Assembly: GCA_014871385.1 (NCBI GenBank)
Contig: CM026429.1
Coordinates: 7,846,642 to 7,910,641 of the forward strand
DNA: 64,000 nucleotides
Direction: 5' to 3'
Source: Ceratodon purpureus
Taxonomy: Eukaryota; Streptophyta; Bryopsida; Pseudoditrichales; Ditrichaceae
Part shown: one piece after another, positions 1 to 64,000 of the stretch
Position numbering within the stretch: position 1 is the first letter of the stretch
Layout: every line of letters starts with the position of its first letter
Made by a program: the position numbers and the translations under genes
The notes under the pieces: model-generated
Database searches by the model: none
The model's input: the letters and a program-made list of their open reading frames with translations, nothing else
Told to the model about the DNA's origin: nothing

Positions 1-230
1 CCCTTAGGGCCCACACTCGAATGGAGTGTGGGGCTTCATCCACCTCAGGTCCATCCATGACCCATCTGACTGCAGGTTGCCTAGTTGGTGTTTCCCGCCT
101 CTCAACCCTATCGCCCCACTGCGAGGCCACCCCGCCTTGCAATCGACGTGCAACATTTGCAGACGAGCTCTTCCTCAAAACCGCAGCGTCGCTCCTCCAG
201 GTGTTGTTCTTATTTTTTTTTTAATTTTTG
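1..230 (+). other. GC-richer island, possible exon or leader of a gene off the left edge
   Basis: This stretch is clearly richer in G+C than the next 2.5 kb. It stays open in two forward frames and ends in a GT-containing, pyrimidine-rich run that could be a splice donor followed by an intron. A 9-bp inverted repeat (10-18 with 24-32) lies at its start. I recognise no protein family. It may be the 5' leader or first exon of a gene whose remainder is not visible. Confidence 0.2.
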
Positions 231-1358
231 ATTTCAACAATTTTTTTAATTTTTGACTTCGCAAGCCAACAATTTCACTGCTTTACTGATTCTTCATTGT
301 TCTGTATTTAGTTTGGATCGCTTTTGTGACTTCCACCTTGATGATTGCAATTTCTGGTCAAATATAGTTTAGGGTTTAAAGCTCCATGTCTCCATGTGTG
401 ATGAGAACCTTGGGATGGTCTCATTGTCGAAATTTTTACAATAGTATCATTCGTTTTGGTCTTTTATATAAACTTAAATTTATCTTGTACTATTGTTCGT
501 AAATCGATACGTGAATTATTAAATTTTCGTTTAGAATTTACAATAATTTCTTTTAATCAAACATGCTTTCAATTGTATATATCTTTTAGTTATATAATTG
601 TAATTTTGAGATTCCAAATTATAAACAAAGTATTTATAATTACGAGCAAATTTAATGTATTTTTTAAGGAAATCCCAACTGTCCTTACAAATTCTTACTT
701 TTATTAATGCCTCGAATACTTTAATAACCTTGAGAATATACTCTCCAAGTTTCACATGAAGAGAACATTATGCATTTATGTTTGCTACATCAGCAAGGGC
801 TTGTTGTGAGAAGATCCCGTACTTGAATTGTATATTTTATTTCAAGTGGAGGTTCCTAAGCAGTTTTATTTTTTTAAGTAGGTCCATTTCTTTTAAACTT
901 ACTATTCAGTATTTTTTTTATAGGATCATCTATGTTCAAATAAATTCTTCATTTTCAAAAATTCTACAAATTTTGAGGTAATGGAATCTGTAATGCCATT
1001 TCTTGGGGAAAATTTATTGTTCATGGTAAATCATTGTTATAATTATGCTACAATGAAAATTTAATATTTTTTTTGTCACGTACTTAGGATGTGCACGTAC
1101 TTAGGATGTGCATTGACTAAGTTTTTTTTAAAATGGAACGATATGAACTGAAAAGAACAAATACGCGGCTTGAGATACGTCACTACACAGTCTTGTCGTT
1201 AAATTGTTATCACGATGCATTAAAAATGATTCATATTTAAAATATCCATACTAAGAAGCGCCGCATATGTATCCTTAAGCACATGTCTTGCATTGTGTTT
1301 TAAATAATAACAATGGAGGATCATGCATCGCATGATTTATTTTTAGAAGCCAATGATG
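231..1358. other. AT-rich DNA without recognisable genes
   Basis: Strongly AT-rich with only short open frames of skewed composition (Phe, Ile, Asn, Lys). The one structure I see is the short 17-bp repeat listed separately. Confidence 0.6.
1077..1110. repeat. 17-bp direct repeat, two perfect units
   Basis: The unit CACGTACTTAGGATGTG occurs twice head to tail, at 1077-1093 and 1094-1110. It is probably a simple replication-slippage product; no function is suggested. Confidence 0.85.
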
Positions 1359-1545
1359 TGGTTCTTAAAACGGGTTTGTAACTTATAGAAGCCCGTAAAC
1401 TACATTGATGCGGCTTTGAAACGGGCTTGTAACCCATGTAAGGGCGTAGACCGTATTGATGCGGCTTTGAAACGGGCTTGTAACCCATGTAAGGGCGTAG
1501 ACCGTATTGATGCGGCTTTGCAACGGGTTTGGAACCCAGATAAGT
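1359..1545. repeat. 51-bp minisatellite, about 3.6 units
   Basis: Units begin at about 1359 (diverged), 1410, 1461 and 1512 (partial). The two central units are almost identical. The period of 51 is a multiple of three, so repeats stay in frame on both strands and create spurious open frames encoding a repeated 17-residue peptide. I see no promoter, start context or homology that would make it a gene. Confidence 0.85.
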
Positions 1546-2779
1546 CCCCGAAGAATGAGTCGTCATTGTTTAGGGATAATGACGATAACGAGCTGCATAG
1601 ATGTTATTATTATCATTATTTTTTTGAGTTTTAAATCAAGCGATGTTAGAACTTGCAATTACTTGTACCAAAAATTGACATTGAGAGAATATGTTTTATT
1701 CAAGCAAATACATTGTCGATAATTCAAGACTAAAGACGTTTAAGTGAACATAATCATTAATAAGACATCTTATCTTGATTCAAAATTTTCAATTCTCGTT
1801 TATTATCTGCTATCTTTGATAATTAATCTTCCTTTTAATCTGCATATGGCGATTAACAAACTCCAGTTCTTCTATATTAATTGTTTTTGTCTAAGTTGCA
1901 ATACTAAAGTCTATCGAGATCAAATTTTTTTTCAATATATGAATTGAAAGACTTCGATATGTATTTCGAAAAGTAATAATCATTAAAACTGTAATTTACG
2001 TTATATTGGCTTCCATTTTAACGTAAACAATGTGGCAAACATTTTAATGTAAACCGGCCATTTTAATGAATATGAGAGGATCGGTATATAACGGCTACAA
2101 AAATATGTAGATCTTCAAGATCCTAATTTCAAATATTTCGTAAATATACAAGCTGCAAGAAGTAGTATCATGCATATGCCGGTAGAACGAAGAGGATATT
2201 CCGTATATAATTTAAGAACGGATTTAATAGCATTTTGACATTATCCAAGTTCTTTAATGTCTACGTTCTGGAAAAGATTGACAACGACAATTTTTAACAA
2301 AATTGTTCCTTTCCCTACAATCATAGGGTATTTTTTTAGAGCGAATGCTTCTTAAATGCATAATTTCCTCATTCCCGCACTGCTCTCTCTTCTCCACATA
2401 AGCACTGAGATGATTTTTTTAACCTTCAACATATCGGAATTTCCTTTATACTCCAATTGTGACAATTTTAATATAAATGTTCACGACGACGATCAATCAT
2501 AAATGCAACACCTGTTTGAAAATAATATGATGAAGACCAATGTAACCAATTAATTGTTAAATTTTCTATGGGCTTTTTATACCCACAAATGTTTTTTTTG
2601 TGTACTTGCAGCAAAACGCCAAAATACTGCTGATTTCATTTTTACACAAATTTAAATAAAAAATATATGTACTTAAGAAGTGGTTTAATTAAAAAACTTA
2701 AGAAAAAATACAAGAGATAACGCAAGTAGTACCTTAACAAGTGGAGGGTACGGCAGAGCACGCGGGCCGATCTGTTCAA

Positions 2780-3015
2780 CAAAATCTCTCAAGAAATGTC
2801 AGCACTTCTTCCTCCCTCTCGCAATGGAATTGTCACGCAATGGCAGGAGCGACTCCACGATATTGAGACCCCCTGTATCCTCAGCAAATACAATTGCGAT
2901 TGCAATTGAAACGTCGTCATTAGACAACAACTCCTTGCACAAATCCCCCAAAGCTCCACATACGCCCTAAGGTCGACCAACTCCCCACCACCGCGCACCG
3001 TGTCAGCCACATCCA
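2780..3015 (-). pseudogene. Possible protein-coding remnant
   Basis: An isolated GC-richer patch in AT-rich DNA. On the minus strand it reads as ordinary protein-like sequence in two overlapping frames: one begins MLDVADTVRGGGELVDLRAY, and a second continues with LCKELLSNDDVSIAIAIVFA. The switch of frame suggests a decayed exon or an unrecognised short intron. I cannot name the family. A chance open frame remains possible. Confidence 0.25.
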
Positions 3016-4399
3016 GCATCTGATACTAGAGCTCTCTCCAACTGCTTGTTCATCATCCTCACCCCCTCCCTCTCCTCACCTCCTTGTAACTCCCACCCCC
3101 ATCACTTCACACACCACAAAACCATCACTCCATGCCGTCATTCAACATATCAACATTTCACATGTTCGATACCTTATAAATTAAATGATAAGAGTATGTT
3201 TACATTTGGGTATACCCACAAAGAAATATCGTTAATGGAATGAAGAAGATATTTTGTATTTAACTTACAAATTAAAAAATTTGTACACTCCTAAGTTTTT
3301 TGTTCATTGATATTAGACGAGGTGTGTTTGAGGATACTGAACGAGTATGATGGATTGTAATTTTGATTGCGTTGCATTGCATGTAGTCGAAGTAATTACT
3401 GACAATTTTCTACAACTTAAGGTGTCCTCAAGTGCAATCTCTTTGAACGTTGAAGATTCTTGGTTGTCATTTTTTTAGCAATGCTAATTATGAATTTTAG
3501 AATAAGTGAACGTGGGTTGAGGACGGGCCAAAATATTTTATGCGCTCTTTGACCACCAAAATGAATAAATTATGGAGACATTCTTGTTGAAACTTTCATC
3601 CTACAAGTTTGATGTAAATATTTTAGATAGTAATAAATGTACAACTTTACGTGGGTGTTCTCCACAAGGTCATTTGTAATTATTCTAAAAGAATTTCATC
3701 ATTAATCTCCAACCCTTGATCATTAATCACGATTTCATTACTATGTATTTTCAAGCTGGGCTCAGTAATTTGTATATTTTCAATATACAAACTATTTTGA
3801 GGCTTTATTGAAGAATAATATTTTGCTACTTTATCTATAGACTATGAGTTATAAATCTTCATTCAGTAATGATCAGTCCACAATATTAGAATATTCATCT
3901 TTTTTTGAAATAAATATGAATTTTTATTTTTGAATTATTATTCTCGATTATTTTATACTATTGATCCATAATCTTTAACAAATATTCTTTGATTTTTAGA
4001 CTTGTTTTGTTGACATTTTGAACATATTCATTTTCCTAATTCCAGTAACAGCCTTTTTTTGTTTATTTCAAATCTCGTGAACCAATTGTAATTTATTTTA
4101 TTATTTATTCTTTGCAATATTTAGAAACTCTAATTATGTTTCTGTGGGCTTTTTAGAGATCATCGTATGTTTCAATCATAATTCTACATTTTTTACAGAA
4201 CTTCAGATGTCATTTATGCATATAAAGGTTTACAGAATTTCACTCTAGTCTTAGAATATTTGCAATTATAGAGTGAGTAATTACCGAACTTGTTAAGGAT
4301 TGGCATTTTGACAAGTTCTTGACTGGACGGATGTAGCTCGTGACTGCGCCTCAGGAAATTTTGTAGTCTAATTGACCCTATCTCCATTTAAAAAAAATA

Positions 4400-5185
4400 A
4401 AATAAGTGAGGAGTAGGGTGAGGGACATATGAAAACAAAAGTATAATAGAATTAAATGCTTGGACTCACTCATAATGATATAAAATGAGAGAGCTTGAGG
4501 GAGGGTGGGAGAAAGGAAAATCAAAGAAACAAAAAACCGAGCGTTAGATAAGAGATAGAGATAAAAAGTAAAGGGAATAATAAAAAATTATTAAAGAAAC
4601 AAAAATTAATCGATCGACTGAGAAGTAGGACAACAGGAAGATGAATAACAAGGAGAGAAAAAATTAAAAAGAAGACGAGATGAATGATATAGTGAGCGAT
4701 TTTATACCTTTTTATAGAAAATGATTTTTTAAAGGTCTAAAAAGCGTTTTCTGGCCGAAAAATTTGCATGAATATACCAATCCTAGTTAGCTATATGGAA
4801 AAAAGTGACCTAATCAAGTCTCCCTTTGGCCCGTTTGCACCATGCCTCTCGACCAAGGCCCAAAAAAATATCTCCTAAAACGTTGAACACTAAGATTTCA
4901 CTAATGAAAAACATCCAACGGCTGAAATTTGGAACAATTCTTTGAAATAGGGTTAGGTACAAGATCTTACAGTTGAAGTTCGAAAAAATGTTAAGAAAGT
5001 TGTTTCATATCCTCGAAAGGGCAGAGTGGTAATTAATTGCAGTTTTGAGGATTCAAGCTCTCAAAAACACAAGGAAATTTTGGGGTTCATGATAGATTGA
5101 GGTAGAGATAGAAGGAGAGAGATAAAAAATAATGGGAAAACAAATAAAGAGAAACAAGGAAAAATAAATGATAGACTGAGAGAGA
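4400..5185. repeat. Purine-rich blocks with a diverged internal direct repeat
   Basis: Two strongly purine-biased stretches on the plus strand (about 4400-4700 and 5095-5185) are separated by ordinary sequence. Both contain a similar run of about 70-80 bases (around 4548-4625 and 5104-5175) with shared GAGATAAAAA and GACTGAGA words. They look like an old duplicated segment or the ends of a decayed repeat. No coding capacity was seen. Confidence 0.35.
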
Positions 5186-6841
5186 GGCAAGGAGAATTTC
5201 TAATCTATACTTCATATTTTTGCATTGTCTAGTAATACCAATAGAACATCACTTAAAAATTTCAGAAGAGAATGATATATAATGTTAGAATGACATGTAG
5301 CATGTTATATTGAAATAGGGAGTTCATTCAAAACATTTCTTAAAAATCACACTATTTAATCAGATGTAATATTCTACATTTGAATGCATAGTTGATTTGC
5401 ACAACATCAACTGAATACTTTTAAAATACACCATGCATCACACCTCAATACAACGTACAATCTTTCTTAAATGTACTAAATGATGTATAACCTTTCTTAG
5501 CCTTGATATAATGTACAATGTTAACTGTACTTTAAATACCGAATGAACACTAATCTTTCTTGAATATATTGAATGACAATTTCGAGAAACAGTGTTTTTC
5601 AAGAACACTATATATATTCCTTCTTCAAATTCAATGCAATATTCCACGATCTCAAAGAATGGTTCGTTAATTGACAATTGTTTGCTATTTTAGAAATTCA
5701 TAAACCCCATTGAAATTCATACACCCCATTGAAATTCATATCCCTTACAAAGTCAAAAACATCATTCTAAATATTGCATGATCTAAACTTCGTATTACAG
5801 TAGCACGTTCTCTGTACCCCCAACTATTATTTGCTCTAGTGAGGAAATGCTTTTGAAGATTCTTTTTTCAATAAACAATCTTCTTTCATTCCACTCGTTA
5901 GTTTGAATAGAATTACCTTTCATTTAATATAATCAATCAAGAATTTCCTTGGCCAGTTTTTTAATGGAAGTAACCCTTACTTGTATACAAGTTGATTCCA
6001 TGTTCCTTTTACTCTCACTATGCCATAACAAGGTTGCAAATTATCTTTCAGTTACAATTTCTGAAAATAATCGTTATTATTCAGGTACACATCTACAGTC
6101 TGTAGTGAACAACTCACAAACTGAAAATCCTTCTTCACCCTAGCTCTTTCCACCAAGTATGCGCCAGAATTTGTATTTTAAATAAAGCGCTTTCAATCTC
6201 ATGACATTGAAACGCATGGCAATTTTCATACCTACACAATTTTCGCTGCACCTTTTCAAAAGATGACAACCATTTACTAAAAATCAAATAGCATTAATTT
6301 CCCACACACAGCCGTCGCCGTCATCCACCTTCCCGGCATTGAATACGAAGATATTTCGTAATCACTTCGGTGGGCAGCCCGGAACTCAGTCCAAACTTTT
6401 GCAGTGGGCAGCCTCATTCGGACCCTAAAACCAGAGGTATATAAGTTTCGGGGCCTCACAATTCTGTCTTTTTTTTCTAGCGCTCATCATGATGCGTCGT
6501 GCGCTCTGAGGTTTCTCTTCTTCCGGTCTTGTCGCATTCTGAGGTCTGCTCAAATGTTGCCGACGTCACATGGCCTCTTCTCAGCTCTGAAAGGTGAGTT
6601 TTGTCAGAGACAGCTCGTCAGTGGCAGGCGTGTCAGTCAGTCAGTGGCAGGGTTCTGTGAGTCAGTCACCTCGGTATCTGTGCCAGAACTGACATGTCAG
6701 TTCCTCTGGCATCCGGGTTACGAACTTCAGTTCGAATCCTATTTCGTAGCTGAGTGCTGTTGAATGTAACTGTCATTGCAGGTTGCGAACTTCCGTTCGT
6801 TTATTGTCTAAGTCTGTCCATTCAAGTCCGAACTTTACTAG

Positions 6842-7873
6842 AGATACACTTCCAGAAATTGACTTGCTATCCATCTTAGTCCTCAAACTTTCTTGTACCT
6901 TGATGCTCCTACAAGGGCGGCTTAGGAGTGCATCACATTGCTTGGCTGCTCGTTCATGTCCTTCCCAACATAGGCATGTAATATAATGCAGCAAGGTCAC
7001 TGATTCTGTCATCTCCTTGAATGTATTACTCTACTATAAGACGTTGAAGTTCATGATTCGGTAGTTTAGTTTTGGTCTTACTCAGAATATGTTTTGTTCA
7101 AACAATCTAGAATAGACATTGCTGACGGCCACTCTAATATGTCTCCACAGCGGTAGGGTCATTCATTTCTATTCTTGGCCCCATTGGTTCCTAAACTAAA
7201 TTTCCAACCGTTGGAAATTATTAACTGTTTATATCACTTCCTTTCTCCTTTCAGGTTCACTTTCTCATCGATCGCGGAGAAGCAACTTACGAGCTGAAGT
7301 TCGTAACCATCACTCTTACAACGTGAAGATCAAGGATTGCAGGGTTGGAAGTGGTGATTCACAATTCATTCTGCGCAACCGATAGCAGAACACATCAAGT
7401 CCCATTAATTTTCATGGATATTGCGCAACTCCATCTGCAATACTGAGGTATTATTTTATCGATACTTCAACATTGCCTGTATATGTTTCCCTATTTCTTG
7501 AGGTGGTAAATGTTTTCTGAAATTGTCTCCGATTCATCAAGGTCCACATTACAGCTCCAAGACTTCTTTTTGCTTATCGTTAAAGACTTTGTCAAACATG
7601 GCCTTAAGAAACCACTGCCATTTGTGATCTCCTCTACGTGATATTCTCTCCCACAATAATCTTTAATTGTCTTGAGCATAATTGCTTAAGCAACCATCTT
7701 GCATACTCTGTCCAAGAATTGATACCAGCCATTCATGTCCCTTTTTGTGATGAGGTGCTCGTGCAATATGGTCCAAGTCACTAGTCCGAGTTACAAATTG
7801 ATTATTTGTCCTGAAAAGAACTAACTGATTTCAAATTGGTATTGTTGAGGAATGAGAGCCCAATCCCATATAA
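6842..7873. repeat. 1,032-bp tandem duplication, first copy
   Basis: Bases 6842-7873 are repeated immediately downstream at an offset of 1,032. I saw a single base difference (A near 7440, G near 8472) and no gap, so the duplication is young. The junction shows a short AGATA microhomology, fitting replication slippage or unequal exchange. It lies upstream of the DUF7869 gene. Short open frames inside appear in both copies and are not convincing genes. Collapse or artificial duplication in the assembly is an alternative. Confidence 0.95.
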
Positions 7874-8901
7874 AGATACACTTCCAGAAATTGACTTGCT
7901 ATCCATCTTAGTCCTCAAACTTTCTTGTACCTTGATGCTCCTACAAGGGCGGCTTAGGAGTGCATCACATTGCTTGGCTGCTCGTTCATGTCCTTCCCAA
8001 CATAGGCATGTAATATAATGCAGCAAGGTCACTGATTCTGTCATCTCCTTGAATGTATTACTCTACTATAAGACGTTGAAGTTCATGATTCGGTAGTTTA
8101 GTTTTGGTCTTACTCAGAATATGTTTTGTTCAAACAATCTAGAATAGACATTGCTGACGGCCACTCTAATATGTCTCCACAGCGGTAGGGTCATTCATTT
8201 CTATTCTTGGCCCCATTGGTTCCTAAACTAAATTTCCAACCGTTGGAAATTATTAACTGTTTATATCACTTCCTTTCTCCTTTCAGGTTCACTTTCTCAT
8301 CGATCGCGGAGAAGCAACTTACGAGCTGAAGTTCGTAACCATCACTCTTACAACGTGAAGATCAAGGATTGCAGGGTTGGAAGTGGTGATTCACAATTCA
8401 TTCTGCGCAACCGATAGCAGAACACATCAAGTCCCATTAATTTTCATGGATATTGCGCAACTCCATCTGCAGTACTGAGGTATTATTTTATCGATACTTC
8501 AACATTGCCTGTATATGTTTCCCTATTTCTTGAGGTGGTAAATGTTTTCTGAAATTGTCTCCGATTCATCAAGGTCCACATTACAGCTCCAAGACTTCTT
8601 TTTGCTTATCGTTAAAGACTTTGTCAAACATGGCCTTAAGAAACCACTGCCATTTGTGATCTCCTCTACGTGATATTCTCTCCCACAATAATCTTTAATT
8701 GTCTTGAGCATAATTGCTTAAGCAACCATCTTGCATACTCTGTCCAAGAATTGATACCAGCCATTCATGTCCCTTTTTGTGATGAGGTGCTCGTGCAATA
8801 TGGTCCAAGTCACTAGTCCGAGTTACAAATTGATTATTTGTCCTGAAAAGAACTAACTGATTTCAAATTGGTATTGTTGAGGAATGAGAGCCCAATCCCA
8901 T
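7874..8901. repeat. 1,032-bp tandem duplication, second copy
   Basis: Near-identical copy of 6842-7869, ending at about 8901 where the two sequences part. The DUF7869 reading frame starts 77 bp downstream, so this copy is the one next to the gene and may hold part of its promoter or leader. Confidence 0.95.
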
Positions 8902-8978
8902 GGTCACTATTTGTTTAGATGATATCTCACTAGCTTGAAGTTCCACCTCTATCATTGGTAGATTGAGAAGACCCAGCA

Positions 8979-11900
8979 ATGGCCTCACGTTTATTACAAG
9001 CAAGAAATATACATCATGGCTTCAATCATCCAATAATGGCTAGGCGTTCTTTACGAGCAAGAAATATACATCCTTGCTTCAATCATCCAGTAGCGGCTCC
9101 CTTGACAAGTTCCTCCTCTGATGAAGATGATGACTACACGCCAGATTCTGATGCAATACACATCAGTGATACAGACTCAACATCAAGTGGAGACGAAAGT
9201 AGTGGATGGGTATGTTTTCTCCAAGTTTCACGTTATGTTCCTTCTCTAGAGGTTATTATGTGTCATGTCTAGTGCTATGGAGGACTATTGCTTAATCTAT
9301 ATTCCTTGCAATGAATAAATGTTCTTCTGGACCAAAAACATAAACAATGAACGATACTACAGGTTGTTTTAATATTCCAAAATAAGCCTTGGTCGAGTTT
9401 TTTTAAAAACAATGATGTTTTAACAAGGACGGTTACGACGTTACAAGTATCATCACTACATCATTATGATTAACGTGAATCCATATAATTTAGCATTGGC
9501 GCTTTAGAAAGCATTCTTCCTTAGACTTAAAACAACCTCGAGGTGAACTTCCCCTTAGAAGACACGACTTACTTCATTCATGAGTGCTATTACTTTTTAT
9601 TGTGTTTCTGCACTTTAATAGGCTTCTTCTTCATAGCCAACATTCTATAAACCGTCGCTTTTCTTCTCTACATACTACTACTATACGTGTGGCATGCACA
9701 TCGCTGATTTGTGCCTCATTTCCATTGTTTTTGTCTTCATACCTCCCTTACTTTCCAAGTAAGAGTAGTCTCATTTGAGCAAAATAAGCTAATACCGTGT
9801 AGGAGTGGTATTTGTATGGTACTGCCTATCATTGTTTCCTACAAAGTAATAGAGCAGTAATGGATATCTCAGGATCATGGCATTGGTGCCACGTTACGAA
9901 CTTCAGTTCATTACTTCTCAATGTCTCTTCTGGGACGTTATTGTGTTCTCAATCATTACCACCTTCAACTTGAACAGAGATCGCAATGTGCAGGACACAC
10001 CATCTACCTCCGACGTCTCGGATAACGAGAGTCGTGACAAACACATAGACAATTCACCAATTCCTGCTTGCGAAGATATTGCAAGAGAAGACTGGAAAGG
10101 ACTAACTGTAGAAGCAAGGCATGAACACGGAACCAAGTTTGCTACTGCACTCGTGACAGCTACAAATTCAACGATGTCAGTGGATGGAGAGAACGACCTA
10201 GGGGATCACCAATTTGGTATTGTGGTTCTTGAAGTATTTGAAGGCGATTCTATCTTACGAGACCACTGTTTATCTTGGCCGGTGAACTTGCTTTTTTATA
10301 AGAATGTTAGTGTCTATGATCATCTCCGAAGGCACTCAACAATTATATTGGAGGACGAACTTAGAAGGGTAGATCGGAAAGGGAAGCGCACCTACGATAC
10401 CTCCAATAGACCACCCAAGGAGAAGAAAACTCAGAAATGGAGGATTAGCGATGATGAGATATCCAAACTGTATATGGCTGACTGTTGCCACCGTCATTGC
10501 ACCAGGGTATTTTCCCCAGAGACTGTTCGTTCATTTCGATATGGGATGTATCTACACAATCCAGAGGAAAGGCGTTTGAGAAACCTTGACGTCCACCGAA
10601 CAAGATTTCGCTCCTCGGATGGAAAAGAAGATTTGGTCATGCTTGAATTTAAAGAAATTTGTATCAAAGGGTGGAAGCTTATCCACGGTGTTCCTGACCG
10701 AACGTTTCGTCGCTACAACAAACAAGCTAAGGACGGAGAACAAACTCGACCTCATGGCAATCTTGGGAAGTCAAAGCCAAGACTGGCAACACTGCAAGCC
10801 ACAGAAACTTTACGTACAATTGTTGACGGGCTTGCTGATCAAATGCCGTATACATGCACACTTCCTTCTGGAGAACGAGTTCCGCAAAAGATTCTTCCAA
10901 GAGGAATTCAATGGAAACAATTTCTGCCTCAGATAAACAAGGTAGAATATTACTACTTCTACATCTAAGCATCCATTATGCTTTCCGTGCATTCCATGAT
11001 TTTCTAGAATTCATTGTAAAGTTGTAACTCATTACGTTCCATATTTTGTAACAGGTGAATGTTCAAGTTGGCTTGAAACCTATTTCCGTTGCTCTTCTAA
11101 GTAAGATCCGTGTGGGTAAATATGCGGACTACATGATCAAAAGAAGAGGGGACCTTTTCGCAAGGTGCTCAAAGTGTGACTTGTACACAACTCTTCGTAA
11201 TGCAGCACCTCGCGGATCGAAGGAGCAAAAACAGTGGGCCCTCAAATTCAACAAGCACACTAAAGCTCAGTGGGCAGCGCGAAATGTGTATTGGTCAGAT
11301 CGTCTTCATTCTATTAACCGGCCACTAGAGTTTGTATCTATTATCCATGACAAAATGGATCACTCTAAGACAGCACTTCCATGCCTGCGGAACCGGACAA
11401 AAGACCTCGATGGCCTTTCAAAATTGCCTATATCGGTGACTGGGATGTATGCCCATGGTCATGCTGATGCAAGGTATGCCCACTATACGCTAGACGTTTA
11501 TGCAAATGATAGCAATTTCACAATCGGTTCCATTGCCAAATTGCTGCGTGACTTAGAGGATCCTCCGAAAACATATACCAGAGCTCTTTTCAAGGAAAAT
11601 GCAAGCAATCCTTTATATGATGCTGTGCTCTATGGGAAAGAGATGTGTCTGCCGTCACTAGGAGAGCCAACAGACACTCCAAGTCCAAACCGAGACCTTC
11701 CTCCTGTGTTGCATGTCCAGCTTGATAATTGTTGGCGGGAGAATAAAAATAGATTCGCATTTTGTTTCTGGTCACTTCTGGTCGCAAAGAAGATTGTCCA
11801 AGAGGTGGTAGTCTCATTCATGATGGTTGGACATACACATGACGACATCGACGCTTCTTTTGGAAGATGGAGTATGGTTTTGAAAGAAAAAGACCATCCA

Positions 11901-13172
11901 ACGCTACCGATGCTCATGAAATCCTATATGGATCTAGACGAAGATGGTCCCATGATTCCACATCTAATTGAAGAGGTTCCGGACTTCAAAAAGTTCATTG
12001 CTCCTTACATTGCATCGAAAGGTAAGAAAAAACTGCATGGGCATAGCAAAGGAGCCCAATTTAGATTCTTCTTGCACGAAAATGAGTGGCCTTTGATGCA
12101 ATATAAGTTAGCTTGTACAGAGAAAGAATGGAAACCTATACACGCACCTGGTATCAAATTGTGGAAAGAAGACAATGAAGGGAAGCCAATCCTTCCTCCA
12201 GATGGCGCAGAACCAAGTGCGGTTAAACCGCATAAGCTCAAGGACAGTGATGATTTATTAAAGGGCATTGAAGGGTTCTTGGCTTATTACAACAAACTTC
12301 TGAAAGAAGAGGTTACGCCGGCATTCAAGGCACAACAACTGCATTATGTGGAATACTGGACTGGTGTACGAGATGCAATCAAATCAATGGGTCCTCAATC
12401 AACAGAGCTAGATACCGCCGGAACTCCTATAGAAAGAACTCCTGATGAGGATGCAGAAGGGAGTAACTCTGGACAAAGTGCAAACGAGGATGATGCACAT
12501 GATCGCGATATCGCCAATTCCTTGGAAACAGATGAGGTTCTCCTTCATCCAGAAGCATCAAATGTAGAGGATCTGCATGAAAATTACACATCAAATGAGA
12601 ATGTGTACTGCGACATTCCTTTGCGGTTTGGATTTTGGCCTAAGACAAGACTCCCAATCGATGCGAGTGTATCAAGGACAAATACTGAAATTCCTTTACC
12701 GCAAGCTCCATTTCAGGAAGGCGATGTTGATTTGGAAGAGCAGCCGTACATTGGTACAGTGGAGGGTAGACCCCCTCCTCCATTTACAGCTGCAAGGGAT
12801 ATTCGGAAGGGTTTTTTTGTATTTGTTAGACCAGGGGAAGGCTGTGAAGATCCAATCTGGTTAGGAAAAGTCATGGAGCATCCACAAATGAATGCATTGT
12901 TGCCAAATTATAAATCTCTCAAAGTACGATGGTGGGTCCCGAACAATGCAAACAATGCAGCGGATGATGCATACCGTGGATGGAATACGCTCCCCATGTT
13001 TCCATATAAACTGGACTTCGACGCAAAAACACAGGACAGGATTTCAACAGATAGCGTTCTTGCTTCTTGGAAACCAGATAAGGGACGGATTCAAATTGCC
13101 CCGACGATACAAATTCAATTTGCTGAGGACAACCTTCGCCGGATTATCGAGTTTGAGAACAGGTGCCGTTGA
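8979..13172 (+). CDS. DUF7869-type protein, probably transposon-related
   Basis: Three exons (8979-9209, 9994-10941, 11055-13172) with GT-AG borders, all phase 0, give 1,098 aa ending at a TGA. Residues 1-40 hold two tandem copies of an about 19-residue peptide (RARNIH-x2-FNHP), followed by an acidic Ser/Asp-rich stretch. The middle has a Cys/His cluster (CCHRHC) and KLIHGVPDRTFRRYNK, typical of the region before DUF7869. The conserved core carries VLHVQLDNCWRENKNRFAF and then VGHTHDDIDASFGRWS. The family is multi-copy in mosses and several animals and its function is unproven. The conserved Asp residues in LDN and HDDID resemble an RNase H-like/DDE nuclease core, which is my inference. The frame is intact, so the gene may be active or recently so. 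The first exon could extend upstream, since no clear promoter was identified. Confidence 0.8.
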
Positions 13173-14636
13173 ATTCATCATCGACAAGTACTACGAAGAG
13201 CGCAAACTTGAGGAACATTTTCAAATAGTATAGTATATTAAAACCATCGCGATCTTTTGCTTCACAATGTCGGAATTTTACAATATTCATGCTGAACTAC
13301 GACGTAGTACCTGATATATGAAATCTTAGATGCAACTGTACACTCTGCATTTCTGTAAATAGTTAGCAAAGAAGAATACATGATCTCTTTTATCTAATGC
13401 TTAGACACATACTTAGTTTTTGAACGTATGACTGCTATCATCATATGCTAACTCCTTTGAGGACTTATATAAATACAATATTGAAGTAAACCTTTATGCT
13501 AGGCTTCTTAAAACCTAGTAATTTCTATACTATAGTCATCCACCTCGGATGTTATATGACTATTTTCAAAATATCCCCTATATCATGGCATCGGAACTCC
13601 TAAGCGGTCGCCTTCGAAGTCATTTCCAGATTTTTCGAATCTAGGACTGGTTCAACCTTTTTAATCTCTTATAACTTGAAGAAAGAATACCTTAAGTCGG
13701 AGGGCAACAATGAAAGTTTGTACCCACTAAGATCATGAAGAATTTGAACACAACAAATAATCAACATCTGCGTTTTTCTAAGTAATCGTTGTTACACGAT
13801 GGTTGATATTTAACAAACCATGAGTGTGCACCTTTAGTCCTTAAGATGATTCCCAATCATAATACGAACCGAAGTTCGAAAGCCGTGCAATGACTGCATA
13901 GAGTTGGCTGAGTACTCACATGTCATTCACTCTTCTCATTGATTAAAAAATGTCTACACCTCGCATCCTTCACTTTTAGTCCTCACGTTATACATCCGTC
14001 GTAATCTTTTTTCACAGCAACTTGTTCCAATGAAGTTATTGTATTCCAGTGTAACTCCGTTATATTTACGAGCACCAACGTTTATGTATGGCATTCTTTA
14101 CACACCATTATCGGTTCCCGTCTACTATGCAGTTGTCGTTTTTTTCTTTGAATAAACAAGCATCCAATCTACTCCCACCAATTTATTAAAGTACACTCCT
14201 GGGTTCGCCTATAATTCTCTATATATTTCTTTTACATTAAATGCTCTTCCGTTACTTTATCTTTTATTGGAATTTCTTTTTCTTTACTAATTTTACCCTT
14301 TCTTTACTAAGCTTATCTTTTCTTTACTGTAATTACTTTTCCTTTACTTTAATTACTTTTCTTTACTATGATTACTTTTCTTTCAATTTCCATTCAGATC
14401 TTTTAGAATTGTGCCGCATCTTTTACTGTTTGCTCTTGTATTCCGTATTAATGTTTTTCACGTTATTTTTTATATGTCTATATTATTCCACATTGGCACC
14501 CCATTTATAGTAAAAAGTATTACTAATTTGTACGTCCACACTAATATGGACCCCTACTTAAGGTAATATTATTGTCGCACGTCAAATAGTATGACACTGA
14601 ATGTAACGTGTAGTGGCCAATTTACTGAATATGGCG
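13173..14636. other. Intergenic region between DUF7869 and Rab-GAP genes
   Basis: AT-rich, with no supported gene. It contains the outermost CGAAC-N4-GTTCG palindrome (near 13865) and the pyrimidine repeat listed next. Confidence 0.6.
14268..14395. repeat. Degenerate TTTTCTTTACT repeat
   Basis: A pyrimidine-rich run in which TTTCTTTACT, often followed by TAATTAC or GATTAC, recurs about six times at 15-25 bp spacing. It reads through as a Phe/Leu-rich open frame that is not a gene. Confidence 0.7.
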
Positions 14637-17600
14637 TTAAGAGTAAGTGAGTAAGACCAGTGCTCTAGCAGAACTTCGGCGGTTTTCTTCGGCATCTTCT
14701 ACTGCACGTCGGCGGGCTTCATCTGCTTTCCTGTTCTCGTGCTCCAACCTCACCAGAACCTACACGTGTGCAACTAGTTGAGGAACTGAAAACATTCGTG
14801 AGCACTTTCTGAATGAATGTATCAAATAAAACCAAATTAGAAGACGTATATAATAGAAATAATATATTCAATAATATAAGTAACCTTTGTTCAACTCAAA
14901 CACCTGCAACATTTCTTTATGAAACTGTTTACACGTACAGGAACCACCTGGAGGTTTGAAAATATCTAAGTATCGTTCCTCTCTGCAGCATCAGCTGTAG
15001 AAAACAGATGCAAATTCCATAGAACGGAACAAAAATGCACGCACTCCTTATACTGGCGTTTACTACCACCACGTATACATGTGACTGCTGAACCAAACAT
15101 AGCTAGCACCGTAATATGTATACGCATGTCTTAGAAACATCTCAGATTTCTTACCAACATCAGCGTCTGCTATTTTAGTTTAGGTCGTTCTTGCTCCTAA
15201 AAACGAACCGGTACGGGTAACTGTCAAATGATCATACCTCAACAGTGGCTGCCTCTTGTTCATGCTTGTCTGCTAGAGCTTGCTTTAAATGAGCAACTTG
15301 AGACTTCAATTCTTCCATCTGCATCATTGTATGTCAGTACTCATTTCCTCATCAGCCTTCAGTAACCACAGTTCTAGATGTATGCAAGCACTACAGTTAC
15401 GGACGCTAACAAACATCCTAGGTAAATCGAGAGTTAATCCGTATCCGCTTCCGAACGAAACTACTGTTAAGTGTTCATGATCCAGTCGTGGTCTGTGATA
15501 GCAGCACTAGCTTCCATTCACTTTCTCAAGAGCTACAAATTCTTTCATGCAAAAACAGCATAACGTTGTGCAAAGACCTCTGCTGGGGACTGACGGCTTT
15601 GGTCCATCTCCGTCAAAGCATGTTTCAGACTCTCAGCTCTGCAATTACCAACCAGTAGGAGTTATCAGTATACCAAACTAACGTTTTCTCAGCTCAACAG
15701 CACTAAAACTCCAGCGCTGCATGCTATACGCACCTGCATTCAGCTTCCTCCCGTGCCTGAAGCGCGTGGTCAAGCTCCTTTCTGAGCTTGGATACCTGGT
15801 TGGATCAATATCAACCAGAGACGATGGCAAAAGTTACAGTGAGTAATCAATGCTAGAAAGAAAAATCAGTATAATCATTGGCACCCTGCATGTGCTACTG
15901 GATACGTCGAGACTCCATAACCGTCTCAGCCAAACAAATGTAGTTAACTCTTTGGGAATAAAACGGAAACCCCTCTAGAACCTAACCTGAAGCGTAAGGA
16001 AAGTGAGAAACACAAGGCACATCTACTTGCTCGATACATGTCTCCTGGTCATATTTGTACCTCTACTTGCAGGTCAGAATCCTCCGTGTCTTCGAATTCA
16101 TCGGTTTCATCAATACGTCCGTATAGTTCACTCTTGAAGCGATTTTGATTACTAACTAGGGGTTCATAAGAAAACAACTTTGGGGCACTAAGTTGATATT
16201 TCAAGGTGCCACTCTCTTCAGCATCAGCCATATTCAAGCCTTCCAGGCCATTAAGATGGGGTTCCATATCGTTCTCGTCATTTAAGCACTTCGGAGCACT
16301 AAATTGGAGTTCCAAAGTCCTACTGTCTTCATCTTCGACATTAATCAAGCGCTTTTGGGCACTAAATTGGGGCTCTAAGACACTCCTCTTTTCATCGGCA
16401 GTGGTACTCGGTACAACTAGTGCAGAACTATTAGTTGCATCTATAATTGCTTGCTTGGCCGTGGCATTAGTCGTGCGCCATTGCCGGATATCTAATGATC
16501 TTTTATGCATCTCAGCGATCACAGTACGTCGGTGTCGGCTACGGAGTCTCTGTAGACGCTCCTCATCGATTTCTTGAAATCCAAGACAAGCTGACAAGAC
16601 AAGCTGGCTGCTGTCGAATGTAGTCTCACCCATTGATTGCAACATCGTAAGAACATCCCCACTGTCATTTAATGCCAACAATGACTCAGCTGCAACCATC
16701 ACAGCAGGACATTATTACTCGTTACCAACTCCCAGGTGCTCATACGGAAGCTATTTCAAAGAATTCCCTGTGCTAAAGTAGCAGCATTCTTTTTCTAATA
16801 TAAGTCTCCTGATTTTATGAAATAATCTTCCTACTACTGATTGCAGGGAAAAGGTTTCACTTGATCATTTGCAGCAAAAAGATAATTTACATTAGAGAGA
16901 GCTCTAAGACAACAGTACGTGAAGAGATCCTCTCGATGAAGGAGCATACCATGCATTTCCAAGAGGGCCAGAGCAGTTCGGAACAACATGCTACGATTTC
17001 CTTCGAACAAGAGCACGTCCCAGACCCTCAAGACTGGAATCCACAGAATAAACCCCAGGTTAATCAATTCATGATAGGTAGCCGAATTTCAATGCGCATA
17101 AACGATGATGCAAACCCGAAAGCGACATAAGAATTGAAGTCCCGTGCATCCCTCAAGGTAAAGTCAAGTGATGATTTTAGAAAGTGATGAAAACGAGAGA
17201 CCATACCACATTCCCAGGGCAGGACGTTCACGAAGATCGAGAGGAACCATGCGCCACTGAACCATGAGATCTCCACATCTAAAATTTCTAGTTTTCTCGC
17301 TGCCAAGATATTAAAATGTCAGAAATATGTTGACTTGATCTAGGTTACGAAACCAAAAACAGAGTGTTCTATTCTCCGTCGAAAGGTATTAAAAAATGTT
17401 CGAATCTCACCCAATTTTGGGAGCTGTTCGCGCACCAACTCCATAAACACAAGCTGGTCTACCTGATCGGTAATCACCAAAATTCAGTGAGCTTGCCCTC
17501 AAAGTTGACAAGAGAATGTTTGAAGAACCTCTTCGAGATTGGTTGGATATTATAATAGCCTGTAATCTTAACATGAAGAAGCGATTATAAAAACATGTAT

Positions 17601-18831
17601 TAAAAAGCGAAGCAAAATATTGAAAAGTAACTAGCAATAAGCCAACCTGCGCTTCGGTCATTTTCTCTGTATAATAGCCTTCGAAATAGACATCAATGAT
17701 TGATGTCAATGTCCTGAACAAGTTGTAAAGTCAAGGGCGAGGGTATCAGCACTGACGGGTCTGCAGAACCTACAGCTTGTATATTAGTCTACATGCACTC
17801 CTATTTAAAAGGAACGCATGTAACCACCTAAAGAGTTTACTCATGATTTACCCTACAATAACATAATTGACATGCACAGATTAGTTTTACAATTTATAAC
17901 GCGTTATTTGAAATGACGCTAGTAGAATCAGTACAGGGACGCACCAAAAGGCATTCTCTTCAGGCATGAAGAGAAGCAAGAGGGCGGCAACAAAGTTCAT
18001 TGCCTGCATTAGAAAGCATTTCAGTTAGTTAAGGGCCAGTTTCAAGAAACGCAGATTAGTAAATACTCACGTACTTGGATTGGAAAACATAGTTTACGGA
18101 AGGAAGATAATGTCAGCATAATAAATCAACCTATCCCAAGAGAATTCTATTGAAGTCCAGCTGAAATTGGGCAAATTAATTGTACAAGCACCTGACAGTA
18201 TCCCACGATAGGGTTGTGTCGTGCATACGCTGTCAGCATGCGCCGCAAAGAGCCTAGCCCATCCTTTTCGAGTACAGGATGACCAGGAAATGTCCTTGGC
18301 AAATCCTATTGACATGCAAACAAAAGTTGAGAGAGCTGCACGAAGTAAAGTTGCTGAATTAATAAGCTAGTACTAGAAACAAATGTCACAATTCCTTGAA
18401 CACACATGAGGCATTCCCAGAAAGCATGATCAACAGCCAGGTTGTACCTAGAGATTACCTTCTCGATCTGACTCGCCCACTTCTCTAGACGCGGTGTTTT
18501 CGTGACGGTTTCAGCTAAAGGCGTGTCGAGACGCTCCTGGTAGAACCCATCTTTCCATCGCTTTTTCGCACCCGTAAAAATCTGCCACAACTGCACTTCT
18601 ACAAATAGATCAGAACTTTCACTACCGAACTTCACGCATCACACAGGTATATCAAGGCTTCAAGATACACAATGGAATAATGTCTCGCAGAATCAGACCT
18701 CGCCTCTGAAGCTCTATGACAATCCACGACCATGCCAGATTCACAAACCAGAATGTCAAGGCCATGATCAGACATGATGAGACGCTTACCAGAGACGAAT
18801 TCGCCGATCGAGGCATGTCACAACCGCCCAT
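14637..18831 (-). CDS. TBC-domain Rab GTPase-activating protein, N-terminally shortened
   Basis: Multi-exon gene of the plant Ypt/Rab-GAP (gyp1p-like) family, which speeds GTP hydrolysis by Rab proteins in membrane traffic. Exons recognised on the minus strand: 18790-18831, 18459-18590 (LWQIFTGAKKRWKDG), 18192-18305 (DLPRTFPGHPVLEKDG to GYCQ), about 17943-18003 (AMNFVAALLLLFMPEENAFW), about 17650-17715 (VYFEGYYTEKM), about 17413-17465, 17210-17302 (WFSGAWFLSIFVNVLPWEC), 16950-17035 (VWDVLLFEGNR) and 16060-16691 (SSQLVLSACLGF). Coiled-coil exons follow near 15733-15799, 15585-15640, 15239-15319 and 14637-14758. Both catalytic fingers are present: Arg in DLPRT and Gln in YCQ. The first three exons join in phase 0 from ATG 18831. 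Relatives carry about 200 more residues before LWQ, including the start of the TBC domain; I could not find them. The 16.1-16.7 kb exon holds three imperfect repeats around QFSAQK/QFSAPK/QLSAPK. The C-terminal end is less certain. Confidence 0.85.
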
Positions 18832-19060
18832 CTACCACACCGAATCTCATCTCCCCTCCGCTACCAAACCATGCTTATGAACCCACTTCACGCACCGGAT
18901 CGATCACTCAATCAATCAATCACTCAAAACCTCGGCAATCGACCCGAGAATATGGAGAAAAGGGCCCCACCCTCACCACCAACACGAGACCCGGCTACTT
19001 CACCGTTCGGAGACCAGAAACTCCATCGCTAAATCCTAGAGAATAAGTTCTGGTAAAAGA
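18790..19060 (-). promoter_or_regulatory. 5' leader of the Rab-GAP gene, related to the receptor-gene leader
   Basis: On the minus strand this ends in a GTAAGC splice donor at 18784-18789 and carries the start codon at 18831. The region around 18,730-18,870 aligns well with 48,690-48,850, the leader of the hydrolase-NB-ARC gene. Both share the core TTCGCCGATCGAGGCA and the same donor. Between its ATG and the donor it would encode 14 residues (MGGCDMPRSANSSL) spliced in frame onto the TBC domain. Confidence 0.55.
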
Positions 19061-19769
19061 TATGCTCATCACCGACCTCACGAAGACCGCATTCCTGTAT
19101 TTCCAATGTTGATCGCCAATGCAAAGTGGTGGAAATACGTATCATGCTGGCGTATACCGACTTCTCTTCAAGGAAAGTTACCCATCTGGATGAATGGGTC
19201 TCTGCTCTCCTTTTCTGCCGCGTTGTCATGGAGGAGATCATGACTTTGAGGCTCACATGCTTCCAATCCGAAGTATCAATCACAATGGTAGGGATGATGT
19301 GAAAATTTCAGGAATGTTGCGGAGCTGATGTAGAGCGCACATGTGAGACTAATTTGAAGCGCGTTTGAGCATCGGTGGATGGTTGGTGAGTGGAAGAATC
19401 TGGGCTTTCTGGATTGGCTTTGGAATGAAGTTGCAGATGTTGAATTTGCTTTCTGATGGATGTGAATTTGGTATCTAGTAAGTGCAGGGCTTGATATGAT
19501 GTGAATTGGCTGGAAGCTTGCAGTCGAGATGGCGGGGTTGCAGGTGAAGCAATTCGTGTTCGGTAGTAGCGACTGGGGAGGGCTTCGACCACAATGTGGG
19601 TCGTCTTCGAGGCAGTACTATGGTGGGAGAAGGCGACGATGTGGGCACCTTCAGGTGTTGGCAAAGAGGTGAGACAGGAATGTTTGGATTATGTTTAGGG
19701 TATGAGAAGGTAGCCCACCTGTTGCATTTTGAGTTTGTGCGATGGCGGGATGTGTGAATTCATGTAGTT
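19061..19769. promoter_or_regulatory. Divergent promoter region between Rab-GAP (-) and FAD oxidoreductase (+)
   Basis: The two genes run away from each other here, so both promoters should lie in this stretch. Minus-strand frames such as the one containing SSRWVTFLEEKSV (about 19,180) hint at a lost Rab-GAP N-terminal exon, but I could not connect them. The N-terminal (targeting) exon of the oxidoreductase probably also lies here, because its first recognised exon has no ATG. Confidence 0.4.
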
Positions 19770-22700
19770 GTGGAGTTTAGTGACTGAGGGATTGAGTTGT
19801 AGAGATTCGGACGAGGATGGGCGTGGGCGGACAGCGGTGGTGGTGGGCGGGGGATGGGCGGGGTTCGGCGCTGCACATGCTCTTACTAAGCTGGGAGTGA
19901 GCGTGACCGTGTTGGATGCGTCGCCATCGCCTGGAGGACTTAGCACCGGCTTCCGCACTGCGCAAGGGAGGCCCGTCGAAGCTGGTCTCAAGGGCTTCTG
20001 GTGAGTTTTTTTGTTCTCTTTCGCATTGCTGAATTTTTATGTCTATGGTGGGGTCTGTATGTCTTGGTTTTCTGGCTTGTTGGAATGATGAGGAGCTCTG
20101 TGGGATGGTGTAGGTGGCAGTATCATAACATCTACAGCCTTCTGAAAGAGCTCAACGTTGTAAGCTTCGATGTTCTTCTTTTTGTCGCGGTTTTGGTGAT
20201 GTCGATGAAGCATGGGATTGGTGGAGTTTTTGAGAATTGGTTTGGTTGGCAGGTATGGCCGTTCACGGACTGGACAATGAGCTCGTTTTACTCGCCGGAG
20301 GGGATCCAAGTGGAGGCTCCGGTGTTCAACGCACTTCCACGGCTTCCCACTCCGCTTGGTTCCTTCTTGTACACTTCGCCGTATTTCAGGTGACTTCTCT
20401 ATCCTGAAACTTCTGCATGGTTTTCTGGATTGGATTTGATGATTGAGAGCTTCGTTGTGGCCATGTGATTGTGTCATGAGGACTGAGAGGGTGGTGTTTT
20501 TGGTGGCAGGAATTTATCGGTGGTGGATCGCCTCACTGCACTTCCACTCATTCAAGCCCTTCTTGAGTTCGACGCAGTATGATTAATTACACGTAGACTC
20601 TGCTTTCTCCCTCACTCAACTCGATGGATTACATCATTGCAAACATGTGGGGCTCCTAGGATTGAGTCCACTCTGTCGTGATGTCGTTGTTGTATCGGAG
20701 AGGTTGGTTACAAAAGCACGATAAAGCTGGCAATTGGTCTCTCGCTTTAGGCAGTAGATTTCTCATGAATTTAAAAAATGTGCCCAATTCGATCATTGAG
20801 ATTGATTTTTAGAACCGCTAGTACAGTGTATTGGGAAGTAAAGCAGTATACCGGTCTCTAGGTAGTCATTGATTCATTCTAGTTTGTACCTTGGGTTGCC
20901 TCATCGCTATTTTCGAAGGATTCTGTATTGCCGGCTATAATTATGTCAGATGATGTGTTTACATGAAGTGAGATGGGTTTGTCCAGGACGAGGAGACATA
21001 TGCTAGTTACGATGCAATGAGCGCAAGGGAGCTGTTTCGTAAGGCTGGAGTATCGGCTAAACTTTACCGTGAATTTTTGCAACCTATACTCCTGGTCACT
21101 CTCTTCGCTCCGGGGGAACAGCTCTCAGGTGAGGATTTTGTGGATTGTCCGTATTAATACATCTTATTGTATTACATGGGTGTTGATACTGTATGAATGG
21201 ATCACGTCTCCTCTAACATCCCTGAATGGCTGGTGCATGCAAATATGAATATCAGCTGCGGCAGCTCTTGGAGCGTTGTATTACTACGTATTGGCTCACC
21301 AGGCGGACTTCGACGTTTGTTGGTGTAAAGGCTCGGTGGCAGAAGTCATATTCAAACCCTGGCTTGAGCTAATTAATTCTCAGGGTTGTCGAGTGCTGGG
21401 CAACAACCGTGTGGTAGATGTGATCCATGACGACGAAAGCAACAAGATTACAGGAATAGTCGCCAGTAAGTCTGATGGAATACATTTATGATCAGTTTTC
21501 AGCTTGTTTGCCGATTTTTCTTCACATTGTTTACACTTGAGTTTTTGGTACCGTATCTTGTATGGTTACAGCTTTGGTATGTAGGGCCTAGTGTGTGGGC
21601 GTGAGATTTTAAAGATAGCGTAATCGAGACTTTCAAAATGTGCAGTGGACGGCAGTGGGGAACGTACAGTCTACGATGCTGATGTAGTGGTCTTTGCAGT
21701 CGGAGTCCAAGCAATGCAGGTAACCCCATGGGATTACCACATCTACTAACTTTGTTTCAAGACACTTTAATTATAATGTTGAATAGTATTTTAAGTTAGT
21801 CAACCCGTTGCTTTTGTTGAGGAAGTGCATCCTTATTCAAACTGTCTCTGAAACAGAGGATTGTGGCATTCTCTCCGGCCTTGGCAGGCCGTCCAGAGTT
21901 TGCAACTATTTCAAATCTGGGCACTGTTGATGTTCTTGCAACTCGTTTGTGGCTCGATCGCCGTGTTCCGTTGAAGAATCCGTCAAATGTTCTCGCTGGG
22001 TTTGAGCCAACCACGGGAGCCACGGTCTTCGACTTAAATGCCTTACAAGTACGAATTTTCTGATCTCTTCTTAACTTCAATTACCAGAATTGAATTAGCA
22101 ACTATGGAAATGCCCGTATCCATGTTCCCTTCTTGTTTTTTCAACAACATGAAAGTAACCAGCAGCCTACATGTCGCTTGTATCACGTTCAGCCTCGTGA
22201 TGAATCTACTCAGACGACCTTTGCTTGCTTCATCATGCAGGATGAATTCGCTGATGAACCTGGAAGTGTCTTCGAGGTGGACTTCTACCATGCCAACCAG
22301 CTCCTTCCACTAACAGATGACGCAGTCATTAAGAAAGTAAGAATGTCCCAGCGATCTCACCCGAACTGAATCTCGATATTGAGGCTCATACCTTATAACT
22401 TGACTAAGCAAAATCGATTGCCAGTGAGGAACTTTCTTTCAGATGGAAACTAATTTTACCCACTGTTGTTGTGTGTGACCCAGGTCATGAATGAATACTT
22501 AACAAGGTGTGAGTCAGGATTTGAAGGCTCTAAAGTGATAGACAGCAGCGTCCTACGCTTCAAAGGGGCAGTGACGCTCTTCGGACCAGGCTCTCACCAG
22601 CACATGCCCTCCACCACAACAAGCTTCCGGAATGTGTTCATGTCAGGTGACTGGCTACAACAAGGTCCTGGAGCACATGGCGCCCGGGGCCTATCCCAGG

Positions 22701-22882
22701 AGAAGGCATTTGTCACCGGCCTTCTGGCAGCTAATGCAGCTGCCTCTAGTCTAGGATTAAAGTCTCAAGTGGAAGTACTACCAGTGGAGGAGGACGAGGC
22801 TCACATTGCAGCTGGAAAATCTGCTGCCCAAACCCTGCGTCAAGCTGCTCGTGCTTTTGGCCTCAGATCACCTTTCTTGTAG
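19770..22882 (+). CDS. FAD-dependent amine-oxidase/carotenoid-desaturase-like protein
   Basis: Ten exons with good GT-AG borders: about 19770-20000, 20113-20159, 20251-20390, 20510-20577, 20987-21129, 21256-21467, 21646-21719, about 21857-22048, 22240-22335 and 22483-22882. The first holds the FAD-binding dinucleotide fold (VVVGGGWAGFGAAHALTKLG) followed by LDASPSPGG, and the C-terminus has the second FAD-contact motif (VFMSGDWLQQGPGAHGARGL). This arrangement is that of flavin amine oxidases and the phytoene/zeta-carotene desaturase clan, to which CrtU-type carotenoid enzymes also belong; many plant members are plastidial. The substrate cannot be deduced. No ATG precedes the FAD motif in its exon (a TAG lies just upstream), so a further 5' exon, perhaps a transit peptide, is expected. 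The frame is otherwise intact. It converges on the CLC gene. Confidence 0.8.
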
Positions 22883-24031
22883 ATCCTCGTCCAGGAAACC
22901 ATGAAATCCAAATCCATTCTAGTTGTATTACATCTCATTCATGAACAAGGGTCCTGTATTTTACTGAAGTACTCAAATCTGCTGAATTCTGAAAGGCTAA
23001 TGCGAATTGCAATACCTTATCAACCTTGCTCTTGTATCTGATGGTCATAGACATCGAGGACAGAAGTTGGAACCATCTGTGGCATAATATTTAACCAAAT
23101 TGATATTTTACAAGAGAAATTGCCGTAGAAGGATTACATTCAACAGAACTGGCAGCGTTGTTCCTCTTCTGATCTAGCTTGTGGAGCTTCCAGGGCAGAA
23201 GATGATCCCCTCACAATCTGTACGTACGTTACGAAACTAGAGCACAGCTTAAAATGAAGTCTTGTGAGGATAGATATTGATCGAAACATTAGTACGGTAT
23301 AATCTACAGCCTCTGTAGATCTCCTTCCATCTTTTGTCTGAGATTACTCAGTTGGGTCACACAACACGGGAGTTGATTCGGGGATATTTAGACAATGATT
23401 ACATGAGAGATAATAATTGCAACTGGAAGGTTTGGAACATTGTAACTATTGAAATATATTTTGAACAAATATGTGCTAATTCTTGTAGCTACCAGTACTT
23501 GCTCAATTCTGAAGTACCGTACTTATAGAATCACAGGATGAGGATGATGAGGTAGCATCTGAGAAGGCGAGATTACTGAGCTTCGGAGATCCACAAACTC
23601 AGTCTAGTGAAACGTCCAACAGCATTTATGTCAGCACTTAGAATTCTTCCAGGACACGATCCCATAGCGTAAAAAATATTCTGACTGCGAAATGGAAGTA
23701 CATAAGCACTCAGAAAGGAAAGGAACAACAAACGGAATCAACCAGACTGACCTGAATAAAGAATATCAGAGGCCTTCATTAGAGCCCTTTGATGGTGTTT
23801 TACTTAGAGAAAGGCCCAGCAATCTGCGCGTGGCCTCAGCCCTGAGAAAACAACCACACGCCTCAGAAACAATGAGTTTTTAGGCACGTGTGTCATGTTA
23901 ATAAGGTTTGTTACCTAAGAACAACATAACACTTGTCATCTTGGATCACTCCATATTATTAGTAATGAGAGTTAAGACTAAAATGTAATGAAAGTTGAAC
24001 AAAATACTGTCCACTAAGGCTCGTCTGGTGG
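22883..24031. other. Convergent 3' flanks of oxidoreductase and CLC genes
   Basis: Presumably both 3' untranslated regions and a short spacer. The short open frames inside are not supported by any homology I recognise. Confidence 0.6.
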
Positions 24032-27000
24032 TTAAGGAATGTGCTCTAACCGACAAGCAAGAGCAATGGACTCTCTGTCCAAAAGGCCGACCACTCGTTG
24101 GCTACTATCCACGACAGGGATTTGCCTCAATCCTCGCCCTGCCATAAGACGTTGCGCAGCTCTTAAGCTCATGTTTACCGTTGCTGTTACCACTTGCTTC
24201 AGCCGCCTGCTCTTCAATAATGCAGACACTGGCTTACTTTCCACCTGCGAAAAACTCAATCAAAAATGAGCAACGGTTATGATCTCCACACCATTAGAAA
24301 GGATGGGAAAGAAGGAAAATCACTGAGAGTTCAACATGCATACAGAGTCTCTTCTCAAGAGAAATCAAACCTCCATCTGAAGATTGATACTAGTAGCATT
24401 CCCTGCAGCTTGCTGAATATCAGCCAAAGTCAAAAGACCTGAAAGGCGCCGATTTGAGTCCAGCAGAAGCACACACCACTCTTTCTCTAACACCATGGCT
24501 GACATTGCGTCTCGCACAGTTGAATCTGGGGACAAAGTGGCGAATCTCGTCCTCATGGCCATCGATACCGGTATCTCCTCTGCCAACTGCTCTTCACTGA
24601 TCTCAAAATTTGCTAAACAGAGAGACTCGTCAATGTTACATAAGTCTTTCTCTTCCACGAAGACTTCGACACTACCATCGTTAGTGTAAACATTCGGCTT
24701 CCTATCTATCGAAGTCGTGAGCAACGGCTCTTGAGCTTCCTCCAAGGTGGCTTGAAGACCCCCATTACCGACCCTATTGCTCAAGAAACTCTTCTGGCTG
24801 GGAGCATTGGGATACAGCACAGAAGTTTCGGACGCGGTGCCTGGCTCGAGTTGCGAGACAGATGCAAACGATGATAACGGAAGAGATGGTTCAGACTTTG
24901 AGAAGCGTTTGCTTTTCTTAGTGAACGAGGATGCAATCCAGGATGATAGACCCACAGCACCCATGAGAGGCAGAATAATCCGGTAATCTCGAGTGAGCTC
25001 GAACAGGAGCAAGACGGATGTAAGAGGAACTTGGCATACTCCAGCTAACATGGCTGCCATACCCACCTGCACATGGCCGCAATATTAGCAGCGTCCACAT
25101 CAACAGCCATGACGCTCAGAGATTGCAACGCATCAATTCTAAATATGAACAAAAGAAAAAGGAAAGGTGCATCAAATGACGTAAACGGTCCTTTACTTAC
25201 CAATGCATAGGCTTGAGGGGCTGCAACCTTCAGCCATTCCAAATGCAACGAAGGATCAGCATATGAGAAGATAGTCCTGACAATACTTCCATATGCTGAC
25301 CCAAGTGCAGCTCCAATAAACAGCGATGGGGCATACATCCCACCTACCAACCCCGAACCACGACACAGCGAAGTCGCAATGACTTTAACCCCAACCAATT
25401 GCAGTAGCAATTCCACCGACGGGCCTCGGACCCAAGGACGCGATTCCAACAGAACGTCCACATTCTCGAAACCCCAGTACAGTATTTCCGGATATGCCAA
25501 AGCAATCACCCCCACTGCCAGGCCTCCCACTGGTGGCAGGAAGCCTGCCGGAATTCCGGTGGTTTTTCTCACATTCTCAAACAAGGTTGTTGCATAAGCA
25601 CTGCCCTTGACAAGGGTCACTGACACGCCGCCACTCAGAATTCCCAGCAGCAGATACAACGGTAGTTCTGTTTAAACATAAAAAAACACAGAACGATTAC
25701 AGGAGTTTCTTGGCAAAGAAAGTTGTTCGCTAAGCTTCTACTCAAGTTACAAATATTCACTAATTGCAGATTGTCTCGACTGTAGATATCCCTGTAGATT
25801 GCTGTTGGAAGCATATATATATATATATCCATAATGTATTTGAACTTCCTTTTGTGTATAATCTTAGTCCCAGCAGGTTCACGGGTGAAAGCGTACCGGC
25901 GGGTGAGCGGAAGTCATAGGCAGGAATCTTGAATGCAGGATCAGACCCCAATCCAGCCTGCGAAATGACACTAGCCAATACAGAGCTCAGCAGCAGCATG
26001 GCTGTGGTAAGCGACGGTGCCGAGTCTGAGGACGAAGGCCGCAACACCGATTCTAGTGCAAAAAAGCACCCTGCTACAGCCGCATTGAACCCTGAAATCA
26101 CCATCAGCCGACGCTGTTAGTATACGTGACATCCATACAAGCCTGACAAGAAGATACCTAAGAAGTAATCTGGAGTAACAATGCAAAATCAACAGGAATT
26201 GAAGAAACATTTCAGAACTGCTTCCAGAACATTCCATCAAAAAAAAGAGTCTCTTTCGTAAAATTAAATAGACAGATCTTCGAATGTCTGTAGATGGGAG
26301 CAGTGAAATAAAACCTGAGGAGATTCCGGCAGCGGAGCCAGCAGCAACTAGAGACAGCCTGCGTTCGCGACTGTTGCTCAGCACTGTGCCGACACCATTG
26401 GCGATAGAGGCGCCAATTTCAACGCTGGGGCCTTCGGGGCCGAGGGAGCATCCAGTTCCTAAAGTCACGGCAGCGCCAACTGCTTTCAGAAAGGCTCGGA
26501 GTACACCACGCAGATCAGCCAACCGGTTGGACTTAGCCTTGGAGTTGGACTCGGACTTGTCATTCTCCGGGGTATTGTCTAAGGATTGACGCATCGTGTT
26601 GAGAAGTCCCACCAGCACACCACCCCCAAACGGCACAACCAGAAGTCGCAGCCATGTTTCATTCAACGGCCGTGTTCTTAACCAAGCAGCTCCGCTCTCG
26701 GGGATGCCTTCCCACACCTCATCGTGGATCCCGTGTACCTACTCTCAACAATGGCCAATTCTCTTCATGAGTACATCATTCATTTCCAGAGCTCAAAATC
26801 CTAAGCCCTGCTCCAATCAAGAGGACCCCTTAGGCAATAAGATGAAACCAAGACCTGTTAATTGCCAGGATTGACATAGAACCGATTCTTGTCCAGGTCC
26901 TGGAGCTTCAGAGCCAAATCAACACAGGGAATTCGAAGATGAGTTGGGCATATAGCAGCAGATTGAGTGAAGCATATAGCTCACCGCAAGATTGAAGAGC

Positions 27001-27566
27001 ACAACACTGCCACCGGTGAGAACGCCCACAAGGCACGCCAACAAGACGATCACTCCCTCCGGTGGAAGAGACTCCTGCACTGCCAATGCTGTGCTCGCGG
27101 CATATGTCCCCACCAGGTTCCGAGCTGACATGCCACGGTCACTCTCCGCTGCCTCGGAAGAGCTGGTCTCCACTTCCCTCTCGGGTGGTGCGCTCCCAGG
27201 CGTATCCCTCTGTGCTCTTCGCCCACGCCCCCTGGTGATGCGTTTCCTAAAACCATAAGGTAAATAGCCTCTGAATGGTGCAGATGGCACATGAGAAGAA
27301 GCGGATTTTCTGTCCCCAATTCCATGGCTCCCTTTCACTCGTGCTTTTGTCCCCCAACTGATGGCAGCAGAAGGTTCTCGATCGATGCTCCTAAGCTGAC
27401 GAGAGCTGAATCTCCATCTGGGCCTCGATTCCAAAGGACATGCAGCAGCACACTTAAATCGCAGGTGGTGCCCCCATCGTGCATTGCCCACACAAATTCC
27501 GAATTGCAGAGCTAATTTACTTGGCTGACTTCCGCAAGGTCCAGCCAAACTAGAGGCTGGAGGCAT
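24032..27566 (-). CDS. CLC-type chloride channel/transporter, plastid-like (CLC-e/CLC-f group)
   Basis: Six minus-strand exons: 26987-27566, about 26316-26739, 25898-26098, about 25201-25667, 24372-25066 and 24032-24245, encoding roughly 860 aa. The N-terminal ~150 residues are rich in Arg, Ser and Pro without a domain, as in a plastid transit peptide, and are followed by the first membrane helix. The anion-pathway motifs are present: GTGCSLGPEGPSVEIGAS with the gating Glu in GPEGP, and GGMYAPSLFIGAALG. The last two exons carry two CBS domains (RTRFATLSPDSTVRDAMSAM and VNMSLRAAQRLMAGRGLRQI). The GPEGP form, in place of the common GKEGP, is typical of the plant CLC-e/f branch, whose members sit in chloroplast or Golgi membranes. 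Stop codon at 24032. No damage seen. Confidence 0.9.
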
Positions 27567-30500
27567 TGAAGATTCCTAAAGACCCCACATCACTCTCCCC
27601 CTCTTTCTTCGTCTTCTCGGACATCCATACACTGCAAACGAGCAACAGAATTGCCCACGCAATAATGATAACTCCTCCTGATAAAACCTCTACTTCAGAT
27701 AAATTCTAGCATTGAACAGAACCTAACGATGTGGTAAAGTTTCCGACATTTGATGCCAGTCTGTGAGCGGTTCAGTATACTTACAGGTATTGCAGCTTCG
27801 CAAGGACCCCAAGTTCTGGCAAAGATGTTCCTGACAGGGCAGCATTCGCTAAATCCCTGTAAAAGACACAATGAATTAAAACTTTGCAATACAGAGATTG
27901 ACAGCTCCTTCAGTGAGAAACCCTGCATGAGTTCCAACATCCACGCATAAAACCTCCAGGAAACAACCACCGGGAATGGAAAATCTCTACAGGGAGTATT
28001 GTCGTTGTACTTGCTGCCGCTATGGTTGTAATCAACAACTATGCAACTGTCACACACGCAGCACATGAACCAATATGTGAACCAAATGGACACCAATTCC
28101 CATCGATAAAACTAGCGTACATTGATCCTGCAGAGAAACTCTCCAACGAGATTCTTAAATTCCATTTCTAAGCATAATGACAAATCGATAAACCACAGCC
28201 CCAGCCACAGCACCACCTAACCAATAAACATCCTCTCTACTCCAACACAACACTAAAACATTCAAACCCCATCAAATACACCTCACACACAATCAGCTAC
28301 CCTGACCACAGCTCCCACCAACTGATCACCTCTCACCCACAAGCCAGACACGCGAAACTTCAAAATCAACGACACAGCTCTGCTACAATGCAGCACGAAC
28401 TCTCACCACCACCGAAATCCTGATCCTCCAAAATCCCAACTCCCACATCCAATCCTCTCCAAATCCCAACCACTCAGCAATGCACAGCAGTTTACCAAAA
28501 CCCTAACCCTCCAGCTCCCAAATTCCGCTTCCAATTCACAAACTGCAGGAGCTTCCCAGCAACATGATGACAAATTCTGAACAAAATGCTGTGGAACTCA
28601 CAACCAGAAATGCATCACCTTGCACTGCCCACAATCTCAAATCCTAACCTCCCTGCCTGTCATGTTCCAGTCTCATTTCTGTGAAGTGATGTATCCTCAA
28701 CACCATTCCTGCATACAAAACATAAGCAACATGAGCCCGAACACTAGATTTCGGATACCATCATGTGTGATGGTGGAAACTGTTGGGTTTTCGGTGTGGT
28801 GTGGGTTTTGGGGATGCATACACTGATGTACTTTCTGGCGATGTGTTTCTGCCAGGTTTGTTCTTCCGGTTGTAGTCGAGCCGTGTGATTGAGCGACGCT
28901 CTTTTTCATCGGTGCGTAAATGGAAAGGTGTTCGACCTGGTTGTGGCTTGGAACTGTGTGGCGTTGCACAGGTTGGGGTCGGAGTGAAAGTAGTTATCGT
29001 TTTGTGCAAGTTTAGGAGTAACTACTGTGCCTTCGGGTGGGTGTTCGAGGTCTTTTCACTTGGGTTTGTGGTGACGTTACAATTCGCTAAGCTCCGTTTA
29101 GTGATGTGGAATTGTTGTTTTCTGATGTCCTCTTTTGGGGTGGTTAAGTTGGTTTGTGTTTGGTTGTGCTGGTCTTGCTTCTTGAGTGTAGGTGAGTCCA
29201 GGTTCTGGAAGTGCTGTGCGTTGCCAATTCTTCCCCTTCTTTAACACAGCTTGAATCAAGCTGATTTGGGAATCACAGGCACTGTAGTTGAATAATATGA
29301 ATGATAGAGTTCGTGTTATTGATGTGCACTGAAGGCTGGGGTGTTGGGACGACGGAAAACAAACCTCGGAGACCTTGAAACAGGAGCAGTCGACTTAGGC
29401 TATCAACAAGCTCAGTTTCAACTGCAATAGTAAAAACAATATATATCTCTAATTGAATGATTGTAGTGCTATTCAATGCACTGGATACATGCAAATCACC
29501 TATTTGCATGCAACCAACGCCAGCATTAGCAGTAGACTGTCTGAAACATAATCCTGAATCATAAGAATTGACACAGAAATTGTACACTAGCAATAAAGAT
29601 GTAGTTTCCATGACGTAATGCATCAGATCAAGCGTAATGCTCGGCACAACTGCAACAGAGATTTGAGCATGGTTGATGATGAAACCGCTTCAAGAATACA
29701 AGCAAGGGTCAAGAACACAATAATTTACAACCTATACTCCAACAACGAACAGCTGCGCTATTTCGGATTATGTTATTATCAACCTTCTAGTTAGTGAGAG
29801 AAGAGTATTTCACAACCTACATCGCGATATGGTACAGCATATAAAGCTTGAGCGAATCACAACTTCACCCAACGTGACCCTAATGTGCACGAACACTACG
29901 TGTACTTAAAACAATGATCTTATGTTCGATTAAAATTCACAAAAACCATGCATGTTGCTCAACACTTCGAAGCTTGTAAGCATGTGAGAAGGTACAGAGA
30001 TTAAAATTAATGTGAGCTGCAAAAGATACGACTCAAATACACGGTCAGCTCTGATTGCATATTCGTCACCTCTGCATCCTGCAAAGGCTATGCATCCCTC
30101 ACCAAGGATTGAACTTACTGGATTATCCTACAACACAAAATACAGTTTTGAAACGAACAGCTGCTGCGTGTGCTTCCATCTATCTTCTAAGGTAGATGCC
30201 ACAAATTCTAGAGTACATCAATGCCCAAAAACTCACACGCCAGACTCCAAAGCATGCATCGCGCAAATGGTTAGAGAATGCTGTAGTTCACAAGTGGGAG
30301 CAGCAACTCTTTGTTTCAGAAACTAAAACTTCCAAACAGGTGTCTCAGAAACTCAAGACCACCGAGAACCTGTGTCTCGAAGTGAAGACCCGATGTGAGA
30401 AATATACGTCTGCATCCATATCTTGAGCTTCCCGTGCATCCATAGTATGTGCATCTAAGCATTCGTATAAGAAGTAGTCTCCAGAGTACGAGTTGCAGTT

Positions 30501-31267
30501 CAAACTACGAGCTTGTACGTGACATGCCCGCACACATTGTAGCTCTCCATCTGCCCAACCACACCACATAAGAGAACGGAAGATACAGTAACACACAAAA
30601 AAACCCAATGCACGACATACAAAGAAACAACGGCTACAGCGACTCTTTCAAACTCCAAGGCTCCTACAGTGCAGCCAAGACGATTATATTCTACATGTTG
30701 AAAACGATTCAAAAACAGCTTGGAAAACAGACGACTAAACTGAAGCAAAATTAACAAAAACGGAGTCCTTGAGGTTTCTGAAAGATACACAATATTTCAA
30801 TTCACCCATTAAATTGCTTACTATTTTCTTATGCTTGCTATGAACTAGAACAGAAGGAGGAAACTCATTTAGAATGCAAGTCGTAATGACGTTAACTGAG
30901 ACGTTCACACATCCCACTCGAATCAAACGATAGAGGAAAACATTTCTCGAAGTAAATGTGTGCACCTCTTGTGTGTACACGACCCATTTATCAATTACAT
31001 ACGATCGGAGACTTCACATAGGGTTTCAGGTATGAGTTTATCTCATACCGAAAAGAATTATGAGGTACAACGGGAAACTGTGGAAGCAGAGCTGCTACGA
31101 TGCTGAGCGCGCTACGGTCGCCACCACCTCCACCCAAACCCTATTTCTTCAAACTTCCATCTCCCGCCTTCAGTTCGCTTGCCAATCGTGAACAGAATTA
31201 AGAGAACTGTGTAACTCGACGATGAATTCCCAACCAGAAGTCAATACGCTAATAAATAACCAATAAC
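27567..31267. other. 3.7-kb region without recognisable genes
   Basis: Contains the CLC promoter/leader on its left side and the 3' flank of the receptor pseudogene on its right. C-rich minus-strand sequence at 28,150-28,560 resembles a 5' leader. Several open frames of 80-125 codons exist on both strands, but none shows a domain, conserved motif or convincing splice context. Confidence 0.5.
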
Positions 31268-33261
31268 TCAGAAAATTTTGCAACCACGTTCTGTCAAGGC
31301 ATGTCGAACCTCCTCCTTCAAAGTCAATTTGGTACACCTTGTAATTTCCAGTTGTGTTAGTTGAGTCAGCCCAAGAACAGAGTCGGGAAGACCCTCCAGC
31401 TTCTGGCATCCTCCCAAATTCAATTCTCGCAGTTGAGTCAGCAATCCAAGAGACTCCGGGAGACGCTCCAAGTTCTTGCAGTATCTCAAATTCAAAGTCC
31501 GCAGTTGAGACAGACGGCCCAGCGACGATGGGAGCTCCACCAATTCACCACATACGAGTAATAAGTCCCGTAACGACACTAGGTCACCAACATGCTCCGG
31601 CAATCTTTCGCACTTCGACCATGGAACATGGAGAATTTGTAACCTCACTAGATTCCTCAACGTTTCTGGAAGAGGATCCCTCCCTGACACATCCACATGG
31701 AGCACTCTCAACTGCGTCAGATTGCCCACACTCTCGGGAACAGATGCTCCAGTCATATGGAGCTCATGCAATTGCACCAAATTGCCAAGCGACTCGCTGA
31801 AAGCACTCGAAAGCTCCTTCGCCTCCCTAAACCAAACATCGCCAAACTCGAGATATTTGAGCCGAGGACACGGAGGGAGAGCAGTCTCGGGGATGATCGG
31901 AAGGACGAGACGTTCCAGGTGATCCGTGTGGAGACGCCCCTCCCTCACCATCTCTGCCACCTCTTCTTCCATTCTATCACATTCCCAGAGACTGAGGATT
32001 TGTAATTCATGATGAAGTTCCACGAGCTGCACCAAATTAGCCATTGACTCTGGAAGTTACTCTAAACTCCAACATCTATTGAGAACTAAAGCCTGGAGGT
32101 TCCTCAAATTCCCAATGGTACATGTTAAATTTCTTAGACTTCTGCAACCTGATAAATCAAGTTCTCGTAAAGAGGAAAGTTCACCAATTGAAGATGGGAC
32201 CTCCACAATATCCACACATCTTTTCATATGTAGGACACCTGAATTCTCAAACCTTCTCCCAATCCTTTTTAAATGGCTCTTTTTGATGTTTGTATCGTTA
32301 AGACAAAGCCACATCAAATTCCGAGGGTTGAACAAATTGAATACGAGGATCACCTCCTCCACTTCGTTGCCAAACAAATTTATCAATCGTAGATTTCGAC
32401 ATCTTTGAATGTCTTGGTTTTGAAATGTTTTGCTCACAACATGATGTGATCCATGTGATGAATGAAGATCAATGCCAACCATTCCATCCTTCTTCTCAAC
32501 AACCCATGATATGCCTTCCAATGTCCTCGAATCCTATAAAAAACACAATTCTCAAATTATTATTTAAAACAATGATTAAAATCCGTGATAAAATGAAATG
32601 AATATAGACATAATGCTACATCAAAAACTGAAGTATTTAACCCCTTGCTTAACACAAACAATTCATAATTTACCTCATTATCTTCAATAAGCCTCACAAT
32701 TTCTTTTCTCTCCCACATGTGTTTCATATGTTTCGATAAACCATTCTTGGAGAAGTCCTTCACAATCCAACGCCCCATATCTCAGAGTTGATCATGTATA
32801 AGAACAACTTTTTTATAGGACTTCACATATTTAACATATGGATCATAATGCTTCTTCAAATCCACCTTAAGAAGTGAACTGTTAATAAGATTTTGTACTC
32901 CAATACGACTACCAAAAATCCGTACAACTGTGTCTATGACCAAGTCTTTTACTTCACACAAAATTCAAGCAAAATCCAGAAATAAACATTTCTCTAAATC
33001 ACCCAAGTCATCATAGCTTATCCTCAACGTTGACCAAAGCTTCTCATCATCATTGGAGTATCCCTCCAAAGATATTGCTTCCTTCAACCTCCTCAATGCT
33101 TCTTTCCACACATCCAAACGCTCTTCTCCACAAAGATGGTTTCTTTTGCGTAAATGTTGCCCAATAACCTCTATACTAAGAGGCAAACCGCCACATGCAT
33201 GCACAATATTCACAGCTTCATCTTCAAATTTGTCTCTCTCTTCACTTCCAATTTCATGCAC
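31268..33261 (-). pseudogene. 3' part of the hydrolase-NB-ARC-LRR receptor gene (distal NB-ARC and LRR)
   Basis: On the minus strand the sequence reads from the GLPL region (CGGLPLSIEVIGQHL) through the ARC2/MHD-like segment (LIHDQL). An intron follows (donor near 32672, acceptor near 32534), and then about 17 leucine-rich repeats of the LxxLxxLxLxxCxxLxxLPxx type (such as NLERLPESLGLLTQLRELNL) ending at 31268. In-frame stops lie at 32965-32967 and 32782-32784 (both TGA, also present in the other repeat copy) and at 32057-32059 (TAA, between LRRs). The 5' half of the same gene lies 12.1 kb away beyond the insert. LRRs in this family sense ligands; with these stops the receptor cannot be made in full. 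Confidence 0.85.
32504..33261. repeat. 758-bp direct repeat, left copy (flank of the 12.1-kb insert)
   Basis: Identical to 45407-46164 at a constant offset of 12,903. I count four base differences and no gaps. It consists of receptor-gene sequence (the start of the LRR exon, the intron and the distal NB-ARC exon). The left edge runs on into LRR sequence. The right edge stops abruptly at foreign DNA. Confidence 0.97.
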
Positions 33262-33339
33262 CTAGGTCATTTTTTTCCACTCCTGTCCAATATGACTCAG
33301 AAACAGGTCATATTGGACGTCATTTTTTCACGAATTCCT

Positions 33340-34335
33340 ACTAGTGATGCTCACCGGGGCGACACATACTTTGAGATTATCTGCAGCAGACTAGAAGCCG
33401 AGATTGCGGAAGGCGAGGGGGAATGCCAGTCGGCCGTGGCAGATCATCGCGTTGCATTCGCAAGGTTACAGATTTCTGAGGGAGGCTGCAAAGCCGCCGC
33501 TGAGCGATATGGATAGATAGAAGCTTGAGATCGAACTGAAGTTTATGAAGGAAAAGCTGATATCTTGTGAGACGAAACTCGCAAAGTGGCTTGATATAAA
33601 GCCGGTTGTTGAAGGTTCTGCCGACGCAACTTTCCTCAGATTCTACGAGGATGAAGTCCACTGCGAGGAGCAGAAGATCTTGCAGTTGGGGGAGGAGGCG
33701 CAAGGTATGAAGGAGCGACTAAGTGAATCTGGCCTGGAGCTAGCGGAAGCAATCGAGGAGAAGAAAGGCTTGTTATCTGCAAAGCAATTTCTAAAGGAGA
33801 AGCTGAAGGTCCGAAAGGATAATCTCCGGAAGCTACAGCTATGGTCATTTTCTTCATTGTTCCGCGATCCTAGCCCACGAATCGCAGCACCAACACAGGT
33901 CATTGACGCAATTACCTTGACGGTTCACTGTTGTTCCCTATGCAAGCAAGGATTTCCGGGGATGGATTTGGTGATAGCGTCTTGCGCATGCCCGTACCAT
34001 CCTTGGTGCGTGGCTGTTCAGACTTCCCTAACTGATACCTGTGCCAGATGCGAGGAGCAGTTCTCGGAGAAGTGGCTGGACAGCTTTGGCTATTTCAAGT
34101 GCAAAGGTATGTCAAAATCACAGACTCTTTGCTTCGTGATGGGAGTTCAGCACTATGTGTTCATTTCTAGTTAACGAACCTGTATGATAGTTTTGCAGGG
34201 CCAGCAAATGCGGGGAGTGCGTCGGATACTGTAGAAGGTAGGAAGAAACGCGGCCACTTAAATTCAGACATTGGTGGCTGGAACTATACGCGAAAGGATA
34301 AATCGTCACCAACGTGCCGAAGGAAATCGAAGTAG
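33340..34335 (+). pseudogene. Coiled-coil + RING-like zinc-finger protein, degraded N-terminal part
   Basis: An open frame from 33545 to an intron donor near 34108 encodes a charged heptad-rich coiled coil (KEKLISCETKLAKW, LAEAIEEKKGLLSAKQFLKE). It is followed by a Cys/His cluster, CSLCKQGFPGMDLVIASCAC then PYHPWC and CARCEEQF, ending with WLDSFGYFKC. The spacing resembles a RING finger. A second short exon probably follows at about 34199-34335. Similar coiled coil lies upstream (33340-33516) in another frame, so the N-terminal half looks broken. From memory, proteins of this build are multi-copy in mosses and other seedless plants; whether they belong to a mobile element is not known to me. 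Confidence 0.5.
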
Positions 34336-35253
34336 CGCCGTCATGCTTAAAATTGTTGGAGAGAAGGCGCGCATATGGAAGTGACAGAGTGGACTGCGCT
34401 GTGAGTTTGAGGTTATTTGGAAATTCTCCTAGTAGCGACTTGGACGATGGTTTGCCTTTTTTTGACTCGGATTTAGATGCCAGGAAGATTATTGGTATAA
34501 ACGGTAACGGAAATGGAGTTTCAGAACTTGGCACGTTATGATAGTAAGTTCCCCTGAAAAACTCAATTTTGGAAGCTAAAGATGAGAGAACTAGACTCTT
34601 GATTCGCAAATTATCTCAGGTGTCGTTTAGAAAATCGAGATTTGGGAAAAATCTCGGCTACCTTACAATTTCAAACTTACCTTGCATTTCAAAGATATGG
34701 TGATTTTTATCGGCTCAAAAGATATATCAGTATAATTCTGTTGGTTGTTCTCGCTTTATATATCTGCCTTCCTGAGATTTGTTGATGCACATCTCTTATA
34801 TACATTTTTAGCTCTGTCTCAGTTGTTTTTGAGCATTTCTTCGCGACTTCGCTTGCATTTTCATCCTTTGTTTGCTCCCAAAGAGTTGTTTTCTGCCATT
34901 TCTTCGCATGGAGGCGAGTTCAGAGAAGTTGCATTGAATTCTAGCTTGCGAGGTCAAAAGATAATTCCCTAAATTTTTCTGAAATAGGTTCTATTTTAAC
35001 GTCATATTTGAACCATGAATTTTATCCATGGTTTTATCCATGTGGAGTCCTTGGTTGTGTGTACTTTACTGATGATTCAATCCCTCCAAACCTTTAGAAA
35101 TTTAGTATCATGAATTATTAAACTGGTATCGTAACTTGGTTAAGGATTTCTGTTTGAGTAGTCAAGTGTATTGTATGGGCTTGTTGTCCTTTCATTTTTT
35201 TCTATCCATTTTTACGACCCTCGATCTTCGTGACAAGTTTACTGATCCCTTCT
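34336..35253. other. Noncoding DNA inside the insert
   Basis: Follows the RING-like remnant. AT-rich and T-rich, with short frames only and no recognisable feature. Confidence 0.5.
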
Positions 35254-36235
35254 GGCGCCAGCGCCTCTTGCTGACAAATGTTTATATACCCTGAGTTTTA
35301 GACTTTTGCCTTAGAGAACCAAATTTGCTAATTCTAATACGTTATTTCGCTCATTCATTTGATTCTTAGGGATTTGGTTTGTTCAAGCGTTGATGTAGAT
35401 CTTGTAGCTATTTTTTTTTTAGTTTAATTTCGGAATGTGTTTGCATCTCAAGTGCATACATCATTTTTACATTACTTTCTGTTTGTTTATTATTATGCAA
35501 GATTTGACATAGGGATGAACTGACTTTGATTATCTGTCATGTGGATGGAGAAGAATCATATAGACTTTCTTTGCTTGCCATGTGCTTTCTTTTTTAATTT
35601 TTTTTTTTCCGGGGAACAAATGGAGCCTTTTTTCCATTGAAAAGCGGACCGTTAACACCAATGTGAACCAAGACAACCCGAAGAGAGCCAGCCGGCTAAG
35701 AACCAAAGAACCAGAACCTACGGACCCGATCTAAAAAATTGCTAGAGAGTCAAGCCACCTAAATATGACATGTGGTTTTGAATATATATATAACAGATTG
35801 CAACCAAGCTGAAATCGATCTCCTAAGGGCGCCGGCGCCATTTGTAAAACGCTGTTGTGATTTTTCTTTCTTTACTGAATCGGAGTTTCTGCAGATTTAT
35901 AATGGTTTCATAAATAAGAAAATCATGTATAACGATTACATGGAGGTGGATTATTGAGAGGTTCATTGTTCTAGAGTTTATATCATACTTCTGCATCCCA
36001 GGAACTGAAGATGGCGCCGGCGCCAAGTTTTTCAGCTTCTAGAATTTAGGATGATAATTTCAGATTTACGAAATGTTAATCCCGTGAGGTAGAATCTGAA
36101 ACTTAGTGAGACGAAATGGCTGTTGTTTTCTCCTCAGTTCGCTTTTTTTTTGTAGTTCTGGACTCATTGTCATCAGAGTGGAAACCATTTATACTCTGGT
36201 TGCAGATATGGCGCTGGCGCCATATGGTTGGCGCC
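35254..36235. repeat. Cluster of GGCGCC-N0/1-GGCGCC-type palindromes in AT-rich DNA
   Basis: Twelve-base GC palindromes stand out against AT-rich surroundings: GGCGCCAGCGCC at 35254-35265, GGCGCCGGCGCC at 35828-35839 and 36013-36024, and GGCGCTGGCGCC at 36210-36221 with another GGCGCC at 36230-36235. A further GGCGCCGGCC lies at 38960-38969. The flanks of the last copies are loosely repeated too (AGGTTCATYGTT downstream of two of them). All of these sites are within the 12.1-kb insert. Confidence 0.75.
35588..35765 (-). mobile_element. 5'-truncated LINE-type 3' end
   Basis: Read on the minus strand, a short GC-balanced segment ends in GGCTCCATTTGTTCCCCGG followed by a long A run (the T tract at 35590-35608 on the plus strand). 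This is the build of a plant non-LTR retrotransposon 3' untranslated tail. A CATGTG word on each side (near 35579 and 35768) may be part of a target-site duplication. No coding part remains. Confidence 0.4.
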
Positions 36236-39200
36236 GTCTTGATTCATTATAAGAAGGTTCATCGTTCGAAATCGTGGATGTGATGCACTTGTTTTGATTT
36301 TTTGAGAATTCAATACCCATACAATCTGCTCATTTGTTTGTACGTTCATTTTCAAATACTACGTATTTTTTATATATTATTGTATTTTTATAAATACGTG
36401 TATTCATATGTATTCATCCATTTTGGATGAAGTACTCGTACATATTGTCAACGGCTACTGCTGGGCGTATTTCCATGTATTTGTAATGTATCAGTTCTGT
36501 TTCTGACATTAGTTAGTTGGTGAACGATGATAAGTTTTTCATCTCTGACGACATTTGCATCCCTGACAGTCATGCTAGTCATACAGTCTGCCTGGTCTAT
36601 TTTGCTACAGATTCGGCCTATACACCCACCCACGCACACCAGACCATGCACTCTTAAACTCTGTCCTCTCATTCACATGTACCTGGCCCCAAAAGTTATA
36701 TTGCCAAAAACAAGGGGCAGCTTGCCCTTCACAGGTTAACACCTTCTACACTTCACACCCATGCATTCTAAAATCTAAACATTTCATAGATTTTTGATAC
36801 CTATACCTATCTTAGACGTCTGAAAAATATACATCTCCTTGATGGTTTAGACCACACGGTTTGAAGGGTGATTGCAAGAAAGGGTTGTCTTTTTTGGTGT
36901 AACATTGGAAGTGACTTCTGTACCATCAATCATAACTTTTGGAGTTTGAAGGCAATTTACTTGATATTTTTATTGAAGATGACCAATTTGATAGTCATGA
37001 GATTCTTTTTTTTTCAAAATTATCCAAAAAATATTTTCTATTTAAATTTCAGTTTAGCTAATTTGTTATACTTTGCATTTTAGGGTTCTTTAGTATTGTG
37101 GAGTATTCAAAATTAATTATATAGATTTGAAATTTGGGTGGATTATTTCCACATTAAAGAGGCATTTATCCACCAAAATAAGCTTAAAAAAACATTATTT
37201 TATGTCCTCTACATTCATGCACATAGGGATCCCTTGTACACATAGTTCTGAACTTTGAAAATGGTTTCAAGATCATTCTTTTGGTGAAATCTTATCACCA
37301 TCAACTATTTGCAAAGTGCCAATTCTTAGCTTTAAGAAGAAATCCCTATTTTTTACAAATTAAAATGTGAAAATACCTATTTTCATGAGATTTTGCACTT
37401 TTATAGTTCTCCTATTTAAAGAAATTTTCTTTGCTTTTCCTTCTTAGAATACCTTTTTCTTAAAGGTGTATACATTAAGCATTTTTTTTTTGGAGTTTTT
37501 AAAAATTGTTTTTCTAATTATAAAGTACTCTCAAAGAAAAATGGGTACTATGCAAAACGAGACATAAAACGTGAGGCCTTTCTTGCAACCACCCTGAAAT
37601 CTATACCTCTTAGATACCAATCCTAAAGAATTGAAATTTGTATTTGTCCTAGATGTATAAAATCTATACATCTCCTAAATATCATTTCTAGAGTTCAAAT
37701 TTCAAAATCTGAAAATAAAATATGGAGTTTTGTTTGTCAAACGAAATTCACCATTGAATGTAATCAATGTACATGAAAGGTGTATTCTCCTACAATCTCA
37801 ATCTTCCTTAATTTCAAGTTTTTTGGCTATTTCATGCTAGATTCTGTTATTTATGTTCCAAGGGCTTGGTGCAGGGCCCATTATTTTGGTGCAAAATGAC
37901 AACAAATTGCCAAAACACACACACACTATCACCATGGTTGGCCAGGGAGGATTGACCCCTTTATTGCCTCAGAAGCTAGAAATTGTCCCCTATTTGGGGC
38001 CAAGTAAATTTTGAATTTCTCACCTTCCTAATTTGGGGTCTCTAATTGCAAATATGAATTATTCAAAATTTGGAAAAATAAATTCATATTTATGAGATAA
38101 ACAAAAAAAATTCAATATTTTGTCCAAAGGTAAGAAATGGGGGGTCAATAGCCAAACTACACTAAATAGGGTTATCAAGAGGATCATACTATTTAATCAA
38201 AATTTCACACTATATAAATGTCTACCTTTTATGTACATCAATAGTTGTTGATGTGTCCGGGGGCTGTACATCATGTTCTAAACATTTATGGTTATTCATG
38301 ATAAGTCCCTTTAATTGTTTGGTCCCCTTAACACCCCTATTCATTGTAGTTTTCTCTCTAGCTCAGCACACACGGTTGGTAATTTGGAATCCCTACACCT
38401 GATAGATGCATCAATTAATCATTAGTTTATCACATATGCTGAATATGTATCCATGAATCAAAGAGACATAATTTAGTTCATGTGTAGAACTAGCTAAGAA
38501 TTAAGTAATTAAGTAATGTACCGAAGTGCTAAAATGTCATCACAACAAGAAGAATATGTAAGATAGGCACCCAAAAAATGGCACTTGGCCTTAAACCGCC
38601 ATCTTCATATTGTGTACATCCCCAAACCAATTATGTACATGTGTGGAAGAAATGCTTTTAGAAACAAACTTTGACCCTCCATAACTTTTGCATATTGTAT
38701 CCAAATGACACGTTCTTGGGTGCATTATTAGAACCTTCTTTCGTTTGCCAGCAAGGCAATATGAAAATTTGAACATGCTAATAATAATAACTACACACAG
38801 TACCAATTGGTGGTGCTCTTGGAGATACCCACCTTACGTCGTCTTCAGTGCAATCCAATTGAATTCAATTGAGAGCAAGTAATTAGTAGCTAGTTCAAGG
38901 ATTATTTAAAATAGAGTAATTAACCAAAATAATATATATGATATTGTATAGTCAATTAGGGCGCCGGCCTGTTTTGTGGATTGGTATCCCAATTCATTCA
39001 TTCTATGGTCGCTTATAGGAGAGGGCTCTAAAACCAACCAAGCATTTTCAACCATCTAGTAGGGGCTCTGAAATGGACATGTGAATTGTGGAAAATGGAA
39101 ATTTTAATTACAATGGAGCTGGATGAGATTTGTTTTAACTTCTTCAATGGATGGTTGAAGAATCACATGGGGTTCATTCCTAACTAAGTGGCTAGGTGTC

Positions 39201-39830
39201 TACTAATTTAATTCAAAATTAGAATCTATTGTTCAACTATCTTCTTACAAGCATGGAGAAATCTGAAACAATGATTAAATCAAGCATTCATTTTAGATCT
39301 AGAAAGGGATGTTTTTAGAGACCATTTCAATTGCTTTATACATGTTGCAATGCTTGTTTTTGATGAAGGACTAATTTTTTTTTCAAACTATGCATGGATA
39401 GGTTTCTAAGGGCCTATGATCACAAATAGGGACCTATAATAGATTGTGTTAAAAAATTCACGGGCTTTGATTCGTGCCGTTTACACCTACGGTGTGAAAG
39501 TTATGGATTTTGAGCTATTTTTGATATTAGAAAATTACTTTTACTTTTACTTTTCTTTTGGCTGTGGCAACGGCACAGGGGCACACTAGAGCTAATGGGA
39601 TTTGGATTGAAAAGAATCAAACTAAGGGTTTTACATTTCATCCTTTCTTCTAAGGTACAAAGGGGCATTTGATTTTATGTTTCCACAAGAAAGTAAAAAA
39701 AAAGAAAAAGAAGAGTAATGCAACCTACTGTGTGAGTGATGGACGGCTTGGATCTCTTCACTTGATCTGACGGTTGTAATTACGGATGGCTTGGATTGAG
39801 TCGGGGGATCCTACGGCTATGGGCGATTTA
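36236..39830. other. AT-rich DNA inside the insert, no recognisable genes
   Basis: About 3.6 kb of AT-rich sequence with only short frames and a short CA run near 37,917. I see no transposase, terminal repeat or RNA gene here. Confidence 0.55.
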
Positions 39831-39860
39831 GGGTTTGCGGACACCTATGTTCTTCTATCC

Positions 39861-40095
39861 CTCTTCTGCCATCTCTTTCGATCACTCATTCGCCTCCTCT
39901 CTTGAGAACTGTGTGAGCGGGGTGCTGTGCATTAGTGGCGCCGAGCTTCTGTGTCTCTTCTGCCTTCTCTTTCGATCACTCATTCGCCTCTCTCGAGAGC
40001 TGTGTGTGCGAGAGCTGTGTGTGCTCCGCTCGCTTCTGCACTTGGCGCCGCTCGCTGCCTGCTCTGCATCGCCCTCGCCGTCTCTCCACCGGTAA
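39861..40095 (+). promoter_or_regulatory. Leader of the CR-type gene with a duplicated segment
   Basis: A C/T-rich leader in which the segment starting CTCTTCTGCC at 39861 recurs at 39955 (offset 94), each copy followed by TCTCTTTCGATCACTCATTC and then GAGAACTGTGTG or GAGAGCTGTGTG. It ends with a GTAAGT-like donor near 40093, so it is probably a 5' untranslated exon. A GGCGCC lies in each half (39937, 40044). The coding start is at 40680. Confidence 0.5.
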
Positions 40096-40679
40096 GTTTC
40101 TTTCCTTTTCTTTTTTCTTGCACGTCTGCTGGTTGTATGGTTTTCGTGGTACGCCCCCCGTCCCCTGGAGTTTGTCGCGTTCTCTTTTGCTCGATTTGGT
40201 GCACTTGGTAGAATTGGCTACTCTTGCTTGACCTGTAAAGCATGTTTTCTGCGATAACTTTCTTGTGCGAGGGTTTACGTCAGGGTTTCTGTCACGCTTG
40301 GTCAAATTTGTCCAGCTTCGCCAGAAGGAAGGAGTCTTCCTTTAGTTACTCTTGTGGTATTTTGTTCGTAATCCAGATCGTTGTCAATACCTTGCAGTTC
40401 ATTATCAAAACGTTGCAGGTTTGTAATTCGATCAGAAAGTATGGACTGGACGCAAAGATTGAAGTCACTTGTAGTAGACGACAAGCAGCGGGGGAGGATC
40501 AGGCTGAAGTTGATAGGTTTTTGATAAGTTCATAGGTTTTTGCAGGCGCTGTGTGAGTGTTGCTTGCTTGGAAGTTCTTGCTGATAAGCTCACAAAACGT
40601 TTTGGTGTCTTCCCTGCAGGCTCTCAGTAGACTCGATAAGTAGGGCTTCTCTTCTTCTTTTCGTTGCAAAGTTTTTGTG

Positions 40680-43383
40680 ATGGGCGACGATTCACGCGAT
40701 CGTCTTCGGGGATTCTTGAAGAGCAGATGTCCTGATGTGGTTATCGAAGATGATGATATCAAGCAGTTGGTGGCCCAGGGCTTCAATGAATTTGCAATTG
40801 AAGGTGCTAGCAAAGACGATTTGATCAAAGTTCTTCCTGGGCGATTGGGTGTCGTGGTAGAGCTTGTTAAGACATTTGGAGAGCCCCAGCTTCCTGCAGG
40901 TATGTCATGAAGGGTTCACTGTTTTTGTGAGTTGATATTTCGCTGAGGTTGTTGCACTGCTTCATTGGATAGGGTAGCCCCCCTCTTGTACTTCTTGGAG
41001 TGGTTTGTCCCTTACGTTATGCAGATTCTTGAAACTTGACAAAATCTGACATATTTGCAGGGAAAGAGAGATCTCCGAAGAGATCGAAAACCTCTGGAAG
41101 TGGGTTTTCAGGTAGAGCTGCTCTGTTACCTAGCCTTCCCTTCCGTGTTCCCCTTTTCTTTGCATTTTCTTTGGTCATAGGCTTTGGTGGTGTGTCTTTT
41201 GTATTGTTCAATCATTTGCAAGATAGGATGCTCTTATTTTTCTTCAGATACTGAAAGAGTGGGTTTTACTTACAGAATCGGTGGATAAGGTTGTGAATGA
41301 ATGGAAATCGGATTATTCTGAGTTTTTGAGGAAGGCCATACACGAGAGGTGCGAATTGTCTACAGCGAACGGTGTGCCATTGGACCACCGTGGTCGTCCA
41401 AGTATTTTGTACGATCAATTAACTGCTGGTTGGACTAAAGACGTTACTGCGTTGTGGGAACGAGCGGAGAAACCCTCGAATGATCTTGTGCCAGTTATTG
41501 GAGTGAGTGGGAGTGGGAAAACTCGCTTTCTTTACGAGCTGCTTGCAGAGAAATGGGGGTTTTTTTGGACAGCTAGGACCAAAGGAAACGGTGGGTCAGC
41601 GGATATCGGCTTTATAACTGAATACGAGACAGTTAAGGATAAGGCAGAGAATCATAGCAGTGTGCTGAAAATTACGAGGTGTGCCGTTCTTGCAAGGTTG
41701 TTAATCTTGAGTATTTTTCTCAAAGGAATCCCTGATATGACGCCTCAGCAATGGCTCATGCTCCAGGTGCAATTCCGTGCTTTCGGTTCTGGAGATGAAA
41801 GAACTGATGATGTATATCTTGCGCTTACTGCTGGACTTATGCGTATTGTCCGGGAAGGTACTGTCCGGGAAGGTTCAGATGGGCTAAATTATATGATCAG
41901 TCGACTGTGGAGGGAATTACAGACGAAGCTTGATTGCAAGTTCGTTGTAGTTTTGGATGAAGCGCAGTCATTGGGTTCTATAGGTGAAGAATGTTATAAG
42001 TCCCCCACGTCGGGAAGTCTAAGGTCGATTTTTTCGCCGTTGGTGAAAGCCCTACAGAGTCCATCTACGGATCAGGCAGGTGGGCAGGTATTTGTTGCTG
42101 GTACAGGTGTCACCTTTTTGAAGCCAGAAGAGGACCTTGTTTCGTTGGTTTCAAAAGAATCCGTCGACGGGCAGATCCGATTTGCTTCTGCTCCATTTTC
42201 TTCATGGAATGATTCGGCTCAGGTTCTGGAATTCTGCGAGCGCTACCTGAAGCTAGAGGATGGGAAGGAAAGCGACAATGCCTGTTATCTGCTGAGAAAG
42301 TTCAGAGGCCGTCGAAGGTGTTTGGTAAGTTGTGTCGAGCGGCTTCTTGAGAAGAATAAAGGAGTATGGTCAGAAGAGGTAGTAGACCAGTATTTCCAGG
42401 AGATTACCAGCAGTAGCAGCAGCAGCAAGAAGGACATCACGTCAATCTATTATGCTGTGGAGGCTTTGTGTAAATCAAAAGGCCTTTTTCAGCTGAATGA
42501 GGTACAGTATAATGCTGATGCGTTGGTGCAAAGACTAGGACTCTACCTAGCCTTTGAACCGGAGGGAGAATATATCGTTTCAACGGAGGCAGATGAGACA
42601 TTGCTCAAGGTTGGCCTTGGACAGCTAAAACATTCATCAGGTTTCCAGTGCACCTTTTCTATATACGAACCGACAGTCCATTGGAGCATCTTGAACTATT
42701 TGAGCCGCAGCAAAACACTAGAGACTCTATTGAGAGAGCAAATGGTTGGTTGCACATATGATCCTAGTGCGTTGGGTAGGCTATGGGAGAAGCTTTTCAC
42801 GATGCATGTGGCCAGTCTGTTCGACGGCACAAAGTTCTTGGCCGACATGTGCTGTTTCAAGGGTGCAAATCTGGCAACCCTGCATCAGAATTTCGCAACT
42901 CACATGCCAATGATTACCGGTAAATTGGATGGAGTGTGGAGGGAGTCGTACAAGAAAGAGGACAAGACTGTAAGTGCATTTCTTGATGCCAGAGAGGAAT
43001 ATCGTGAGCGATGCCTCATTTTTAACGACGGATCCGGACCTGATGTTCTATTCGTTGTGAGACTTGGGGATTTGAAAATCCCTGTCCTCTGTCAACTGAA
43101 GCTGCGAGAGCGGATAAACTGGGGTCAAGCGCAGGCAACTACGAATCCGGAAAGCATGTACAAGGCCCGGAAATATGACCGGTTCAGACAGAGGGTGGTT
43201 GATGCATGCAAAGATGGTTACATCAGCTTGGTAGTTGGCTATCCTACAAAAGTTAAAGCCGAGCCTGCAACGCAGAAAGATTGTTTATCCGGCTTTATAG
43301 GTCAGAGGGAAGCGGAGAGTTTGTTTGGCTCTGAGCTGTGTACTTTCTTAAGGCGCCTCAGAGAATCACGGAAAAGTTCGTGA
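40680..43383 (+). CDS. Crinkler-type (CR) protein: header, P-loop NTPase and REase-fold nuclease
   Basis: Three exons (40680-40899, 41061-41111, 41276-43383), with both junctions in phase 1, give an intact 792-aa protein. Residues 1-73 form a small helical, SAM-like header. The tiny second exon encodes a basic stretch with SPKRSK, a likely nuclear signal. A P-loop NTPase follows, with Walker A GVSGSGKTR (about residue 165) and Walker B VVVLDEAQ (about 318). The C-terminus shows a restriction-endonuclease-like core, GPDVLFVV then IPVLCQLKLRE (about 675-700), giving the D...QxK signature. This NTPase + nuclease pairing defines the CR (Crinkler-RHS-type) family, known from oomycete and other eukaryotic effectors and proposed to stem from transposons. 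A Ser run (SSSSS) comes from an AGC repeat near 42,410. Its place inside a recent insert supports mobility, which is my inference. Confidence 0.8.
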
Positions 43384-43770
43384 TTTGCTGTCACACCTTT
43401 CCAGTACAATAAATGAGCTATAAAGGTTACAAGTTTTTACTTGTGATAAAAAAAATTAACCAGCTATGTTTACAATGATTCCCCTCTTTAAATAGTATCA
43501 ATAGTTGTGTTCATAGTAGAAATCTGCATCACAAACGAATGCGAGGGTCGTGAAACCTCTTTACATGACAATCATAACATTGAATCCGCCCAAAGTATGA
43601 TTCTTTCCTTACGTTTTTGTCACAATGCTTTCCAGCAGTAATATGAGTCACGATGTGCTGAAATGTAGCATTTCTCTGGATGCGCGACTGTGGAAGCGAT
43701 TCTGGTATCTTCACTCACACTTGACCTTTGATGAGCAGCGAATGGAAATGGCATTCATCATGAGACGAGC
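43384..43770. other. Spacer between the CR gene and the aldehyde oxidase fragment
   Basis: 3' flank of the CR gene. The left edge of the aldehyde oxidase homology falls at about 43,770. No feature is recognised. Confidence 0.5.
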
Positions 43771-45406
43771 GAGGTGCAACCCCGGTTCAAATTCTCGGAC
43801 AGTGCCGATGCGAAGGATAGGGAGAAGGTGTGGATTGATCCAGAGTCCTTGACGGAGGTACTGAAGGCTCTTAGAACATATCAAGGAACAGAAGTGAAGC
43901 TTGTGGTTGGCAACACTGCGTCTGGTTACTACAAAGACATTAAACCCAATGTCTACATCGACGTTAGCAAGGTATGATTGCTTGGCTTTACTTACCAGTC
44001 TCTATGTTTCGTATATTCCGAATGCAGTTCAAGGGCATAACCATGTTCTCAAATTGAAGAATACTGACAGCAGTGTCCATTTCTCACTTGCTTCTTGGTT
44101 GTGCATCAGGTTGATGAGTTACTCGCACTAAGGAAGACGGCGGACGGTATTGAAGTGGGTGCATCGGTGACCATCTCAAACTTCATAGACTTTTTAGAAA
44201 GTGTGCATGGGCAGGAGTTGAAGGCTACAACAAATGGCGTAGCAGGCAAAAACAGTGCAACTTCAGTTCCCGACGTTTTAGCTGCTCATCTAAAAAAGAT
44301 TGCAAGCAACCATGTGCGAAACTGGGGCAGTGTAGGAGGCAATTTGATGATGGCTAAGCTTTACAATTTTGAGTCCGACATTGCAACTATATTGCTTGGA
44401 GTGGGAGCACAGGTGAAAGTTGTTTCATCAGGCAGTGGAGGTCCTGTTGCTAAAAGTACGAGTCTTGAAGACTTCATCTGGAATAGTGCTCTGGAGAACG
44501 GCGAGGTACTGCAATCAATATGGATACCCCTAGACGGAGCTTCTTCACAAGATGGTTCTCGAGTGCATTTCAAGACATATAGGGCAGCGTCTCGGCCATT
44601 GGGATTTGCATTGGCCTACGTTAATGCGGCATTCTTTGCACGAGCTTCAGAAACGGTCCATGGGGGTGTGAAATTGGACGATGTCAGATTAGCATTGGGA
44701 GCATTTGGGACGGAACATGCTATTCGGGCTCGACGTGTTGAGAATCACTTGAATGGAAAATCATTGACGTGGGATGTGATACTGGAAGCCGTTCGTTTGC
44801 TTAGAAGTGATGTTGTACCTGTGAAGGGTACAAGGAAAGCTGAGTACCGCGTGAGACGGAAGCGGAGAGTTTCTTGTTTCAGTTTCTTGCTCCTCTTCTG
44901 AAGGATGACGATTATGTAAGCAAATACAACGTGTTGTTAAGCTCTGGGAAACAGATGATTACAATGACAGACGAATCCCAGTGGGACAACCATCACCCAA
45001 AATGGCGTCTGAGCTTCAAGCTTCAGGTATGATCTACTGCACATGATCCTTCAAATGTTCACATGAGATATGGAACACTGCTTTCATGATTATGTTATTT
45101 GGTGCTCAAGGGGTTATGATTGTTCACAATCAGTAATAGCATATGTGGGTTTTCATTGACAGGCGAGGCCGTGTATGTGGATGATATCCCGGCACCTGCG
45201 GATTGCCTTCATGCGGCATTTGTGTTAAGTGAGAAAGCTTTGGCCAAAATACAAAATGTTGACGTGCAACCAGCTTTACAAACTCCGGGAGCAGTGGCAT
45301 ACATTTCTGCTGCCGACCTTCCACCAAATGGACAGAATGTTGGAGTAAGCATGGGGGCTCTCTCCAAGCAGGGTCTGTTCGCAACTGACCTCGTGGAGTG
45401 CGTCGG
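43771..45406 (+). pseudogene. Aldehyde oxidase/xanthine dehydrogenase gene fragment, cut at both ends
   Basis: Exons at about 43771-43972, 44110-45027 and 45164-45406, with introns kept. They encode the FAD-binding domain (KLVVGNTASGYYK, HVRNWGSVGGNLMMAK), the CO-dehydrogenase C-terminal-like domain (RLALGAFGTEHAIRARRVE) and only the beginning of the molybdenum-cofactor domain (GEAVYVDDIPAPADCLHAAF). The N-terminal 2Fe-2S domains and nearly all of the Mo domain are missing; the family is normally about 1,350 aa. A one-base frame change occurs near 44,850 between AEYRV and ESFLFQFLAPLL. The right end breaks mid-exon into receptor DNA. Because introns are kept, the fragment was captured as DNA and not through mRNA. 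Confidence 0.85.
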
Positions 45407-46164
45407 CCATGATATGCCTTCCAATGTCCTCGAATCCTATAAAAAACACAATTCTCAAATTATTATTTAAAACAATGATTAAAATCCGTGATAAAATGAA
45501 ATGAATATAGACATAATGCTACATCAAAAACTGAAGTATTTAACCCCTTGCTTAACACAAACAATTCATAATTTACCTCATTATCTTCAATAAGCCTCAC
45601 AATTTCTTTTCTCTCCCACATGTGTTTCATATGTTTCGATAAACCATTCTTGGAGAAGTCCTTCACAGTCCAACGCCCCATATCTCAGAGTTGATCATGT
45701 ATAAGAACAACTTTTTTATAGGACTTCACATATTTAACATATGGATCATAATGCTTCTTCAAATCCACCTTAAGAAGTGAACTGTTAACAAGATTTTGTA
45801 CTCCAATACGACTACCAAAAATCCGTACAACTGTGTCTATGACCAGGTCTTTTACTTCACACAAAATTCAAGCAAAATCCAGAAATAAACATTTCTCTAA
45901 ATCACCCAAGTCATCATAGCTTATCCTCAACGTTGACCAAAGCTTCTCATCATCATTGGAGTATCCCTCCAAAGATATTGCTTCCTTCAACCTCCTCAAT
46001 GCTTCTTTCCACACATCCAAACGCTCTTCTCCACAAAGATGGTTTCTTTTGCGTAAATGTTGCCCAATAACCTCTATACTTAGAGGCAAACCGCCACATG
46101 CATGCACAATATTCACAGCTTCATCTTCAAATTTGTCTCTCTCTTCACTTCCAATTTCATGCAC
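45407..46164. repeat. 758-bp direct repeat, right copy (flank of the 12.1-kb insert)
   Basis: Matches 32504-33261 with four differences. Its right edge runs on without a break into the rest of the NB-ARC domain. Its left edge stops at the aldehyde oxidase fragment. It shares both TGA stops with the left copy (45868-45870 and 45685-45687). Confidence 0.97.
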
Positions 46165-47794
46165 ATCATTGAATAAATGGAAAGCATAATGCCTAAATAG
46201 CTCCATGGACTGCTCCTTGTCCAGCACATCCACCTCAATCTTGTCCAATTCCAACATATAATCTGATAAGATTGCCTTATTGCGGCAAGTGACAATGAGC
46301 CTGCTTCCACCGGATCCATGCTGAAATGCTTCCACCTGCAAGGCCTTCAGATTCTTTTCTGACCCAACGTCATCGATCACAACCAAAACCTTCTTGGTCT
46401 GTATGCATAGTCTGATCTTCTGTAGATATTCCTTCGGATCTTCATTCTCATTCCAGCTTTCATCACACAGCCCTCGAAGAAGTTGCTTCTGGAAAATAAC
46501 TAAATTGCTGTGAGATTTCACGTTCTCCAGATAACAACACTTGTCATAATTCCTCCTCTCTGTATTGAACAAGGCTTTGCTCAGAGTGGTCTTGCCCACA
46601 CCCCCCATTCCCACCAGTCCAACAATAGGCCTTTCCTTCAACTTCTCTCGCAGCTCTACCAGCTTGGCATCAACACCCACAACAAGACTCGGAAGCCCCG
46701 AAATCTTGTCTTGGTTGGATCGATACTCGGCCACAACCTCCTCAATACATCCTGTCAAGTGTAAGAAGCTCGTGCTTCTGACAGTCTCAGGCTTACAGAC
46801 ATTGAAGTGATCGGCTGCTACATGAATGACGCGATCGAACCCAGCACATCTGACGGAATGCTCCTCGACAATCATCGAGCTGGAGAACCATTTCTGCACC
46901 CAGTCACACACAGTATGTAAGTATTCAAAACAATAAATACATCAAGAGTTCTGAAATTCAGATCAGTGCTCATCCAGCTCAGAATATCCCCATTCAGCCC
47001 AACTTACTGAGGATGTTTCATGAGCCGCTGCGACAACTCGAAACTTGCACTTGTTGTTGTACACTTTGCGCTGGATGGCTTCAAATGTGCTGTTCAGTCG
47101 TGCGAGATCAGGATTCATCTTCACCAAGTCTGATCCTCCATGTGGTGTCGCATAGAAGACAAATGCCTTAATATTCTTCAGCAATTTCTCAATCCTCTTG
47201 TCTCCCTTGAATCGTTCATGACCCAAAACCACAATTTCCTTAGCAATTAGACCTCCAAGACAGTGGCATACGAATACCACTGGACAACCATGTTGGCCGA
47301 TATCAACGCCACTAAACACCATCTCCTGAACCAAAGTCTCTCCAAATGGGTGTAAATCCATGGCCCCCAACGAGTACGATCTCAAAGCACGGATGGCATC
47401 GTATGAAATGGAGAGAATCCTCGCCTTTGGGAAAACAGCAGCTAACCACGTCTGTGGTCAACAGTTATCCTGGGACCCAACTCTGACCAGCCATGTTGTC
47501 CAATATGCATTCTCGTATGCATCTTTGGAGTCACCCGACTGGAGCCCATGAATAAAGACCACCTCCACTTCCGGCTGTCCTTCCGGTTCGTGAAGGGAGT
47601 ACACCCCATCACACAACTGTAGCAACACAAATTATGCTCAGCCATGTGAAAAAAACCTCTGCAGAAACTGTCATATTCTAAAACGTATGACAAGTATCAA
47701 AGGAGTCAAGTATTAGTACCTGAATTACACGACTAGGCGCAGATGGACCTGCTGAATCATCACGACTTCTTTTAGTTCCACGAGTCTGATTCAT
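45407..47794 (-). pseudogene. 5' part of the alpha/beta-hydrolase + NB-ARC receptor gene
   Basis: Minus-strand exons: 47721-47794 (MNQTRGTKRSRDDSAGPSAP), 47008-47616 (alpha/beta-hydrolase), 45577-46893 (NB-ARC) and the stub 45407-45436. The hydrolase begins VEVVFIHGLQSGDS and has the nucleophile elbow VVFVCHCLGGLIAKE, where the usual GxSxG serine is Cys (TGT). NB-ARC motifs are all present: P-loop GMGGVGKTTLSKALF, kinase-2 KVLVVIDDVGS, RNBS-B GSRLIVTCRN and GLPL CGGLPLSIEV. Hydrolase-NB-ARC-LRR receptors are a class of NLR immune receptors described from bryophytes. In-frame TGA codons lie at 47458-47460 (in the hydrolase, where relatives read Trp), 45868-45870 and 45685-45687. The LRR half is displaced to 31.3-32.5 kb by the insert. 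Whether truncated products are made is unknown. Confidence 0.88.
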
Positions 47795-49050
47795 GGTGTT
47801 TTCTCCTGCACATTTGGTATCCCTACATAAGATCACCATTTGATCATGTAGAAACAGTTAGAATGCAGCTCAGCTATCAACACCTGAATATATCAACACC
47901 AGTCGAGAGTACACCAAGGAAATTACAAGCAAAGCAGCTTCATTACATGAGGACAATTGATGTATTATACTTAAGAATAATCAAAATCCAGAGAGCTGAC
48001 AACCAGTACAAGACCATCAAGCAAGGACAGTCACACTCCCTCCCACATCGCGATTCATACGTTCGGTCGCATATTATGATGCTCAGCCCACCCACGTCAC
48101 ACAACATTGTAAATCAGAACTTCACGAAGCTGTCAACATCAACCAAACCATCCAAACCGAGAGAAGGTTACATTTTCAAACCATTCCGTAGTTCTCACCC
48201 TGTGTAGACGATGTGCGAAGAAGCTCTAAGATATTAAGCTGACGGCCGTGACACATTTTGAAACCAGAATGGTAAGAACAACATCGTAATGATACCGTTT
48301 TGAAGCGAACTTTTACCAGAAGCGATCGAGACAGATCAGAAGCGTACTAGGCAGCGCCTATCTACTCCCACACGAACATAATGGCTTCCAGTCTCATGCA
48401 ATTACCAATCCACGGGCCAGATTTTCAGTCAGAACCCTTGCGCAGACAGATACACCAGACTGGCGCTTTATCTAACGGACTCTGCGGAAAGAAAGCGGCA
48501 CACTTCCTCCCACATGGCGATTCATACAGGTCTTACGAATATTCTATGCCGACCTTACCACACGCACGCTAAGCATCAAAACATGATCACGCCGATCATA
48601 ACCATGTTACCCTACAAACCTAGTGAATAAGCAACAACTCAATCACCAGGCACGGCACGCGAAGGCTTTCTGTAATTTGTTAAACAACCGTGACAGACAC
48701 GAAAACCAGGATGAGAAGGCCAAGGCCATGACGAACACAGCATGGCGATGAGATGGTATTGCGACGAACGCTTACCCCAGATGAGTTCGCCGATCGAGGC
48801 AGATCACCACCTATCTGCCGCACCAACACTCATTTCTCATTTTCTCCACCACGAAAGCAATCGCTCCGTGCACCTCACACCAGATTCACGCGCCTCATCG
48901 ACCCATCAGTATAAACCCTTGCGCACATACCTCTTCACCCGGGAACGAGAAACCCCAGCGCCGCTCCACCACCCGAATCTAACTCCGCTACCGCGCACCA
49001 CCGTGATGAGACACCAGAATACTCATCAGGCTTGACCTTACAGACAATGG
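47795..49050 (-). promoter_or_regulatory. 5' leader and upstream region of the receptor gene
   Basis: A minus-strand leader exon ends at a GTAAGC donor near 48,774. It contains the same GATCGGCGAAYTC core and donor as the Rab-GAP leader at 18.7-18.9 kb. Here the leader ATGs meet stops quickly, so it should be untranslated and spliced toward the ATG at 47794. A segment CTCCCACATCGCGATTCATAC near 48,040 recurs as CTCCCACATGGCGATTCATAC near 48,507, a further internal duplication (first 20 bases compared). Confidence 0.45.
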
Positions 49051-50022
49051 ACACACCCATCCTCCACCCCGAGAATCGCCCACGAGAACCTCCTCACTCA
49101 CCGCCGAGCATAGAATACGGCTACAGTAATCCACTGTACAGACACGAACCCTCCACCCGCGTCAAACTCCAACTCGCGATGCGGACGCTGCAAACGGAAA
49201 ACCTGTAGGACCGCCCGCACGGGCAAACGTGCACCTCGCCTCACAAACCGTGATAATCGATAAGAAACTCGCATCCGACATCCCTCGCTGCTCCTCAACC
49301 ATGCCCAGCGTCTTCAAAATCCGGCATAACAACTTCCAACTTCGCTCACGCAAGAGCAGCACCTGACTTGCCTCCACCCCAGACACCACTGCAACGTCGA
49401 ATCCTCCTCCATTTTCCGATAGCAGCGCATGAGCATGACGTGCTCAGATTCACATCATCATCTAGATTCGGGTCATGTGCTTCCATTCCGGGCCTGATTT
49501 GAAGTAAACATCGAATGAAGATGCGACTTAGATGAATGGGGTCGGGAGAATAAGTCACAGGCCATCAGTGACGGTCGAAATTGTGGCATATCAGGAGGAT
49601 ACAGACCCTTGCTTCAACATCACATAGATATCAATCGAATTCTGCACACAGCGAGCTTCCCCAGACTCACTCCGGAGTTCGTTTCCTCTCTCGCCCACCT
49701 TCGCCATCGGCTCTTCCCTGACTCATTGCTTTTCCGTGACGCAGTTTTACTTTCGATTGAGCTCGATCTCAGCTCTCCGCATCCATAGAGCTTTTCAGTT
49801 TTGGATTTCGTGCCCATTTGGTAGCTATCCGCAGGTTTGTTGAGCTCCGGGGTTGTTGTGGTTCAGGGCTTGTTGTGTGGCTCGGGAAGGAGCTTGATGT
49901 TTGCTTGGGGAGTAATCGGGGTGTAGGAGTACTACGAGATGTGAGTTCCAGGTGAAGAATTCGTCGAGGTTGAGGAGTGAAGTACCGGGGGTCGTGATCA
50001 GGGTTTGGAGGTGAAGGTGGCC
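49051..50022. promoter_or_regulatory. Divergent promoter region between receptor gene (-) and FEY-like SDR (+)
   Basis: GC-richer sequence between two divergent genes. The SDR leader probably starts around 49.85 kb. The open frames on the minus strand are not conserved in any way I recognise. Confidence 0.4.
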
Positions 50023-52771
50023 ATGGCGGATGCGGGTAGTTGGTGGGAATGGGTCATGGGAGTGCTCGTGATCATCTGGGATGCGCTCTCGCAGCGGATC
50101 GCCTCCGTGACGCTGCCTCCTCGCATTCCGATCACACCCCTGTCGCATCTCACGTGCGTAATTACGAGCTGTGGTCCCGGCGTCGCCCTTGAAACCGCAA
50201 AGTAATGAAATATTCCTCCGTCTATGATGTGATTTCAGTCAGCTGAATATGAAGATGGATTTCTCAATTTCTTGTTAGTTTGTAGCTTTCTCCTTAGTTT
50301 GATTCTAAACGGAGGTCGTGCCTCTGAACATGGCATTCTGCATCATGTTTGTCATGTTCTCAGACATTTGGCGGAGTCAGGAGCTCATGTTATATTTGCA
50401 GTGGCGGACACCGATGCTGCGAGGGAGCTGATAGCTTCGTGGGAAGGCGAACACGTTGATAATATTACACCATTGAATTGTGAGGTATGTCTGTATCTGT
50501 GAGTGATGGAGCGTCTGTGTCTTTCATGTTTGCTGACACTCCTAGAAGCGAAGCGTTCTTTATGAGCTTAATGTTGGTTATTTCGTTGAATTTGAAATTG
50601 CAGGTGGTGGAGATGGATTGTCTGTCGCTTGACTCTGTGCGGAAGTTTGCTGTGAATTGGGAGGCTCGAGGACTTCCTTTGAATGTGCTGATTAACATCG
50701 GGGCCACTTCCTGCATGGACGGTATATGCCCTCTATCTTTTGCTTGTGATGTTGTGATTTGAGCATTTCATGGTGAGCTTCGACATGTAGCTTGCCTGAC
50801 TAGATTGTTACTTCGGAGGCCTCTCGATGTCTCATCTTAGTAAGGTTAAGTGAATTGTAAGTTCGGTTTTCAAGAGCGTTACAACTTGAGTCGGAGCAAG
50901 GTCTTTTACCAGCTGGTGTTTCACCTGATTGCTAACTAATATCTTAAGTGAGTTGTTCTATTATTTCTTACAATGAAACTGATTACCTAACTGATGGAGT
51001 CCTCTGTGCATTGAGTGTGTTGTGAGCATTTAACTGATTGTCTTCACCACACACGTTTCTGTATGTTTTTGAGTGATTAATTTAGAGTACAGCTGCAGAC
51101 CCCAGATGTTCATATATGTTGTCTGCACTTCTTTTCTCCTTTGTCGCAGGGTCACAGAGAGTCTCAAAGGATGGCTTCGAGCATTACATGCAAGTGAATC
51201 ATCTTGCCCCAGCTCTCCTCACATTGCTCCTCTTGCCATCTTTGCTTCGTGGATCGCCGTCAAGAGTGGTTATGGTGAATTCTGTGGTAAGTCACTGCTT
51301 AATTTACACCACGCTTCCCTTTTTGTCTCGTCGTGAACCACATGTATCGTCTGGGCGTTGTGCACTGATTTGGGAAACGTGTTCATGATGTGCAATTCTA
51401 TGGTAATGAGTTGGAAAATGATCCGTTCTCGAACAACTTCCTGATAAATGTTTTGGTTTACATTTTATCTTCATGCTAATTTTCTAGTTCGGTGTTGCTA
51501 TTCTAGTGGAATGGTTCCAACTTTTACTATGAACTCTTATTAACATTTACTTCATCGTCACGTTTTTCCATCGAAACGGCAGGTACATCACATAGGTCAC
51601 CTTGATTCAGAAGACCTCAACCTGTCTGGCAACAAAAAGAGATATAAGAAGTTAACTTCTTATGCCAACAGCAAGCTTGCCCAGGTATATTTGTGGCTGT
51701 GATTTCAACTCTGTTGTATCTCTAGTACACGTGTATGAGCGTTGTTTATATGTTTCGGCAGCATGGAAGATGTTGGGAGATTTTGAATCCATAATGAGAA
51801 ACATTGTTCAGAATTGTTATTGTAGCTATTTTGAGGCTCACTTTGCCGTTAGAACTTTCATTTGCGTTTTTGAAGCTCTGTGGTGTCATGCAATGTAAGC
51901 CGTAAAATTCTTCTGGTTTTATGCATGTAGCTTCTGTTCTCCAACTTGCTTCAAAGACGACTGCCAAGGGAAGCTGGCGTTGAAATCATCTGTGTACACC
52001 CAGGACAGATTTCAACAGAAGTGGTATGGTCGCTGAGCTGAATTTGTCCCAGTTAACCCTCTTCTAGAACAGAGTTGTATATAAAACAAGGAGAGCTTCG
52101 AAATTTCAAAATCAGTTACAAGTTCAGACATAGTTCAGCACAGTATTGGTTTAGCGCTTCGAAAGTGACCTAATAGCTCACTATGGGTGCCTTATGTGCA
52201 CTGCTGGCTATGGGTGGGCAGGCAAAAGGCACTCGAGGAATTCTGCGGTTTGCTCAGAAACTACCTTTATATCTACTCAGCCCTGTGGAAGGTAAGCAAT
52301 TCATACCTAGAAGCCTTGCTCTCTCTTACTGCTAATTCCAGTACTTTTTTCTTAGTGCAGAACATCTATTCCCTTTGGTCCCTCTGGTTAAAGCGTGTAA
52401 TTTGTGTGCCAGGTTCTCGAAGTGTGCTCTTCTGTGCCACAGACCAACAAGTACAAGACTATGCACGTGCACTGCGAGGACTAAGCTATCCTCTAGCGCC
52501 CTACTTCGGATCTGATTGCAAACCGTGCTCTGTTGCTCGCCAGGTGCATGACATGGACAAGGCACAACTGGTTTGGCACGAGACGCTAAGGCTGGTGGGT
52601 ATGCCGGTGGAGTCCATAGAAGCAGCTGTAAGCGAGAGTGACCCCCCTGATGTTGCTGGCGACTCGCAGTACATGGATTCCTTTCCTGCAGCTAGCAATG
52701 GCGAAGATTTTGAGTTTCTGCTCGAGAACGGTGACGATGTCAATGACTTTTTCAATGGTACAGATAACTAG
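50023..52771 (+). CDS. FEY: Short-chain dehydrogenase/reductase, FOREVER YOUNG (FEY)-like
   Basis: Eight exons (50023-50201, 50364-50484, 50604-50721, 51150-51286, 51583-51684, 51931-52023, 52222-52291, 52413-52771) join in consistent phase to 392 aa. The sequence follows plant FEY closely: MQVNHLAPALLTLLLLPSLL then RGSPSRVVMVNSV, the active-site YANSK (YxxxK), CVHPGQISTEV, and a C-terminal LVGMPVESIE. The start MADAGSWWEWVMG is followed by a hydrophobic stretch, fitting membrane association. Two normally strict motifs are altered: the cofactor loop TGxxxGIG reads TSCGPGVA, and NNAG reads NIGA. The catalytic Ser and Tyr/Lys remain. In Arabidopsis FEY affects shoot meristem and leaf development; its substrate is not known to me. 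The C-terminal tail is Asp/Ser-rich and longer than usual. No frame damage. Confidence 0.85.
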
Positions 52772-53995
52772 ATTTTAATTTGGGCGAGCAAGCACATCCT
52801 TCACGAGGCTTTGGTGTAAATTTTTGGAGGCTATAGGAAAGCAACAGATGTACCTATGCACAATTTTGACTGTACTTTGAAGTGGTAATGGACGGTGTAA
52901 GTTTCACCTCCAACCCATGTATAATGTGCGAAATAGTAATGTCAATTGTAAGAATGTGATAAACTACCGATTTATACGATGCTTGAGAAACAACGTTAAA
53001 CATATTGAAGATTTGTAGTACTGGAAGGCACTGGAGACCAAAGCTGTTACTGTACGCATCGAGTCTTGGAATTCAAGCCTGTGCACAGGCACATCAAATT
53101 ATGTCAAGCCAAACATATCCTTAACAAAGCCTTTCTTGTACCTACCAGATGATGTTCTCTCTTGTATGGATGCATTGAATGTCATCGAGATAGTTTATGC
53201 ACCCTTACTGGAACCCCGACTACTGTCACTTTTTATATTCATCCGACTGGTTCTGGTGAACACATTCTTTGAGTGACAAGCATACTCTTTCTGATAATTT
53301 CTACAATTTATCTGATGAGCTTGATGAACTGATTTGTTAAAGTTCACCAGTATTCATTCGTAGTCATAGTTATCTAACATCTGCCATTTTCTGTAGATGA
53401 TATGGAAGTGTTGGTTGGTGTTGCAGACAGTGGTGGGGATGTTGCGTGAGGTCATTGATACTGAGCACGGGGTTTTTGTATTCAACCTCATGTCTAACTT
53501 CAGGCGGTGAATATGATCGATGCTTCAGTGATTGTACAGGTTCGCAACACGAAGTCTTCGGGTTGTGTTATACAGTTTGAGAGGTCATATCAGTTTACTC
53601 AAAGATCCCATGTGTTCTGCTACTAAGTTCCTGAGTATAAACCATTACCATTGTCAATAGCAGGCGAAAGAATAGGACTACCGTTAACAGTGTTTCACGA
53701 GGATGTGATAATATTCTGAAACTGTAGTACACAACTGGTCGACAACACCATATGGGCTGCATTTCAGAAGGCTTTAAGTAAAAATGAATGTGTTTTGTCT
53801 TAGTTTGCATGACATCAATTGTTTGTCACGTGACGGTTTCATTTACAGTGATGAGGGATATCCCTCAGCAAGTTTTGAGGCCAAACTTGTTTCACAAAAA
53901 GAATCGTTATATTGTACAACCTGTCTATAAAAATGCAGGACCAGTTTTAACTACAAAAATGGGAAGCATGTTCCAGTGCAATTTTCTGCACGGCA
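52772..53995. other. Convergent 3' flanks of the FEY-like and CDT1 genes
   Basis: AT-rich, with no supported gene. Presumably the 3' untranslated regions and spacer of the two convergent genes. Confidence 0.6.
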
Positions 53996-56900
53996 TCATA
54001 CAGCTTCGCACAGCTTCTTGCGAATCCTCATTACATCTGCCTTCTTGTCAATCCTGCACAACAATTGCATCGCTCTACATCAGTCCATGACTCGGAGTGC
54101 ACTAGACATGTGAATACGACAAGGGCATTAAAGCATTAGAGCACAGGAGCATTAGAAACCATATGAGACATGAACAAAGCTCAACAGGATGTGGGAAGAT
54201 ATAAAACCAACCTGTAGAGCATGTCTCCACTAAGCGACTTCTTCGCAGATATCCATTCAGGAGCCATCTCCATAAGCATCTTCAAGCGCTCCTCCACCTC
54301 GCACTTATCAGTAATCTCTGTGTTGGAGGATACCACCTTCGATAGAAGCTCTCTGTACGGGAATACAGACTTGTTGCTAGACTGAAAGATGAGGCGCAGC
54401 TGATTGAATAGATGAGGAAGACCAGCCATCATCTGCTGGCGATGTCGAATTCCCGCCACATCTTTGCTCTTCTCCTCGGCAACCTTCATTTCTTCCTTCA
54501 TGACCTGAAAGAAAAGGAATTACAACATTAAGTTTCACCTCAAGTTTCACCTCAGCATTAAGATTTACAATCATCAAAGTAAAAAGGCTCACTGGCATGA
54601 GATCGAGGTAATGGGCTTACAGATTGTAGAAGTTCAGCTGGCAGGCCTTGTAACATGCTCATGTCTGCCTGCGACACTTCACTTGCGAAAGACAAGGATT
54701 TCCTCAACGATGGGGTCCCCGAAGCTGATGAAGAGCCGACAAAGGCCGAGGATCTCTCAGTAATGCAAGAGTTGCTGACAGAATCCGCGCCCTCTCTGCA
54801 CCCAGCACCTTCCTGATGTGCCTCATCCCCAGATGATCCGTCACTATCAGTTCGAGCAAACAATGGTCCCAGATTCAGCTTAGAATGTTTCATCGCAACC
54901 TTATTCCTGAATCTCGATGACCTGGAGGGATTCACAGGGGTCCGCATACCCGGAGTCGAAGGGACATCCATACCAGGGGAGCAAGGACACGGTGTTCCAG
55001 GCACACCGGAGTCCTTTGAGGCGCTCTTCGGTGAAGCAAAGTTAAGGGACCGGCTTGAAGAGACAGGCTTCACAGGCGTGGCAGCTGGTGATCTGAACCC
55101 TTCATGGCAAACAGATCTCGGCTCGCCAGCATGGTAGGAGACGTCAACGGGGCTTTCCTCACCATGTGAAGTTCGAGGAGTGCAGGGAGTAAACAGGTGC
55201 TTCGATGTTGGGGCAGGAGACTTGAAGGAATGGGCTGGAATAGATGACTTCACTGGCGTCCTCAACCCTGCACATTCTTCTTCGATGGGGGAACAGCGAT
55301 CCAATGCATCATTAGATGTGCGTCCGGGGGTTCTCACATCCCAAGAGATGGGGACTTCCTTGGAAACGGATGGCTTCACAGGTGTGCTCAGAAGACTACG
55401 TGAGGCGCTCCGGCTATGGCTCAGTGGGGAACCGCTAACTGAGAAGTGGGGCTTGAACGCAGGAGAGAAGTGGGGCCGTTTGCTGGGACTCTCCATCTCA
55501 CTTGCACGCCGTTTTGGAGTTTCACACGTTCGGACGATTTTGATCGGAGTCTGAAGCTCCACTGGCGCCACAATCTCAGGCTCCTCTTCGGGACCTGCAT
55601 GTCGACGCTTCATTGGTGTGAGTTGCACGGAAGAACTGGGCATGTCGTCGACGATGGTCGACTGTGTGACAACGTCGCCGGTTTCACTATCTAGCTCCGG
55701 CTCTGATAAGCTACGTTTGACAGAAAAGAATGGGCTGAAGGAGGGCGCGAGATGGGGGGTTCCCAGTGGCATCTTAGCCAGTGTGTGGATGTCTCTGTGA
55801 GGTGTCCTGTTGATGGGCATCGGGAGGATAGTGTCCATAATTCCAGAATCAATTGAAGAGTCCTCGCCAGTCTTGTCATTCGAGAGCAAAGGTCCAATAC
55901 TAGAAGCTGGCTTCTCTGCCATCGATGAGAAGCTAGACTTGAATGATCTCGAGAAATGTGTTGAGACAGATGCTAGACTATCTGACTCCGGCACCTCCAC
56001 TCGGTGCACGGCAGTGTTAATTTCCATTGGAATGCAAGTCGTCACAGCAGGCATTCCCGATAAAATCCCCTTTGAAGCTGAGTTTCCAAGAAAAGTTCGC
56101 TCTGGCAACGGATGCTCGGGTACATCATCGTGCTGCAAGCATCATAAAGACATATCAGCACTTCATCAACATCATGAAACAGACCATGTAAGCTAACCAA
56201 GAGAACCATCAAGCAAGATATTAGAAACAAGTTAAGATGTATAGAGTTACAAACCTCAGGATGAGTGGAAACGAATTTGACTAAGCGAGCATGAAATGCG
56301 CGTCTTCGCTGCACAGTCTCAATCTTGGGTTTCTTCCTAGAGCACCCCGCTTCAGTAGGCTCCTCTGCCTCCGCGGGCATTGGCAGCAATGAGATCTTCA
56401 TCTCCCAATTCTTGCTTCGCGTGTCTTGGTCATAGGACCTGACATACTCAAGATCGATCGCCTCTGGAATAATGTACTTGATCTGTGCCAAATGCTTCTG
56501 GAGGAATCGTCTGCAGCCATGATCACCAATTCCCATCAGCAAATAGAAAGAATGAGCCAAATGCCAGTTTAAAGCCTATCGAAAACATAGAATGGAAGAT
56601 AATTACATATCAATCGGTTTACCTCTTTGTCGTGGCCTCGACCGTGGAACAAACTGCTGGGAACGTACACAGCTGCCGACGAATGCCGAGCAAGCTAATC
56701 GCCGCCTCTACTCCTTCATAGAAAGATTCCAACAAGGCATATCTGACAAAACCCAAACACCATTCTTAGAACCCCCAACGGTCCTCCAGGTTACCCTCAA
56801 CATCTCCCAAACTACAAACCACATCACTCACATTGCCAATCACCGATCACCTTACATGCCATCACCCTCAATGCACATCACAACAAACCATCTCACATGC

Positions 56901-57142
56901 AGATCAAAGAAAACCACTCACTTCTCAGGCAGCTGAGCGGGCGCCTTCTTCCGAGGCGACACATACGCCTCAACCGGAGTCTCATTCTCCCGCTTCCGGG
57001 AACCAACACCACCTTTCCTCACCACCCTCCCAGACTCAGAAAACTCCAGCTTCCTACTCCTAAAATTCAACATCCCTCTCACACCCTTCTCACTGTCCGA
57101 CCTCACCAGCTGCCTCGGCAGCCTCCTGTGAATATCAGACAT
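53996..57142 (-). CDS. CDT1: DNA replication licensing factor CDT1
   Basis: Six minus-strand exons: about 56930-57142, 56625-56742, 56252-56515, 54624-56133, about 54212-54505 and 53996-54057. CDT1 loads the MCM helicase onto origins together with CDC6 and acts in the nucleus. The N-terminus MSDIHRRLPRQ is basic. The geminin-binding/winged-helix region is clear: YALLESFYEGVEAAISLLGI, then FPAVCSTVEATTKR and RFLQKHLAQIKYIIPEAIDL. The large fourth exon is a Ser/Pro/Thr-rich linker of about 500 residues with many S/T-P sites, such as repeated TPVK and SPA words, likely CDK targets. The C-terminal MCM-binding winged helix includes VEERLKMLMEMAPEWI and a last exon DKKADVMRIRKKLCEAV. The linker is longer than in flowering-plant CDT1 as I remember it. 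The frame is intact, and E2F-type sites lie upstream. Confidence 0.88.
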
Positions 57143-57542
57143 GGTACTCCCCCCCAAAAACCTCACAACCAACGCTCCAACCTCACAACAACCTCGCTAT
57201 CTCAAAACCAACATGAAGTCACCAACAACCCAGTCTCCAGTGCAACCCAAATCACCATATCACATCAACCACAACCAAACTTCAGCACCTGCAAAAACAA
57301 CCACAACATGCTTCCCAATGGCAAAACTTCTAAATTCTGATATGCCCAAACGTCTCCAGATGCAGAATCTGAGCTTGGCCAAGATGAAGATAGTGTAAAA
57401 CAGCGATCTAAATGCAGCATAGCATGTCAAAGATGTGAGAGAGAGGTCTCCGAAGCGCAATCCACACCATAGCCAGAGTGAAGAATGACGCGGGAGAGAC
57501 GAAGACGATGAGCTACTTGTGTGGCGCGAAGCGGCTGGAACT

Positions 57543-57551
57543 GGCGGGAAG
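57543..57551 (-). promoter_or_regulatory. E2F-type site upstream of CDT1
   Basis: CTTCCCGCC on the minus strand, matching the E2F core TTSSCGS. It lies about 400 bp upstream of the CDT1 start codon. CDT1 is a well-known E2F target in plants and animals, so the site is plausible, but no binding is shown. Confidence 0.5.
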
Positions 57552-57650
57552 TCTGACGTGGGGGGATTCTTCGTCGGTTCGTGGATGAAGGTTTGGTTTT
57601 TTTCGTTCTGGGTTAGGTTTCCCGGGAGATGAGGTGGCTGATTGGGGCCC

Positions 57651-57659
57651 CTTCCCGCC
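57651..57659 (+). promoter_or_regulatory. Second E2F-type site upstream of CDT1
   Basis: CTTCCCGCC on the plus strand, inverted relative to the site at 57543 and 108 bp away, with an ATTGG (CCAAT) word just before it at 57641. The inverted pair strengthens the case for cell-cycle control. Confidence 0.5.
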
Positions 57660-59127
57660 GTTTCGGGGGTGGTGCGTTGGACTAGCCGTTGCAGGAGATG
57701 AATGAGTTCTGGTGTTGGGAATGAGTTTCATCTTGAAGGGGTCGTGCGTTTCATTCGTTCAAAGGGTTGGTGTCGTTGGGCGTCATGTCTGCGACCTAAT
57801 CATGGAATTTAACGTTATAATGTACTGTACAGTGGTACGTTGCTGACTTGCAGTTTGCAGGGCCCGGTGGAAATCTTCCGCTGGAGAGTCCCAAGCAATC
57901 AGGCCTCTTTATTTTCCTCAACGAGAGCTCAGGTTCGGATGGTCCATTTTTCAGGCCCTGCCTGTTTGAGGATCTGGATTATTTTTTTGCAATTTGTTTT
58001 GCAATATTAGGAACTATTATCCAAAGGAGCGCCTTTGAGATCAGGTGGCGCCTTTGAGGCCCCACTCCATCATAATAATAGGGACAAGGTTTTGCCCCAC
58101 CTCTCTCACCTCCTCTGAAGCTTATGGTCTCAACCACGCTCAATAGAGGTGTTTAGAGAAAATTTATGGAAATTTCTAAATTGGATAAATTTTGCTAAAT
58201 TTTTACTAAACCAGAAAAACCGGTCTGAATATAATGAAATGAAGGCAAATCACCGGAAAAAATTGAAACAAAAATGTAAAATATTAAACAATCTACTATG
58301 TCATCACAGAGTAAATGAATTCATGTTTTACATGTAATTATATTTTATCTACATTTATCATTTAAAAATTATCTTTCCCCCTTTATTTTGATAGTCAGGG
58401 TAGCAAAAGTTACTTCCCATCTAGGTGGGACGTAGAATTTGCACCATATACCATAAATCAGTTCTAGGATCGCTGTTAAAGACTAGAGATGGGTTTGGAT
58501 GATGTCTATTGAAAATTGCTACAAGTTACTGTTGTGATGAGTTTTGGGTCAATTTCATACGCAAATTTTCAGTTATGTGATGTGTTTTTAATGGGTTATA
58601 TTGTGCATTATACTGAAAGTTTGAACTTCATGAAATTGACTTTGTAAAATTGGTTCAAAAAAAAGGGAGGGAAGCAGCTTTGCAGAAGAAGAAATGGTCC
58701 TGGTCCTTTGATAAGTGCCAGGTCAGTGGAGTACAGGGGTGGAAAGGGGCATGACTTGTCCCATTCACAAATCATAGCCAGGGATCTCAATTTTATATTT
58801 TTGTGTTGGAGATTAATGTATATCCAACTGCAAATTATGTTGTAAGTCCGAGGAATCTACTGTGCATGATATTCTAACCTCACTTGTCTTTAGTGCTTTT
58901 ATTTTCTAGCGCTTTGGTGTCAACATTCACCAATTGTGAAAAAATAATTAAATAAATATAAAGTGTAGAGGACACTACTCTGGCTATCAAATCATATGGT
59001 TAGTATTTCTACTCCAGATTAGTTTCATCTTTAGCATAATATAGGATGATGTCACCCAAATCTATGAAAGTAGTTAAAAATTATGGATGAAATAAATTTC
59101 TCTCCAAGATGTGGTTTTCTTACAATA
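57660..59127. other. AT-rich intergenic region
   Basis: No supported gene. GC content falls sharply after about 58,100. It ends at the MITE. Confidence 0.6.
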
Positions 59128-59492
59128 CTGTCTAACCTTGATAATGTCACCTTGATATTGTCACCTAAAAGTTTGAAACCGATTTTATCACTGTAAAACT
59201 CCCTCGTTATTATCACTATCACCCTTGATAATGTCACTATTTTTCCAAAATCCGTAGTGTAAATGTGATAATATCAAGTATGGATGGATGTATTCGATGG
59301 TTGGATGGACAAACTGTATGGATGAACAGATTATATGGATGGACAGATTGTATGTATTTCACTACACTCTAACCTTGATAATATCACATTATGCACAAAT
59401 CTTCAAAATGTGACATTATCAAATATGTCACACATTGTTTATATCGCACTTTATGGTGAAACGGATGGTGTGATATTATGAAGGTTAGACTA
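59128..59492. mobile_element. 365-bp MITE with TA target site (Tc1/mariner-like)
   Basis: The left end CTGTCTAACCTTGATAATGT (59128 on) and the right end read inward on the other strand, TAGTCTAACCTTCATAATAT (from 59492), form a terminal inverted repeat of about 24 bp with four to five mismatches. TA lies directly outside both ends (59126-59127 and 59493-59494), the target site used by the Tc1/mariner superfamily. Internal copies of AACCTTGATAATRTCAC and inverted GTGAYATTATC words occur near 59,210-59,420. There is no coding capacity, so movement would depend on a transposase elsewhere. Confidence 0.75.
59302..59352. repeat. 17-bp repeat, three units, inside the MITE
   Basis: Units TGGATGGACAAACTGTA, TGGATGAACAGATTATA and TGGATGGACAGATTGTA follow one another at 59302, 59319 and 59336. 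It is a short minisatellite that grew within the MITE, preceded by GGAT repeats at 59,279-59,300. Confidence 0.8.
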
Positions 59493-59782
59493 TAATCATA
59501 TATTATACCTAGCTACATTGAGAAAATCTGTAAAGCTAACACATTGATTTAGTGAATATCAAATTTTGTATGGAACTTGGCTTCTTGATGAAATATAAAT
59601 GTATAAAATTTTGAATGACTATCAAAAGATAATCCAATTTGATATTTTATATGTAAATTTTCCTCACAATTGCATAGAAAATTTCACACTACTAAATATT
59701 AACCAATAATTAGGTGATAACTAAAAAATAAAAGTCCAAATTTTATTAATAAAATTCATATGATTTGAAAAGCAACAACTTA

Positions 59783-60042
59783 TCTATTATATTAAATGCA
59801 GAGTGTCACAACCCAATGTCACAAAATCTGTCACAATTTCATCCAAGTGTTCCATCTATCAATTATCATCCAATATTTAATTATTATATTACATTCATCC
59901 ATTTCATTCATTTGCATGTTTTGTTAACTATTTTCATATATACTTAATTTCTTTCAATCAGCATTCTTTCACAAGGTCCATGTTTCTTGATCATGTGTTT
60001 TGTTTTAGTTTTGTGTTGCATTGCAACACGGGGTTTGGCTAG
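59783..60042 (+). mobile_element. 260-bp non-autonomous Helitron
   Basis: The 5' end is TCTATTATATTAAA, the start type common in plant Helitrons. The 3' end has a perfect 7-bp hairpin (GTGTTGC 60013-60019, loop ATT, GCAACAC 60023-60029), then nine bases, then CTAG at 60039-60042. The element sits between A (59782) and T (60043), the family's insertion rule, without target duplication. There is no RepHel gene, so it depends on an autonomous partner. Confidence 0.8.
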
Positions 60043-61039
60043 TATTTTATAATTGCAATGGAAAAATACTACAATCTGGTTGAAAAGTTTAAACTTGTTT
60101 CAGTTAACTGCAACAGGTGTCAGAATAATCATGAGAGTTTTAATAAGAGAGCGCACCAAAGCAATGTATGTACCACCTTAAAATTTCGGAGCTGTAGATT
60201 TTCTGTTGTATGGATTCAGTAATTGTAATGTGTCTAGATTGAGAAAGAACTTTGTCGACCGATGTTCGTGACTGTTTAGCTGTTTGTTGTACTCATATCA
60301 ATAATGTGTGAGTAAAGAAGGGAATACGGCATGTTGCAGATCGTTTCCATTTTAGATCATTTCCATTTCAACATGAGCCAGATCAAAGATTACAGATGCC
60401 TCAGTTGTTGCATGTGCAACTCCTGTTAGCTCAACCGATATCTAACATAACAGTTAGCATGTAATGATAATTCAATAAGCAGTCGAGACAAACAATCTAC
60501 GTCTGGACGATTATGGTAGAATTAATTGCAATCAAAGAATTTATTCATGTGAAACTCAATGTCACAATCTGAAATGAATCGATGATCTAGAATGGCAGTT
60601 CATCCTAAACACAGTTTTACTGTTGTTAGACTCATCAAATAACTTATATTTGTCAAGGGCACAATCCGCTAAGTTAGCACAAGTCCTGATGTCAAAGAGG
60701 AATATCAAAAAAGACTCCGCCTCCGAATAAATTACAATAGCAGGAAGTACCAAACACTCAACAGATAAGCTGCCGAAAATTTTCCAAAGGAAAAAAAATC
60801 AACTCGTAAGGTAGACAGGATTTTACACTAAGCTCTGGTGGCAGAGCATCCTATTTGACTACATCACAACTCCTGGCAAGTTGATATTGACTCGCTTTGA
60901 GGTACAAGGCTCCTTCTCCGCACTAATCTATCCCTAATGCTACTTCACTTACAGAACTGCAACCTCATTGAGATAGTGTGAGCTCGAAACTGCACGATAA
61001 ACTGAAAGATATGGGTCATCACCTTATAGAATATCAAAG
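60043..61039. other. 3' flank of the DUF2921 gene and spacer
   Basis: AT-rich, with no supported gene. The right part (about 60,780-61,039) should be the 3' untranslated region of the DUF2921 gene. Confidence 0.55.
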
Positions 61040-63885
61040 CTAGGTGCCGGTGATGTCCACTTTCTCGTACTCAAAGCTGCTGCGCCATCGCCGTGGAAGC
61101 ACGCACCGGCCACCCCACCGCTGCTGCATGTACACCAGGATGGCCAGGACAAGAATGATGAAAGGAATGAGGATATCTGAAGTGACCGAGTAGAAGTCCC
61201 ACTCCGGATTGGCATACATGTAACTGTCAGCGAAAGAAGGTATGAACTTGAACTGTCGACACAGGTCGTAGACATGAGGAAGCGAACGCACGAGCGCCAT
61301 TCCGAAGTAGAAGTATTTAGACAGTGGAGCTTGCTCCTTGGCACCCCACAAAACATTGCCCACCACTTGAGGGAAAAGATGGAAATCCAAGAGCAGGCCA
61401 CCGTAGGCAGTGATGTCCCACCACAAGCCGCCTTCATTGCTTCGCCATAAAAACTCACGTTCATAGGGTCGGAATCCAAACACGGCATGGACGAGAATGG
61501 CGATCACCCCACCCAGAACATACAAAGGCAAAACGGTGAACAATACTCGTCTCTCTTGCACGGCGGGTCCCAAATCCCCATTCGCCCGTGACTTCACCCT
61601 CGATTTCCACACGAGCTGCAGCAGACGGAGTTGCAGCAGCATGGCAGCCATTGTGGTGAGACGGACCACGACCTCGTTGACCTCTGGCCAGCCAGCAGCC
61701 CTTTCCACCATTTGGTACCCTTTCTGCTTCTTCTGGAAGAGAGCTTCGAAGTTGAGAACAAGAGGAATCATGTGAGCCAGACTGAGGAGCAGCAACATGG
61801 AGGTGGAGATGTAGGGCAAGGTCTCCGGATATCGGTTGCTGTAGACAAGCTGGAGAATGATGAAGACCACAGTGAGTGTGAGCATCACCACACTCATCAC
61901 TATCTCGAGGTCCACACGCCACACCGACTCCACGATCTGCTCATGGACCGATCCAGAAAACGTTTGTGGCTCAAAGTAAAGTGAATCAATGGGAGGACGG
62001 AGGCTTGTCACGGTGCCTTTGAGAACCTCGGTGGAATCCACAGGCGGCAACTGCACGCTGTAAAAGACTTGACAATCTTTCTCTCCATCTCCCTCCAGCT
62101 CTTGCAAGTTCTTCTGCTTTAGGTCGACACCTCGACACCCAATTAAACAGAGCTTTCCACTGCCCGGATCATAAACACCCTCCCCAGCCATGGTCGCATC
62201 CAGAGTTTCGGAGTTTCCAAGCTGATAGAAGATGGTGTAGCTCACATTCATAATCCCTTGTGAACCCAAACCCGTCACATTAGCAGATGTGACATGCAGC
62301 TGACCATATGTCCTAAACTTCTCGCCGAAAGTGAAAAGATTCAAGCTCACAAAAGGATTCACTCCAGATCGAGATTTCGAATGGTCGTCTTTCGCTCCAT
62401 GAAATTCAAGGTCGCGCCAATCCACCCCACTAGGGTAAGTGACAGAAGAATCTGCCTCTTTCTGAGTCAAACCACAGTGCGCCTTCGCCATATCGACCTT
62501 GGTGTAGATATACTCCGGCTCATTTGTGACGCTCGTAAACCTCGTCACTTGCAAGCCGGACGAGACTTGCTTGAAAGTGATCCGTTTGAAGTAAGCCGGA
62601 TCGGTCGTGTTGCGCAGGCTCTCGATGTGGCCTACCACCAGAGACCTTTGTGTGATTGTGAAGGTCAAAGGAAACTGCATTGTTACCGCAATTTGACAAT
62701 CTTCTTTGTTTCCTGTCCCCAAACAACCAATACAAAAACTTCTCTGAGAAAAGAAAATTTGACGGAGTAAAGAGGAAAAAAATGCTCATAATCCCTGTCA
62801 AGGAAAGGATTTGGGAATCATTGCATACCGAAGAGGCGACATGCGATCATGCACATCCTTCCGGTGGTGGAGTCCCAGGTGCCTTCCGCAATAAGAGTTC
62901 CATCAACAGCAGTAGGATCCGCAAACCGGTCCACAGGAGCCAGATAATTCGCCACAACGAGAATCCCTTGAACCCGATCACCATCACACCGCACTCTATC
63001 AAACCGCAAAGAAGTTGAATTCCCTCCCGCTGCCTTCCCCACTACTGCAAACGGGCTGCAATTCGCCCCCTCGCACTCAGGATTCCACGAAACCTCAAAC
63101 GCCTGCGTCGACCAAACCTGGTGCGACGAAGCCCACCCCTGATTACACACCTTCTCCTCACGCCAGAGCTTCCCCACCGCAACGTCAGGCTGCAATTTCG
63201 GGCACGTACTCGCAAGAGTGGCATTCATCGTGTACTGAAAGGGTCCATCCGTGATAGCGTGAACAGAAACCGGGTCGAAGTACGTCGGGTCACTCGCCTC
63301 CACAACACTAGAGAGATTCCCGAACGTGGAGATTCGATGCACGCTCTTCGGCGCAGGATACATCAAACTAATCTTATACTTACAAACCGAGCCAATGCAC
63401 CCGATCACACAAAGCGCCCCGGACTTCTCATCAAAGGTCCCGTCTCCGATCATGGTCACATCCTGCGAGGTCGCCTCCGCCCCGGGAATCCTCCCCCGCC
63501 CCCCTCGCAACCCCACGGGGGCAAACTTCGGCCAAAACCCCAGCGTCACCATGACGCTCACCGCGAACACATCCCGCGAGTCCGAAAGCTCCGCCTTCAT
63601 CACCACGAGACGTAATCCTTGCACCTCATCCTCCTTCACCGCATCGCTCCCGGGTCTCGTCAGCAACAGACGGTCCCCTTGCTGGAACGTCCCCGCGAGG
63701 ATGCGCAGGGTTCGCATCACCCGCACCCTGATCCCACTCGCCTGCGCTTCGTCCACGCCGGCCTTCCATGCCGGATCCGCTGGATAGCTCGGACACGCAC
63801 CCGAATCCAACGCCACCACCACCACCACCACCAAATGCAGCAACAGCAGGACCATCAACCACCTCCGCTGCGCCATCGCCGCCAT
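61040..63885 (-). CDS. DUF2921 membrane protein
   Basis: Two minus-strand exons, about 62829-63885 and 61040-62716. The donor follows RMCMIACRLF and the acceptor precedes GNKEDCQIAVTMQFP, giving about 910 aa. The N-terminus MAAMAQRRWLMVLLLLHLVV... with a Val run is a clear signal peptide. A long lumenal or extracellular part follows, built of repeated units with the mark GxGxxDxxxGxLCxIGCxG (GDGTFDEKSGALCVIGCIGS, GEGVYDPGSGKLCLIGCRGV, and a third ending in MCMIACRLF). The C-terminal 300 residues have several membrane helices (VVMLTLTVVFIILQLVY, LLLSLAHMIPLVLNF, VLPLYVLGGVIAILVHAVFG, LIPFIILVLAILVYMQ). This is the plant DUF2921 family, whose biochemical role is not established to my knowledge. 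Intact, with stop at 61040. Confidence 0.88.
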
Positions 63886-64000
63886 CTCACCAACAATTCT
63901 TCACATTTCCGAATCCAACCCCATCAAACCCTAGCTCACTGTTCCGGAAACAGCAACAAACGCTTCCTTCAATCCAACAACTTGCTCCCGACTTCGATCG
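63886..64000 (-). promoter_or_regulatory. Leader/promoter side of the DUF2921 gene
   Basis: Upstream of the ATG at 63885 on the minus strand. It contains the AAACCCTA-like word common in plant leaders (CCCTAGC near 63,930). The window ends here. Confidence 0.3.

Follow-up and report, generated by a model that had tools for sequence, protein, structure and literature searches.

A moss receptor pseudogene split by a 12.1-kb insert between near-identical 758-bp direct repeats

We find that a hydrolase-NB-ARC-LRR receptor gene in the moss Ceratodon purpureus is interrupted by 12.1 kb of other DNA, and that the same 758 bp of receptor sequence stands on both sides of this insert. The locus lies in a window of 64,000 nucleotides of contig CM026429.1, which is the whole stretch of DNA analyzed here. 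We consider the sequence pattern to be real and correctly read, and it is most likely a repair scar. Among mechanisms, error-prone DNA repair that captured or copied the 12.1 kb seems to explain the layout best, a reading that we adopt tentatively and with slightly less than even confidence. The main doubt on the locus is assembly error, which is weighed below together with integration of a circular DNA and truncation of tandem paralogues.

Base-by-base comparison at an offset of 12,903 aligns the two copies (Table 1) with four substitutions and no indel, and the similarity ends at once beyond the 758 positions, leaving abrupt inner edges. The differences (32765 A/G, 32886 T/C, 32943 A/G, and 33178 A/T) amount to 0.53% of the 758 positions; three of the four are transitions, and two are silent while the other two change an amino acid. 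The same 758-bp piece was recovered, at 99.47% identity, when the window was searched against itself with blastn. Such a match, 758 bp at 99.5% identity, is beyond chance. A repeat scan found six families of direct repeats in the window, and the only other long one lies at 6.8 to 8.9 kb. These comparisons confirm what the original prediction had said of the repeat (its 758 bp, offset, four differences, and lack of gaps) and of the 12,145 bp between the copies. The inner repeat ends, which it had placed at 33262 and 45406, were each off by one and lie at 33261 and 45407.

The outer flanks of both copies extend one hydrolase-NB-ARC-LRR gene, and the inner flanks do not. Together with the Pfam matches, this continuity bears out the minus-strand order of hydrolase, NB-ARC, and LRR parts that had been proposed for the receptor. 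Both copies also contain a 140-bp GT-AG intron between the NBS and LRR parts, which directly follows a complete codon. Because this intron is present in both, DNA was copied and not mRNA. A retrocopy origin is rejected, since introns are retained in the repeat and in the oxidase relic of the insert.

Table 1. Positions, in window coordinates, of the repeat copies, the receptor parts, and the features of the insert.
Feature	Position	Strand	Remarks
LRR part	31271..32533	-	Two reading-frame pieces split by an in-frame TAA; PF23598
Left 758-bp copy	32504..33261	-	Covers the NB-ARC exon's 3' part, the 140-bp intron, and 30 bp at the start of the following exon
Continuation of left copy	below 32504	-	Runs on into the LRR part
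Insert, 12,145 bp	33262..45406		No inverted or direct repeats at its ends
Perfect 12-bp inverted repeat, 10-bp loop	33285..33318		23 bp inside the left insert edge
Coiled-coil, cysteine-rich ORF (RING-like by eye)	33292..34174	+	No Pfam match
ATPase-like gene (predicted)	40644..43383	+	Small upstream ORF, joined by eye, plus intact 718-codon ORF
Aldehyde oxidase/xanthine dehydrogenase relic	43735..45406	+	FAD domain to hammerhead domain, cut at the junction
Right 758-bp copy	45407..46164	-	In frame with the NB-ARC part above 46164
In-frame TGA, right copy	45685..45687	-	Identical TGA at 32782-32784 in the left copy
In-frame TGA, right copy	45868..45870	-	Identical TGA at 32965-32967 in the left copy
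NB-ARC exon	45871..46941	-	PF00931, 2.2e-35
Alpha/beta-hydrolase-like N-terminal part	46966..47457	-	PF05057, 2.3e-4; 21.2 bits, just above the cut-off of 20.3

The receptor appears to have been a pseudogene already before the insertion event, a point that the original prediction had missed. Two in-frame stops are common to both copies and are thus older than the duplication, unless there was later conversion between the copies. The NB-ARC exon has its best match in Roq1 (phmmer, 7.7e-33) among the 15 solved sequences matched. The LRR profile PF23598 scores 4.7e-20 for 31271-32056 and, below the cut-off, 2.4e-6 for 32060-32533, and the hydrolase-like segment matches a serine esterase family (PF05057). 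In the liverwort receptors of the HNL class, as described in PMC3352924, the order is hydrolase-NBS-LRR, and a phase-0 intron between the NBS and LRR parts is common to the HNL, PNL, and TNL classes. Sphagnum, a moss, likewise has receptors with a hydrolase part, according to PMC11218826. The gene studied here is like the HNL receptors of PMC3352924 in its domain order, with the hydrolase assigned by a match just over the cut-off, and in its phase-0 NBS/LRR intron. It differs from them in carrying stops, as a pseudogene, in being divided into two parts, and in its weak hydrolase match.

The insert holds three coding features. The coiled-coil ORF begins 30 bp in from the left end of the insert and has a frame jump near 33516. 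In the predicted ATPase-like gene, the 718-codon ORF occupies 41227-43383, and its matches to AAA families in Pfam are all below the cut-off. No solved relative of this ORF was found at E values up to 1, none was confirmed in prokaryote genomes, and neither for it nor for the NB-ARC exon was a relative confirmed in viral contigs. The oxidase relic matches FAD_binding_5 (PF00941, 9.6e-21), CO_deh_flav_C (PF03450, 3e-14), and the hammerhead domain (PF01315, 1.4e-20), and stops at residue 663 of a 1,332-residue xanthine dehydrogenase chain. It keeps two GT-AG introns and has apparent frame breaks near 44850 and 44970. Its first piece, 43735-43974, is weakly supported (9.6e-5, below the family cut-off, with no significant solved relative). 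For the rest of the oxidase gene, a search with protein motifs in six frames of the whole window, which is a weak method, recognized no iron-sulphur or molybdenum part; its one match, at 61814 on the plus strand, does not resemble such a part.

Between these features, the middle ~5 kb of the insert is mostly low in GC and without long ORFs. Here, 30-nt inverted repeats that are 80% complementary and 671 bp apart (36865-37595) may mark a small non-autonomous element. A GGCGCCGGCGCC-like palindrome occurs three times within 35826-36227, at spacings of 185 and 197 bp, with a weaker fourth occurrence at 38958. Outside the insert, Pfam was searched with 10 of the 107 ORFs of at least 85 amino acids, plus four receptor pieces, and an ORF at 11052-13169 carries DUF7869 (6e-44), a family of unknown function. 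Scans of the window for Rfam families (at gathering scores) and for tRNAs found none.

LTR retrotransposons are recognized by terminal repeats with TG..CA ends and by a short target duplication. The 758-bp copies begin with CCATG and finish with ATGCAC, and their outer flanks are host gene. From the insert, 55 of the 119 overlapping ORFs of at least 45 amino acids (submitted as 5, 10, and 40 pieces) were searched against Pfam; these 55 gave no match to any transposon domain, including gag-pol domains between the repeats. A few matches at E values of 0.025 to 0.072 are all below the cut-off and look like chance. The other 64 ORFs lie below 34171 (7), in 34171-40644 (17), in 40644-43383 (25), and beyond (15). 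When the 100-bp insert ends were compared as terminal inverted repeats, they scored 14 against a shuffle mean of 13.3, a score reached by 191 of 500 shuffles; as direct repeats they did not exceed shuffles either, 419 of 500 reaching their score. On these terminal features, both an LTR retrotransposon and a TIR element are rejected.

Helitrons begin with TC, end with CTRR and a hairpin, insert between A and T, and cause no target duplication. The left insert edge recalls a Helitron 3' end, since it has CTAG on the minus strand with a hairpin 19 bp before it. This 12-bp hairpin is the only one in the window with a loop of 3 to 20 (mean of 0.15 in 20 shuffles of 500-bp blocks), and at 33266-33328 it has GTCATTTTTT on either side. 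A Helitron is rejected because of a 5' end that reads CC, an insertion site of T/G, and the duplication of 758 bp. The tests of ends, terminal repeats, and domains (the last on 55 of 119 ORFs) agree with the earlier statement that this is not a usual transposon.

We therefore favor repair, because the copies, the insert ends, and the tested ORFs carry no transposon hallmarks, because introns kept in the repeat and in the relic indicate copying at the DNA level, and because the window holds a second duplication of like anatomy with a tiny filler. A break or a fork collapse would have occurred in the already dead receptor gene. Error-prone repair would then have captured or copied 12.1 kb of unrelated DNA, presumably from elsewhere in the genome, and the 758 bp between the break ends would have been duplicated. 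In a patch-repair variant, the strands might have been nicked ~758 bp apart, with fill-in synthesis at both break ends and joining to the captured DNA. In a fork variant, a restarting fork might have switched to a distant template and returned 758 bp behind its departure point. One event would be enough for the resulting A-B-E-B-C layout, as it takes two non-homologous joins and a local duplication. At either join, the adjacent base is not that of the native receptor; this mismatch follows from the way in which the repeat was bounded, and hence is no evidence on microhomology.

Published rearrangements resemble the locus in part. In the cis rDup cases of PMC10482687, which come from human tumors lacking BRCA1, a distant segment (E) is placed between duplicated local segments (B), and the source attributes this to replication restart. 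The same A-B-E-B-C layout is present here, with foreign DNA enclosed by a directly repeated local segment and a probable distant origin of E. The sizes are the other way round, which counts against the repair reading: E of 50 bp to 1 kb and B of 1 to 300 kb in the cases given there, as against a B of 0.76 kb and an E of 12.1 kb. In rice, perfect tandem duplications between varieties, the longest of 4.9 kb, are presented under a patch-repair heading in PMC7971508, which cites Vaughn and Bennetzen 2014. According to the same source, tandem duplications of any kind make up a share of events that has dropped to 5% by 200 bp and is steady to 15 kb. These duplications and ours are long, direct, of unique sequence, and without a transposon; those described for rice are adjacent, whereas here 12.1 kb stands between the copies. 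Fill-in of overhangs at breaks yields small tandem duplications (PMC8355091). Beside the small duplications of that account, 758 bp would be a long fill-in, which counts against the repair reading. Our search of the literature on staggered breaks with filler DNA found no match.

The original prediction was that a circle of 12,903 bp, with 758 bp of receptor sequence on it, integrated ends-in; to this may be added a tandem array of such units serving as repair template. This would yield exactly the observed layout, so the compatibility stands; the mechanism, however, is not singled out, since repair, template switching, and misassembly give the same layout. Cattle color-sidedness reportedly provides a precedent for circular intermediates, which counts for a circle here. 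So does an Arabidopsis mutant in which a 701-bp piece of a transposon and 708 bp of a gene were joined in one chimeric circle (PMC10462705). A circle would need the same two non-homologous joins as repair, plus circularization and a crossover, and the window holds no sign of one. The efficient gene targeting of mosses, which had been invoked in its support, does not by itself favor circles, since the moss transformants of PMC5675891 had targeted junctions in all but one of eight cases with linear plasmid and in none of eight with circular plasmid. We thus regard ends-in integration as improbable. Its specific form, in which a chimeric extrachromosomal circle (758 bp of the receptor pseudogene and 12.1 kb with the intact ATPase-like gene) entered the source locus of its fragment through a single homologous crossover, we regard as distinctly improbable, and for the suggested homing of a circle to the locus of origin of its cargo we find no evidence here.

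The copies could also be two truncated tandem paralogues, the remnants of a larger receptor duplication whose middle was removed by later deletions and which also acquired other DNA. Tandem and proximal duplication drive NLR copy number in cacao (PMC12405883), which lends this origin some plausibility. It would, however, need several events within 0.5% divergence, and the insert has no receptor remnant beyond the repeat (blastn of the window against itself to 1e-3; tblastn of ORFs of at least 50 amino acids to 1e-6). We consider it very doubtful.

Repair, our preferred reading, must above all be weighed against an assembly error. Two receptor contig ends that overlap by 758 bp could have been left unmerged, with an unrelated 12.1-kb contig set between them without Ns. 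False duplications parted by gaps or by wrong gap filling are documented (PMC9516828), and at its right edge the insert breaks off within a domain of the oxidase relic, as might happen at a contig end. The second duplication bears on the same question. It comprises 6842-7869 and 7874-8901 (copies of 1,028 bp that differ once internally and are separated by ATAA) or, by blastn, 6839-7869 and 7871-8901 (1,031 bp each, differing at two positions and 1 bp apart). It is recent, and its anatomy is like that of the insert locus, with a tiny filler of 1 to 4 bp. It shows either that this kind of repair happens often here or that overlaps went unmerged in the assembly, and we weigh it both ways: two recent direct duplications in 64 kb seem dense for real events and could equally point to an assembly fault, whereas a filler of up to 4 bp may be present instead of a bare join. 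Against an assembly error, the window contains no N, the two copies differ by four substitutions, of which three are transitions, and by no indel, and the 718-codon open frame of the insert speaks against gap filling with raw reads. All of these points would also be compatible with a misplaced good contig. We judge an assembly error to be somewhat unlikely.

What the locus means depends on which of these readings holds. Should it be an assembly error, it would be a warning against reading disruptions of receptor genes from an assembly alone. Should a circle be shown, it would be a case of natural gene targeting in a plant nuclear genome. If the pattern is real, it offers a clear natural case, in a plant, of a large insert with a duplication of nearly a kilobase on its two sides, and would be useful for learning how often such repair reshapes receptor loci.
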